From Hemileia vastatrix (Eukaryota; Basidiomycota; Pucciniomycetes; Pucciniales; Zaghouaniaceae), in the NCBI GenBank assembly GCA_030280995.1, contig JASXTE010000005.1, forward strand, positions 29,370,501-29,434,500: a stretch of 64,000 bases of DNA, given 5' to 3'. A model generated the notes under the pieces. It saw only the letters and a list, made by a program, of their open reading frames with translations, had not been told where the DNA came from and did not search any database. This document shows positions 1 to 64,000 of this stretch, piece after piece (position 1 is the first letter of the stretch; each line of letters starts with the position of its first letter). The position numbers and the translations under genes were made by a program.

Positions 1-994
1 CCTTTCCCTTATTGGGTTTGGATTGAGTCGAGGAGGATTGATTTGGTCGTGGGTGTGAAGAAGGTCCCGATTTAAAATTTAGGCTTTGAGATTTGTTGGA
101 ATATCAACGATGTTGAAGTCGTCCTTGATAAACGCCGTCAAGTTTGAGGGTTCGATCCATTAAATCCGTTAAAGTAGTCATCTTCTGACCGTGAAGATTT
201 AATTGATCCAGAATCCTCGAAGGAAGTCCTTTCTTGAAATGATACTTAAGGGCAGCATCATTCCAACCTACTCCAGTTTGAAGTGCTCTGAAGTTCGAGA
301 TATATTCAGAAGCTTTACCATTATCACTCATGCGAAGAAAATTAAGTTCAATTTCTGCGTTGTCCGTTTCATTAGGGTCCCCAAACAACGTAAAAAGTTG
401 GTCCTCAAATTTTTCCCAATTATTGATAAGTAAGTGGGTTTCTGTCAAAGAAAGCATGAGTAGATAAGGCTCGAACCATCTTGCTGCTTTCCCGGCTAGG
501 AATCAAGAAGAGTAAACAACCTTTGATCGGTCGCTGTTAAAGGTTCGAGGGTCATTATGGAACAGTAGCTTGCAGGTTTGCAAGAAGGGTCGCAATCTGT
601 CGGGGTGATCTCCGTCAAATTTGTCAGGAGATTTCATAGAAGGAGTTTTGAACTTAGATCCCTCTGAAGACGTTGGATTTGAAAGGGTTTTCATAAAAAG
701 TCTCATGAAATCTTCCAGAGAGTTAGATGGTCCCGGTTCTGAGGATTGGCCAGAAGGGTGATTGGCAGGGGCGGATGGTGCCTCATGCATTGTATCCTCT
801 CCTTCTTCTTCATCACTAGAATCCTCAAAATCTTGTGGAATGTCTTCTACAGATTGAACTGAATGTTGCCGTTCCCTAAGGTCGAGTGGTTCCAAAGAGT
901 GAGTGCGAGAAACAGACCTTGTGGCTGTTGGCCTGCCTCTAGCGCGAGCTCTAGTAGTAGCGCCCGTAGGAGGAGTGCGTTGAACAGGTGCCAT
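1..994 (-). pseudogene. Gag region of a G2-family Ty3/gypsy chromovirus, cut by window edge
   Basis: The minus-strand frame starts at the ATG at 994 and reads an acidic, Ser/Pro-rich N-terminus (about residues 1-120). A gypsy Gag core follows, with KSPDKFDGDHPDRLRPFLQ and, further on, a stretch about alignment of RNAs and particle assembly in this family. The same sequence recurs at 39300-40301 in the complete element, where the reading continues through a CX2CX3HX4C zinc knuckle. Gag would form the cytoplasmic particle. This copy is broken: an in-frame TGA near 500 ends the first part, and the frame reopens at 457-104. The remainder of the element lies left of the window, so length cannot be judged. 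Identification as gypsy Gag rests on the linked pol of the second copy and is firm. Confidence 0.85.
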
Positions 995-1065
995 TTAAAA
1001 TTTTAGAAACACCTAAAAGGACGTAGTGGTGCAAAGAATGAGAACTACGGAGAATTAAATTATAC

Positions 1066-1838
1066 TTTCACCGGACAACCTATGCACCAGGTCGAGGATG
1101 TTCCTGTAAGTGAGATGAGGGATTTTAGAAACTTCTTTGAAGCACAGAGGAATGATTCGAGGAAATGATTCAAAGGTCACTCGAAGTAATAGCTATAGGT
1201 TTGAGGTTCGTTCAAGAAGAATTATAAACTAGTTCCAAGGTAATAATAATTCTTAAAATCTCACGAAGGGTTGGAAACTCAATAATCAAAGATTTAGGAT
1301 TTAGAAATGAATATTGAGAAAGTAAAAGAAAGATACAATAACAATGATTTAACTTTTAAGGATTTACCACTATTAATGTAAATACGATATTATAATTTAA
1401 TTCTAAGGAATATAGAACCAAATACCCAACTCCTTTTATATCCTTTGTTCCTCCTCGCATTGACCTCCCTTCCATCGCACCATTCCCATTCCATTGACCA
1501 TTACTAACATACACTTAGACCCTCTCCACTAAATATCCGTCCATGCTCAATTTACCCCTTTTAATTAATTAACAAAACTTTAATAAAAAAACTACTACTA
1601 TACTATTTTTTTGATCCTAGCGCTGTGCGTCGCTTATTGAAAAGGACTAAGGTACCCTATTGGGAGATTGACTAATTTAGATTTAGAGTTTAGGCTAGCG
1701 CAGTTAAATAGTAAGTACACAAAGGAAAATCGCAGTTGCTATGGAGAATTGCTTTCTGCGCTTCGAGTATAGATTTAGGACTCGATATTATTTATTTATT
1801 GAGTTAATTTTGCCTCGAGTGTCACGTGGCGTGTGACA
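1066..1838 (-). repeat. LTR of the left G2 chromovirus (5' LTR in element orientation)
   Basis: This 773-bp block matches the two LTRs of the G2 element at 32685-33457 and 40315-41069. Its outer edge ends GTGTGACA at 1838 and its inner edge aligns with TGTCACCGG of the other copy but reads TTTCACCGG here. About 70 bp of untranslated leader (995-1065) separate it from the gag ATG and would contain the primer-binding site; I do not recognise a tRNA match there. The sequence beyond 1838 switches abruptly to coding-like sequence, so 1839-1843 (CTTTG) should be one target-site duplicate; its partner is outside the window. Confidence 0.85.
1433..1440 (-). promoter_or_regulatory. TATA box in G2 LTR
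   Basis: The minus strand reads TATAAAAG within a conserved stretch of the LTR. The same motif is at 40665-40672 in the other 5' LTR. It is placed to drive gag-pol transcription leftward. Assignment is by motif and position only. Confidence 0.5.
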
Positions 1839-2398
1839 CTTTGTGAAGATGAAGATAATGATCAATGTGAGACTAAAAAGATCCATATTGATCTCCATAA
1901 ACAAAACAAATGGATCCATCTAAGTATGGAATGATTTACTAAATGGGTAAGGGCACGAATGGGAAAGGAAACTTCAAGATGGGCTTTGAAACCATCAGAG
2001 AAAAGTGGGGATTGGGTAGTTGAAAACGTAGCAAGCATATTGATACATGGAAAGAGGTTTATTAGTTACCATCCACACATTGCAAATTCAACAATTTAAT
2101 TCTACAATGGAAATAATAGCCAATTTGGGCAAATTGATGATCTTTCAGGTAAAAGGAAGAGAATGATCAAATCTATTTAATATTAAGTCCTTTCAAGGAT
2201 CTCCGTCCAGAAGAAAAATCAAAGGATCCCTATGAGCTTTTCCCACAAGTGCATTTTTGGTTAGTAAGAGTAGCCAAAGAAACTCAAATTGTAATTAAGA
2301 AAGATGAAATAATTGTAAATGTAGCTACTGTCAAGCACAAAAAAGGAATGTTTGGAATCAAAGACAAGGTTGTCACTGCCATTGGACTGCAGACAGTA
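1839..2398 (+). pseudogene. 3' part of an unknown, possibly transposase-related gene
   Basis: Reading the plus strand from the LTR edge gives a coherent coding stretch with stops at about 1932 and 2096 and one frame change near 2150. It includes TKWVRARMGKETSRWALKP, HGKRFISYHPHIANST and, in the second frame, YLILSPFKDLRPEEKSKD followed by VHFWLVRVAKETQIVIKK. The last part has the look of the C-terminal region of large DNA-transposon proteins in basidiomycetes (Plavaka/KDZ-like), but I cannot assign it to a family with confidence. The gene lost its 5' end where the G2 element inserted at 1839. A possible donor GTGAGT at 2399 could join it, in phase, to the acceptor at 2876-2877, which would make it one gene with the next feature. 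Confidence 0.45.
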
Positions 2399-2877
2399 GT
2401 GAGTGAAAAAATTAATCAAATTTGTTTTCTGTTGACTAACATCTTTGTGTTAATTTGGAATTTGTGATGTTTGTAAATATTAAAAGAAATATTTCAATTC
2501 TTGATTAAAAATGCAATGCATCCAACTTACCTTATCTTAAATCAATGAACAATTACATTGGTTGCTTTTAATGCGAGAGAACACATGCTTTCAATGAGTC
2601 ATTTTTATCTTAAATGTAAGAATGAAAGAAATAAAATCATGATAATGATAAATATGATAAAATTTTTACTTAATGAATAATCTTCTTGCTCATTTATCTA
2701 CTATAAATAGTTTGACCTTCCCACTTTAGCTGATAGCTATATATGATTCAATTTATTTTTCCCCAAGAGAACATACACTTTAACAAGACTATAAACATAG
2801 TATCTTTTTTTACTTTTACTTTGATAGTTATGAATTTTAAAGACTGATTAATTTTATTTTATTTTCCTTTATTACAG

Positions 2878-4535
2878 TTCATTATGGATGATAATTTTGA
2901 AGGGATGTCTGTTGACCCAACTGATTCCAATTTTTTTCCACCTCAACATACTTAAACTGGAAATACTCCACCACCACCCACTGCTGATCTACCTGCAAAT
3001 GCATTTCAATCTGTACCACCTAATCCTAACCCACCACCTAATCCTAATCCAGGCCAAGAGTCTCATTCAGAACCAATAAAGTTTAATCCCAATCATCCTT
3101 CTTCTCCTGAAAGTGCTGATCATCATGCGGATCAGCTAGGAAGAGATTGGGCTAGTGAAGTATTGAGGGAATTTTTTGGAGAAAAATCATCATCTTCTCA
3201 GCCTAACCAAGGAGCAAGCACAAGTGGAGCTGGTAAGTCAAATTTGTAGTGTATTCTTTTATTTAAAAATAATCAATTTAATTAAATTATTTGAATTTTT
3301 AGTGAATCCCTCAAATATCAGTAATTACAAAAGACTCAATTCAGTAGAGTCTCATGAACAAGAATAAGGGTTAAGGGCTGTAAGAGGCTTAGTTAGAAAG
3401 AATGATGTTCCCAGGAGCTTGGACAGTCTAAATAGAAATATTTACCATTTTCTGAGTATTGTCTTGGGGGACCAACACAAATAGAAAAATATCCTGCAAG
3501 CCCAACACCTTTGGAGATTTAAAATTGGAAAGCTTGGAACCAAATTAAACTGTCCTAGCCTAAGTCCAATCTTCTAACTGTGCCAATTCTGCAACTGATT
3601 GACAATTTCTGATAACCAATTATATAGCCTTCTTGCAATCTGAAATTTGACTACCCAAATTTTTTTCAGCACCTGAGCCTCAAGGACTAAAAGGAGTAGC
3701 ACCTATTCCACTTTCTGTTAAAAGAAACTTACAGCGTGAATTTCAAGAAAAAGATTTTTGTAAATTTCCCTCTGATTGGACTTGCCGTGATTTTTCGGAA
3801 TCAACTTGGAATAAAGTCATAGGAAGCATAGTATGCGACCACTGTACCAGGTGGCTCACCACCCTGAATACAATTGATCAGTCAAAGCTTTAGTTCACTC
3901 ATTGTGTTTTTGAAAAATAGGTAGTTAATAAGGAGAAAGAGATGATAAGGTTGTTTGGGAAAGAAGAGGAAAGGGTGGAAAGAGAAAAGATTGAAAAGAG
4001 GGCAAGGGCACAAGTAAAACGTTATCGGACCAAGGTAAATTTTTTATTTCACTTTTCTTTTTGTTATTATTAAGCTGATTTAGTTGGAATTCAGATTGCT
4101 AGTGCATGCTACAAGTTAGAAAGATATCTATGCAGTGATGTGCCCCGTTTTATTGTGCTTTTTCATGATACTAGGTGCATCTCTGATATCAAGGAAGACC
4201 CACCACTAGCCCCAACTGCACCCATCCAAGCTATTCCTGGATGGCAAAACTCTGAACTCAATGATTTGTTTAAAAAAATGGATAATATGACAAACGACTT
4301 AGCCCATACACCAGCTCAAAAAAAATTGGCATCAAAAACATATTCACAGTCATTAGAAAGGACAGTTGCACAAGATGGTATATTCAATGTTCCCAAATAC
4401 CTCCCCAAGAATTGCTATTCAGCAACACTTTTAGCAGAATTATCTGTGAATGAAAGTGATTCACTTGGGGTTGGAGCTGATATTGATCTGGTAAAGATTC
4501 GGGAATCAATTAATACAGCATCAACATCATCATAA
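2878..4535 (+). pseudogene. Multi-exon pseudogene of unknown family
   Basis: Five exons can be laid out by splice sites and frame: 2878-3232 (donor GTAAGT), 3303 to an unclear end, 3670-3830 (donor GTATGC), 3921-4034 (donor GTAAAT) and 4095-4535, ending in TAA. The first exon is Pro/Asn/Ser-rich, ends with a charged segment DWASEVLREFFGEKSS, and has an in-frame TAA near 2953; a second stop lies at 3364-3366. Later exons read FCKFPSDWTCRDFSESTWNK, then a strongly charged helix KEEERVEREKIEKRARAQVK, then a C-terminal 146-codon exon with FIVLFHDTRCISDIK and NVPKYLPKNCYSATLLAELS. Phase is kept across the last three junctions, which supports a real spliced gene. I do not recognise it; it could be a rust lineage gene or a passenger of a DNA transposon. 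Confidence 0.55.
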
Positions 4536-4739
4536 CTTGGGTATAAGGGTGATCTTCTGTGTAATATAGCTATCTTATATTGAATTTTATGAATTCTGTT
4601 TTTTTTTTCAAAGTAGCTTGGTAAATTTTATGAGGTGATATTGAGAGAGAGTGAAATTTTAGTTAAGAAAAACAAATAATGTATGAGATATAAAAATCTA
4701 TTTTCAACTAATTGATGATCCATACCTCTTTAGGTCACA

Positions 4740-5543
4740 TTTAATTATCCATATTAATTTCAATCAAAATTAATGTTGACCAATACATAGTAATTACACA
4801 CTATGCCACTTACACTTGCCAGGCATAGCTGCCATTAAATATGCCAGTATCAAAATTAATTTTGATCAAAATCAAGGAGCATGTTAATCATGAATTTGTG
4901 GAGTCAACTGCATATTTTTATGCATGGTACCTTTGCAACATTAATTTCGATTGAAATTAATTTTTGATACTGGCATATTGAATGGTAATTATTCCTGGAA
5001 AGTGTAAGTGTCACAGTGTGTATTCATTATTTATTAGTCAACATTAATTTCAAACAAATTTAATATTGCCATTTGCATATTGAATCCAAAACAGCAAACA
5101 ACCCAAAAAATTCTTCTTAAAACTACTCATTAATTTCGATCAAAATTAGGTTTGACCATATACATATTGAATAGTAGTTATATCTGGTGTGTGTAAGTTG
5201 TAAAGCTTGGTTTAACTGTGTATTGGTCAACATTAATTTTGATTGAAATTAATATTAATGTGTAAATGATATATACAGGCTCAATATGCATTGTAAAGTG
5301 TTTACTTAAGAATAGAGGGCCCTACTGTTCATCTTACAGAAAAATGCTTGGTGGCATGTCAAATTAAATTTTAATTGAAGTTAATTTTGACATGTTATCA
5401 TGCATAAAAGTAAGCAACTGACTGCATAAATTGATGATAATCATGAACCTTAATTTCAATAGAAATTAATTTTGCCAAATGAAGATTGAATAAAAGCCAT
5501 GCCACTAACACTAGCCAGGCATATTTAATATTTTTTATGTATT
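4740..5543. repeat. Palindrome-rich repeat array, left part
   Basis: The 22-bp-class near-palindrome TTAATTTYRATYRAAATTAA recurs about every 90-120 bp (near 4752, 4850, 4945, 5042, 5127, 5230, 5362 and 5450). It is also organised at a larger scale: 4779-4861 is an imperfect inverted repeat of 4953-5038, giving a hairpin with arms of about 85 bp. The array is interrupted at 5543 by the nested LTR elements and resumes at 23235. No coding capacity is seen. Confidence 0.7.
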
Positions 5544-6466
5544 TGTCAGTAAAGTCTAGTATTTAAGTATGATATAATAGTATTTACTTATGGTCCTACT
5601 ACTTATTGATGAATGATTCAGTGATTAAACCTCAGGGGAAGACTAATAAAATAGTTATACTCAAATAAAACTCACAATACTTGGATTTAAATGTGTGCTA
5701 GTGGTGGAAAATAGATAAATAGAATATAGTTATAGCTTATATAATAATAATATCAACTTATAAAAGGCTTTATAATATATTTATAAATGTTAATAATTTT
5801 ATTGAAGTGTTGGATTTAAATGTAGCAAGTAATTGATAATAAATAACCGTCAAAATCCCTCCTTACTTATACCCCAAATCACCTGGAGTGCACAGACCTT
5901 CAATCCAGATGATGTCACTGCTATCCCCGGCAATTACAGCACTGTGAGGCCCCATAACCTCTCCATGGATTCCACTTCAAGCAGATTCAACACCCAGACC
6001 TCTAGTAAGGACCCTCCATCACAATCAATGATAACACAGATCTATACCACAAATAGATAATCCAGATAAAAGCGGATACCATAAAGAAACAGGTAAAATA
6101 AGCAATCAAAAAGAGATTTAATGAAACCCAAAGCATATAAAGGAAACAATTGAAATGTTCAAGCCCCCAATAACATCCCCAAGGATCCATATTAACCTAG
6201 CAATGATCTCCCAACCCATTAATCCGTGAATATCAATCCAAGGAAGCAGATTAAGTTGTCCAGACTGAGTGTATGCGCCTGAAATAGAATTTTTATGCTT
6301 CTGTTGGCATTGTGAGTCCACTGGATACGTCCATATGACCTAAACTAAGCATAAAAATAAAGTTTATAGGCTATTAAGGGGCTAAAACCCACTTATATAC
6401 ATAAATATACATAATATACTGCATATTTCACTGAATATGAGATTTATGTATACATATAAGCTTATG
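5544..6466 (-). repeat. Left LTR of outer G1 element, first part
   Basis: This is the first 923 bp of the outer 3' LTR, beginning TGTCAG. It stops at TTATG (6462-6466), the target duplicated by the inner insertion, and continues at 15322. A less AT-rich patch at about 5880-5990 is conserved in all four G1 LTR copies. Short open frames here are chance frames in LTR sequence. Confidence 0.9.
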
Positions 6467-7643
6467 TGTCAGTACAGTCTAGTATATAAGTATGATATAA
6501 TAGTGTTATTTTATGGTCCTACTACTTATTAATAAATGATTTAGTGATTAAACCTCAGGGGAAGACTAATAGAATAGTTATACTCAAATTAAACTCACAA
6601 TACTTGGATTTAAATGCGTGCTAGTGGTGGAAAATAGAAGAATAAAATATAGTTATAGCTTTTATAAAGATAATATCAATTTATAAGGGCTTTATAATAT
6701 ATTTCTGAATGTGAATAATTGTAGTGTAGTGTTTGTTTGAAGTGTAGTAATTGAATGATGATTATAAACCGTCAAAATCCCTCCTTACTTATACCCAAAT
6801 CCACTGGAGTGCACAGACCTTCAATCCAGATGATGTCACTGCTATCCCCGGCAATTACAGCACTGTGAGGGCCCATCACCTCCCCATGGCGTCCACTTCA
6901 AGCAGTTTCAACACCCAGACCTCCAGTAAGGACCCTCCATCACTATTAATAATAACACAGAGCCATACCATAATTAGAAAACCCAGATAAAAGCGGATAC
7001 CATAAAGAAACAGGTAAAATAAAAGATCAAAAAGAGATTTAATGAAACTAAAAGCATATAAAGGAAACAAATAAAATGTCCAAGCCCCCAATAACATCCC
7101 CAAGCATCCACATTAACCCAAAAACATATTTCCAACCCATAAATCCGTGAATAACCATCCAAGGAAGTAATTTTAGTTGTCCAAACTGGGTGTATGCGCC
7201 TGATATAGGTGTCTATGCTTCTGTAGGCGTTGTGAGTCCACTGATTTCGTCCATATGACCTAAAATAAGCAGAAAAACAAAGGTTATAGGCTATTAAGGG
7301 GCTAAAACCCACTTATATACCTAAATATACATAATATACTGCATATTTCACTGAATATGAGGTTTATGTATACATATAAGCTTATGTATGTCAATAATTA
7401 CTTCATATCACTTAAGATAAGTATATTATGACTCCATTAACACCTTAATAAGTATTATTAGGCCATGGATAAGCTATTTAAACTATTATAAATTATATAA
7501 TAGAATAATAATTATATATATATATAATAAAATAATATATATTATTATTTTAACCTTATTTTTAAGATATAAGCTTAATCTAATTAAGGTTATCTTATTT
7601 TAAGCATAAGAAATACTCAGTCCTAAGGATATTTAGGCTGACA
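6467..7643 (-). repeat. 3' LTR of inner G1 element
   Basis: A 1177-bp LTR, TGTCAG at 6467 to CTGACA at 7643. It matches 14140-15316 over its full length. Open frames of 75-112 codons inside it recur identically in the other LTR because the DNA is identical; nothing in them suggests real genes. Confidence 0.95.
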
Positions 7644-7655
7644 CTCCCTCACTCC
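7644..7655 (-). other. Polypurine tract of inner G1 element
   Basis: On the minus strand the 12 bases directly before the 3' LTR read GGAGTGAGGGAG, the expected position and composition for the plus-strand DNA primer. The outer element has the related GGTGAGGGAG at 15579-15588. Confidence 0.75.
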
Positions 7656-7761
7656 AAAAAAAACAATAAAAAAAAAATGTTAAGACATTTTAATTAATCT
7701 TAAGGAATGAAATAATAAAATAAAAAAGAATTTTTATAATACATATACTGAATGAACAGTA

Positions 7762-10700
7762 TTATTTAGATTTAAATTTTTTCAAGAGATTTTTAAGATC
7801 AGAGATTTCATTTTCTGGAATCCACTGGTCATATTCACTTGATTTATTTTTAAATCTTAGTAGATACTCAACTCCCTTTTCTTTTGTAAGGTGTCTCTTT
7901 TTGAGTATCTTTTCAATTTCTGCCTTTTCCACTATTTCTTCAGGTTGCTTTTTATGCCTTCCTGATCTTCTTGGAAAGAGAGCAGTATCATTAGAATGGT
8001 ATGGTTTTATAAGAGAAATAGGAAATACTGGATGTTTTCTATCATAAGGTGCATATAGAATAACCTCAACAGCATTATTACCAACCATCTTTTTAACTAC
8101 AAATGGTCCAATGAATGGATCCTTCAATTTAACATTACCATTTAAATTGAAATGTAGTGTTGAAATAAGGACTTCATCACCCTCTTTGAACATTTGTTCT
8201 TTATGGGCTTTATCCCATCTTTTCTTTTCATACTCAAAAGCCTTATTTATACATTCTTGAGCATGTTTTCTGCATAATTCTTGCATCTGAAGAAAAGATT
8301 TAGTACCTGGATGAATATCCAATCTAGGTAACTTATTAAGAGTTTTAGCAGGGGTATTAGGTACATAACCCAACCATAACTCAAATGGCTTTTTGCCAGT
8401 GACAGAATGTACTGTACTATTGTATGCAAATTCTAAACCTGGGATAAGGGTTACCCAATCATGCGTGAATTTGTCATTGTCTTTAAAATTAAGACCAAAA
8501 GCACAGTATCTTCTTATCATATCTTCTAAGGTTTGTATCATTCTTTCTGCTAGCCCATCAGTTTGTGGATGGTGTGCTGTAGAAAGTTTTAATTGACACC
8601 CTGAAACATCCATAAGTGACGTCCAGAACTCAGAAGTAAATTTAGGATCTCTGTCAGAAACTATTGCTTTGGGGAAACCTGCTGTATTTAACATTTGTGT
8701 CCACCATAAAAAAGCTAAGTCCTTTGCAGAAACCTCTTTGTGGGTAGGAATAAATTTACACATCTTTGTAAATCTATCTACAATTACCCAGCAGGAGTTA
8801 TAACTCTTATGCCCTGCTATTGGCAAACCTGTTACAAAGTCCATGTTTATGATTTCCCATGGAGCTTTTGGTTGCTCAATTTGTTGTAATAAACCAGCTC
8901 TTTTTCCTGTTAATCTTTTAGATTTTTGACAAGAATCACATGTTTCAACATATTTCTGAACATCCTCAGACATGTTAATCCACCAAGCTGTGTTTTTTAC
9001 TCTGGTTAATGTTTTATGGTAGTCAAAATGACCTGCTAATATATCATCATGACATATACTTAACATTAACTCCTTCATTGAAGGGGGAATTACAATTACA
9101 TTACTTAATTTTTTCCTGTAATATATAAAACCATCCTCAATGGAAAATTTTCCTTTCTCTAATGCCTCTTTATATTTATCTGGTAATGTTTTTATTAAAA
9201 CATTCATTGAAGCATTAGATGGATCATTTAATATTGTAGTTAATTTACTTAAGTCTGGATCTGAATTATAATTATCAAGAATTGATTGCATAAATTCATC
9301 CTCAAGATCTACAATATAAATGCCATAAATGTTAATAATCTCTGATTCAGGAACATAAGCAGGATTATCATCATTATTAGGCAGAGGTACTCTAGATAAC
9401 AGATCTACATTAGAGTGCAAGTTTCCTGCTCTATGTGTAATAGTCATCCGTCCTCTGTATTCTTGTACAGCTAATTGCCATCTGAACATGTGTCTATTAG
9501 GAGTTTTCATGTTTAAGAGTGACTTAACTGCACTACAGTCAGTTATTAACTCAAATTTTTGGTCTTCAAGGTAATAATGTAGCTTTTCAAGAGCCCATAC
9601 TACTGCCAAACATTCAAGTTGAGTAGCACCATATTTTAATTCACTACTTCTCAGAGTACGTGAAATATAGCAAATTACTACTTCTGACATTTTACCTTCA
9701 ATAAATTGTTTTTGATGCAAAGCAGCACCCAGTCCAATAAAACTTGCATCTGTATATAATACAAAAGGTAATTGGAAATCTGGTAATCCCAAGATTGGAG
9801 CTGTCATTAAACATTCTTTCAACTTATTAAAAGCTTGTTGTCTTTCATTATTCCAAATGAAAGCTTCTGATTTCTTTATCAGTGTGGTCAGTGGTGCAGC
9901 AATTGATTGGTAGTTTTTTATATATTGTCTATAATAACCACACATTCCAAGAAAAGATTGTACATCCTTCACATTTTGAGGAATGCCAATATTCTTTATT
10001 GCAGCCACTTTATTTTGGTCTACACATATTTGTAAGCCAGATACAATATGACCAAGCACTTTTAAAGATTCAAACCCAAATTTACATTTTTTCAATGCAA
10101 GGGTCATTTTTATTTCATCCATTTTCTGAAATACTTTCCTTAAATGGATTAAGTGTTCATCAAAAGTTTTAGAGAACACTATGATGTCATCAATGTATAC
10201 CATTAACCATCCCTCAATCATTTCATTATGGAATGTTATATCCATTAACTTTTGAAATACTGATGGAGCATTCTTTGGTCCAAATGGCATTCTGACATAC
10301 TTATAAATTCCCATGTGTGTTGTTATCAACAAAAAGTTCTGTGAATTCTTTTCAACAGGAATTTGATGGTACCCTTTATTTCCATCCAGGCAACTTATAT
10401 ATTTAGCACCTTTAAGGGTAGCATGTATAGAGGCAATCCTTGGCAAGGGATAAATATCATCTACTGTAAATGTATTTAATGCTCTATAATCACCGCACAG
10501 TCTTGCTTTATCTTGTTCATAAGAAATCAGCACTGGTGATATTACACAATATTTTGGTGTAGTTTCAACCTTCTCAAGAATGTTCATCTTTAATAACATC
10601 TTAATATTATCCTCTATGTCTTTCCTCTTCATTGGTGAAGCAGGATAAGGTTTCTTTTTAAGACTAGCAGGAATATTATCCATGTCACAGGTTAAACTAA

Positions 10701-13089
10701 TTTTCATTTCATGATCTTTTACAAGGCCAAGTTCATTTGTACCATGTGCAAAAGCCATTGGAAAAGCTTTAATTAATTCCAAAATATTATCTTTCTCAGT
10801 TTTACTTATCTGAGTGCCAAATGATGCTTTTGAAATTTCTGTTTCCAGAAGTTCCATCTCATTGGATTCTCTTCCTTTAGACGGGGAATTTGTTACTGAC
10901 TCAATGTGTAAGACTGTGTTAAAAGAATTTATTTTAAATTTCCTTTTTCCATTCATGCCAATTGTAAAATTGTTATTAGCAGGGTCTAATTTTACACCAA
11001 ATTTAGTCAGAATATCATTTCCAATGATAAAACAGTTACTACAATTTGTATTATCCATTACTACAAAGTCACAAGTTACCCTTACATAACCATGTTGGTG
11101 TTTAAAGAAAACAGCAGCTTTGTATTTACCAATGGGGTGTAGTACTGATCCAAAACCTCTCCAATTTTTATTCTGAAGTGGTTCAAGCTTAACCTTATAT
11201 TCACTATCAATTTTCTGTAATGTATTAGTGGAAACAACTGAACCAGCAGCTCCTGTGTCCAATACTATATTAACATTTTCACCAGAAATGATAGCTGGAA
11301 CCGTGATAGGTGTCATTTTAAAGTTATCAGCTTGTATATCCTTAATGATTTCAGCATCCTCAAAATTCATTAAAGATTCATTTGAGTCCATATTTAATAT
11401 TGGATTTTCAAAGATGGACAAATCATCTTCCAACATACAGACTTCATTTTCATCACTATATGAGATATTGCTGTCATAATCACTTGATTCTTTACTTTTT
11501 TCAGTTTCAGTTTCAGATTCACGTTGATTTTCAACAATATTTATGTTTTTCTCACATTTGTGACCTTTTACCCAAGGTTTGTTACACTTATAACAAGTAT
11601 TTGTTTCATACTTTTTAGGTACTACAGGTGCAGTAGGTTTTTTCTGCTTCTCCTGAAGTGTTTTTGAATTCTGAGTTTTTACAGGTTCAACATTTTGTTT
11701 ATAAGTGGAATACCTTGATTCATACTTATGGTTTAATAATATTTCATTGCAAATATTAATAAAGTCAGAATATTCAGTAACATTTAATGTTCTAGCTACA
11801 ACAATGTCTCTGACAGATATAGGTAATTTGTAAATTATCTTATCTTTCCATAAGTGAAAATCCATATGAGGCTCAATGGCTTTTAAGATTTTGTTTAAAG
11901 TCATTAAAAATACCATAGGTTTGTCACCATTCAACGGATTATACCTAGTTTTCTCATACAGTCTCTGCTGAGTAAGCCTGAATTTAGAACCTCCAAATTG
12001 TTTTTCAATAAGTTGTTTCCATTCAGCCCAAGAGTAGTCTCTACCCTCACTTAAGACAGCTTCAAACCATAATAAAGCAACATCCTTAAATAAAGAAATT
12101 AATTTTGATGTTATCTCTTCATCTGGTAACTTATATGAGAATTTCAAGTTGTCAATTCTTTGAATAAAATGTTGCCAATCAGAGCTGGCTTCCCCATCAT
12201 AAGTTGGGTACTGATCTATCTTAGGCCAGTTCTTCTGATTGGATTTTATCTCACTAATCTTAGGTAAATTCAACAACTCATTTACTTTTGATAAATGGTC
12301 TTGTATTTCTTCCTGCACGGATTTGTGACTTACATTTTCAGATTTGACACTACCACCAGATGGTTTTAATTGTGGTGGTACAGGGAAGGAATGAGATTCA
12401 CTTTTGCCAATGAAAGGATTATTATTATATTGATTATACTTATGATTATCCTGGTTCATTAGTAGATTGGCAGTTTCAATCTCAACTTTAGTTAATCTTT
12501 GTAGCAGCTCAGAGACACTTTGATTTGTCTGTGCAAAAGATAACTTTGTTCTTGATTCAGTTTTTAATAAGTGTGTTTCATATAATTTTTCTAACTCACA
12601 AAATTTGTTTGAAAGGTCATTATATTTATTACTTAATGAATCATATTTAAGAGTTAGAGACAAATGTTCTTTCTCTAATTCTTTATTACGTGTTGCTAAT
12701 TGAGAAATGTTCAATGTTAAGGATGAAATTGTATCACTAGTGAGCTTAACTGTCTGTTCCTCACAATCAGTCATTCTATTCCACAATGCTGAAACAATTC
12801 TATGGACAGTTGGATTATTGTTAAAATATTCCATGTCCTCCTTTTCAATTCTCTCACTCTCCTGTGAACTACTCATCTCACTAGTAGGTGGTTGCAACTG
12901 AGGATTAACTGTATTATCATTGTATATAGTACTGTTATTATGGATAAAAGACAAGTCAGGTGTATCTACTCTAAAACCCAAATTTCTTAAATCCTCCTCT
13001 ATTTTTTGTACAGATTTAACATCAATAGAATTACCTATATTGTAATTATCAGTATTATGTTTAATCTGAGGGGGTAAGTTACTTACCAA
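7762..13089 (-). CDS. Gag-Pol polyprotein with chromodomain, inner G1 element
   Basis: An open 1775-codon frame. Domains in order: a coiled-coil segment (about residues 118-206), a Gag core (about 288-450), a zinc knuckle CYKCNKPWVKGHKC (from 499), an aspartic protease with DTGAA (from 611), reverse transcriptase with YIDD (DD at 967-968), RNase H with YTDAS (about 1110), an integrase HHCC zinc finger (about 1345-1390), an integrase core with D1417, D1479 and E1515 (DD35E spacing), and a C-terminal chromodomain (about 1725-1770). This makes it a chromovirus that likely targets chromatin. The frame opens at a TTG at 13089; the first ATG is at 12876. A better explanation of the start is splicing: GTAAGT at 13086 and an acceptor at 12909 would fuse the upstream leader frame in phase to this frame. 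Every catalytic motif is present. Confidence 0.95.
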   Translation of the reverse strand: MVSNLPPQIKHNTDNYNIGNSIDVKSVQKIEEDLRNLGFRVDTPDLSFIHNNSTIYNDNTVNPQLQPPTSEMSSSQESERIEKEDMEYFNNNPTVHRIVSALWNRMTDCEEQTVKLTSDTISSLTLNISQLATRNKELEKEHLSLTLKYDSLSNKYNDLSNKFCELEKLYETHLLKTESRTKLSFAQTNQSVSELLQRLTKVEIETANLLMNQDNHKYNQYNNNPFIGKSESHSFPVPPQLKPSGGSVKSENVSHKSVQEEIQDHLSKVNELLNLPKISEIKSNQKNWPKIDQYPTYDGEASSDWQHFIQRIDNLKFSYKLPDEEITSKLISLFKDVALLWFEAVLSEGRDYSWAEWKQLIEKQFGGSKFRLTQQRLYEKTRYNPLNGDKPMVFLMTLNKILKAIEPHMDFHLWKDKIIYKLPISVRDIVVARTLNVTEYSDFINICNEILLNHKYESRYSTYKQNVEPVKTQNSKTLQEKQKKPTAPVVPKKYETNTCYKCNKPWVKGHKCEKNINIVENQRESETETEKSKESSDYDSNISYSDENEVCMLEDDLSIFENPILNMDSNESLMNFEDAEIIKDIQADNFKMTPITVPAIISGENVNIVLDTGAAGSVVSTNTLQKIDSEYKVKLEPLQNKNWRGFGSVLHPIGKYKAAVFFKHQHGYVRVTCDFVVMDNTNCSNCFIIGNDILTKFGVKLDPANNNFTIGMNGKRKFKINSFNTVLHIESVTNSPSKGRESNEMELLETEISKASFGTQISKTEKDNILELIKAFPMAFAHGTNELGLVKDHEMKISLTCDMDNIPASLKKKPYPASPMKRKDIEDNIKMLLKMNILEKVETTPKYCVISPVLISYEQDKARLCGDYRALNTFTVDDIYPLPRIASIHATLKGAKYISCLDGNKGYHQIPVEKNSQNFLLITTHMGIYKYVRMPFGPKNAPSVFQKLMDITFHNEMIEGWLMVYIDDIIVFSKTFDEHLIHLRKVFQKMDEIKMTLALKKCKFGFESLKVLGHIVSGLQICVDQNKVAAIKNIGIPQNVKDVQSFLGMCGYYRQYIKNYQSIAAPLTTLIKKSEAFIWNNERQQAFNKLKECLMTAPILGLPDFQLPFVLYTDASFIGLGAALHQKQFIEGKMSEVVICYISRTLRSSELKYGATQLECLAVVWALEKLHYYLEDQKFELITDCSAVKSLLNMKTPNRHMFRWQLAVQEYRGRMTITHRAGNLHSNVDLLSRVPLPNNDDNPAYVPESEIINIYGIYIVDLEDEFMQSILDNYNSDPDLSKLTTILNDPSNASMNVLIKTLPDKYKEALEKGKFSIEDGFIYYRKKLSNVIVIPPSMKELMLSICHDDILAGHFDYHKTLTRVKNTAWWINMSEDVQKYVETCDSCQKSKRLTGKRAGLLQQIEQPKAPWEIINMDFVTGLPIAGHKSYNSCWVIVDRFTKMCKFIPTHKEVSAKDLAFLWWTQMLNTAGFPKAIVSDRDPKFTSEFWTSLMDVSGCQLKLSTAHHPQTDGLAERMIQTLEDMIRRYCAFGLNFKDNDKFTHDWVTLIPGLEFAYNSTVHSVTGKKPFELWLGYVPNTPAKTLNKLPRLDIHPGTKSFLQMQELCRKHAQECINKAFEYEKKRWDKAHKEQMFKEGDEVLISTLHFNLNGNVKLKDPFIGPFVVKKMVGNNAVEVILYAPYDRKHPVFPISLIKPYHSNDTALFPRRSGRHKKQPEEIVEKAEIEKILKKRHLTKEKGVEYLLRFKNKSSEYDQWIPENEISDLKNLLKKFKSK

Positions 13090-13628
13090 GGGATGGTTGC
13101 CAGGCCTGATTTTTGGCGCTTTTTCCCTTGTAAGGGTGAGCTGAGGAAGTCAGATGAGGGGGTGGATCCCTGTTGCAACTGTGGCTTGTCCACTGTTGGT
13201 GAAACCAGTCCCATTTCCATTTGTCTACCAGGATTTTCTCCTGGGAGTGAGTGGACCCTCCTTGGGTAGGGGGTTGCTGATTTGATTGACTGGGCAGGCC
13301 TCCCTTTAATTCTGCCATTGCCTGATTCATCTGCTGAAATCCTACCTTGCAATTGTTTTGCAACTGCTCTACTTCTTTGAACATGAGAGATTTTGATTCC
13401 TCTAGCTTCAGAACCTGTTTGGCCAGGTGGGACAGTTGATCCTGAAGAGGAGGAGACGTCTTTTTGATAGTTATCTTTTTTAAGAGGGCGTCCTTTTCCT
13501 CTATACTCATGCTTTCTGGTTGGGGGTACTGTTGTCCCTCCATGGTGATGTCCTGGAAAGTTTTTATTAGCTTTAGACCTGGTATTATAAGCAGGCTGTT
13601 CACTTACACTATCCTGAGGAGCACTCAT
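13079..13628 (-). CDS. Leader/Gag N-terminal frame of inner G1 element
   Basis: Two overlapping frames cover this stretch. One begins at the ATG at 13628 (MSAPQDS). The other, ending at 13079, contains a helical, Gln-rich segment with KQVLKLEESKSLMFKEVEQL and then KWKWDWFHQQWTSHSCNRD, also kept in the broken outer copy (21046-21333). A 55-nt intron with GTAAGT at 13607 and CTAAT plus TTTCCAG at its end (13553) would join the first seven codons in phase to the second frame. A second intron, 13086-12909, would then join it to Gag-Pol. I therefore read this as the N-terminus of Gag, not a separate protein. Splicing is inferred from sites and phase only. Confidence 0.55.
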
Positions 13629-14139
13629 ATTGTTCAGAATAACAATATTTTACGTCTACAAAAGGAAAAAACTCTGTGGAATTAGTAGACAAATAATATT
13701 AGCAATTATATTACTAATAAAAAAGCAATGGAGCTTACCCTGAATTTATATCTTTATTTATTTAAATAAAATGTAAGAAAAATTCGAAAAAATCTGTTAA
13801 AAATATAATAATAAGTTTAACTAGACCTCTATAAGGGTGAATAATTAGCTTACCAAGCTTTAGCCAAATACCAATTTAATTGGGTGTTATATTGGTGTCC
13901 AAATACCAAGTGAAATTGGGTTTATATTGGGTACAGTTACTACTGTAAATATCTAATTTTTATGATAAAAAATTAGTACAATTATTATAAGGGTTCTTTT
14001 CCGCAATCAATGAGTTATGATGACCCACTAATATGCAGCAGACCCAAATATTTGGTTAATTTTGAGTTGTACTAAGGTAAAAATCACGTCCCAAGGCTTA
14101 TACTAAATAATAAGTAAAATATAAGGAAAGACCCCCAAT
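13629..14139 (-). other. Untranslated leader of inner G1 element
   Basis: About 510 bp of AT-rich leader between the 5' LTR and the first ATG. It contains a short imperfect direct repeat, CCAAATACCA followed by an AATTGGG block, at about 13864-13900 and 13899-13940. The same arrangement is kept in the outer copy near 21780-21850. No coding signal is seen. Confidence 0.6.
14125..14137 (-). other. Candidate primer-binding site, inner G1 element
   Basis: On the minus strand, two bases after the LTR end, the sequence reads TGGGGGTCTTTCC, beginning with the TGG expected to pair with a tRNA CCA end. The outer element has the same bases beside its 5' LTR. I cannot name the tRNA. Confidence 0.45.
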
Positions 14140-15316
14140 TGTCAGTACAGTCTAGTATATAAGTATGATATAATAGTGTTATTTTATGGTCCTACTACTT
14201 ATTAATAAATGATTTAGTGATTAAACCTCAGGGGAAGACTAATAGAATAGTTATACTCAAATTAAACTCACAATACTTGGATTTAAATGCGTGCTAGTGG
14301 TGGAAAATAGAAGAATAAAATATAGTTATAGCTTTTATAAAGATAATATCAATTTATAAGGGCTTTATAATATATTTCTGAATGTGAATAATTGTAGTGT
14401 AGTGTTTGTTTGAAGTGTAGTAATTGAATGATGATTATAAACCGTCAAAATCCCTCCTTACTTATACCCAAATCCACTGGAGTGCACAGACCTTCAATCC
14501 AGATGATGTCACTGCTATCCCCGGCAATTACAGCACTGTGAGGGCCCATCACCTCCCCATGGCGTCCACTTCAAGCAGTTTCAACACCCAGACCTCCAGT
14601 AAGGACCCTCCATCACTATTAATAATAACACAGAGCCATACCATAATTAGAAAACCCAGATAAAAGCGGATACCATAAAGAAACAGGTAAAATAAAAGAT
14701 CAAAAAGAGATTTAATGAAACTAAAAGCATATAAAGGAAACAAATAAAATGTCCAAGCCCCCAATAACATCCCCAAGCATCCACATTAACCCAAAAACAT
14801 ATTTCCAACCCATAAATCCGTGAATAACCATCCAAGGAAGTAATTTTAGTTGTCCAAACTGGGTGTATGCGCCTGATATAGGTGTCTATGCTTCTGTAGG
14901 CGTTGTGAGTCCACTGATTTCGTCCATATGACCTAAAATAAGCAGAAAAACAAAGGTTATAGGCTATTAAGGGGCTAAAACCCACTTATATACCTAAATA
15001 TACATAATATACTGCATATTTCACTGAATATGAGGTTTATGTATACATATAAGCTTATGTATGTCAATAATTACTTCATATCACTTAAGATAAGTATATT
15101 ATGACTCCATTAACACCTTAATAAGTATTATTAGGCCATGGATAAGCTATTTAAACTATTATAAATTATATAATAGAATAATAATTATATATATATATAA
15201 TAAAATAATATATATTATTATTTTAACCTTATTTTTAAGATATAAGCTTAATCTAATTAAGGTTATCTTATTTTAAGCATAAGAAATACTCAGTCCTAAG
15301 GATATTTAGGCTGACA
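14140..15316 (-). repeat. 5' LTR of inner G1 element
   Basis: A 1177-bp LTR matching 6467-7643. In element orientation this is the promoter-bearing LTR, with a TATA box at 14985-14993. It is followed on the plus strand by the target duplicate TTATG and the remainder of the outer LTR. Confidence 0.95.
14985..14993 (-). promoter_or_regulatory. TATA box of G1 LTR promoter
   Basis: The minus strand reads GTATATAAG in the LTR that drives gag-pol. The motif is present in all G1 LTRs in the window (for example about 7312-7320). Assignment by motif and position only. Confidence 0.5.
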
Positions 15317-15321
15317 TTATG

Positions 15322-15578
15322 TATGTCAATAATTACTTCATATAACTTAAGATAAGTATATTATGACTCCATTAACACCTTAATAAGTATTATTAGGCTA
15401 TGGATAAGCTATTTAAACGACTATAATTTATATAATAGAGTAATAATTATATATATATGTAATATAATCATATATATTATTATTTTAACCATATTTTTAA
15501 TATATAAGCTTAATTTACTTAAGGTTATCTTATTTTAAGTATAAGAAATACTCAGTCATAGGAATATCTAGGCTGACA
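15322..15578 (-). repeat. Left LTR of outer G1 element, remaining part
   Basis: The last 257 bp of the outer left LTR, displaced by the inner insertion, ending CTGACA at 15578. Together with 5544-6466 it makes about 1180 bp. A weak polypurine tract (minus-strand GGTGAGGGAG) follows at 15579-15588. Confidence 0.9.
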
Positions 15579-15689
15579 CTCCCTCACCAAAAAAAAACAA
15601 TAAAAAAATGTTAAGACATTTTAATTAAAAGTAAGGAGTGAATAGAAATTTTTTTTAATTTCTATAATACATATACTGAATAAACAGTA

Positions 15690-18600
15690 TTATTTTGATT
15701 TAAATTTTTTCAAGAGATTTTTAAGATCATAGATTTCATTTTCTGGAATCCACTGGTCATATTCACTTGATTTATTTTTAAATCTTAATAGATACACAAC
15801 TCCCTTTTCTTTTGTAAGGTGTCTCTTTTTAAGTATCTTTTCAATTTCTGCCTTTTCCACTATTTCTTCAGGTTGCTGTTTATGCCTTCCTTATCTTCTT
15901 GGAAATAGAGAAGTATCATTAGAATGGTATGGTTTTATAAGAGAAATAGGAAATACTGGATGTTTTCTATCATAGGGTGCATATAGAATAACCTCAACAG
16001 CATTATTACCAACCATCTTTTTAACTACAAATGCTTCAATGAATGGATCCTTCAATTTAACATTTCCATTTAAATTGAAATGTAGTGTTGAAATAAGGAC
16101 TTCATCACCCTTTTTGAACATTTGTTCTTTATGGGCTTTATCCCATCCTTTCTTTTCAGACTCAAACACCTTATTTATACATTCTTGAGCATGTTTTCTG
16201 CATAATTCTTGCATCTGAAGAAAAGATTTAGTACCTTGATGGATATCCAATCTATGTAATTTATTAAGAGTTTTAGCAGGGGTATTAGGTACATAACCCA
16301 ACCATAACTCAAATGACTTTTTGCCAGTGACACAATGTACTGTACTATTGTATGAAAATTCTAAACCTGGGATAAGGGTTACCCAATCATGCATGAATTT
16401 GTCATTGTCTTTAAAATTAAGACCAAAAGCACAATATCTTCTTATCATATCTTCTAAAGTTTTTATCATTCTTTCTGCTAGCCCATCAGTTTGTGGGTGG
16501 TGTGCTGTAGAAAGTTTTAATTGAAACCCTGAAACATCCATAAGTGATGTCCAGAACTCAGAAGTAAATTTAGGATCTCTGTCAGAAACTATTGCTTTGG
16601 GGAAACCTGCTATATTAAAAATTTGTGTCTACCATAAAAAAGCTAAGTCCTTTGCAGAAACCTCTTTGTGGGTAGGAATAAATTTACACATCTTTGTAAA
16701 TCTATCTACAATTACCCAGCAGGAGTTATAACTCTTATGCCCTGCTATTGGAAAACCTGTTACAAAGTCCATGTTAATTATTTCCCATGGAGCTTTTGGT
16801 TGCTCAATTTGTTGTAATAAAACAGCTCTTTTTCCTGTTAATCTTTTAGATTTTTGACAAGGATCACATGTCTCAACATATTTCTGAACATCTTCAGACG
16901 TATTAATCAACCAAGCTATGTTTTTTACTCTGGTTAATGTTTTATGGTAGTCAAAATGACCTGCTAATATATCATCAAGACATATACTTAACATTAACTC
17001 CTTCATTGAAGGGGAAATTACAATTAAATTACTTAATTTTTTTCTATAATATATAAAACCATCCACAATGGAAAATTTTCCTTTTTCTAATGCCTCTTTA
17101 TACTTATTTGGTAATGTTTTTATTAAAACATTCATTGAAGCATTAGATGGATCATTTAATATTGTAGTGAGTTTACCCAAGTCAGGATCTGAAGCATACA
17201 TATCATGAATTGATTGCATAAATTCATCCTCAAGATCTACAATATAAATTCCATAAATGTTAATAATATATGATTCAGGAACATAAGCAGGATTATCATC
17301 ATTATTAGGCAGAGGTACCCTAGATAACAGATCTACATAAGAGTGTAAGGTTCCTGCTCTATGTGTAATAGTAATCTGTCCTCTGTTTTCTTGTACAGCT
17401 AATTGCCATCTAAACATGTTTCTATTAGGAGTTTTCATGTTTAATAGTGACTTAACTGCACTAGAGTCAGTTATTAACTCAAATTTTTGGTCTTCAAGGT
17501 AATAATGTAGCTTCTCAAGAGCCCATATTACTTCCAAACATTCAAGTTGAGTAGCACCATATTTCAATTCACTACTTCTTAGAGTATGTGAAATATAGCA
17601 AATTACTACTTCTTACATTTTTCCTTCAATAAGTTGTTTTTGAAGCAAAGCAGAACCCAGACCAATAAAACTTGCATCTGTATATAATACAAAAGGCAAT
17701 TGGAAATCTGGTAATCCCAAGATAGGAGCTTTCATTAAACATTCTTTCAACTTATCAAAAGCCTGTTGTCTTTCATTATTCAAAATGAAAGCTTCTGATT
17801 TCTTTATAAGTGTGGTCAATGGTGCAGCAATTAATTGGTAGTTTTTTATATATTGTCTATAATAACCACACATACCAAGAAAAGATTGTACATCCTTTAC
17901 ATTTTGAGGAATTCCAATATTCTTTATTGCAGCCACCTTATTTTGGTCTACACATATTTGTAAGCCAGATACAATATGACCAAGCACTTTTAAAGATTCA
18001 AACTCAAATTTACATTTTTTCAATTCAAGGGTCATTTTTATTTCATCCATTTTTTGAAATACCTTCTTTAAATAGATTAAGTGCTCATCATAAGTGTTAG
18101 AAAACACTATGATGTCATCAATGTATACTATTAACCATCCTTCAATCATTTCATTATGGAATGTTATATCCATTAACTTCTGAAATACTGATGGAGCATT
18201 TTTTGGTCCAAATGGCATTCTGACATATTTATCAATTCCCATATGTGTTGTTATCAACAAAAAGTTCTGTGAATTCTTTTCAACAGGAATTTGATGTTAC
18301 CCTTTATTTCCATCTAAGAAACTTATATACTTAGCACCTTTGAGGGTAGCATGTATAGAGGCAATCCTTGGAAAGGGATAAATATCATCTACTGTAAATG
18401 TATTTAATGCTCTATAATCACCGCACAGTCTTGCTTTATCTTGTTCATAAGAGATTAGCACTGGTGATATTACACAATATTTTGGTGTAGTTTCAACCTT
18501 CTCAAGAATGTTCATTTTTAATAACATCTTAATATTATCCTCTATGTCTTTCCTCTTCATTGGTGAAGCAGGGTATGGTTTCTTTTTAAGACTAGCAGGA

Positions 18601-21547
18601 ATATTATCCATATCACAGATTAAACTAATCTTCATTTCATGATCTTTTACAAGGCCAAGTTCATTTGTACCATGTGCAAAAGCCATTAAAAATTCTTTAA
18701 TTGAGTTTAAAATATTATTTTTCTCAGCTTTAACTATCTGAGTGCCAAATGATGCTTTTTAAATTTCTGTTTCCAGAAGTTCCATCTCATTGGATTCTCT
18801 TCCTTTTCACGGAATATTTGTTACTGAATCAATGTTTAAGACTGTGTTAAAGAATTTATTTTAAATTTCCTTTTACCATTCATGCCAATTGTAAAATTGT
18901 TATTAGCAGGGTCTAATTTCACACCAAACTTAGTCAGAATATCATTTCCAATGATAAAACAGTTACTAAAATTAGTATTATCCATTACTACAAAGTCACA
19001 AGTTATTCTTATATAACCATGTTGGTGTTTAAAGAAAACAGCAGCTTTGTATCTACCAATGGGATGTAGTACTGATCCAAAACATCTCCAATTTTTACTC
19101 TGAAATGGTTCAAGCTTAGACTTATATTCACTATCAATTTTCTGTAATGTGTTAGTAGAAACAACAGAACCAGCAGCTCCTGTGTCCAATACTATATTAA
19201 CATTTTCACCAGAAATGATAGCTGGAACCGTGATAGGTGTCATTCTAAAGTTATCAGCTTGTATATCCTTAATGATTTCAGCATCCTCAAAATTCATTAA
19301 AGATTCATTCGAGTCCATATTTGATATTGGATTTTCAAAGATGGACAAATCATCTTCTAACATACAGACTTTGTTTTAATCACTATATGAGATATTGCTG
19401 TCATAATCACTTGATTTTTTACTTTTTTCAGTTTCAGTTTCAGATTCACGTTGATTTTCAACAATATTTATATTTTTCTCACATTTGTGACCTTTAAACC
19501 AAGGTTTGTTACACTTATAACAAGTATTTGTTTCATACTTTTTAGGTACTACAGGTGCAGTAGGTTTTTTCTGCTTCTCCTGAAGTATTTTTGAATTCTG
19601 ATTTTTTACAGGTTCAACATTTTGTTTATAAGTGGAATACCTTGCTTCATACTTATGATTTAGTAATATTTCATTTCAAATATTAATAAAGTCAGAATAT
19701 TCAATAACATTAATTGTTCTAGCTGCAACAATTTCTCTGACAGATATAGGTAATTTATATATTATCTTATCTTTCCATAAGTTAAAATCCATATTAGGCT
19801 CAATGGATTTCAATATTTTATTTAAATTCATTAAAAATACCATAGATTTGTCACCATTCAACAGATTATCTTTAGTTTTCTCATAAAGTCTCTGCTGAGT
19901 AAGTCTGAATTTAGAACCTCCAAATTGTTTTACAATTAGTTGTTTCCATTCAGCCCAAGACTAATCTTTACCCTCACTCAATACAGCTTCAAACCATAAT
20001 AAAGAAACATCCTTAAATAAAGAAATTAATTTTGATGTTATTTCTTCATCTGGTAACTTATATGAGAACTTTAAATTGTCAATTCTTTGAATAAAATGTT
20101 GCCGATCAGAGCTGGCTTCACCATCATAAGTTGGGTACTGATCTATCTTAGGCCAGTTCTTCTGATTGGATTTTGTCTCACTAATCTTAGGTAAATTCAA
20201 TAAATCATTTAATCTTGATAAATGGTCTTGTATTTCCTCCTGTACAGATTTGTGACTTACATTTTCAGATTTGACACTACCACCAGATGGTTTTAGTTGT
20301 GGTGGTATAGGGAAGAAATGAGATTCACTTTTTCCATTGAAAGGATTATTATTATATTGATTATACTTATGATTATCCTGGTTCATAAGTAGATTGGAAG
20401 TTTCAATCTCAACTTTAGTTAATCTTTGTAGCAACTCAGAGACACTTTTATTTGTCTGGGAAAAAGATAACTTAGTTCTTGATTCAGTTTTCAATAAATT
20501 TGTTTCATACAATTTTTCCAACTCACAGAATTTGTTTGAAAGTTCATTATATTTACTACTCAATGAATCATATTTAAGAGTTAGAGACAAATATTCATTC
20601 TCTAATTCTTTATTACGTGTTTCCAGTTAAGAAATAATAAATTTTAAGGATGAAATTGTATCACTAGTGAGCTTAACTGTCTGCTCCTCACAATCAGTCA
20701 TTCTATTCCACAATGCTGAAACAATTCTATTGACAGTTTGATTATTTTTAAAATATTCCATGTCTTCCTTTTCAATTCTCTCACTCTCCTGTTAACTTCT
20801 CATCTCACTAGCAGGTGGTGGCAACTGAGGATTAACTGTATTATAAATAGTCCTGTTGTTATTGACAAAAGACAAGTCAGGTGTATCTACTCTAAAACCT
20901 AAATTTCTTAAGTCATCCTCTATTTTATGCACATATTTGGCATCAATAATGTTACCTACATTTTAATTATCAGTATTGTATTCCATCTGAGAGTGTAATC
21001 TACTTACCATGGGATAGATGCCAGTCCTGATTTTTGGTGCTTTTTTCATTTGTAAGTGTGAACTGAGGAGGTCTGATGAGGTGGTGGATCCCTGTTGCAG
21101 CTATGGCTGGTCCATTTTTGATGGAACCAGTCCCACTTCCATTTTTCTACCAGGATTTTCTCTGGGGAGTGATGTGACCCCCCTTGGATAGAAGGTTGCT
21201 GACTTGGTTGACTTTGCTGGCCTCCCTTTAGCTCTGCCATTGTCTGATTCATTTGTTGAAACCCTACCTTGCAATTGTTCTGTAATTGCTCTACCTGTTT
21301 GAACATGAGTGCCTTGGATTCTTCCAACTTCAAAACCTAATTGGCCAAGTGGGATAGTTGATCCTGAAGAGGAGGAGACGTCTTTTTTATGGAATTTTTT
21401 TAAAAGGGCGTCTTTTACTTCTAGCTCATGTTCTCTGCCTGGGGGTATTGCTGACCCTCCATGGTTATGTCCTGGATAGTCTTTGTTAGCTTTAGACCTG
21501 GTATTATAAGCAGGCTTGTCACTTAAACTGTCCTGAGGAGCACTCAT
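15690..21547 (-). pseudogene. Broken gag-pol of outer G1 element
   Basis: The same order of domains as in the inner copy, but split into at least seven open pieces on the minus strand. These are 15891-16541 (integrase C-terminal half), 16629-17567 (RNase H end to integrase core), 17613-18260 (reverse transcriptase to RNase H), 18297-18686 (reverse transcriptase N-terminus), 18836-19363 (protease, DTGAA kept), 19676-19861 and 19961-20590 (Gag). The leader frame MSAPQDSLSDK starts at 21547, and its intron donor has changed from GTAAGT to TTAAGT. The chromodomain stretch at 15690-15890 follows a stop at about 15889. It cannot make a functional polyprotein. Confidence 0.92.
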
Positions 21548-22057
21548 ATTGTTAATATTGAGAATATATCACGTCTACAGAAATGAAAAACTCTATGGAA
21601 TCAGTAGACAAAAGGTATTAGCAACATTATTACTAATAAAAAAGCACTGGAGCTTACCCTGAATTTATATCTTTATTTTTTTAAATAAAATATAAGAAAA
21701 ATTTTAAAAAATCTGTTAAAAATAAAACAATAAGTTTAACTAGACCTTTATAAGGGTGAATAAATAGCTTACCAAGCTTTAACAAAATACCAGTTTAATT
21801 GGGTTTTATATTGGTGACCAAATACCAAGTGAAATTGGGTTTATATTGGGTACAGTTACTACTGTACATACCTAATTTTTATTATAAAAAATTAGTACAA
21901 TTATTAAAAGGGTTCTTTTACGCAATCAATGAGCTATGATGACCCACTAATATTCAGAAGACCCAAATATTTGGTTATTTTGAGCTATACTAAAGTAAAA
22001 ATCACGTCCTAAGGCTTATACTAAAAAATCAACAAAAATCAAGGAAAGACCCCCAAT
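21548..22057 (-). other. Leader of outer G1 element
   Basis: About 510 bp of non-coding leader, collinear with 13629-14139 of the inner copy. It ends beside the 5' LTR with the same candidate primer-binding bases. No separate feature is seen. Confidence 0.6.
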
Positions 22058-23234
22058 TGTCAGTATAGTCTTGTATTTAAGTATTATATCATAGTATTTA
22101 CTTATGGTCCTACTACTTATTAATAAATGATTTAGTGATTAAACCTCAGGGGAAGACTAATAAAATATTTATACTCAAATAAAACTCACAATACTTGGAT
22201 TTAAATGTGTGCTAGTGGTGGAAAATAGATAAATAGAATATAGTTATAGCTTTTATAATAATAATATCAACTTATAAAAGGCTTTATAATATATTTCTAA
22301 ATTTTAATAATTGTATTGAAGTGTTGGATTTAAAAGTAGTAAGTAATTGATGATAAATAACCGTCAAAATCCCTCCTTACTTATACCCAAATCCCCTGGA
22401 GTGCACAGACCTTCAATCCAGATGATGTCACTGCTATCCCCGGCAATTACAGCACTGTGAGGGCCCATAATCTCCCCATGGCTTCCACTTCAAGCAGATT
22501 CAACACCCAGACCTCCAGTAAGGACCCTCCATCACAATCAATGATAACACAGATCTATACCACAAATAGAAAATCCAGATAAAAGTGGATACCATAAAGA
22601 AACAGGTAAAATAAGCAATCAAAAAGAGATTTAATGAAAACCAAAGCATATAAAGGAAACAATTGAAATTTCCAAGCCCACAATAACATCCCCAAGCATC
22701 CATATTAACCCAGCAATGACCTCCCAACCCATCAATCCGTGAATATCCATCCAAGGAAGCAGATTAAGTTGTCCAGACTGAGTGTATGCGCCTGAAATAG
22801 ATGTTTATGCTTCTGTAGGTGTTGTGAGTCCAATGGATATGTCAATATTACCTAAAATAAGCATAAAAACAAAGTTTATAAGCTATTAAGGGGCTAAAAC
22901 CCACTTATATACCTAAATATACATAATATACTGCATATTTCACTGAATATGAGATTTATGTATACATATAAGCTTATGTATGTCCATAATTACTTCATAT
23001 CACTTAAGATGAGTATATAATGACTCCATTAACACCTTAATAAGTATTATTAAGCTATGGATAAGCTATTTAAACTACTATAATATATACAATAGAGTAA
23101 TAATTTTAAATATATGTAATATAATCATATATATTATTTTTTAACCTTATTTTTAAGATATAAGCTTAATTTACTTAAGATTATCTTATTTTAAGTATAA
23201 GAAATACTCATTCCTAGGGATATCTATGCTGACA
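22058..23234 (-). repeat. 5' LTR of outer G1 element
   Basis: A 1177-bp LTR, TGTCAG at 22058 to CTGACA at 23234, followed by the target-site duplicate GTATT. It differs from the split left LTR at many sites. Confidence 0.92.
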
Positions 23235-24400
23235 GTATTTTTCAACATTAAATTTTATAGAAATTAATATGGATATGTAAATATTATATTTAACCTCAAC
23301 ATGTATAGTAAATTTCAATACTAAAGAATACTTTCTGTCCTTTACATGTCATGCAAAAAAGCATTATATCATTTCAACATTAATCTTGATCAAAATTAAT
23401 GTTGGCATGCCATTAAGCATTGAAACAACTAACTGACTAAAAAAGTTCATGATCAAAATGCTCATTACTTTTGATCAAAATTAATTTTGACCAATACATA
23501 ATGATTATAAACTATCGCCACTTACTCAGACCAGATATAAATACCATTCAATATTTATATGGTCAGCCTTAATTTCAATCAAAATTTATGGGCAGTTTTA
23601 TTAAGAATCTTTTGGGTCATTTTCTGGCTTGGGTTCAATATGCAAATGTCAAAATTAGTGTTGACCAATACATAATGAATACACACTATGTCACTTACAC
23701 TTTCCAGACATAGCTACATGAAATATGACAGTATCAAAAGTAATTTCAATCGAAATTAATGTTGGAAAGGCACCATGCATAAAAATAAGCATTTGACTTC
23801 AGAAATTCATGATTATCATGCTCATTAATTTCAATTGAAATTAATTTTTTATACTGGAATATTTAATGGTAGCTATGCCTGGCAAGTGTAAGTGGAATAG
23901 TATGTATTCACTATGTATTATTCAACATTAATTTCAATCAAAATAAATATGGACATGGAATATGCATAAAATTCCAATAAGTATAGGTAATCTAAGCAGT
24001 TGTATTAACTGGTTTGATAAGGTACACCATATTAAAATTTATGTTTTAATGCCTTGGTTAATTTCAATCAAAATTAAATTTAAGCCATTAATGTTGAATT
24101 TTATCTATGTCTGTGTAGTCCATGTGAAATGGCTTGTATTCAATTTTCAGGGGTCTAAATTAATTTTGATCAAAATTATGAGGTTCATTGCCTCATAAAT
24201 TTTGTGGTTTCTGTCAGTGTTCCATGCATGGTGCCATATGATACTTCTTAATTCCTTTCAAAATTAAATTCAACACCAATATATTGAATACAAACCATGG
24301 CACTTACAGTACTTGGTCATAGCTAATATTCAATATGCCAGTCTCAAAATTAATTTTGATAGAAATTAATCAGGATCAATGAAGTTTATTAATAGTGTTT
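23235..24400. repeat. Palindrome-rich repeat array, right part
   Basis: Continuation of the array at 4740-5543 across the outer insertion site. Copies of the near-palindrome TTAATTTYRATYRAAATTAA occur near 23250, 23378, 23467, 23568, 23740, 23826, 23930, 24058, 24157 and 24343. The block about 23665-23755 is an imperfect inverted repeat of about 23840-23935, repeating the long-hairpin layout seen on the left. A 78-codon open frame at 23962-24198 runs through the repeat and is not credible. Confidence 0.68.
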
Positions 24401-25399
24401 GAGTTAAGTTTAAAGTCATATGTTTCATCATTTTCTTGCACCCATTTCTAGGTTATCTCAACAATTTTTTTCAAGCTTTATTATATTAATCAAAACTGTG
24501 GTAAGTTGTGAGAAGTTAGCTAATCCAAATCTCAAATTGAATATTAATGTTTTAATAATTTTGAATGTTGCTTAAGTTATTTCTTTGGGTGCTTCATAAT
24601 ATTATTCTATCAACTTAGTAGTCCTATAACTTTTGAAAAGTAACAATATTGGTATAGTTAGGGACAACAATGCAATATCTTGTGCAGAATAAGATATATT
24701 GTAAAATAAAACTATTCATTTTTTCCCCTAAGTTGTATCTAAGTTTATCAATGGTTTTGTCAATGGGCCCACACCCTAGCCCGACACTCCTACTGTCACT
24801 TAAAAAACAAATTCTTATCTTAAATTCTAATGTTACCAATTTTATATTTATAATTCATTTCATGTTTGTTGAGGCATATCAGTATATTTGTGAATCTCTC
24901 ATTGTCATCTGAAAGTAAATTTATTAAATAGTTATAAAGCATTAGCCTTTTTTTTCATATAATATACTAATTATGTGTATCTCCATTTTTTAGGAGTAAA
25001 TTCTAATTTAAAAAATTTTGTATTTACCCGTGGCAATTAGCATATGGGATATACATTTGTTATTATTTGTTTTTCACACTAAAAGTCCCCAAAGAATTCC
25101 TTGTATTTTCTGTTAGCTACATCAAATTTTGCTCAATATAAACAGATTTTGATATAGCATGTTACTTAGTTTACCCCACTATGAATAATACATGTTAAAA
25201 AAAGCTCAAAAAATATATAATCCCCCTCTTTATGTTTTCTTTTTCTTTCATCCTCACTTTAATTTTAATCTTATTCAAGTTTTTATCCTATTAAATTATC
25301 AACTTCAATTTTCTATAATAGAGTTTCTTATAATTATTCATCATATTACATCATAATTTTTTGATATCAAATACTTTCTTCTAATATTTATTAATCAAT
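24401..25399. other. AT-rich non-coding stretch
   Basis: No gene supported. Open frames at 24624-24912 on both strands are short and show no recognisable protein. The last 200 bp (AT-rich) could be the 5' flank of the gene starting at 25400. Confidence 0.5.
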
Positions 25400-27804
25400 A
25401 TGTCTAGAATTAAAAATCCTGCACATCCACTTTGTATGTGTATCATGCTCCTCACTCTTAATTTATATATTTCACTTATGTTCTATATCTTTTTTTTTCA
25501 AAAAAATGATTTTCCAGCACCTGAATGTTTTCAATCCCACTCTCATATTGATACTCGCTTTGAAGCTTTTCAGCTTGCACCATGTCTGCCACATGGCATG
25601 GCACCTAGCCCTAGTGTACTTAGCATTGAGAGACAGGAAATAATGAGAGTTCAGTATCACAATTTACTTGAATTGTCTAGAGATAAAATGGAAGAACTTT
25701 TCAAGATCCTTAACAATAATCTTTCTCCTTCATATTTATTTAACCCTTGTAACGACTTACTCCAATATGTGAAAAACCTTGAAAAATGTATGTTCTTCAC
25801 TTTTTTTGTCTCCTTTTAAATTAGTAGATAAGATTATTAATATTTTTTTTGTCATATATATTTTTAGCTTAAGAGGAGGGTGTGATTTATCCTGATGATT
25901 TCATTGTCATTAGGGATGATGATGAGACAGATGAACCATCAGCTTCAACTCATGCTTCAACTTATAAGGAAAATCTTGAAAAACCTGTTATCTGCTCCAA
26001 GAAAAAGAAATTATCCCAAGGCTCCTCTTTTGTTTGACGTATTAAACCGGCTTCTGCTAATGATTTTTCTGATGTATCAAATAATAAATCTCAAAAAAAA
26101 AGCAAAGGCTTTAGTAATGAGTATATTCTTGATTCCTTTTTTTATTTTTATTCTTTTATATTTAAAATTCTATCATATATCTTTTTTATTGCTTACATAT
26201 TGTACTTAATATCTTTCTTTTGATATTTTGTACCAAAAACTCACCTACCGTAGATTTTTCCATCCATAAACACCCTCACCCTGATGAAGATGATGAAAAG
26301 AGCAATGAAAATAGCAATGATGAACTGTCATATTATGAAGCTATGCTTGCTCATCAAAACAAGAAAACTTTAAAATATTCTTCAAGACACGATGATATGT
26401 TTGATAAAGATGATGATTCAAACAGCTCATCACCAAATTCCTTCATTTCTAAAAAGCAATACCCATCACCTCCTAAATTACCTACTTTGACCTCTTTGAA
26501 AGCTTCTCTACCAATGAAATAAACTCCAATAATGATACCAAACAAACCTCTAACTTATTCACCCTCATTTCTAAAATACTCTGATTTGTAGGAGGAATTC
26601 TGTAAAATTCATAAATTTTATAAAGGTAGAATCAGCACAGAAAAGGTCCTTAGGTTGTGGTTGGAAATTGTTACTCTTCTTGAATTATGCTCTTCTACTT
26701 CTTCCCAAGAAACCATGTTAAATATTCCAATGTTTACTTTTCATTGGGAAAAATCTTGTGGAGAAGATTGGCTTTCAAAACTTACTGAGTTATGTAATTT
26801 ACCATAATTTTAGTCTTAAATTTTTTTCCTTTTGTAGCAAATTTTTTTTTTAGAGATTGATAGCTCACAGCTATGGGTACTCAATAATATTGATTTCAAA
26901 AAAATGGAAGATTTATGTGATCCTGATGGTTTAAATACTGAAATTCTTTCCTCAAAAAAGAAAAGAGATCACCTTGAATCCAATCTTATCCAAATGCTCA
27001 TGAGTTTAATGATCCCAAGTGATCACTGCTGTTCTTCATGGGTATCTCATATATCATCTTCACTTTATCTGACCACACATGAGTTCAGCCAGCTTCCATC
27101 ACATCAAAAAATTAACTCAGATTGTCCAATTGAACGTGGTCTTAAGCTTCTAGCTTGCCTTTCAAATCTGAAGAGGCCGATTCCTGATGGCTTAGAAGTT
27201 GCTTCCACTGCACTTCAAACCTGTGATATATCAATGTCAACTCTTCTTCAAATCAGCAACATTATCATTGAAATAATTATGTCAATTATCATTCTTAAAT
27301 CAAAATATTGTTCTGCAACAATATCAAGTGGCAAGACTAGCAAAGCTCAACAATCAAGTCAGAAAAATGAAAATACTCAACTTAATATAATGGAACAGAA
27401 ACAAAAGGCTGCACTAAACAAGATAAATTCTGAATTCTCCCACCACCAATATCAATCTTTCTTATTCTATATAATTGATGGTGTCCCTGGTTTATTTCTG
27501 AGCTCTCAAGATCATAGATTGGCTTCAGCAGCTGATTGCTTGTAGGTGATATCAGAAATTAAGTTTCTTAATTTACATGAAAAAAAATCATTTTATGGAA
27601 GAAATAATTTGGAGAAATTTAAATAACTATATTTTAACATTAATAAAACCTTTTATAGGGAAGTGTGGTCCATTTCCTTTAAAATTTGATACCCCAAGTC
27701 CTCCAAGAATAGCTAGGGCTATTTCTGCAGATTTTATTAATCACTTGAGCTCCATTCATCCAATATCACCTTTTTTTGCTAAACATAGCCTTTCAATAAA
27801 TTAA
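25400..27804 (+). pseudogene. Multi-exon pseudogene, unknown family
   Basis: Exons by splice sites and frame: 25400-25433; 25518-25787; about 25868-26120 (in-frame TAA near 25870, TGA near 26034); about 26250-26522 and onward to about 26791 (TAA at 26520, TAG at about 26589); about 26855-27545; and about 27661-27804, ending at TAA. Introns are short with GT and AG ends (for example GTATGT at 25434, TTTCCAG at 25517). The protein would start with a His/Pro-containing segment and LSIERQEIMRVQYHNLLELS. It then has an acidic, Ser/Lys-rich middle, a segment KVLRLWLEIVTLLELCSSTS, and a larger domain with EIDSSQLWVLNNIDFKKMED and SWVSHISSSLYLTTHEFSQL, ending RIARAISADFINHLSSIHP. I do not recognise it. 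Several stops show decay. It faces the Tet-like oxygenase pseudogene (tail to tail), so both may have been cargo of one DNA transposon. Confidence 0.55.
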
Positions 27805-28719
27805 TATTCCATCATGTAAATATATAAAGTTCTGTGTATATGATTTATCTTGTATAATTCAAGTTATTTTCCTTCAAATACGTCAAACATGTGACCATCT
27901 TTGAAACTTATTAAGAAACCTTTGACATGATTTTTTAAATTAATTATTAAAAAAATTATTTTAAGTCCAGCAATAATAAAGAATTTAAAATCTACTTATA
28001 TGATTTCAAATACTTGTATTAAATCCTTAAATATTTTATTGTTTATATAAAAATATGATAACTGCTCTAGTTTTGTTACTTTATCTTTAATATTGAATAA
28101 TCTATAAATTTTTACAATTTTTTTCATTGATTATCACATTTTTAATAAGAAGTAGAAAAAATTAAATAATTAAATGAGTGTATTTTAAAAAAAATACAAT
28201 TTAATCTATTATTGATTCAAAATTCTTTCATCAACTCCTTATTATTATCATTTTTATTAATAAGCCTGTTTGACCTAAAATACTATACAGTTAATTTGGT
28301 AGCATTAAAAGCACATTTTTATGGCTAATATATTTCAAATTCTTTATTATAGTTTTTTTATTTTAGAACCTTTGGTACCAATTTAATATAAATGACATTT
28401 AAAGATTTCACAACTTATATATTTCCTCAAAAGTAAATTAAATTTTCTTATAGTATTATGAAAAAAAAATTATTCTATTTCACAAATAAAAAAAATTGAT
28501 AATACTATAATCATCACAACTGAAAATTTTGCAGCTACTCCCAGTATTTATCATGTTTAATTATTCATTAATTTGTGTATATATGATATAAATTTTTAAT
28601 ATTTAAATATCTAAATTTTTTAGATTTGTCTTAACATTAGATAAATAATACTTTTCTTATTCTATTTCTTCCTCTATTAAGTCATCTCTTTTCAAAAAAT
28701 CTCTCAAAGCACTAATCAA
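27805..28719. other. AT-rich spacer
   Basis: About 0.9 kb of very AT-rich sequence between two convergent pseudogenes. I see no gene, repeat array or inverted repeat of note. Confidence 0.5.
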
Positions 28720-29835
28720 ATATTAAAACCTATATTTTTCTTCTTTAGTTTTCAAGTATTCTGAAATATCAATATCAATAACATTAAGCTTTTCTATAGC
28801 ATGAAAAAGTCTAGTTCTGATTTGAATAGAAGAACCTATCCTCATGAAACAAGGAATTTAGTGACATCTTGAGATAAAATGCCTAAGTTGACTGGCAGGC
28901 CATAATGTCACTGTTATTCCATTAGTTGCTTCAAAGTTGATTTTACTTCAAAATTTGGGAAACATAAGTTCTCCACCTTTTTGTCATGGTTGGGTCTTAT
29001 TGAACTTCATATGAATGGTATTGTTTTCTGTATCTTTAGCAAAAAAAAATTCCTAAAGTATACTCACTTGCATCCTTATCAAGATGAACCTCATTGGAGA
29101 ACCCATTAACATTTGCTCCAGATGTCCATGTTAAATTACTTGAAAATGATACACCCTCTTCTTCATTAGAAACTTTTGAAAATCTAGGAATACCAAGTTT
29201 TGCACAAAGATTAGTTGCCTCGTTGTAATTTACATATAATATTTTTTTAAAAAAATATTCAAAGTACATTTCAATCCTCTTCATTTGTTTTTTATATTTA
29301 TCCATGTGCACAATATCATCAGTGTATTCATCTGCAAGAAAAAGCATTCAAAAATTCAGCATTTAAATTAAAAAAAGTTATACTTAGGAATATATAAAGA
29401 TTTCTTCCTATCTAAAATAAAACCACAACCAAACATTTTTCCAAATACACCAGCTCTTTGATGATAGCCATTATTTGTAATTTCATGTTTGCAGTAAGAA
29501 AGATCCTTAATTCATTGCACTGTAGCTTCTAACATATTTAGTTCTTTGAGCTCATGAATTTCAAAAGTCTGCACAAGAACATTAGGTATTAATACAACTT
29601 TTGGTTTATAAATACTACTACCAGGAAAGAAAGTGTAATAATTATTGAAATCTGTCATCTTATTTGCATAATATTGTGCATAGAAATGTGGCTTCTTCCC
29701 ATTTGTATCCATTCCAAGAGTGTTTACAAGTTTCATTCCAGTAGCAATGTCTTTCACCCACCTATTGTTAGAGTTCTTCCCTGGCAGTTTTTTTTTCAAA
29801 TTGTTACTCATTGATGGTTCGATCCTAAGAGAATT
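28720..29835 (-). pseudogene. Tet-like (TET/JBP) 2OG-Fe(II) oxygenase pseudogene
   Basis: The minus strand reads RWVKDIATGMKLVNTLGMD and YHQRAGVFGKMFGCGFILD, then after an intron-like break LCAKLGIPRFSKV, FSSNLTWTSGANVNGFSNEV and HLDKDASEYTLGIFF. After a one-base slip near 29040 come GGELMFPKF, INFEATNGITVTLWPASQLR and RIGSSIQI. This is the order of the family's double-stranded beta-helix: iron ligands HLD (29081-29092), the distal His in LRHFIS (about 28881) and the 2-oxoglutarate Arg in RIGSS (about 28846). Family members oxidise methylated bases in DNA or RNA and in basidiomycetes are amplified together with KDZ transposons. The copy is dead: stops near 29519, 28984, 28931 and 28860, and a frame slip. 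The start shown lies just after an acceptor-like TCTTAG. Confidence 0.78.
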
Positions 29836-30949
29836 AAATTTTGATTTAAAATAGAAAAAAATTAAAAATTAGAAAGTAGTTGCAGAATTTCAATTATCAG
29901 TCAATGATACCTTTAACTTTATCATATCTTCAATATTAGAAATATAAAATTAGTATATCTACATATTTTTAAATTCATATACTTTAACTTTATTTCAAAT
30001 ATTAAGAATGTGTTTCAAAGGTATACTTTATTAAATTATACATATAAAGAGTATAGCTTTATCCTGTATGTATTCAGCAAGTACAAGATTTGGCTCTACA
30101 CTTAATAGTAATAATATAATGAAAGTATAACTCCAATACACTAGTAATATTAAAAAATTTACAGAATTATCATATCCACATATATAAAATGAAAAATCTT
30201 GCTCTGACCAATATATTGACTTAGAAATTTATACTTCAATAAATTATTAATTTTTAAATTGTAGAATTTTCCTGTATGCTTTCAGCAAGTACAATACTTT
30301 AAAAGAACTTATAAATCAATAAATTAAAGGTAAAGTAAAAACAATATAATTATTACTATAAAAAGAAAAACATTATCCTGTATGCTTTAAGCAAGTACGA
30401 GATGATGTTTTACTTTTCATATTAATAATATAATGGTTGATATAGTATTAAAGAAATATAGAAAAATGATAAGCAAAACATGAACTTACATGTCTATAAA
30501 ATCTTCTTTTATTTGTAGCTTATTGATCAAAATTAATTATAAAGTTTACTTTATAATTACTGTTTTAAAAAATAAATAGTAAGATAAATAAATTGAACAT
30601 TTCTGATAAGGAATAAAGAAAAGTAAATTAACAAACAAATAAAAAAACGTTAAGTTAACAGAAAAAGAATTTTTTGATAATTATTTGAAAGGGTACAGTA
30701 AAAGATACCTTAAAAATAAATTCAGAATTAGAATCATTAGATTGACTTGTCAAAAGTGTAAAAAAGAGTAACAAACCAAAATGATATGAAATTCAATAGC
30801 AAGAAAAATTTTCTTACTGGTAATCGGATAAGGTCAAGAAAATAGTACCTATAATTCAAAATGATAAATCAAAAATATGATTGATAATTTTTGAAAAAGG
30901 TAAGTGAGACAGAGAAAGGAACAATAAATTTGGTGGCAAACAGATGTGG
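29836..30949. other. AT-rich spacer with a short repeated motif
   Basis: No gene seen. The only structure I can support is the repeated motif listed separately at 30062-30401. If the oxygenase gene had upstream exons, they would lie here on the minus strand, but none can be read. Confidence 0.45.
30062..30401. repeat. Three copies of a 25-bp motif at about 105-bp multiples
   Basis: TCCTGTATGYWTTMAGCAAG followed by TAC occurs at 30062, 30270 and 30376, spaced 208 and 106 bp. The flanks are AT-rich and no longer alignable by eye. It looks like the remains of a tandem repeat of about 105 bp with one decayed unit. Confidence 0.5.
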
Positions 30950-31190
30950 ATATCATGAATTCTCACTGATCTCTTTTTCAAAAAAATGCAGCTCTCCCAG
31001 TCATATGATAAACTTCATCTAAATTCCAAGAATAATGTTGCCAAGGCACTGTACACAGGATAATCATTTTTCCTATGCTTATACTAATTCCAGATAGAAT
31101 TTACTTGGCTGCATGTTGTACAGATGAAGGTTTGTGGAACACTGAATTTCACATCTAAAAAAAATTGACGCCACATAATTCTAGCTACCA
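30950..31190 (-). pseudogene. Remnant of an unknown CxxC-containing protein
   Basis: One minus-strand frame reads DVKFSVPQTFICTTCSQVNS, then after a stop YPVYSALATLFLEFR, then after another stop DWESCIFLKKRSVRIHDIHI. The arrangement of an ICTTC pair followed by a hydrophobic helix and a basic end resembles the N-terminal Cys-containing part of KDZ-type transposases, but this is a guess. The stretch is cut at 31191 by the family-A LTR. It lies upstream of the oxygenase pseudogene on the same strand. Confidence 0.35.
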
Positions 31191-32290
31191 TTTTAGATAA
31201 TCCTATAGTACTAGCTATAGGCCTTGACCAAGAGAGTTAGAGAAAAAACCAGAGAGAAAATCCCCTGTCCCTTTAGAAAAATATAACTGAGACTTACCTG
31301 CTACAGTAAATTGGTTCCTGTTGCTAAAAGCCCCTTTTCTAATACACTTTACTGCCTGATCAGCCAAGAAAGTAGTCTCCAGACAGACTAAAAAACCAAA
31401 AAACTTAAATTTAGACCAATGTCCACACCAGAGAAAGAAATGATACTTGATTTAGGTTGCAAATCCACACCAGAGACAGCAATAATACTTGATATAGCTT
31501 GCAAGACTACAACAGAGAAAACAGTTGCCAAAGTTGAGTTAAATGAAGAACTAACCTTGCAACAAACACAGCCAATTGTGGCCATAAAACAGTTAAAACT
31601 GAGTGAGGAACAAGGATATCACCTCCAGATGGTTGTATTATAATTAAGGTTGCCCCAAACTGTCTTCTTCACTATATACACACAGACCACTATCTAAGAG
31701 CCCATGCACACCTACGAATTTGGCGTTTCTGAGAACCAAATTGTATAAAACCCCTCTAGAAACACTTCCCAGCCTTCTAGCACTGAGGCCGGCGGTCTGC
31801 CCAACATTGGGAGGCCCGCCTAAAGCGGCAGAACCACCCTGAAGCCAGAAAACCACCAAAAACCACCAAAAACACCCAAAATACATAGAATAATAAACTA
31901 TGATTACTAAAACCTTTAAAGCACATAATTAAGCTACAACAACATCGTTACATGAAACTTAGAGAAAAATTAGCCCATTATAAAGGTACTAAGCACTTAA
32001 ACCTAAGACTTAAGGTCAGCCCATAAAACGCGAAAAAAAATTAAACAGCTATCTTTTAAAATGAAAAATGAGAAATAATCCCTCAAATACTTAGAATATG
32101 AAAAATTTCATCAAGACAAAAATTATATAAAAAAACCAGGGCTATCCAATTGTTATATCCACATCCCCGCAGTCCTAATATTTGTCAAATAATTCCAGAA
32201 AAACACCCAATTATTGAACAATGCCATTTAAGACATATCAAAACAACGCCAAACAGACCAACAAAGGGCTCCGCCAATGTTGGAAGACCA
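31191..32290 (-). repeat. 3' LTR of family-A element
   Basis: A 1100-bp LTR. The left edge TTTTAGATAATCC corresponds to TGTAGACAATCC of the copy at 44124. The right edge is GGAAGACCA, that is TGGTCTTCC on the minus strand, preceded there by the polypurine tract GGAGGGAGGATT. A less AT-rich block lies near 31780-31830. The antisense gene begins 84 bp beyond its inner edge, so this LTR may also promote plus-strand transcription. Confidence 0.82.
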
Positions 32291-32684
32291 AATCCTCCCT
32301 CCAATAGAAAATGTCCACATTCTCCTTCATCAAAACCTCCATTTTCACCTTCCTCTCCAAATCTGCTACTGAAATGGGTTCTTGCCAATACTGCATTGAC
32401 AACAACCTCATCTGTACCATAACACCTCCAGCTCATCCCTACAGAACCTCCTGTGATGCCTGTCACTCTAGGAGGAAGACTTGTTTCAGACCTGGTCCAT
32501 TGTCCTCTTCAACATCTTCTTCTCTTCCACAACTCAATCCACCTTCCACCAGCACCAAAAGATCCAGACCATCCATACTGATCCCCAGACTTGCCAACAA
32601 ATTACACCCTTCAAAAAAGAGTGCCAACCCTGCTACAAAAGCTAGCTCTTCCATCCCTGGCCCTTCTAATGGTAAGCTCAATAC

Positions 32685-33457
32685 TGTCACCGGACAACCT
32701 ACACACAAGGTCGAGGATGTTCCTGAAAGTGAGATGAGGGCTTTAGAAATTTCTTCGAAGCACAGAGGAATGATTCGAGGAAATGGTTTGAAGATCACTC
32801 AAAGTAAGAGCTACAGGTTCGAGGTTCGTTCGAGAAGAATTATAAACTAGTTTCAAAGGTAATAGGAATTCTTAAGATCTCACAAAGGGTTGGGAACTCA
32901 ATAATCAAAGATTTAGGATTTAGAAATGAATTTTGAGAAAGTAAAAGAAAGATACAATAACAATGATTTTAACTTTTAAAGGTTTACCACTATTAATTTA
33001 AATACAATTTTATAATTTAATTCTAAGGAATATCAAACCAAATACCCAACCCCTTTTATATCCTTTGTTCCTCCTCACATTGACCTCCCTTCCATCGCAC
33101 CATTCCCATTCCATTGACCATTACTAACATACACTTAGACCCTCTTCGCTAAATATGGGTCCATGCTCAATTTACCCCTTTTTAATTAATTAACAAAATT
33201 TTAATGAAAACTACTACTGTACTATTTTGTTGAACCTAGTGCTGTGCGTCACTTATTGTAAAGGACTAAGGCACTCTATTGGGAGATTGACTAATTTAGA
33301 TTTAGAGTTTAGGCTAGCGCAGTTAAATAGTAAGTACACAAAGGAAAATCGCAGTTGCTATGGAGAATTGCTTTCTAGGCTTCGAGTATAGATTTAGGAC
33401 TTGATATTATTGATTTAATGAGCTGCTTTCGCCTCGAGTGTCACGTGGCGCGTGAAA
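32685..33457 (-). repeat. 3' LTR of G2 element
   Basis: A 773-bp LTR, the same length as the copy at 1066-1838. The inner edge reads GCGTGAAA where other copies have GCGTGACA. I see no clear polypurine tract beside it. The antisense gene begins 111 bp further in. Confidence 0.88.
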
Positions 33458-33567
33458 GATGCCCGGGTATAAGAATTGCAAACTCCGTTGAGCTTGAGAC
33501 ATCTTCCCACACTAGTTTCCCTTCTTCTAATAATTTTTTCCTCACTTATTAATTTCTCTTTTTTATA

Positions 33568-34491
33568 ATGAACTGCCCCACTCCCACACCTACGCCTCCA
33601 CACCCTAAAGCGGATGGGGGAATGATCACGCAACAGTTTTCACAAACTTGCACGGCTTGTGAAAGCATGGAGTATTTCTGTGTCGAAAGTACAGCGACTC
33701 GAGACCCTCACCAGAAATTCAAGTTTTGCCGTTGGCGACGAGTGGCGTGCGATGTGTTGACAAAGAACGCAGAGATCCAAAAGTGATTCACCAAGACCAA
33801 GTTTTGGGTAATCCCTTAAACCAAAGAGGTGGTCGAAGACATTTGGGATGTCTCGATTGAAGATGAACAATCGGTAGGGGAAAATGATAAGGAATTAAAT
33901 AATGAGATCTCAACCTGGGTAACCCAGGCCACAAGTTTGAAGCGAGGTGTCGAGGAAGAGGTCGACGAGTTGGTGGAGGAAGATGAAGATGAAGTCCCTG
34001 TTCCAGGGCGGGCACCCAAGAAACGACAGGTGGTCATCGAAGACGACGACGAGGAGAGAGAGGCAGAGGTCGAAGTGGCGCCAAGGTTATTTTTAGAGCC
34101 TGACCCCATCTTTGAGGTAAGTTTTAATTGTTATTTTTTAAGGATGAAGTTACTGATGAGTTATGTTTAGACATCAAATACCCTTGAAGAGCCAATTGGG
34201 GAGCCTGCGCCGGTTATACCAACTGAGGCATACCCTCCCGCCATGGAAGTAGTTGAAGAACCTGAAGACACCCTGGACCAGGTGTGGTCGAAGAAACCTC
34301 GTCAAGGTCGATGAGTAAGGTTCGCGGAAGAATTATGTGGGGAGGTCGACACAATTATCGACGCTGCTTCCTTTGACGTGGCAGAGGAGCTCTTGGAGAT
34401 GGGAGTGGTTCCGGTAGGAGAGGAGGAGGTATTTGAGAAATGCAGGAAGGATATAAGGGTAGTTTTGGAGAAAATGAAAAGATTGGTTTGA
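33568..34491 (+). pseudogene. Antisense zinc-cluster gene of family G2
   Basis: On the strand opposite to gag-pol, beginning at the ATG at 33568. The protein starts Thr/Pro-rich, then has CTACESMEYFC, 12 residues, and FKFCRWRRVAC: the same CX2CX6C-X12-CX2CX6C layout as family A, except that the fourth Cys is Phe (TTC, 33718-33720). An acidic region with VEEEVDELVEEDEDEVPVPG and a KKRQVVIEDDDEE stretch follows. A 54-nt intron, 34117-34170 (GTAAGT, CTGAT, TTTAG), leads in phase to an exon ending at TGA, 34489-34491, with EELLEMGVVPVGEEEVFEK. Stops at 33784-33786 (TGA), about 33820 (TAA) and in exon 2 after KPRQGR show decay; all three are one change from a sense codon. It looks like a nuclear acidic protein with a DNA-binding zinc cluster. 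Function unknown. Confidence 0.65.
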
Positions 34492-34829
34492 GAGAAATTA
34501 AAAGAAAAGATTTGAAATGAAAAAGAGATGTAAAGAAGTAGAAAAAAATTTGTTTTTTAGTTTTATTTATTTTTTTTTTTATTTTATTTTATTTTTTTAT
34601 TGTAGGTGAATTATTATTAATTTTATAAGATTTGGGAGAGAGAGAAAAAGAAAGAAGAAGTTTAAAATAAAAAAATTTTAGAATTTGAAAGAAGAAATTT
34701 AAAGAAAAAAAAAGGTTTTTTAATTGAAGGAAGTTTTAATGTTCTAAAAGGAAAATTTTATGAAAGAAAAGAGAGATAAAAAGAAACGGTTTTGTGATTG
34801 AGATGAGTTTGTTAAATTGAGGATTTAAT

Positions 34830-34861
<32 letters not shown>

Positions 34862-35460
34862 GAAATTTTAGTTGTAAAGAGAGGAAGAAGAAAGAAAAGA
34901 AAAAACAGAATTTAGAATTTAAGAGAATTTAAAAAGAAGAATTATTTGTTTTGAAGAATTATTATAGGGAGATTTAGAGGTTGAAGTTGAGTTCAAGGAA
35001 ATGATCGTGTCGTACAAGATTTGATGATTTGAAGGAAAGAAATTTTTTAAAGAGAGAATAAATTTTTAGAAAAGAAATTTTTAAAAAGAATTTTAAATTT
35101 AAGAAAAGAAATGAATTTAGAGAATTGAAAAAGAAAAAAAAAGAAAATATTTAGAGAGATTTAAGAGTTTTTTTTTTTATTATTATTTATGTTTATTCTA
35201 TTTATTTTATTTTATTTTATTTTTATTTTATTATTTATGTTTATTCTATTTTTTTATTTTTTTATTTTATTTTATTTTATTTAATTTTAATTTTGATTTT
35301 ACTTTTAGTTGGTTTTAGAGAAAAATTTTATAGAAGGAGAAGAAAGAAAAAGAAGAGAGAGAAAAAAGAAAACAAGGCTAAGAAATTTAAGAGGTGTTTT
35401 AGATTTTTTTTTTACGAGAAAAAGAAAGAAAAAAAAATAAAAAAGAAAATTTAAAATAAA
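34492..35460. repeat. Purine-rich/pyrimidine-rich asymmetric tract
   Basis: About 1 kb in which the plus strand is built mainly of A and G (GAAAGAAAAGA-type runs) broken by runs of T and TTTTA pentamers (about 35190-35290). It lies between the ends of two convergent frames, the antisense gene and pol, so it may hold both 3' untranslated regions. No coding is seen. Confidence 0.6.
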
Positions 35461-35467
35461 AGAAATT

Positions 35468-38400
35468 TTAAGGTTTTGGTGTTAAAGGATATTTCAAATG
35501 AAAAGATTTTAGGAGTTCAGGGGTTTTAGAAACATTGATGGCTGGTTCCCAGGATGTTTTGTCTGAGTCATTGAGGAAGTCTTCCCATTCCACGAGGTAT
35601 TGAAGTTTCCCCTTGCGTATTATTGAATCAAGGATACGACTTACTTCCCACTCTAGATGATCTTCTACTTCGACCGGTTCTGGAGGGGGTTGGTTCTTGC
35701 CCAGGTATATTTCTCGAGCCAGTTCCAGGAGAGATACATGGAAAACAGGGTGAATCGCCTGCCATTTAGGAGGTAACTTGAGTCGAAATACAGTTTTAGA
35801 GACTTCAGAGTCAATTTCGAAAGGTCCCAAGCGCTTTCAGCCAGTTTCTTTGATGGTCTTGTTGTTCGAATGTTTCGTGCGTCGAGCCATACTTTGTCGC
35901 CTGGTTTAAAGGAAGGAGCAGATTGTCGATGTTTGTCGGCCTGTTCCTTGTATCTTCAAATCTCTGATTCCAAATTTGTTTTAAGTTCTTCTTGGAGTCG
36001 TGATATAGTTCGAAGATAATGTTCCGCAGGATGATTAGTTCCTACATGGATTGAGTTGAATCGAGGATGTTGTCCATAAATGGTTTCGAAGGGGTATTGT
36101 CATGTTGAAGAATGAGTCGAGTTATTATAAGCAAATTCGGCCAATGGTAACCATGTGGTCCAATCATCTTGTTGGTAACTGACATACATTCGAAGATATT
36201 GTTCGAGGATTTGGTTAACTCTTTCTGTTCGACAATCGGTTTCAGGGTGATAGGCCGTGGAGAGATTCCTCGTGATATTGAGTTATCGACACAGTTGGGT
36301 CCAGAATGTGGATACAAACAATGAGCCTCTATCTGAAAAAATATCATTTGGTAAGCCATGTTTAGAAAATACATATTCTAGAAACAATTTTGACAAATCT
36401 TCTGCTGTAGCAGTAGTAGTGGTTTTAATGAAAATAGACATTTTTGAAAATCTATCTACTATTACTAATATAGCATCAAAATCATTAGACATAGGAAGTT
36501 GAGAAATGAAATCCATCGATAAAGATTCCCAAGGTTTAGAGGGAATAGGAAGTGATTGAAGCAACCCATGCTTCCGGTGACGGGGAGCCTTATTCCTATT
36601 ACATTCGTAACAAGCTTTTATATAGGCCTTGATTTCCCTGTTCATACCTGGCCAGAAGAAATCCCTTGCTATTAACTGGTAGGTTTTATCAACCCCAAAA
36701 TGACCAGCTAATGGAGAATCATGTCGACTGTTGAAAATCCATAATTTTATCTCATTGTTGTCGGGTATGACTACTCTACTTTCGAAGACTAATAGACCTG
36801 ATTCAATACTAAATCTTTTGGCACCTTGCTTCAAGAGTATTTTGTCTTTTAATCCTAAACAATATTCGTCCTTCGACTGAGCTTCGAGGATGTTGGATAG
36901 TGGATTTCGAAAAGATTGAATTGTCATTGAATTAAGTTGATGAGTCGTTAACATTGATTCGTTGAAGATTGATTGCACATTTGCTGTGTTCTTGTCAGCA
37001 AAAGTGTCCCCCCGCTGTGGGTAAATGTCGTCCCGACGTGACAAGATATCTGGGACAATGCAGTTTTTTCCTGGGCGATAGGAAATAGAGAATGAAAATT
37101 CAGACAAAAATTCATCCCACCTGGCTTGACGCCTGGTTAACACTTTAGAAGACATGAAGTATTTCAAAGCATTATGATCTGTTAAGATTTGAAAAGGACT
37201 ATCTAGGCTGAGAAGAAAAGAACGCCATTTTTTAAGACAATGGATAATAGCTAAAAGCTCTTTGTTGTGAATTTCATAATTTAATTCTGCGGCTATGAGT
37301 TTGCGTGACTCCAAAGCAACAGGATGAAACAAATTTGTTTCAGGATTTAATTGGGAGATGACCCCTGCAATAGCATAATCGCTTGCATCCGTCTCAACTA
37401 TTGTCAAGGCAGAAGGATCAAAATGTCGAAGAATTGGGGCTGTGGTGAAAGCCGTTTTTAGTGCTTCGAATTCCTTTCGTGCTGTGGAAGTAAAAACAAA
37501 AGGGATGTCTTTTCTAAGAAGAGAAGTAAGATTGGAAATAGTTCTAGAGTAATCTTTAATAAATCTCCTATAGAAGTTTGCAAAACCCGAAAATCCTTGG
37601 AGCGATTTAATTTTTTTGGGCTCAGGCCATTCCAGGATTTTCTGGACTTTGTTGTTATCCATGACTAAACCATCAGTGGATAAAGTTAAGCCCAAAAAAT
37701 CAATTTATTTGAGATGGAATTCGCATTTATTATGCTTGGCGTAGAAACCATGATCTTGAAGACGATTTAGGACCTGTCGAACATGATGAATATGTTCATC
37801 TAGTGTTTTCAAGAATATTAAAATATCATCTAAATAGACGACTACAAATTGTTCAACAACATCTTGAAAGATATCATTAACAAAAGTTTGAAAAGTTGAA
37901 GGTGCGTTACATAATCCAAAAGGCATAACTAAATATTCAAAACTACCAAATCTAGTGCGCATTGCAGTCAGTGGTTCATGACCTTCTGCAATGCGAATCA
38001 GATTGTAAGCGCCTCTAAGATCAATTTTAGAAAAGAAATTAGCACCATTGAAAAGGGTAAGAAGTAATGACATAGGAGGAACAGGATATGCATTCTTCTT
38101 CGTGACTGTGTTGAGCTTTCTATAGTCAACACACCAACTAAGACTACCGTCCTTCTTTTTTACAAAGAGGACAGGGGAGCCGGTTGGAGATTTACTGGCT
38201 CTGATGAAACCTTTGGCTACATTCTCTGCAATGTAGTCTCAAAGAACTTGAGATTCGTCCTTCGATAAGGAATAGACAGGACCTGCCGGAGGTACTTGGC
38301 CTATTAACTCTATTTGATGGTTGTAGAGTCGATGAGGTGGTAACTTATCGGCCTTGCAGATTGAGAAAACATTGAGGAAGTTGTGGTATATTTCCGGTAG

Positions 38401-40301
38401 AGTTGATTTAATGGCTTCAAAGTTGATTTGGTTGTCCTCTTCATCTTCGAGAGAATCTGTCGAGGGGATACCTGTATTGAGAGAGTAGAATTTGATTACT
38501 TCGAGGCAATTAAAATCCTCTTCAAGTGAAGTCATCGAGCTAGAAGAGTTATCCAATTGCTCATTTAGAGAAGAATCAGATGCTTGCAAGTCATCTGGCA
38601 GAGACTTGTCCTCTAGCAGGACGTTGTCAGGCGGGTTGTTTAACTCCCTATTGACCTGCATTGAAGAATCAGAAATATACTTAGATCGTGGGGTGATCAA
38701 TCCCTTAGTCCAATCAATTTCGGGATTCCAATGCATTAAAAAGTCATGGCCAAGAATGGTATCGTCCATCCTTGGGGCGTCCAAGACTGATAATTCCCAC
38801 TCGAAGGGGGGGAAGTTCGGAAAGTTGAAAACCCATAAAACTTTCTTACTTACCCAATATTTGGGTTCCTCTGATTTGACCAAATAGATTGGAGTTCGAT
38901 CGATATCTGTAAATTTTAGTTGAAGCTTCTCGGCAAAAGATAAACTAACAAAAGAAATTGAAGCTCCAGAGTCTATAAGACAACTGAAGGGGATATCCTC
39001 CTTAAAAAGAATGAATCTCAAGCGGTTTAAGGCAACTCCAGTCCTTAAGACATGGAGGTTCTGTGCACTGGGAGAGATAAGATAGTTTGCCTTGCACACA
39101 AGTAAACTATCTACTAGTTTTTTGACTTCGAACTAGTACCTTCTCTTTCCTTCAACTTTACACAGTCTTCCAACTTGTGCTTACCCCCACAATACATACA
39201 TAACCCATTATCTGCTTGTCTCTTCCTCTCCGCTTCTTTAAGTTCCCCTTTAGGATCCAGTACTTTGCTGATATCTCCTGGGGTCGAGTCTTTTGGTCGA
39301 GGTTTATCCTTTCCCTTATTGGGTTTGGATTGAGTCGAGGAGGATTGATTTGGTTGTGGGTGTGAAGAAGGTCCCGATTTAAAATTTAAGCCTTGAGATT
39401 TGTTGGTATATTGACAATGTTGAAGTCGTCCTTGATGAACGCCGACAAGTTCAAGGGTTCAATCCATTAAATCCGTTAAAGTAGTCATCTTCTGACCGTG
39501 AAGATTTAATTGATCTAGAATCCTCGAAGGAAGTCCTTTCTTGAAATGATACTTAAGGGCAGCATCATTCCAACCTACTCGAGTTTGAAGTGCTCTGAAG
39601 TTTGAGATATATTTAGAGGCTTTACCATTATCACTCATGTGAAGAAAATCAAGTTCAATTTCTGCTTTGTCCATTTCATTAGGGTCTCCAAACAACGTAA
39701 AAAGTTGGTCTTAGAAATTTTCCCAATTATTGATAAGTAAGTGAGTTTCTGTCGAAGAAAGCATGAGTAGATAAGGTTCGAACCATCTTGCTGCTTTCCC
39801 GGCTAGGAATGAAGAAGCGTAAACAACCTTTGATCGGTCGCTGTTAAAGGTTCGAGGGTCATTATGGAACAGTAGCTTGCAGGTTTGCAAGAAGGGTCGC
39901 AATCTGTCGGGGTGATCTCCGTCGAATTTGTCAGGAGATTTCATAGAAGGAGTTTTAAACTTAGATCCCTCTGAAGACGTTGGATTTGAAAGGGTTTTCA
40001 TAAAAAGTCTCATGAAATCTTCCAGAGAGTTAGATGGTCCAGGTTCTGAGGATTGGCCAGAAGGGTGATTGGCAGGGGCAGATGGTGCCTCGTGCATTGT
40101 ATCCTCTCCTTCTTTTTCATCACTAGAATCCTCAAAATCTTGTGGGATGTCTTCTATAGATTGAACTGAATGTTGCCGTTCCCTAAGGTTGAGTGGTTCC
40201 AAAGAGTGAGTGCGGGAAACAGAACTTGTGGCTGTTGGCCTGCCTCTAGCGCGAGCTCTAGTAGTAGCACCTGTAAGAGGAGTGCCTTGAACAGGTGCCA
40301 T
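35468..40301 (-). pseudogene. Broken gag-pol with chromodomain, G2 element
   Basis: In order on the minus strand: Gag from the ATG at 40301; zinc knuckle CMYCGGKHKLEDC (about 39180); protease with LIDSGAS (about 38985); reverse transcriptase with VYLDDI (about 37835); RNase H with ETDASDY (about 37390) and DHNALKYF; integrase HHCC with SPLAGHFGVDKTYQ and CYECNRNK; integrase core with SMDFISQLP and FSDRGSLF; and a chromodomain WEVSRILDSIIRKGKLQYLV (about 35580-35650). Breaks: a frame change near 39715, loss of frame near 39455, and stops near 39100, 38237, 37703, 36282 and 35838. The Gag is the same as at 1-994. Chromodomain and motif order place it in the chromoviruses; its divergence from G1 shows a separate family. 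Confidence 0.92.
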
Positions 40302-40314
40302 TTAAAATTTTAAA

Positions 40315-41069
40315 ACACAAGGTCGAGGATGTTCCTGAAAGTGAGATGAGGGCTTTAGAAATTTCTTCGAAGCACAGAGGAATGATTCGAGGAAATGGTT
40401 CGAAGATCACTCGAAGTAAGAGCTACAGGTTTGAGGTTTGTTCAAGAAGAATTATAAACTAGTTTCAAAGGTAATAGGAATTCTTAAGATCTCACAAAGG
40501 GTTGGGAACTCAATAATCAAAGATTTAGGATTTAGAAATGAATTTTGAGAAAGTAAAAGAAAGATACAATAACAATGATTTTAACTTTTAAAGGTTTACC
40601 ACTATTAATGTAAATATGATTTTATAATTTAATTCTTAGGAATATCGAACCAAATACCCAACCCCTTTTATATCCTTTGTTCCTCCTCGCATTGACCTCC
40701 CTTCCATTGCACCATTCCCATTCCATTGACCATTACTAACATACACTTAGACCCTCTTTGCTAAATATCCGTCCATGCTCAATTTACCCCTTTTTAATTA
40801 ATTAACAAAACTTTAATGAAAACTACTACTGTACTATTTCGTTGAACCTAGCGCTGTGCGTCGCTTATTGAAAAGGACTAAGGCACCCCATTGGGAGATT
40901 GACTAATTTAGATTTAGAGTTTAGGCTAGCGCAGTTAAATAGTAAGTACACAAAGGAAAATTGCAGTTGCTATGGAGAATTGCTTTCTGCGCTTCGAGTA
41001 TAGATTTAGGACTTGATATTATTGATTTAATGAGCTGCTTTCGCCTTGAGTGTCACGTGGCGCGTGACA
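40315..41069 (-). repeat. 5' LTR of G2 element, inner end deleted
   Basis: 755 bp matching the 773-bp LTRs. About 19 bp at the inner end and the roughly 55-bp leader seen at 1011-1065 are missing, so gag begins only 13 bp away. The outer end GTGACA is followed by the target duplicate AATAC. Confidence 0.88.
40665..40672 (-). promoter_or_regulatory. TATA box in G2 5' LTR
   Basis: The minus strand reads TATAAAAG, at the position corresponding to 1433-1440 in the left G2 copy. Assignment by motif and position only. Confidence 0.5.
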
Positions 41070-41339
41070 AATACTTCTTCATACTTAAATTCAATCTGAC
41101 CAATTTCCAGTTCATTCTAATCCATACAGTGATGATGACAATGTGGAAACCCTTGAAGAACCCCCACCTAATAGAAAGTCCAGTCCAATGATATGATCAC
41201 TGGGCGGGCTCCCTACAATAAATAAAAATGATGGGAGACCACCAGTGATCCCCCACTAAACCAAATAGACAATAGAAGCCTGTCCCAAGCCAGTAAGCCA
41301 GTTTAAAGCCATAGTGGACTTGAAACCTGAATAACAAAA

Positions 41340-42005
41340 ACCAGAACTAGGATTCAACTAGGAGAAACAAAAATACTTGAAACAGACATTTTGGGGTAAC
41401 TGCTCTACAGAGCAGCCAGCTCATCAGTTACCCCCACACTTTCCAAAAAAAAATCTAGAAGCCCCCCTGGGTACCTTCTAACAAAAAACAAAATCCAACA
41501 CATTAACACAAAACCAATAAGTGTGAAAAGTCCGGTACTTGAAAACCAAAAGAATTTCCAGTTTAAATTCATAGAAAGCTAAAACCCTGTGAAGAAAAAC
41601 CAATCCTAGGGTTCAACCAAATTAAGAGAAGGGGTTGGAAACAGACAGTCTGGGGTAGCTGTTGATAGAGCAGCCAACCCATCAGTCACCCCCACACTTT
41701 CCAAAAAAAAACCTAGAAGCCCACCTGATACCTTCTAACAAAAAACAAAATCCAACACATTAACACAAAACCAATAAGTGTGAAAGGTCCGGTACTTGAA
41801 ACTCAAAAGAATTTCCTGTTTAAATTCATAGAAAACTAGAAACCTGTGAAGAAAAACCAATACTAGGGTTCAACCAAATTAAGAGAAGGGGTTGGAAACA
41901 GACAATCTGGGGTAACTGTTGATAGAGCAGCCAGCCCATCAGTCACCCCCACACTTTCCAAAAAAAAATCTAGAAGCCCCACCCATGGGTAACCTCTAAC
42001 AAAAA
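41340..42005. repeat. Tandem repeat, about 257-bp unit, nearly 3 copies
   Basis: The block containing CCCCCACACTTTCC begins at 41431, 41689 and 41946, that is 258 and 257 bp apart. Each unit holds TTGATAGAGCAGCCAGCCC and CTTCTAACAAAAAAC blocks. It sits in family A between the antisense gene and the end of integrase. A related single block lies at about 46090-46190 in the second copy, so the unit belongs to the element. The short stretch 41197-41339 before it holds nothing I recognise. Confidence 0.8.
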
Positions 42006-42083
42006 GTTTCCAAAAAAACAGATGCACAGCATCACCAAAATCCAAAATTAAAGAATGGTCCATAGTTTACTCTCATTGCAGAG

Positions 42084-44123
42084 TCAATCTTCTTCACCTT
42101 TCGTGCCTCTAAGATAAAACCTCTTAACCTTATCTGAAGACACTCTCTTCTTTAAGACTGCGCCATATAACTCCTCCAAAACATAAGAACCTCCAGACAC
42201 CTGAGATCAGATTCTGTAAGGTCCATTCCATCTTTCAGAAAACATCTTTCCCCACTGACTCTCCAAACTTCTATAATACACCAAAACCAAACAACCAGGT
42301 TTCAAGGGTTTCCTGAGTCTTTGAGTCAACTTCTTGTTCCAGTATCTGACTGATTGATTTCTTATCTTCATCATTCTAGAGTATGCCTTCTCTTGACATT
42401 CCTCTTTACATTCCAATTGTTGCATCCTGGCACAAAGCAAATCTTCTGTTGAGCATATATCATCCCAATCAATTCCAAGATGAGAGACAGCTTCCAAATC
42501 CACTGGTAGAAAAGCTTTCTGCCCAAAAATTAATTCATAAGGGAAATAGCCAGTTGTCATTTTCACAGTGACCCTATCAGTAAATAACACCAAGGGTAAA
42601 CAATGCCTCCATTTTTCAGCACTATCTCCACACATTTTCACCAAAGCATTTTTAATAACTTGATGGCCTCTTTCAACCATTCCTTCTGCTTCAGGATAAT
42701 AAGGTGTAGCCAACCTGATTTTGCAACCAATACTTTCCACAGCTTCTTTGAATTCAGCTTGAAACTCTGGCCCACCATCAACAGTCACCAACTTCATCAA
42801 TCCATACCTAAATACCCATTCCTTCTTCAAACATTCTGTCACATTTTTGGCAGTCAAATTAACCAGAGGCACCGCCTCAACCCAACCAGACAAATCATCC
42901 CTAGCAACAAACAAGTATTTATACCTGCCCTCTTTGATATGGACAGCATCCAAACTGACTCTTCCAAACACAGTTGTTTCACCAGTAGCACATCCAACCT
43001 CTTTAGGTTTCAAGTGACTTCTTCTTTGACATTCTTCACAAGATTGAACACATCCCTGCACAGCCAACTACATACCTGGCCAACAAAATCTATCTGCTAC
43101 TCTTCTATAAGTCTCCCTGAAGCCTCTATGACCAAGGTTTTCATGCAAAGATTTCAAAACCAATTATTGACCCTTCTTCTGAGGCACCACCAATTGAGGA
43201 TTTGGTTGTCTCCTCTTCATAAACCTCCTTCCTGACACATAAAAGCCAGGACTCTTCTTCTTGATTGCCACCCAAGTATCATCATTACAAGTATCTGGCC
43301 TTTCTAAGTTTAACAGATATTCAACAATCATAAAATAAAACCCAATCTGACGCCTAGTATCATCTTCAAAATCCAACAAAACAATATCCAAGGGTACAAC
43401 CCTTTCATCAAAATCTCCAGTGTACACATGAGCAATACAACCAGCCCATCCAGGACACCCATCCCTAAACTTTTATACCTTCTTTTTCTTCCACTGAATC
43501 TTAAGTAAATCCAGTTCACCAAAAAAACAATATTCTCCGATTTTAAGCCATCCAAAACAACAGCCCCATCTTCATCAACAAAAAAATCCTGATCACCAGA
43601 ATCAAGATTAGAACTATCCAGTTTAACCTCTTGGTGGAGGCAAGAGCAATCATCCAGTTTAGCCTCTTGTGGGAGGAGAAAAATCTTCAGCACCCTTTGT
43701 GCTGGCACTAACCACTGAAGCATCTTCATTAAATTCTTCAGAATCAGAATCTTCATCTGTGGGTGGTCTTCTTGATAATCCTTCTGGCATTGTAAACATC
43801 TCATCTGGCTTGTGCACCAGGTCAAAAGAAAAATATCAAATAAATGCCTCCCACCTAGTCATTGGAGCATTTGTAAGACTAGGTGTTTTGATAATTTGAA
43901 CCAGAGATATAGCATTCACCTGCAACTTGAAATGCTGCCCCCACAAAACAGTTTTTAGCTTCTTCAAAATTTTTGCTACACCACACAATTCCAATTTTGG
44001 CTGAGAATACCTAGATTCCACCTCATTAAAAACTGCAGACTCATACCTTACTGGCCTGACCTTCCCAGCTTTATCTTCCTGAGATAAAACAGCACCAGCA
44101 GAATTATAACTTGAGACCACCGC
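42084..44123 (-). pseudogene. RNase H and integrase of family-A retroelement, truncated
   Basis: The minus strand reads RNase H remains (SSYNSAGAVLSQEDKAGKVR, then RYSQPKLELCGVAKILKKLK) from 44123. A tether with LVHKPDEMFTMPEGLSRR follows, then the integrase zinc finger (HENLGHRGFRE, CEECQRR) and the integrase core with SLDAVHIKEG, VTVDGGPEFQ and YYPEAEGMVERG, ending with SSDKVKRFYLRG before TGA at 42084-42086. Stops lie near 43067, 43160, 43430 and several places at 43470-43670. The 287-codon open part at 42207-43067 covers the catalytic core. No chromodomain is seen, so this is a different gypsy lineage from G1 and G2. The second family-A LTR cuts it at 44124, removing the start of RNase H and everything upstream. 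Confidence 0.85.
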
Positions 44124-45194
44124 TGTAGACAATCCTATAGTACTAGCTATAGGCCTTGACCAAGGGAGTTGGAGAAAAACCAGAGAGAAAATCCCCTGTC
44201 CATTTAGAATAATAGAGTGAGATTTACTTGCTAAAGTAAGTTGGTTCCTGTTTTGCTAAACCCCTTTTTCAACACACTTGACTTCTTGATGAGCCAAGAA
44301 AGTAGTCACCAGACAGACTACCAGACCAAAGAACTGAATTGTAGACCAATGTCCACACCAGAGACAGAAAAGATACATGATGTAGGCTGCAAATCCACAC
44401 CAGAGACAGCAATAATACTTGCTATAGCTTGCAAGACTATAACAGAGAAAACAGTTGCCAAAGTTAAGTTAAATGAAGAACTCACTTGCAACAAACACAG
44501 CCAATTGTGGCCAGAAAACAGTGAAAACTGAGTGAGGAACAATGAGATCACCTCCGGATGGTTGCATGATGATTAAGGTTGCCCCAAACTGTCTGATTCA
44601 CTATGTACACACAGACCACTATCTAAGAGCCTATGCACACCCACAAATCTGGCGCCTTAACCCCCCAAATTGAATAAAAACCCTCCAAAAGCGCTCCCCA
44701 ACCTTTTAAAGCAGAGGCGGGCGGGCCGCCTGAAGCGGCCCGGCCTCCGTGAAGCCAGAAAACCAATAAAAACAAATAATCTACTTAGAAAAATTAGCTA
44801 CAACTACTAAAACCTTTAAAACACGGAATTTCACTATAACAACTTTGAGACATGAAATATAGAGAAAAATTAGCCCTATCCAATGGTACTAAGCACTTAA
44901 CCCTAAGACTTAAGGTTAGCCCGTAAAACACAAAAAACAAAATTAAACAGCTATCTTTTATAAATGAAAAATGAGGAAATGACCCCTTAAAACTTAGAAT
45001 ATGAAAAATGTCTACTGGAGATAAAATATAGAGAAAAACCAGGGCTATCCAATGATAGTACCCACATACATGCAGACTCAATATCCACAGAATAAAACCA
45101 GAAAAATACCCAATGCTTTAACAGATGTCAATTAAGACATGCACAAACAGCGCCAAATCACACAACAAAGGCCCCAGCCAATATTGGAAGACCA
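44124..45194 (-). repeat. LTR of a second family-A copy
   Basis: 1071 bp, TGTAGACAATCC at 44124 to GGAAGACCA at 45194. The minus strand shows a polypurine tract GGAGGGAAGATG beside the inner end. It contains a GC-rich hairpin GGGCCGC-CTGAA-GCGGCCC near 44735 in an otherwise AT-rich LTR. Its partner LTR is not identified; the LTR remnant at 48690-49025 is closer to the left family-A LTR. Confidence 0.8.
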
Positions 45195-45277
45195 CATCTT
45201 CCCTCCAATTAAGAATGTACACATTCTTTCTTCATCAAACCACCATGTTCAACCTTCTTCCCAAACATGCCTCTGAA

Positions 45278-45885
45278 ATGGGTCCTTGCCAATACTGCAT
45301 TGATAATAATCTAATCTGCATCATCACACCTCCTGTCCATCCATACAGAACGTCCTGTGATGTCTTCCAATCCAGAAAGAAGACCTGCTACAGACCTGGT
45401 TCATTATCTTCTGCAACAGATTCACCTCCACCTCAACCTGGTCCATCTTCTACCAGCTCCAAAAGATCTAGGCCATCCATCCTTATACCCAGATTAATCA
45501 AAAAGCTTCACCCTTCCCAGAAGAGTGCCACAACCCATAAAACAACCAGTTCCACCATCCCTGGTCCATCTGATGGTAAAGAACTTTCATTTCTTCCTTC
45601 AACTTTAAAACTGATGACTTCTCAGTTCCACCATCTTCTGATAGTGATGATAACAATGTAGGATCCATTGCACCACCAACACCAAACCACTTGTCCACTA
45701 TCAAGGCCAAGTTCCAACAACACAAATCTCAACAGAAACAACTTCTGCTTCACTACTTTCAATCCACTCCTGCTAGAGATCCACAGGAAATTGAGAACAG
45801 AAGACACCTCATTCACCAGTTAATGGATAATTCTGAACACTTCATTTCATCTCTAGTTTCCCTCTGTAATTCCACTAGTACTTGA
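45278..45885 (+). CDS. Antisense zinc-cluster gene, second family-A copy
   Basis: Exon 1 is 45278-45575, the intron 45576-45625 (GTAAAG, CTGAT, TTCTCAG), and exon 2 45626-45885. Spliced, it is an uninterrupted 185-codon frame. The N-terminus has CQYCIDNNLIC, 12 residues, then CDVFQSRKKTC, so the fifth Cys of the cluster is Phe here (45365-45367). A Pro/Ser-rich linker with SKRSRPSILIPRLIKKLHP follows, then an acidic SDSDDNN stretch and a C-terminal charged helix with KAKFQQHKSQQKQLLLHYF and EIENRRHLIHQLMDNSEHF. The intron is at the same place as in the copy starting at 32374, which supports genuine plus-strand splicing. It lies 84 bp inside the LTR and opposite in strand to gag-pol. A nuclear regulator or chromatin-binding role is possible; nothing direct shows it. 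Confidence 0.65.
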
Positions 45886-45945
45886 GTTTGATTCTGAAAG
45901 GAAAAATTGACCACACCCTCTATAGGATGTAACCACAAACAACCC

Positions 45946-46445
45946 TCAGTTTTAAGTCTTGGGGGACCATCCTCATTTTATAGTCTTGGGGGACTCAAAA
46001 TCCCTCAGTTTAAAGTCTTGGGGGACTCAAAAACCTAAATCAAAAACCCAGAACCAGAGATCAACCACATTAAGACTATAGAAAAAACTATCTTTATGGG
46101 GTAGTTGTGAATAGAGCTGCCAGCCCATAAATTACCCCCAAACTTACCTTTGCTAAATTTGGAGGCTCCCCCTGTGGATACCCTCCATTAATCTTTCAAA
46201 ACCAACTCCAACAACAAAACCTATTCCTCAGTTTATAGTCTTGAGGACTAAACCAACAACCATCCTCAGTTTAAAGTCTTGGGGGACTAACACAGTGTTC
46301 AGTTTAAAGTCTTGAGGGACTAATCTTGATAAAGTCTTGAAACCAGCCAGTTTAAAGTCTTGGAGAACTACCAGAAACCCGATTTCAATTTAAAGTCTTG
46401 GTGGACTGCTCATGATACCAGATTTCAGCTTAAAGTCTTGATGGA
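45946..46445 (+). repeat. About ten short direct repeats, AAAGTCTTGGGGGACT type
   Basis: Copies of CAGTTTAAAGTCTTGGGGGA, more or less changed, occur near 45946, 45976, 46006, 46224, 46266, 46298, 46330, 46346, 46384 and 46424, about 30-40 bp apart within two clusters. Between the clusters (46080-46200) is a single block related to the 257-bp repeat of 41340-42005. It lies directly downstream of the zinc-cluster gene. Confidence 0.75.
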
Positions 46446-46568
46446 CTGAAGGAATTTTGCATAAAATAGACGCAGCCAACTTCATAGAGAATACCTCTAC
46501 ATCCAACCTGCTGAACTCCCACCTTAACTTTATTATCTACCCATCACTGACAAAAATCTCCTTCCTAT

Positions 46569-46828
46569 CACTACGCAATATAGGGGGTGGACTTGCTAGC
46601 AAGTCCTCAACCTGAACTCAGATGGAACTCAGATGGAACTCAGACTGAACTCAGACTGAACCATACTGAACTCTACTTGAACACCCACCTAAAACTGTTC
46701 TGCTGAGTGGTGTTCATCCCTGATTGTATGGTTCCTTTATCAATAGCTCAATGTGTGTTCAATCTATGGTGAGTTTGGGTCCAAGGTTGCGGACTTGCTA
46801 GCAAGTCCGCCCCCCATATTGTGTGGTG
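46569..46828. mobile_element. CACTA-type MITE, 260 bp
   Basis: Terminal inverted repeats of about 45 bp: the left end starts CACTACGCAATATAGGGGG and the right end, read inward, starts CACCACACAATATGGGGGG. Both continue into the palindrome GGACTTGCTAGCAAGTCC. The 3-bp target duplicate TAT flanks it (46566-46568 and 46829-46831). CACT ends and a 3-bp duplicate are typical of the CACTA (En/Spm) superfamily. The inside has four tandem GAACTCAGAYTG-type repeats and no coding, so it must be mobilised by a partner element. It lies 35 bp before the ATG of the next gene, in what looks like its 5' untranslated region or an intron. Confidence 0.78.
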
Positions 46829-46862
46829 TATCTCTTTCCATCATCTTTTCTCACCACAGATC

Positions 46863-48436
46863 ATGGCTGGATCCCCTGATGTTGACCCCTCTACTCTTCC
46901 TTGCTTCACTGCTCCCAAGGACTATGCCTGTAAACAGTGCATCCACATGTGCAGACCTTGCACATTCACTCTTCCAACTCCTGAAGCCAAATTCTACAAC
47001 AGGGCTTGTTATTCTTGCTACTCAAAAAGAAAAAATGTGACAGAGATGCCAACTACCCTATTCCTCCTCCTTCACCTACTCATAAATACATCTCCAGATC
47101 CCCTACCAGATCCCTAGAGCTTGATCCTTTCTCTTCCTCTTTATCTTCAGCGCCTTCCAGAAGATCCAGAAGTTCAGCTTCCAGAACTCTTCCTAAAAGA
47201 CCAGCCTTAGCTTCCCAAGAAACTGCTTTTATCTCTGCTAAATTAGCTCCAAAAGCTTCAAAATAAGCTCCTAGGCTTCCAGACCGCGTCCAGGCCGCCC
47301 TCCCGCCTCACTAGACAGTGAAAATCAGGCTCAAAACCTCCAAAAACAACCAGAAAACAGCTAAATTTAATCAATCAACGAAAGCAACTCTATGCAATTA
47401 CCTCCCACTGCTCCCAGAGAAATGCAGCCAACCCTTCCAAGGTCCAAAAACTCCAAATTTTCTCAAACTTCTAGTAGACCTGCCAGAGGACCCCAGCAAG
47501 AAACTTGAGCACCCAACACTGCACCCAATCAACAACTTTGTCCCCAGTTAAGACAACAAAACTACACCTCTCCTCTGTCAGCCAACAATTCTTCTGACAG
47601 TTCCATCCCTTCAAAAGCTCCATCCAGAAGAGATCAATCAGCTTACAAATCACCCTCTCCTGCTCCATCTTTTAACAACCCTGGTACTCCATCACCAGCA
47701 CCTCCTCCAGCTTAATCCAACAGAAATATCAACCACAACAACAACAACAATCCCGCTGCTCCAACTAGGCCCCAGGAACATCAGCCTCCTAGTTCACCTT
47801 CTCAAAATCTTTCAGAGGAAGACCAAGAGAATCCATATCTTTCCCTGATTTATCCACCCACTATGACCATTCCAAAATCTTCAGAAGTCCAAATTCGGGC
47901 TTCTTACAAATTTGATGAGCTTCCAATCTGTAAGTACCAAATTAATTCATCCCATTTCTTTAACAAAAATAATCACTGATCCAATTCTTCTTGTCTAGTT
48001 GACACTTCTCCTCCTGAATCTACTATTGGAGTTGGCCAACCTCTAGAAACTTTTTTGAACCTGGATTATGGAGACATGAAAAAAAAACCTAAGCACCATG
48101 TGTTCCAACATGCTAAAAGCCTTTGCCCTCAATGGACATTTGAATGACTTTGAAAAATCCTTGAGAAAGCGCCTGTTGGACGACCACTGGAAGACGTCTA
48201 AGATCATTAAGCACAACTTCCAGCACTCCATTCCTGCCTCTTCTTCTTCCTCCTCTGAACTTCCCTCTAATCCAATTCCTGCCCATTACAATCCATATAA
48301 TCTCTCCAGAAGGATGCACTTCAAAGAACACAGTTCTTCCCACAATCCCAAAAAAAAAAAAAAAAACGACATCATAATCCAGACCAGCCTCCAGAAGCTT
48401 CATCATCCAGACAATGAGCTCCTTCAAAATGATTAA
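46863..48436 (+). pseudogene. Larger zinc-cluster-type gene with frame changes
   Basis: From the ATG at 46863 the frame gives CKQCIHMCRPC, 15 residues, then CYSCYSKRKK. After a slip in an A run near 47028 the sixth Cys follows in KKKCDRD. This is CX2CX6C-X15-CX2CX6C with the basic half second. A long Ser/Pro/Arg-rich part follows (RRSRSSASRTLPKRPALASQ) with a stop at 47264-47266, then an Asn/Pro-rich part and YPPTMTIPKSSEVQIRASYK. A 69-nt intron, 47930-47998 (GTAAGT to TGTCTAG), joins in phase to DTSPPESTIGVGQPLETFLN. After another slip in an A run near 48080 come NGHLNDFEKSLRKRLLDDHW and a Lys-rich end stopping after 48436. Slips in two homopolymers and two stops argue for decay, although sequencing error in A runs is possible. 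Function unknown; the layout echoes the smaller antisense genes. Confidence 0.5.
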
Positions 48437-48689
48437 AAAAAATATAATTATAAATAAATAATAAAAACAATTAACCACTATAAATTCACAATTTTTTTTT
48501 TTAAATCTACTAATATACTAAAATTAAAAATTGATAAATAAAATAAAATAAAAATAAATGAAGTAAAATAAAATATAAAAAATAATACAAATGGTATCCC
48601 CCAGCCAATTGATGAGCTGATCCCCTGATACCTTGCCCACATCCAAGTGCCCGTTGATGTGGGTACACCTTAAAAAAATTTAAAAAAAA
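48437..48689. other. AT-rich stretch with two small hairpins
   Basis: Low-complexity A/T, then two adjacent inverted repeats near 48594-48670: GGTATC with GATACC, and CCCACATC with GATGTGGG. No gene seen. Confidence 0.5.
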
Positions 48690-49025
48690 TTTGAAAAGAA
48701 AAATTAGCCGTATTGAATGGTACTAAGCACTTAAACCTAAGACTTAATTTTAGCCCATAAAACGCAAAAAAAAAATTAAACATCTATCTTTTAAAATGAA
48801 AAATGAGAAATAATACCTCAAATAATTAGAATATAAAAAATGTCATTAAGACATAAAATCTAGAGAAAAACTGGGGATTTCCAATAGTAATACCCACATC
48901 CCCGCAGTCCCAATATTGATTGAATAATTCCAGAAAAACACCCAATTATTGAACAATTCCATTTAAGAAATATCAAAACAACGCCAAACAAACCAACAAA
49001 GGGCTCCACCAATGTTGAAAGACCA
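48690..49025 (-). repeat. Truncated family-A LTR
   Basis: 336 bp matching the last third of the LTR at 31191-32290 at most positions and ending GACCA at 49025. It is clearly closer to that LTR than to the one at 44124-45194. Its left two-thirds are gone. I read it as the 5' LTR of the outer family-A element. Confidence 0.75.
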
Positions 49026-49250
49026 CACCGTGTTTTCTGTAGCTAAAAAACATACACTCATCACATTTAAATTTACATTTTGTCAAAATTATTTCATTTT
49101 CAAATTTATTTAAAGGGAACCATAATGTGCACCACCTATTTCTAAAATATGAACCTCCCCACCATATTAAATTGGTAGATTTTTAATTGTGCAGTTTTTT
49201 TGCCCTGACCTTCTTCCTGATCTTACTTGGCTCAAAATATCAAAACATGG

Positions 49251-50053
49251 CCAATGTTGCTGAAAGCAACATTTGGTTTTGTTTTGATGTGCAACAATGG
49301 AAGCCGTTTCTAACCGGCTGCAGAGCGTTGTATATCTTATTTGTTATTTTTATTTATTTATGTATTTTAATTAGAAATTTTACTTTTTCTTGCAGCCAGA
49401 TTACTACTGGCTGCTTTTTGGAAGCCTTAATTTATGACCCAAGCCTTTGAAATTGGCTTGGGTCACTTACATTTCAATTTTTTACTTACAACCAGGTTTC
49501 ACTTGGCTGGAAGCATTGCTTTCAGGCAAGCAAAGTTTCTAAAAGCTACTTTGGTTGCTTGCTTTTACATTTGCCACCCTTCCAGCCAATTCACTAGGCT
49601 GGGAGGTGGCCAATCTGTATTCAATGCACGTTGCACACTCGCTTCCGTATTTCATGCAGCTGACTTGAAATCAGCTGCATGAGATATGAACAGCACATGC
49701 AATGCATCTTGCATGCAGCAGCAATGCGGGTTGCATGTGCTTTATGCAGTGCATTGCACAGCCAGAAAAAAACTGGCTGTGCAATGCACACAGAGCAACC
49801 AAAGTCCCTGCAAGGGAGTTTGGTTTCTAAAATGAAAGCGATTTTCACCACCAGGTGCAATCTGGTGGGGAAGTGAGAGAAAAGTTAAACCGAAGTTATT
49901 TGAAAGCAAATTTGGTCTTAAAAACATTAAAAATCATAAAAAAAAATGAGAAAGGTAGAAAAAAACTAAAAAAAAAAATTAAAACATGAGAATAAGAGAA
50001 AAAATAAGTCCTAGCAATACCAAAAACCCAAGCCAATTTCTCTTGGCTTGGTT
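49251..50053. repeat. Array of about a dozen consecutive, different hairpins
   Basis: Closely following inverted repeats with short loops: 49251-49275 (10 bp, one bulge), 49302-49319 (5 bp), 49392-49414 (8 bp), 49435-49465 (11 bp), 49525-49562 (11 bp, bulged), 49573-49610 (12 bp in two parts), 49652-49682 (12 bp), 49692-49741 (11 bp), 49749-49789 (17 bp, 7-base loop), 49797-49825 (12 bp, one mismatch), 49848-49868 (7 bp) and 50029-50050 (8 bp). Most stems share CAGCC/GGCTG or TTGCAT words but differ otherwise. Composition is richer in G and C than the surroundings. Open frames of 60-98 codons on both strands here are by-products of the symmetry. Confidence 0.75.
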
Positions 50054-51513
50054 ATTTAATAATAATTTTTGTAATACATTAAATTCAAAATTCAAACACC
50101 ATAAAATATATAAAACTTTTTTATATGAATATCATAAAATTAATTTACCCCTTTCTTATAATTATATTTATAATTTTGTTTTTTAATTTTTGACTTTTAA
50201 ATAACTTTTTGGAAATCCAAAATTAAATTTTCATTTTAATTTTTTATTAAGGTAAAATAAATTATAAATTTGACATTTTGTAATTAAATAATGAAAAAAA
50301 ATTTAAATTTATTAAAAAAAAATTTTTGTTAGAGGAATATTAATATTTTAAGGATAGAAATACTGTGCAAATTGTTAGTAAAGAAAATTATATTTTTTAT
50401 TGTGAGGGTTTATTACTATTTTTGTAAATATTTTTCAAAAACATTCATTAAATACTGAATTAAATTACTTTATAACTCAAATTTTTTGTAAAATAATTAA
50501 AATTGAAATAATAATATTGTTATATTTGATATAAAATTTGAACTGGTAATATTAATGTATCTTTAAGTAAATTTGAAAATCATTAAAAAAGACCATGTTG
50601 ATAAGTACTTCATTTTTGATATTCAATGGTTATATGTATATCTTATATATATTTCTTGAGTGTTATTTTTATATACACTCAATAAAATTTGTAATATACA
50701 ATCCCATTTAATCATTAATTATTGGTCAACTTTGTTATAACAACTTCATATTTAATACCAGCCACTAGTATTTAGTTTTTAATTTAAAGCCAAATATAAT
50801 ATGAGAGTATCCTTATTTTGTCTGGATGTAATTAACATCAATAAAATACCATAAATGAGTGGGTAATTAATTACAATAAATAGTTGAAGAATAACCTATA
50901 AGAAATGATAAGTATATAAAAAAGAGTACATTAAAAAAATATACTTTTGAATTTTTTTTGATATAATTTGGGTAGTTAAACTAAAATTTAAATTATCAGA
51001 CTTAAAAATGGAAAAAATCTAAAAGTGTTGGTTATATAATAAGCCTCATATAAAAAAAAGGTTAAAAAATCTACTATGTAACTAAATTATTAAATATTGA
51101 GTTATTATTAATATTGTTAAAAAACTTCTTTAACAATTATAATGAAATATAAATGTGAAATTAATGGTGGGATAGTAGTAAGACTTTGTTGAAACACTTT
51201 AATTTATACATTCTTTCAGCTATGTTCAGATAAAAAAATTGGTAAAATTTTATAATAAAATCTAGTTTATAGTGATGCAGTTTTATTTAGATCAAGAATA
51301 AATTTTTCTGAGGAAAAACTAATTAAATTGAGATATGGCCATCTCCTTTCAAGAGATAGAATAATGATAAAAATTTGAAAAAAATTATAATAAGTATTCT
51401 TAATCACCATTTTTGAAAAGTCTCTAGAAAAATTATATTATAATATATCATTCATTTATTACATCATATGGAGCATCAACTTGAAGTAGTGATGGGCAGC
51501 TTTGAACTTATGT
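50054..51513. other. AT-rich sequence without recognised features
   Basis: Very AT-rich and without a credible frame. No repeat, inverted repeat or LTR edge was noticed until the solo LTR at 51514. Confidence 0.5.
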
Positions 51514-53014
51514 TGTCAGCCTGTATATCTCCAGGACTGAGTAAAAAGTAACTATAAGTTATGTTAAACACATGAACTATACATGGGAATAATAAATGAG
51601 AGTACACAAATAGTATACATAAGTAAAATTATGATAATACACAAAAAATGCCATTATAACACCTTATATACACGCATATATCCACCTTTAATAGGTCTTA
51701 TGTACTTAATATTAAGTTGGAGTATGTTAGGGTAATCTTAAGAACCTTAAGTATAAGGCTACATAATTTTTAAGTACACTTAAAGCTGTTATATTCATTG
51801 TTTTATGCAAAAAACAAGAAATGCGCTTTATTTCACTTAAAAGTTGACTATATGCGCTATAAAATTGAGAATATCAAAATTGCGCTTTGACAGATCAATT
51901 GGGCTCATTTAGAACTATTGATTTGGCTATTTAAATGCATAAAAATAACACTTTTCAAATTTGGTGTTTTTTATGCCAGAAATGGCTTCTGTGTACTGGC
52001 CACATACTGCCTGCTTTTTTCCCGTGTGAATAGCTTCATTTTTAGCAAAGTTAGCTTTTTCACACTATAATTACCCCACATTCTACGCCCACTGTGGGGA
52101 AACACACTAAAATAGGCGACAGGCGCTTATTTAGTGTCCTAGCTTAATTAATAATGCATTGACCCTGTTTATATGCACTAATTTCATTAATAACCTCACT
52201 CTTGGCACTTTATTTCATAACCACGCTTAAATTAGCCTAATTTTAGTCAAGGATTTACCCATGCAAGAGCCTGCCAAGAACTGCATGTAGTTACCCCACA
52301 TCTCACACCCTTTTTTGGGTTTCTAGGTGGTTTCTCAGTCAATTTTGGTCATTTTTGAATGGGAATTTCACATAGTATAATGTCAGGATTAGCCCCATTA
52401 TTTCTACAGTCAATCCCCCTTATTATTAAGCTATTATTAACCTTAAAAAGTCTCTTTTAGTCCTTAATATTATTGTTTTATACGCATATACTCTCTTTTT
52501 GTCTTTTTCTTTAATTTTGATGGATTTCCCTTATTATTTCAGGATTTTGGCGGTTATTACTCTTCTAATTATGTCATGGGTCACTGGGAATGTTGATGGG
52601 AATGTCTATTAGTCGTTTAGAGGCGTGATTAACTGTGTATTGGGTGGTACATCAAGGGAATCATTGGGGAACTCAGTGTGTATAAAAGGAGGAGGTTTTT
52701 GGGTTGTATTTCTGCATTCTTTATCATTACAATTTAACCAATATAACCAAACCAATTACAATACATATCAATTAGTACTTTTATAAGACTTTTGAATAGT
52801 ATCTGAATTTATATAATCTATTTTTCTACCAACTATAAAGATTGTAAGCCATATAAAAGATTAGTGAGAATTATATTACTGAGACCTTTATATTTGATTA
52901 TATTTTACAACTTAGTGGATTAGTACTACAGTATTCATACAGGACCATTTAAATCTTCTAGACAACTGACCATTCAAGCTAGTTCACGTCCTTGTACTTG
53001 ACCCTAGCCTGACA
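51514..53014 (+). mobile_element. Solo LTR, 1501 bp
   Basis: Begins TGTCAGCC at 51514 and ends GCCTGACA at 53014, with the exact 5-bp target duplicate TATGT at 51509-51513 and 53015-53019. Its TATA box gives plus orientation. The ends resemble G1 (TGTCAG/CTGACA) but the body does not, so it belongs to a different family. No internal region is present, the usual result of recombination between two LTRs. A hairpin CCCCACA/TGTGGGG lies at about 52074-52099. Confidence 0.85.
52681..52689 (+). promoter_or_regulatory. TATA box in solo LTR
   Basis: TATAAAAGG, about 330 bp from the LTR end, followed by a less AT-rich stretch and a TTTCTGCATTC start-like region. Assignment by motif and position only. 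Confidence 0.5.
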
Positions 53015-56000
53015 TATGTTCTGAAAAACAAAAAAGTTAAAAAATATATAGTTATACTAATGAAAAAGCCAAAAATAAAAATACTATTATAAATTAATAA
53101 AATAAAACTAAATAATTTTTATTCTGCTCTCATGATTCAAGGGTACTTACTATGTATGAATATCCACATGTTAAATATAAACCTGCTTTACGACTAGTTT
53201 ACAGGTAGAGCTATAAAGTTTCCTTAAATTCTAAAAATAACTTATGCATTTTACTAAATATTTCTTTCTTGTTTTATTTCCAAAGCTGTTAGAGTTGCTT
53301 AATTAATACTGCTATCTTTATTGTAAGATATATAATTTTTTTAAATACATGATTTATTGTTTCAAAAATTATATTATAAAGTTAAATCATTTATATCATT
53401 TTCTAAAGCTTCATTGTTGAAGACACTACTCCATTTTCTAATATTTAACAAATATATAAAATGTTAAGAAAAATTTTTAGAATTTTCTTTTTGAGAGGGT
53501 CAAAATATATTGTGAAGATTTTTATCTAGAAATTCTTGTACTCTAAAACCAAATAATTTTCTCCCTTAAGTAAGCCTTTTCAAAAATATGAAAATATAAA
53601 CAAGAATATTAACTTATCTTATTTTTATTTTCTGTACTGAAATTTTTAGTTCAATCCCTATTTTTATATGACATTATTATAAAACCATGGTTAAATGCTA
53701 CTATATAATTAATTTTTATTATATATATATATGAAATATTAAGAAGGTCATCCTTTTTTATTTACTTGAATAAATGGCTCACTTATAATTCCCGACACTT
53801 ATTAATGTTTCCCAAACTCAATAACAAATTTCTCATATGAAATATTAGCTTCTAATATAAGCAGTTTAACTATAGCTGATATTTAACATGATATTTTTTT
53901 TTAGATTAAGCTAAAATTAAACAAAAGGAGCAATCAAGCATATGTGTACAAATGGTAACCATATATTACCTAGAGGATTGTGAAATTAACTCATCAGAAT
54001 GGTTTAAGTATTAAAATAAATTGAGGTCCTTGTTTTCTTGTATTTGAAACTAATTAGGAAATTATTCTAAAAATATATTTTAGTGTGTATCATGCTTAAA
54101 AAGTTGGAAATATGATTTTTAAGAATTTTGAGTTTCTTATATGAGATACCAAGCTCTGGTTTACATTGTTTCAAGTAGAATAGAATTTTAGTATTAGAAA
54201 TTGAAAGCAATGAACCATTATCTGATTTTAATTGTGTTCAACTTATAGAATGATTAAATAAAATTAAACATTATTTAAATCAAAAAGGTTTAAAAGATAT
54301 TTAGAATTTTACAAAACTCAACATTTATTAATATTTGATTTGAAAACCAACTATGATGTACACTCACTAAAAATAATCAATCCCAATTTTAACATAATTT
54401 ATCAATCCAAAAATAATGATTCAATTAACATAAAAATATATATTATTTCAAAAACAAATCTCTAGATTTAAAATATTATGTTTTAATCAAAAGTTGATAC
54501 AAAACTTTAATGCAATAAACTCTCATAAAAAATTAAAAAATAGAATATCAGAACAAGTGATTTCTGCAAAAAAAAACTACAAACTATTGTAGATAAAGCA
54601 TAAAAATAAGTCAATTTTTTAAAAAAAATGATCTATCAATATTTATTTTTGTTAAAAAAATCAAAAACATTTTTAAGCTTGTTTTTTATAATAAGGTTAA
54701 AATCCACTAAAAATTATCTAAAGGTGGCAAAATATGTCAAAAATATGTTGAATTTTGTGAGCCAAAAATCAACAATTTTGTATCATTTCTCGTTGTTCTA
54801 TGACTTTATTCTACCCTTTTTATCTGATTTTTCCAGTATTACTTTGCTATGTTCACTAGTTTTGAAGTTAAAATTAACAAATGTTCATTATATTTGATAA
54901 TATGAAAAATAACTCAAACTTTTATAACTAAAAAATAAGATTTTGAAACTCCTTCTTTCAATAAATGATTGAAGAAATTTTCAGTTTATTTGAGTAATGA
55001 TTTTTAGAATAACATAAAATTTGAAATTCACAAGGACTTATTTCCAGGGACTATAATTATTTACTTGTGTAATACATAAGCTACTTATCAATGATGTAAA
55101 ACATCAAAAAAGTAAGTTATAGTTATAAATCTACAGATTATACTGTGTCTGGTATATATATCTTCAATAAATCTTTTAAACTTATCTTAACTTACCACAC
55201 AATAGGACATCATTATATTAAAAAAGGAAAAAATTTTATGATGATATCATAAAGAATAATAACTATGGATTGATATTCCATAAAAATGGATAATAAAATT
55301 TTAAGAGAATCTAAATCAGTATTCTTTCATCAAAATATATCCATTTGTCTTTATAATTTATTACAAAATTTTTTTTTGAAAGTTGAATCTTTATATCTAA
55401 TGTCAAAACCCCTATTAAGCTCCCTCTTAGGATTTTTAAGTAATTATATATATATATATATATTATTTATCAAAAATTGAAATAAAAAATAATAAAAAAA
55501 ATGATTTTTCCACCATTAATTATTTAAATATAGAGTATTTTCAGAATGCATTGTGGTTACTTGTGAAGGTTAGAAGTTTTGAAATTGGATTTATGAGTTT
55601 TTAGAAGAGCAAATATTTTAAAATTCTCTCATAAATATTTATTTCATAGTTTCAAATGTTGGAATCTACAAACTGATGGGATTTAAAGTTATATTGAGAT
55701 TTAAAATCTGTTTTCTACTCAAGTAAAATAAAATGAAATGATGATATCAAAATTTAAATTAATTTTAAATTTTTGATATGCTCTATCTTCAACTTTATTG
55801 ATAGTGCATCAAAAATTTACTAATATTTCTTTCCTACATCACTTTTTACATAAAAGAGAGTTTTATCATTTTATGCATTTAAGATTGCTTATATAAAATT
55901 AACATCTATGTCAACTGTTTATGATTATTAATCTATATAATAAATTTTTTAATAAGAAAAAATAACATCAGTATATACCGACTTTGAAATTATATAATTT

Positions 56001-57836
56001 AAAATAGTTTACAGGTTGATAATGAAGGGTGATTTCATTTTTGAATATGAATTATAGAAGTCTTATTTTTCCAATTTTAATTCTTTTTGAGTCCAAATGT
56101 ATCCACTACAACCTATGTAAGAATAATTAGTATTTTTATTGAAACTTAAATGAGAAATTATGCCTTTTATTCAAAATCAAACTTGCTCTAATGGTGTTTT
56201 TTAATCATTATTTCTATCCATATCAATAAAAAACATTTCAATTTTCTGATGTTTTAGTTTTTGATATCCCCAAGGTTTATATCTCAGGTGTACTATTCAC
56301 AAAATTATTAAAAATATAGTTTTTAAAATACATGATAAACTTGAAAGTGAGGTGGCATTAAATTTTTAAAAATAAATTCTAAATTCATGATGGATAGTAT
56401 TTTTTCTATTTTCACAAATGAATAATTTTTTGTTTCAATAAATCCAGAAAAAAAAATTTGTTGTAATCATACAATATTAGATATATTTTGATTTTACATA
56501 CTATATTTTCAAGATTTGTGTTTAATATTTCCAGTGAAAGTTAATGTTAATGTGAATTTTAAGTAATCTTGAAGAAATTTAATCAATAGGCATGTTGGAT
56601 ATGTAGAATAATATTTTGCTCCAATCTTGAATCAACTCGGGCTAAAAAATATCTTGAATAAGGTTTTTGTGGGTCAATTTGGATTTAAGTAGGATTAAGT
56701 GAGGTTTAATAAAGGACCGATTAAAGGCTAACTTCATCACTAGTGACTTTTATCTCAAAATAGTTATAAAATATGTATCATTCTGGAATCAAGCTTCAAT
56801 AAAGTTGACTTCAACAGAGATAATTTCTAGCAGAACAACACCATATTTACAAAGGTGCACAATACCTCAAATATTTCTCATATTATAGCAAGGCAAGTAA
56901 TCTACAAAATTCACATTTGAAACAAGGATTTATATTTTGAATTTGAAATTGAGAAATGGAATATTATTTTCCAATTTAAATATATATTAGTCATTTTACC
57001 AAAATTTTTCAGTAATCAGATTGGGTAATTTTTTGTAGATTAATCATGTTGTGGAGCCATTTACTCAAAATTACTGGTTTTGGTTCTGATATTCCATGTG
57101 AAATTCATTATGAATCTTTTTGAAAGTGAATAGTTGACATATTGGATATGCAAAAGCCTATGTTAGATCAAAGTGAGCTCAAAGGGAGTTCAACTCATGA
57201 TCAAATTAGGATTTTGCAAGATCAAACGGTAATCAATGTAGATTTATTTTCAGCTCAATTTGTGACAAATCTCTGACTAAATGTAAGGCCAAACAATTTC
57301 CTCTTTGGTGATGATTTGTGCATAATTCAGGCATAGATTTGTGGCTCAATGTAGTTTAAGCAAGGGGTATTACAAGCAATACCCCCCCCTATTTCTCTGT
57401 GGTGAGAGTCTTTTGAATGAAAGGAGATTTTCACTGTACAAAAACATCAGTTTTAAAATATCTTGGAGGTAATTTTAAGTAATATATTTTTACAAAATCT
57501 CAATTAGTGAGATAAATACTCATTTTTATTGTTAATACAGTGGGTAAGAAATATTTCCACATTTTGAAAATTATAATCCATATCATATACCATCATAAGT
57601 TATTTTTTCTTTCTTTAAATATCGGTAGTTAATTATTTGTAGAATATATTAGGGGGTCTCTAACCTTACCAAATATTCCACAAAAACATGCCTTAGAAAA
57701 ATTACAATTCCAGCCATCAAAAAATGAAATACACATGCCCTGGACAGGTGTAATTTAACAGCATATTTATTCCAAAGAACATCTTATTTTGAGTCCTAAA
57801 ATTCAATAAAACACTTCCCTTCTTCATCATTATCAG
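53015..57836. other. AT-rich sequence, almost featureless
   Basis: About 4.8 kb with no credible gene. It holds a (TA)n run at about 55446-55461 and a small hairpin GGGGTATT-ACAAGC-AATACCCC at about 57365-57386. Stretches near 56590 and 57140 share a TGGATATG word but nothing more can be claimed. Open frames at 54628 and 55286 are low-complexity. Confidence 0.5.
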
Positions 57837-58124
57837 TCAGAATTAGTTACAGAGACACCAACAATAGGTTCCAAAGCACCAACACCTAGATTTTTTCACC
57901 TAATCCTTAAGGGCTTATTCACACAAAAAAGGTATGTGACTTGCAAATACTTAATCAATACCTTAATGATAAGCTTAAACTTAACCTTCATCACATTTAA
58001 TAAACATAACATTCCACTTTCAGTATTCTATCAACTTGAGATCACTGCTACAGCTCTAGCTCTTAATCTAATGGTTAATTCTGATACTGATTCCAATGCT
58101 AAACTACCCCCACCAATAGAATAA
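57837..58124 (+). pseudogene. Possible two-exon gene remnant
   Basis: The frame from 57837 reads TETPTIGSKAPTPRFFHLIL up to a donor-like GTATGT at about 57931. After an acceptor-like CACTTTCAG at about 58022, another frame reads YQLEITATALALNLMVNSD and ends LPPPIE before TAA. The two do not join in phase, so either the model or the gene is broken. Less AT-rich than its surroundings. The product is not recognised. Confidence 0.25.
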
Positions 58125-58439
58125 AACAGTACCTTGTTATCTGAAACAAGTGCTATGAAATCTAAAATAGTAACAATCACTCACCACAGGAAATCTGGGG
58201 ATTAACTGCTAGTAGTTCCCTCTATTTGAAACTATCAGAAATTTGTCAGGAAACTGTTGGGAAACCATCCTGAAACTGTCAGAAATATGTTTTTAAATCT
58301 GATGAAAAAACATTGAAAAAATAAACTGTCACAGATTGAATCCAGAACAATCCCTCCTAGAGCAGAGCTTAGGAACCACACTGAACATCAGTTAATCTCA
58401 GGTTTGGCAAAAGGTTGAACAATATCACTTAGCATACCT
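58125..58439. other. Short non-coding stretch
   Basis: Contains two related blocks, GAAACTATCAGAAATTTG and GAAACTGTCAGAAATATG, about 45 bp apart, at 58229-58290. Nothing else was noticed. Confidence 0.4.
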
Positions 58440-58880
58440 TAATATTCAAATATTAAACTTGAATATATGTTGCGTGTATGATATAGATGCATATGCATTT
58501 GAATTTGCATGGTGGATACTTATTGCATGTTAAAAATTGATGTGAAATGCCTTTCTAAAGTGTATGCATAATGACTATGAAGAATAAATATGCATAAAAA
58601 TATGCATAAAAAATATGCATAGTGATTATGCATAAAAAATATTCATATTTAATATGCATAAAAATATGCATATTGAATATGAATATTAAATATGCAAAAA
58701 ATGGTGCATATATGTATATGAATAAAATATATTAATATGCATATAAATCTGTATAATGAATATGCATATGCATATCCATAAATATGCATAATGATTGAAA
58801 AATGCAAAAAAAGTGATGATTAACGAGTATATTTTATGCATAAATAGAAATATGCAATATGAGTTCATATTGCATACAGA
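58440..58880. repeat. Low-complexity ATATGCAT-type palindromic repeat
   Basis: Many irregularly spaced copies of ATATGCATA/ATGCAT words, each self-complementary, in nearly pure A/T sequence. No fixed period. The sequence from 58881 to 59459 has no recognised feature. Confidence 0.6.
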
Positions 58881-59459
58881 TAACACTGGCAAACCAACTT
58901 GACCAAAACTCATACTAAATTTTCATTCTGGACTAAAGGTGTGAGGGAAGGAAGAAAAACAGTCTGACGTTAGAAAAATGCTACATGCACTCATTTTGTA
59001 GCAGAGCAAATGAGAAGTGCTGAATTATGGTTGGTGCCCATAATTTAGTATGATATCATAATTTTATTTACTTGTTTTCAATATAGAAAAGACTTTAGGT
59101 TGGTTGGTATGGATCTAGCTGTGCCAGGGTCTAATCTAATTATTTTAACAATTTCTTAATAATTAATGGGTTTTAATACAAAAACAGGTTGTATGTTTTG
59201 TGGGATATTGGATATGATAAGGTCTTTTGTAAAAAAAACTTATATTGTTCAAAAATATTCCTGAATTAGCTGTGGGATAATCACTACAAAAAATTGTAGT
59301 ACTGTGGGCAATAAAATATATGCACAAGCAGTTAAGAAAGGACTGAGTGAACCCTTTTTGTGCAGTGGGTATCATTAAAGTGGAATTGTGAATGAAAAAT
59401 ATAATTCATTATTACCATTTTATTTAATCAAAAAATTTATAATATTAAAAAGAACTATT

Positions 59460-62400
59460 GATTAATTGGTATTTGACCTTTTTGCATCACTCATATTTAT
59501 CATTTGATTGATTTTTTGTCACCATTATGTTAATAATATAATAAGTATAGCAAAAACTCGTTTGCCCAACGCATACTGGGTGATGTTACACCTTTTATAA
59601 TATTATTAAATAAAGGTAAAAAAATATGAAAATGATTTGTTTTACGAAAAATAAATTGATATCCAAAAGCAATATGAGGGATAAAAAGGTAAAATTAAAG
59701 GGATCAAATATAAAATAAAAAATTAAAGTAAAATTCCTGCCATCAAGAGCAAGTAGACATGATGGGGTGAACACCCACCAGTGGCACTAAACTTGGACTA
59801 TAATTTCTTTTTTGTGAAAATAAAGAAAAATCCACCTGAGCTTTTCCAAAACTTCAGGATGACAATTTTGCCATATCAAACAACTTCTAGTGCATTTATT
59901 GAAGAAAAATTCATTTTCATTGCAATAGAGAGAATTGATTACATCAGACTGCATGTGACAGAAAGTGTCCAGCACAAGTTTGGCCAAACTTGTGCTGGAA
60001 ACTTTTATGATGGAGAGTAGCTAGGATTGAATTGTTCTTCAGTTAATCTGGTATTTCTTATAAACATGCCCACTGGTATTTGATCTTTGTGCCTCACTCA
60101 TATGTATCATTTGATTGATTTTTTGTCACCATTATGTTATTATTATTATAAGTATAGCAAAAACTCGTGTGCCCAACGCATACCGGGTGATGTTACACCT
60201 TTTAAAATATTATTAAATAAAGGTAAAAAAATATGAAAATGATTTGTTTTACGAAAAATAAATTGATATACAAAAGCAATATGAGGGATAAAAAGGTAAA
60301 ATTAAAGGAAGCAAATATGAAATAAAAAATTAAAATAAAATTACTGCCATCAAGAGCAAGTAGACATGTTGGGGTGAATGCTTACCAGTGGCAATAAACT
60401 TGGACTTTTATTGCTTTTTTGAAAAACAAAAAAGTGCCAATCTGAGGTTTAACAAAACTTCAGCAGAACAATTTAGCCATATCAAACAACTTCCAGTGCA
60501 AGGATTGAGAGAGAATCAATCACACCAGACTGCATGTGACCAAAAGTGTCCAGCACAAGTTAGGCCGAACTTGTGCTGGACACATTTATGACGGAGAGTA
60601 GCTAGGGTAGAATTTTTCTTCAGTTAATCTGGTATTTCTTATAAACATGTCAATTGGTACTTGATCTTTGTGCCTCACTCATATGTATCATTTGATTGAT
60701 TTTTTGTCACCATTATGTTATTAATATTATAAGTATAGAAAAAAATCGTGTGCCCAACACATACCGGATGATGTTACACCTTTTATAATATAATGAAAAA
60801 AAAGTAAAAAAATATGAAAATACTTAGCTTTACAATAACTTAAATAGATATTAAAAAAAAGAGAAATAAAAAAGTAAAATTAATCTCAAAGAGATCAATT
60901 ATGAAAAACAAAATACTGGTAAAATTCTTGCATTCAAGAGCCAGTAGAAGTGTTGAAACCAATGGGAGTCATAAGGGCTAAATTTTAATAAGTGACCTTT
61001 TTTTATAAAGATAAAAAATTATACACCTGAGGTTGGGAAGAATGACAGGTGGATGATTCAGCTAAACAAAACTACTAGTGAAGTTTAATAAAAAATGTTT
61101 TTTTGTTGTCATAGAGAGAATTGATCCCATCTGACTGCACATGACCAAAAGTGTCCAGCACAAGTTCAGCCGAACTTGTGCTGGAAACTTCTATGATGGA
61201 GAGTGGCTGGGTTAGAATTTTTCTTCAGTTCATCTGGTATTTATTACAAACATGCCTACTGGTATTTTATCTTTGTGCCTCACTCATACATATTGTTTGA
61301 TTAATTTTTTGTCTTAATTATATTAATAATTATATAAGTATAGCAAAAAATCATGTGGCAAATGCATACTGAGTGATGTTACACCTTTTATAATATTATT
61401 AAATAATTGTATAAAAATATTAAAATAATTTATTTTCAAAATTATTAATTGATATCCAAAAGTAATATAAGGAATAAAAAATTAAGTTAAAGGGATCAAA
61501 TATGAAAAAAGAAATCCAAGTATTATTCCTAATATCAAAGGCCAGTAAAGATGTTGAAGAAAATGAGAGCCATCAGGGATAAATTGTACTAAATTGACTG
61601 TTTTTTAAAGATAAAAAATTGTGTACCTGTGGTTTGGATGAACTCTAGGTGGATAATTCAGCTATATCAAACTACATCTAGTGAATTTTCTTATCAAATA
61701 ATTTTTTTCATTGCCATAGAGAGAATTGATCCCATCTGACTTCACCTGACCAAAATTGTCCAGCAAAAGTTCGGCCGAACTTGTGCTGGACACTTTTATG
61801 ATGGAGAGTAGCTAGGGTGCAGGTCTTCTTCAGTGCAACTGTTATTTTTTTAAAACATGTCAACTGGTATTTGATCTTTCTGCGTTATTCATATTTTTTT
61901 ATCTGATTAATTTTTTGTCATTAGAATATTATTAATTTTATTAGTATAGAAAAAACTTGTGCGCCAAATGCATGCCATGATATATTACACCTTATATAAT
62001 ATTATTAAAAAATGTTAAAAAAATATGAAAATAATTTTTTTTCCAAAATTATAAATTAATATCCTAATGTAACATGAGTGATAAAAAAGTAAAGTAAAAG
62101 TGATCAAATATGAAAAAGAAAAATTAAAGGAAAATTCCTGCCTTCAAGAGCCAGTAGAGGTGTTGAAACAAATGGGTTCCATCAGGGCTAAATTTGATAA
62201 ATTTTAATTTTTTTTAAAGATAAAAAATTTTTCACCTGAGGTTAGGAAAAACTCAAGGTGTATAATTATTCAGCCATACCAAAATACTTCTAATGTAATT
62301 ATTTAGCATTTTTTTTAATTTAATTTCCACAGAGAGAATTGATCCCATCTGACTGCACCTGAAAAAAAGTGTCCAGCACAAGTTCAGCGGAGCTTGTGCT

Positions 62401-64000
62401 GGACACTTTTATGATGGAGAGTAGCTAGGGTGGAAGTGTTTCTCAGTAAATAAGTTTTTTGTTTTTCACCTTTCTATTAAGTTTTTAACTTTTTTTTATC
62501 ATTTATATTTATATTATAATTAATTTTTTGTCACCATATATATTATTAATGTTTCTAGTATAGCAAAAACCTGCATGCCAAATGCGAAATTGGTGATGTT
62601 ACACCTTCAATAATATTATTATATAAAGTTAAAAAAATATGAATATGTTTAGTTTTTATAAAAACAAATTGATATTTAAAATTAAAAAGAGTAATAGAAA
62701 AATAAAATGAAAATAAATGGGATCAAATACTAAATAAAAAATACAAGTAAAATTTTACTATCAAGAGCCAGAAGTGGTGTTGGGACAGTTGGGGACCGCT
62801 AGGTCAAGACTTGGTCTAAACTTACTTTTATGTATAGCTAACAAATTTTGAGCTGAGGTTTGGACAGACTTCCAGGGGACAATTTTACAATATTAAACAT
62901 TCTTTACTTCAATAATTGAGTGAAATACCATTTTCATTGCCATAGAGAGAATTTATCTCATATGACTTCATGCAACCAAAAGTGTCCAGCACAAGTTTGG
63001 CCAAACTTGTACTGGGCACTTTTATAATTGAGAGTAGGCATACAGCAAATCTTCTTAAACTCAAAAGGGATTTCTTATAAAACTTTCCACTGGTATTTGA
63101 TCTTTCTGTGTCATTTAAATTTACCATTTGATTAATTTTTTGTCATCATTATATTATTAACGTTATTACTATAGTAATAACTTGTGTGAAAAATGCATAC
63201 CAGGTGGTGTTCCACCTTTAATCATATATTATTAAATAAAGGTATAAGAGTATGAAAATTATTTATTTTAAAAATTAAAAATTGATATCCAAAGCAATAT
63301 GAGCAATAAAAAAGTAAAATAAAAGGGATAAAATAAGAAAAAAAAATCTAAGGAAAATTCCCACTATCAATAACAAGTAGAGGTGTTAGATAAAATGTGC
63401 ACCACCAGGGCTAAACTTGGACTATATTTTCTTTTTTTTTAATCAAAAGAAAGTGTCCTGATGAGTTTTGAAAAATCATCAGGAGGCCATTTTGGCAATA
63501 TCAAACTACTTATTGTGCAATGATTGAGCAAAATGTCATTTTCATTTCCATAGAGTAAATTTATCCCATCTGACTGCATGCAACCAAAAGTGTCCAGCAC
63601 AAGTTCGGCCGAACTTATGCTGGACACTTTTATGATGGTGAGTATCTAAGGTGCAGGTATTCCTTATAAACAAATTCACTTGTATATGATCTTTCTGTGT
63701 CATTCATATTTTTCCATTGATTCATTGTTTTTCACCATTATACTATTAATGTTATTAGTATAGAAAATAATTTAAGCCAAATGCATACTGGGAGATGCTA
63801 CATCTTTAATAATCTTATTAAATAAAAGTAAAAAAATAATGAAAAGTATTAGTTTTACAATAAATAAATTGATATTTGAAAGCAAAAAGTGGAATAAAAA
63901 AGAAAAAGAAAAGTGATTAAATATGAAATTAAACATTCAAATAAAATTTCTGCCATCAAAGAAAATTTGAGTTTTCAGACCAAAATTGCACCACCAGTTC
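59460..64000. repeat. Satellite of about 600-bp units, each with a 40-bp palindrome
   Basis: At least seven tandem units, running off the window end. The palindrome starts at 59964, 60545, 61150, 61755, 62368, 62981 and 63589, so unit lengths are 581, 605, 605, 613, 613 and 608 bp. Its left arm is AGTGTCCAGCACAAGTT, its centre CGGCCG, and the right arm is the complement. Units also share ATCATTTGATTGATTTTTTG, a GTGATGTTACACCTTTTA block, and a GAGAGAATTGATCCCATCTG block before the palindrome. Units 1 and 6 have TTTGGCCAAA at the centre, changed on both sides. Short frames in the units are not genes. Confidence 0.9.

What the first reader, a model, noticed from the sequence alone, without database searches (positions are those of the whole stretch)
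32374..45885. Antisense, spliced zinc-cluster genes inside LTR retroelements of two unrelated gypsy families
Three genes (32374/41111, 33568-34491, 45278-45885) lie on the strand opposite to gag-pol, 84-111 bp inside the 3' LTR. All encode CX2CX6C-X12-CX2CX6C, and each is split by an intron of about 50 nt. Families A and G2 differ in LTRs, pol and presence of a chromodomain, so the same accessory arrangement was gained twice or exchanged. I know of antisense frames in some plant gypsy elements, but not of a spliced zinc-cluster gene of this kind.
Basis: partly seen in the sequence, partly recalled or inferred. Interest (0 to 1): 0.88.

Follow-up and report, generated by a model that had tools for sequence, protein, structure and literature searches.

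The report
Antisense zinc-cluster genes in fungal retrotransposons
Two distantly related families of jumping genes in a large fungal genome each carry extra, intron-containing genes that run backwards relative to their other genes, have been kept by selection, and encode proteins with a zinc-cluster-like motif whose two halves seem to be in swapped order compared with the usual fungal kind.

Summary
The finding is real. Family A (chromodomain gypsy, window 32685-41069) and family G2 (31194-44126 and 44126-49027) carry zinc-cluster genes between pol and the 3' LTR, antisense to gag-pol, each with a predicted ~50-nt intron. One extant G2-type copy elsewhere (L042/L091/L092) shows both genes opposite to integrase, RNase H, RT, protease and gag. 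Window copies are partly decayed: only 32374 keeps all six cysteines. ATG and splice sites recur in 28 of 28 A copies and nearly all of 60 G2 places. Differences between subfamilies are much poorer in amino-acid changes than within-subfamily singletons (ratios 0.34, 0.30, 0.16 for A, G2, G3; p 2e-8 to 2e-10): purifying selection. The clusters resemble fungal Zn2Cys6 with halves swapped: swapped pieces match PF00172 in one stretch and score higher; the evidence is good for G2/G3, which are related to each other, and weaker for A. Antisense accessory ORFs here are known (plant Grande, Retand; fungal Boty brtn), so this is a new variant of a known kind. Most likely nuclear DNA-binding regulators of the element; expression, zinc binding and DNA binding are untested.

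The parts
32685..41069 (-). Family A gypsy element (chromodomain type), inserted in the intron of the G2 copy 1 antisense gene; direct repeat AATAC at 32680-32684 and 41070-41074
32685..33457 (-). Family A 3' LTR
40315..41069 (-). Family A 5' LTR (96.5% identical to the 3' LTR over 753 bp)
33468..33473 (+). TATA-like TATAAG, 100 nt upstream of the antisense ATG, just inside the LTR edge; TATAA at -99 to -101 in 20 of the 22 other A copies printed
33568..34116 (+). Antisense gene A, exon 1 (zinc cluster, NLS-like PKKR, acidic region); window copy has a stop at codon 73 and lacks the 4th Cys
34117..34170 (+). Predicted intron of gene A (54 nt, GT..AG, phase 0)
34171..34491 (+). Antisense gene A, exon 2
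35468..39132 (-). Family A pol region: protease, RT, RNase H, integrase, chromodomain, spread over several stop-to-stop frames in this copy
39711..40301 (-). Family A gag (DUF4939; weak Ty3_capsid match)
31194..32290 (-). G2 copy 1, 3' LTR
32374..32671 (+). G2 antisense gene, copy 1, exon 1; all six Cys present (32383-32484); an in-frame ATG also lies upstream at 32311
41111..41196 (+). G2 antisense gene, copy 1, exon 2 beyond the inserted A element, ending early
41298..42005 (.). Tandem repeats between the antisense genes and pol in G2
42207..44126 (-). G2 copy 1 pol remnant (integrase core identified)
44126..45196 (-). G2 LTR bordering copies 1 and 2 (80.6% identical to 31194-32290 within a 1501-column alignment that also includes exon 1)
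45278..45575 (+). G2 antisense gene, copy 2, exon 1 (5th Cys lost)
45576..45625 (+). Predicted intron of G2 gene copy 2 (50 nt, GT..AG, phase 1)
45626..45885 (+). G2 antisense gene, copy 2, exon 2
46863..48436 (+). Second antisense zinc-cluster gene (G3), zinc cluster near the N terminus; predicted 69-nt intron 47930-47998; frames broken in this copy and 6th Cys missing
48697..49027 (-). Truncated G2 LTR at the far end of copy 2

Best explanation
These are accessory genes of Ty3/gypsy LTR retrotransposons. They lie between pol and the 3' LTR and are read on the antisense strand. In A the likely start is a promoter at the edge of the 3' LTR with a TATA box 100 nt before the ATG; after one short intron is removed, a small protein is made. 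Each protein has an N-terminal six-cysteine cluster that looks like a half-swapped Zn2Cys6 domain, basic NLS-like stretches and a low-complexity or acidic part. Shown: position, strand, conserved frame and splice sites, purifying selection, resemblance of the halves to Zn2Cys6 in swapped order (good for G2/G3, weaker for A). Inferred: antisense transcription and splicing, nuclear location, zinc and DNA binding, and a role in trans as a regulator of LTR transcription, integration or copy number (compare retroviral HBZ and what is proposed for plant Retand TRP28 proteins).
For: 28 of 28 A copies and 60/60/58 of 61 G2 rows keep ATG/GT/AG. Between-subfamily N/S against singleton (N+stop)/S: A 99.5/121.5 vs 213/89 (p=6e-9); G2 52/62 vs 329/116 (p=2e-8); G3 19/45 vs 215/80 (p=2e-10). 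Differences per site at codon positions 1, 2, 3 and intron: G2 28/176, 17/179, 68/176, 21/41; A 49/287, 37/290, 138/280, 16/45. LTR edge 56-85 nt before the G2 ATG in 55 of 59 loci, and G3 follows on the same strand in 51 of 59, so the genes are integral. One extant copy has both genes opposite to integrase, RNase H, RT, protease and gag. PF00172, natural vs swapped pieces: G2 21.1 vs 29.0 bits, A 14.0-14.1 vs 20.6, G3 15.6 vs 21.2; Gal4 goes the other way, 48.5 vs 37.6; swapped residue-shuffled controls match in 1 of 9 (14.6 bits).
Against: No expression data. The full-length A protein (L006) has no PF00172 match at E<=1 and full-length G2 (L042) only 18.3 bits, below the cut-off; the swapped A piece, 20.6, is also just below 21. 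Four of six halves tested alone gave no match. G2 and G3 clusters are related, so there are two independent lines of evidence for the swap, not three. The structure model had pLDDT 54 and supports nothing. CGG/CCG triplets, the usual Zn2Cys6 half-sites (recalled), are not enriched in the A LTR (2 found, 8.0 expected) and not clearly in the G2 LTRs (7 vs 5.9; 11 vs 5.6). The reverse frame that shares third positions also shows few N among the differences in A, G3 and, less so, G2. Every reverse frame has shared stops in both G2 exons, in A exon 2 and in G3, but one reverse frame of A exon 1 has none. 16 of 28 A copies are interrupted before codon 290. TATAA was not seen in the A2 copies, whose -100 region was not fetched.
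Confidence: 0.6

Rival explanations
1. The genes are conserved coding sequences, but the proteins act in the replication particle (nucleic-acid chaperone, or partner of gag or integrase, for example in nuclear import of the cDNA) rather than in transcription.
For: Zinc clusters and basic stretches can bind nucleic acid; PMC7264820 (section 7) raises nuclear import of the pre-integration complex for such proteins. The A frames scanned have no CX2CX4HX4C knuckle.
Against: The G2 copy L091 has a CCHC knuckle in its gag region, and the A frame 39114-39458 contains CMYCGGKHKLEDC, a near-knuckle. The swapped halves resemble a transcription-factor DNA-binding domain.
Confidence: 0.2
2. The selected product is an antisense RNA that controls the element through dsRNA; the open frame is secondary.
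For: PMC7264820 discusses this for other elements (passage). A TATA-like site is conserved upstream of gene A.
Against: Selection follows codon positions and the frames are open across the intron; an RNA-only role predicts neither.
Confidence: 0.06
3. The genes are host genes, or parts of another transposon, captured recently and carried as passengers.
For: Nested insertions occur here (A inside G2). No relative was found in the protein searches for A or G2.
Against: Same place relative to the LTR in 55 of 59 G2 loci, present in both subfamilies of A and of G2, and under purifying selection between them.
Confidence: 0.04
4. The clusters are not swapped Zn2Cys6 domains but another six-cysteine zinc fold, for example two separate CX2CX6C units, above all in A.
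For: No usable predicted structure; modest profile scores; natural-order pieces of A and G3 and full-length G2 fall below the Pfam cut-off, and full-length A has no match.
Against: Given alone, the G2 first half matches profile 18-35 and the G3 second half 1-16. Swapped order gives one continuous match in all three genes; residue-shuffled versions match in 1 of 9.
Confidence: 0.3

Closest known systems
Antisense additional ORFs (aORF-3R) of plant LTR retrotransposons: Grande gene23, RIRE2, Retand (TRP28), PvRetro13 (PMC7264820, PMC11963269)
   Same: Between pol and 3' LTR, antisense to gag-pol, present in most copies; some nuclear or predicted DNA-binding; [quoted passage not shown]
   Different: No TRP28 match here; zinc clusters instead; conserved intron; two related genes in one element; fungal host.
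Boty-like elements of Botrytis cinerea with antisense gene brtn (Zhao et al. 2011, seen only as cited in PMC7264820 and PMC8365987)
   Same: Fungal gypsy element with an antisense gene between pol and 3' LTR.
   Different: I did not see the brtn sequence, so homology to A, G2 or G3 was not tested.
Fungal Zn(II)2Cys6 binuclear cluster (PF00172, Gal4 type)
   Same: Six Cys as two CX2CX6C halves, one of them basic; some halves match the profile on their own.
   Different: Halves in swapped order; linker X12 (A, G2) or X15 (G3); natural-order scores mostly below the cut-off.
HTLV-1 HBZ (nuclear, critical in the virus life cycle, per the PMC11963269 passage; other details recalled)
   Same: Antisense gene near the 3' LTR; nuclear regulator.
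   Different: bZIP rather than zinc cluster (recalled); unrelated protein; function here untested.

Membership tests
[quoted passage not shown]
   A in the window; G2 and G3 in the C502 copy; LTR edge 56-85 nt from the ATG in 55 of 59 G2 loci
Antisense aORF (aORF-3R) of LTR retrotransposons | Antisense to gag-pol | tested here: met
Antisense aORF (aORF-3R) of LTR retrotransposons | Conserved coding frame across copies | tested here: met
Antisense aORF (aORF-3R) of LTR retrotransposons | Transcribed from an antisense promoter | not testable with these tools
   Only a conserved TATA-like site upstream of gene A was seen
Zn(II)2Cys6 cluster (PF00172) | Six cysteines as CX2CX6C...CX2CX6C | tested here: met
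Zn(II)2Cys6 cluster (PF00172) | Collinear with the profile (basic half first) and above the gathering score of 21 bits | tested here: not met
   Natural order: G2 piece 21.1 in two stretches (best 3-19 on profile 18-35) but full length 18.3; A piece 14.0-14.1, full length no match; G3 piece 15.6
Zn(II)2Cys6 cluster (PF00172) | Two-zinc cluster fold and DNA binding | not testable with these tools
   structure model of low confidence
Retand lineage accessory protein | TRP28 (Transposase_28) domain | tested here: not met
   no such hit for full-length A (L006) and G2 (L042), nor for the G3 pieces scanned
Ty3/gypsy | RT, RNase H, then integrase in pol, same strand | tested here: met
   A in the window and G2 in L091

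The most novel reading that the evidence does not exclude
Two deeply diverged gypsy lineages in one fungal genome each maintain antisense-encoded, spliced transcription regulators built on a circularly permuted Zn2Cys6 domain, and one lineage carries a duplicated pair of them. This would be a new topology of a major fungal DNA-binding domain and a retroviral-style regulatory gene set in fungal retrotransposons that look very abundant in their host.
Probability: 0.35. Interest if true: 0.8.

Novelty: new variant of a known kind. Interest (0 to 1): 0.64.

Why it matters
Antisense accessory genes of LTR retrotransposons are known mainly from plants and have no established function (PMC7264820). 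Here selection on the protein is measured in three genes of two lineages, and the proteins carry an interpretable motif, so what such genes do becomes testable. If the halves are truly swapped, it is also a natural permutation of a very common fungal transcription-factor domain. First-look candidate counts of 4063 (A), 3281 and 11624 (G2, two queries) and 6653 (G3), of which only the best 40 or 150 were scored, suggest that these elements fill a good part of a 748-Mb genome.

Tried and rejected
Structure prediction on the two window G2 exon-1 proteins gave pLDDT 54, so no fold search was made. Protein searches with A and G2 found nothing, a PDB search with G2 neither. A control with the family B pol found 2436 proteins, with Puccinia striiformis entries among the 120 listed, so the database holds rust proteins; that query is long and well conserved, so the contrast is only a guide. 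A scan of viral contigs found no relative. CGG/CCG sites in LTRs: no clear enrichment. Two 18-bp palindromes upstream of G3 looked like a binding site but lie near the ends of a small insert that is absent from L018, the one other copy printed there. A PF00172 search of the genome gave 13 hits, one on C34 and 12 at coordinates below 111 kb of contigs not met as large ones in other calls (150 of 3258 candidates scored); inconclusive about origin. Family B, with at most about 90 nt between pol end and LTR repeat, has no room for such a gene. In L090 only the first 243 bp matched the window, so it did not show the rest of a G2 element.

Literature: 10 searches. Five of them (16, 17, 51, 61 and, apart from unrelated papers, 72) listed nothing useful; in the others no title or abstract start listed describes a zinc-cluster antisense gene in an LTR element or a permuted Zn2Cys6. 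One search listed 10 of 44 papers. The library omits most subscription journals.

Full report
Setting. The window is part of a 748-Mb, 791-contig genome. Chitin synthase 1 hits on large contigs (C26, C84, C502) and in none of 14 control genomes, and Puccinia striiformis and Phenoliferia among the named relatives of the family B pol, point to a fungus, probably a rust or a relative; the species is not known. The window holds nested gypsy elements: family B (gag-pol 7762-13149), family A (32685-41069) and two copies of G2 (from 31194 to about 49027).

Observation. The three reported genes are present, antisense to gag-pol. Exact six-cysteine spacing holds only at 32383-32484; the other two have each lost one cysteine. 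Family A lies inside the intron of the first gene, 13 nt after its start, with AATAC on both sides, which explains why exon 2 is at 41111.

Architecture. In family A the order is 3' LTR, antisense gene, pol (chromodomain, integrase, RNase H, RT, protease, read from the left), gag, 5' LTR. The window copies of G2 are incomplete, so one extant copy elsewhere was read in pieces (L042, L091, L092): LTR, G2 gene (+), G3 gene (+), tandem repeats, then on the other strand integrase, RNase H, RT, protease and gag (recognised by place and a CCHC knuckle; no Pfam match), then an LTR. In that copy the G2 frame is open to 180 codons, but G3 does not keep the full cysteine pattern. Over 59 loci (L009-L068 without L039, which is the same place as L001), the LTR edge is 56-85 nt before the ATG in 55, and G3 follows on the same strand in 51. 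Some copies lack pol; in L027/L089 minus-strand frames of unknown family, in the place of gag, lie before the next LTR with no pol found (one frame scanned, no Pfam match).

Gene models. A: 28 of 28 copies have ATG, GT, AG and a 549-nt exon 1; 12 of 28 are open to codon 290 or beyond. A TATAA lies 99-101 nt before the ATG in 20 of the 22 other A copies printed and in the window copy; the search string missed five further copies, which are not counted, and the corresponding stretch of the A2 copies was not fetched. In six copies of a divergent subfamily (A2) the intron is 76-77 nt in five and cut to 19 in one. G2: of 61 rows 60 have ATG, 60 GT, 58 AG and 47 the full cysteine pattern; 24 first stop at codon 185 and 13 at 180. 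Rows L039-L068 were chosen by exon-1 protein score, so openness of their exon 1 is biased; exon 2 and G3 were not selected for. G3: of 45 rows each of the six cysteines is kept in 33 to 45.

Selection. Differences between subfamilies (commonest base at 70% or more on both sides; 65% for G3 and the A2 side) were compared with within-subfamily singletons, which I take to have arisen mostly after insertion and use as the neutral yardstick. G2 (30 vs 30 copies): 52 N / 62 S, against 329 (N plus stop) / 116 S, p = 2e-8. A (28 vs 6): 99.5/121.5 against 213/89, p = 6e-9. G3 (24 vs 21, first 120 codons): 19/45 against 215/80, p = 2e-10. The ratios of ratios are 0.30, 0.34 and 0.16 (my arithmetic). Position 3 differs about as much as the intron (39% and 51% in G2, 49% and 36% in A) and far more than position 2. 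Among the other frames only the reverse frame that shares third positions shows a deficit of N: clear in A and G3, weaker in G2 (67/46, p = 0.002); the rest show none or an excess. Every reverse frame has stops shared by half or more of the copies in both G2 exons, in A exon 2 and in G3; one reverse frame of A exon 1 has none. So in A exon 1 the deficit alone does not choose the strand; exon 2, the intron, the ATG and the cysteines do.

The zinc cluster. In all three genes the basic half (CDACHSRKKTC, CEFCRWRRVAC, CDSCYSKKKKC) comes second, whereas in Gal4-type clusters it comes first. Against PF00172 natural-order pieces give 21.1 bits in two stretches (G2), 14.0-14.1 in two stretches (A) and 15.6 (G3); swapped pieces give single matches of 29.0, 20.6 and 21.2 bits over profile positions 1-35, 3-36 and 1-37. 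Gal4 gives 48.5 natural and 37.6 swapped. Nine swapped, residue-shuffled controls gave one PF00172 match, 14.6 bits. Of six halves given alone, the G2 first half matched profile 18-35 and the G3 second half 1-16; the other four gave nothing. Full-length G2 (L042) scores 18.3 bits and full-length A (L006) has no PF00172 match. The G2 and G3 clusters are related to each other (44% over 39 aa, E 2e-6); A and G2 are not detectably so. I read this as a half-swapped (circularly permuted) Zn2Cys6 domain, well supported for G2/G3 and tentatively for A; without a structure it is an inference.

Mechanism. Most likely these are nuclear DNA-binding regulators of the elements, made from an antisense promoter at the 3' LTR edge. 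Shown: anatomy, conservation, selection. Inferred: transcription, splicing, nuclear entry, zinc and DNA binding. LTRs show no clear excess of CGG/CCG, so if the proteins bind LTRs the site may differ from the classical one.

Known ground. PMC7264820 (passages, and sections 5 and 7 read; [quoted passage not shown] PMC11963269 (abstract and passages) describes Retand with antisense TRP28 proteins that probably bind DNA and with tandem repeats in the same region, a close structural parallel. PMC8365987 (passages) mentions brtn in BcGypsy1. The word zinc does not occur in the main text of PMC7264820 or PMC11963269.

Verdict. Real, under selection as protein-coding genes, and a new variant of a known kind. 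Two origins or exchange between lineages cannot be told apart with the data at hand.

Noticed in passing
about 46583-46815: Small insert upstream of the G3 gene with 18-bp palindromes GGACTTGCTAGCAAGTCC near both ends (46589-46606, 46791-46808); absent at the same place in L018. Looks like a MITE.
   Followed up: partly
7762-13149: Family B gypsy gag-pol, one open frame of 1795 codons with chromodomain, pol end close to the LTR; named relatives include Puccinia striiformis proteins at 40-44% identity.
   Followed up: partly
59467-63979: Array of repeats spaced about 600 bp apart.
   Followed up: no
40301-40315: In this A copy the 5' LTR lacks about 20 bp at its gag side that the 3' LTR and the copy at 1062-1838 have; gag begins about 13 bp from the LTR.
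   Followed up: partly
L089:1138-2502 (-): G2-type copy with minus-strand frames in the place of gag and no pol found; the one frame scanned (1894-2502) matches no Pfam family.
   Followed up: no
25385-27545: Several + strand open frames of 107-235 codons; the largest (26838-27545) has no Pfam match at E 1e-3.
   Followed up: no
L091:560-985 (+): C-terminal exon frame of G3 in the C502 copy has no Pfam match.
   Followed up: no
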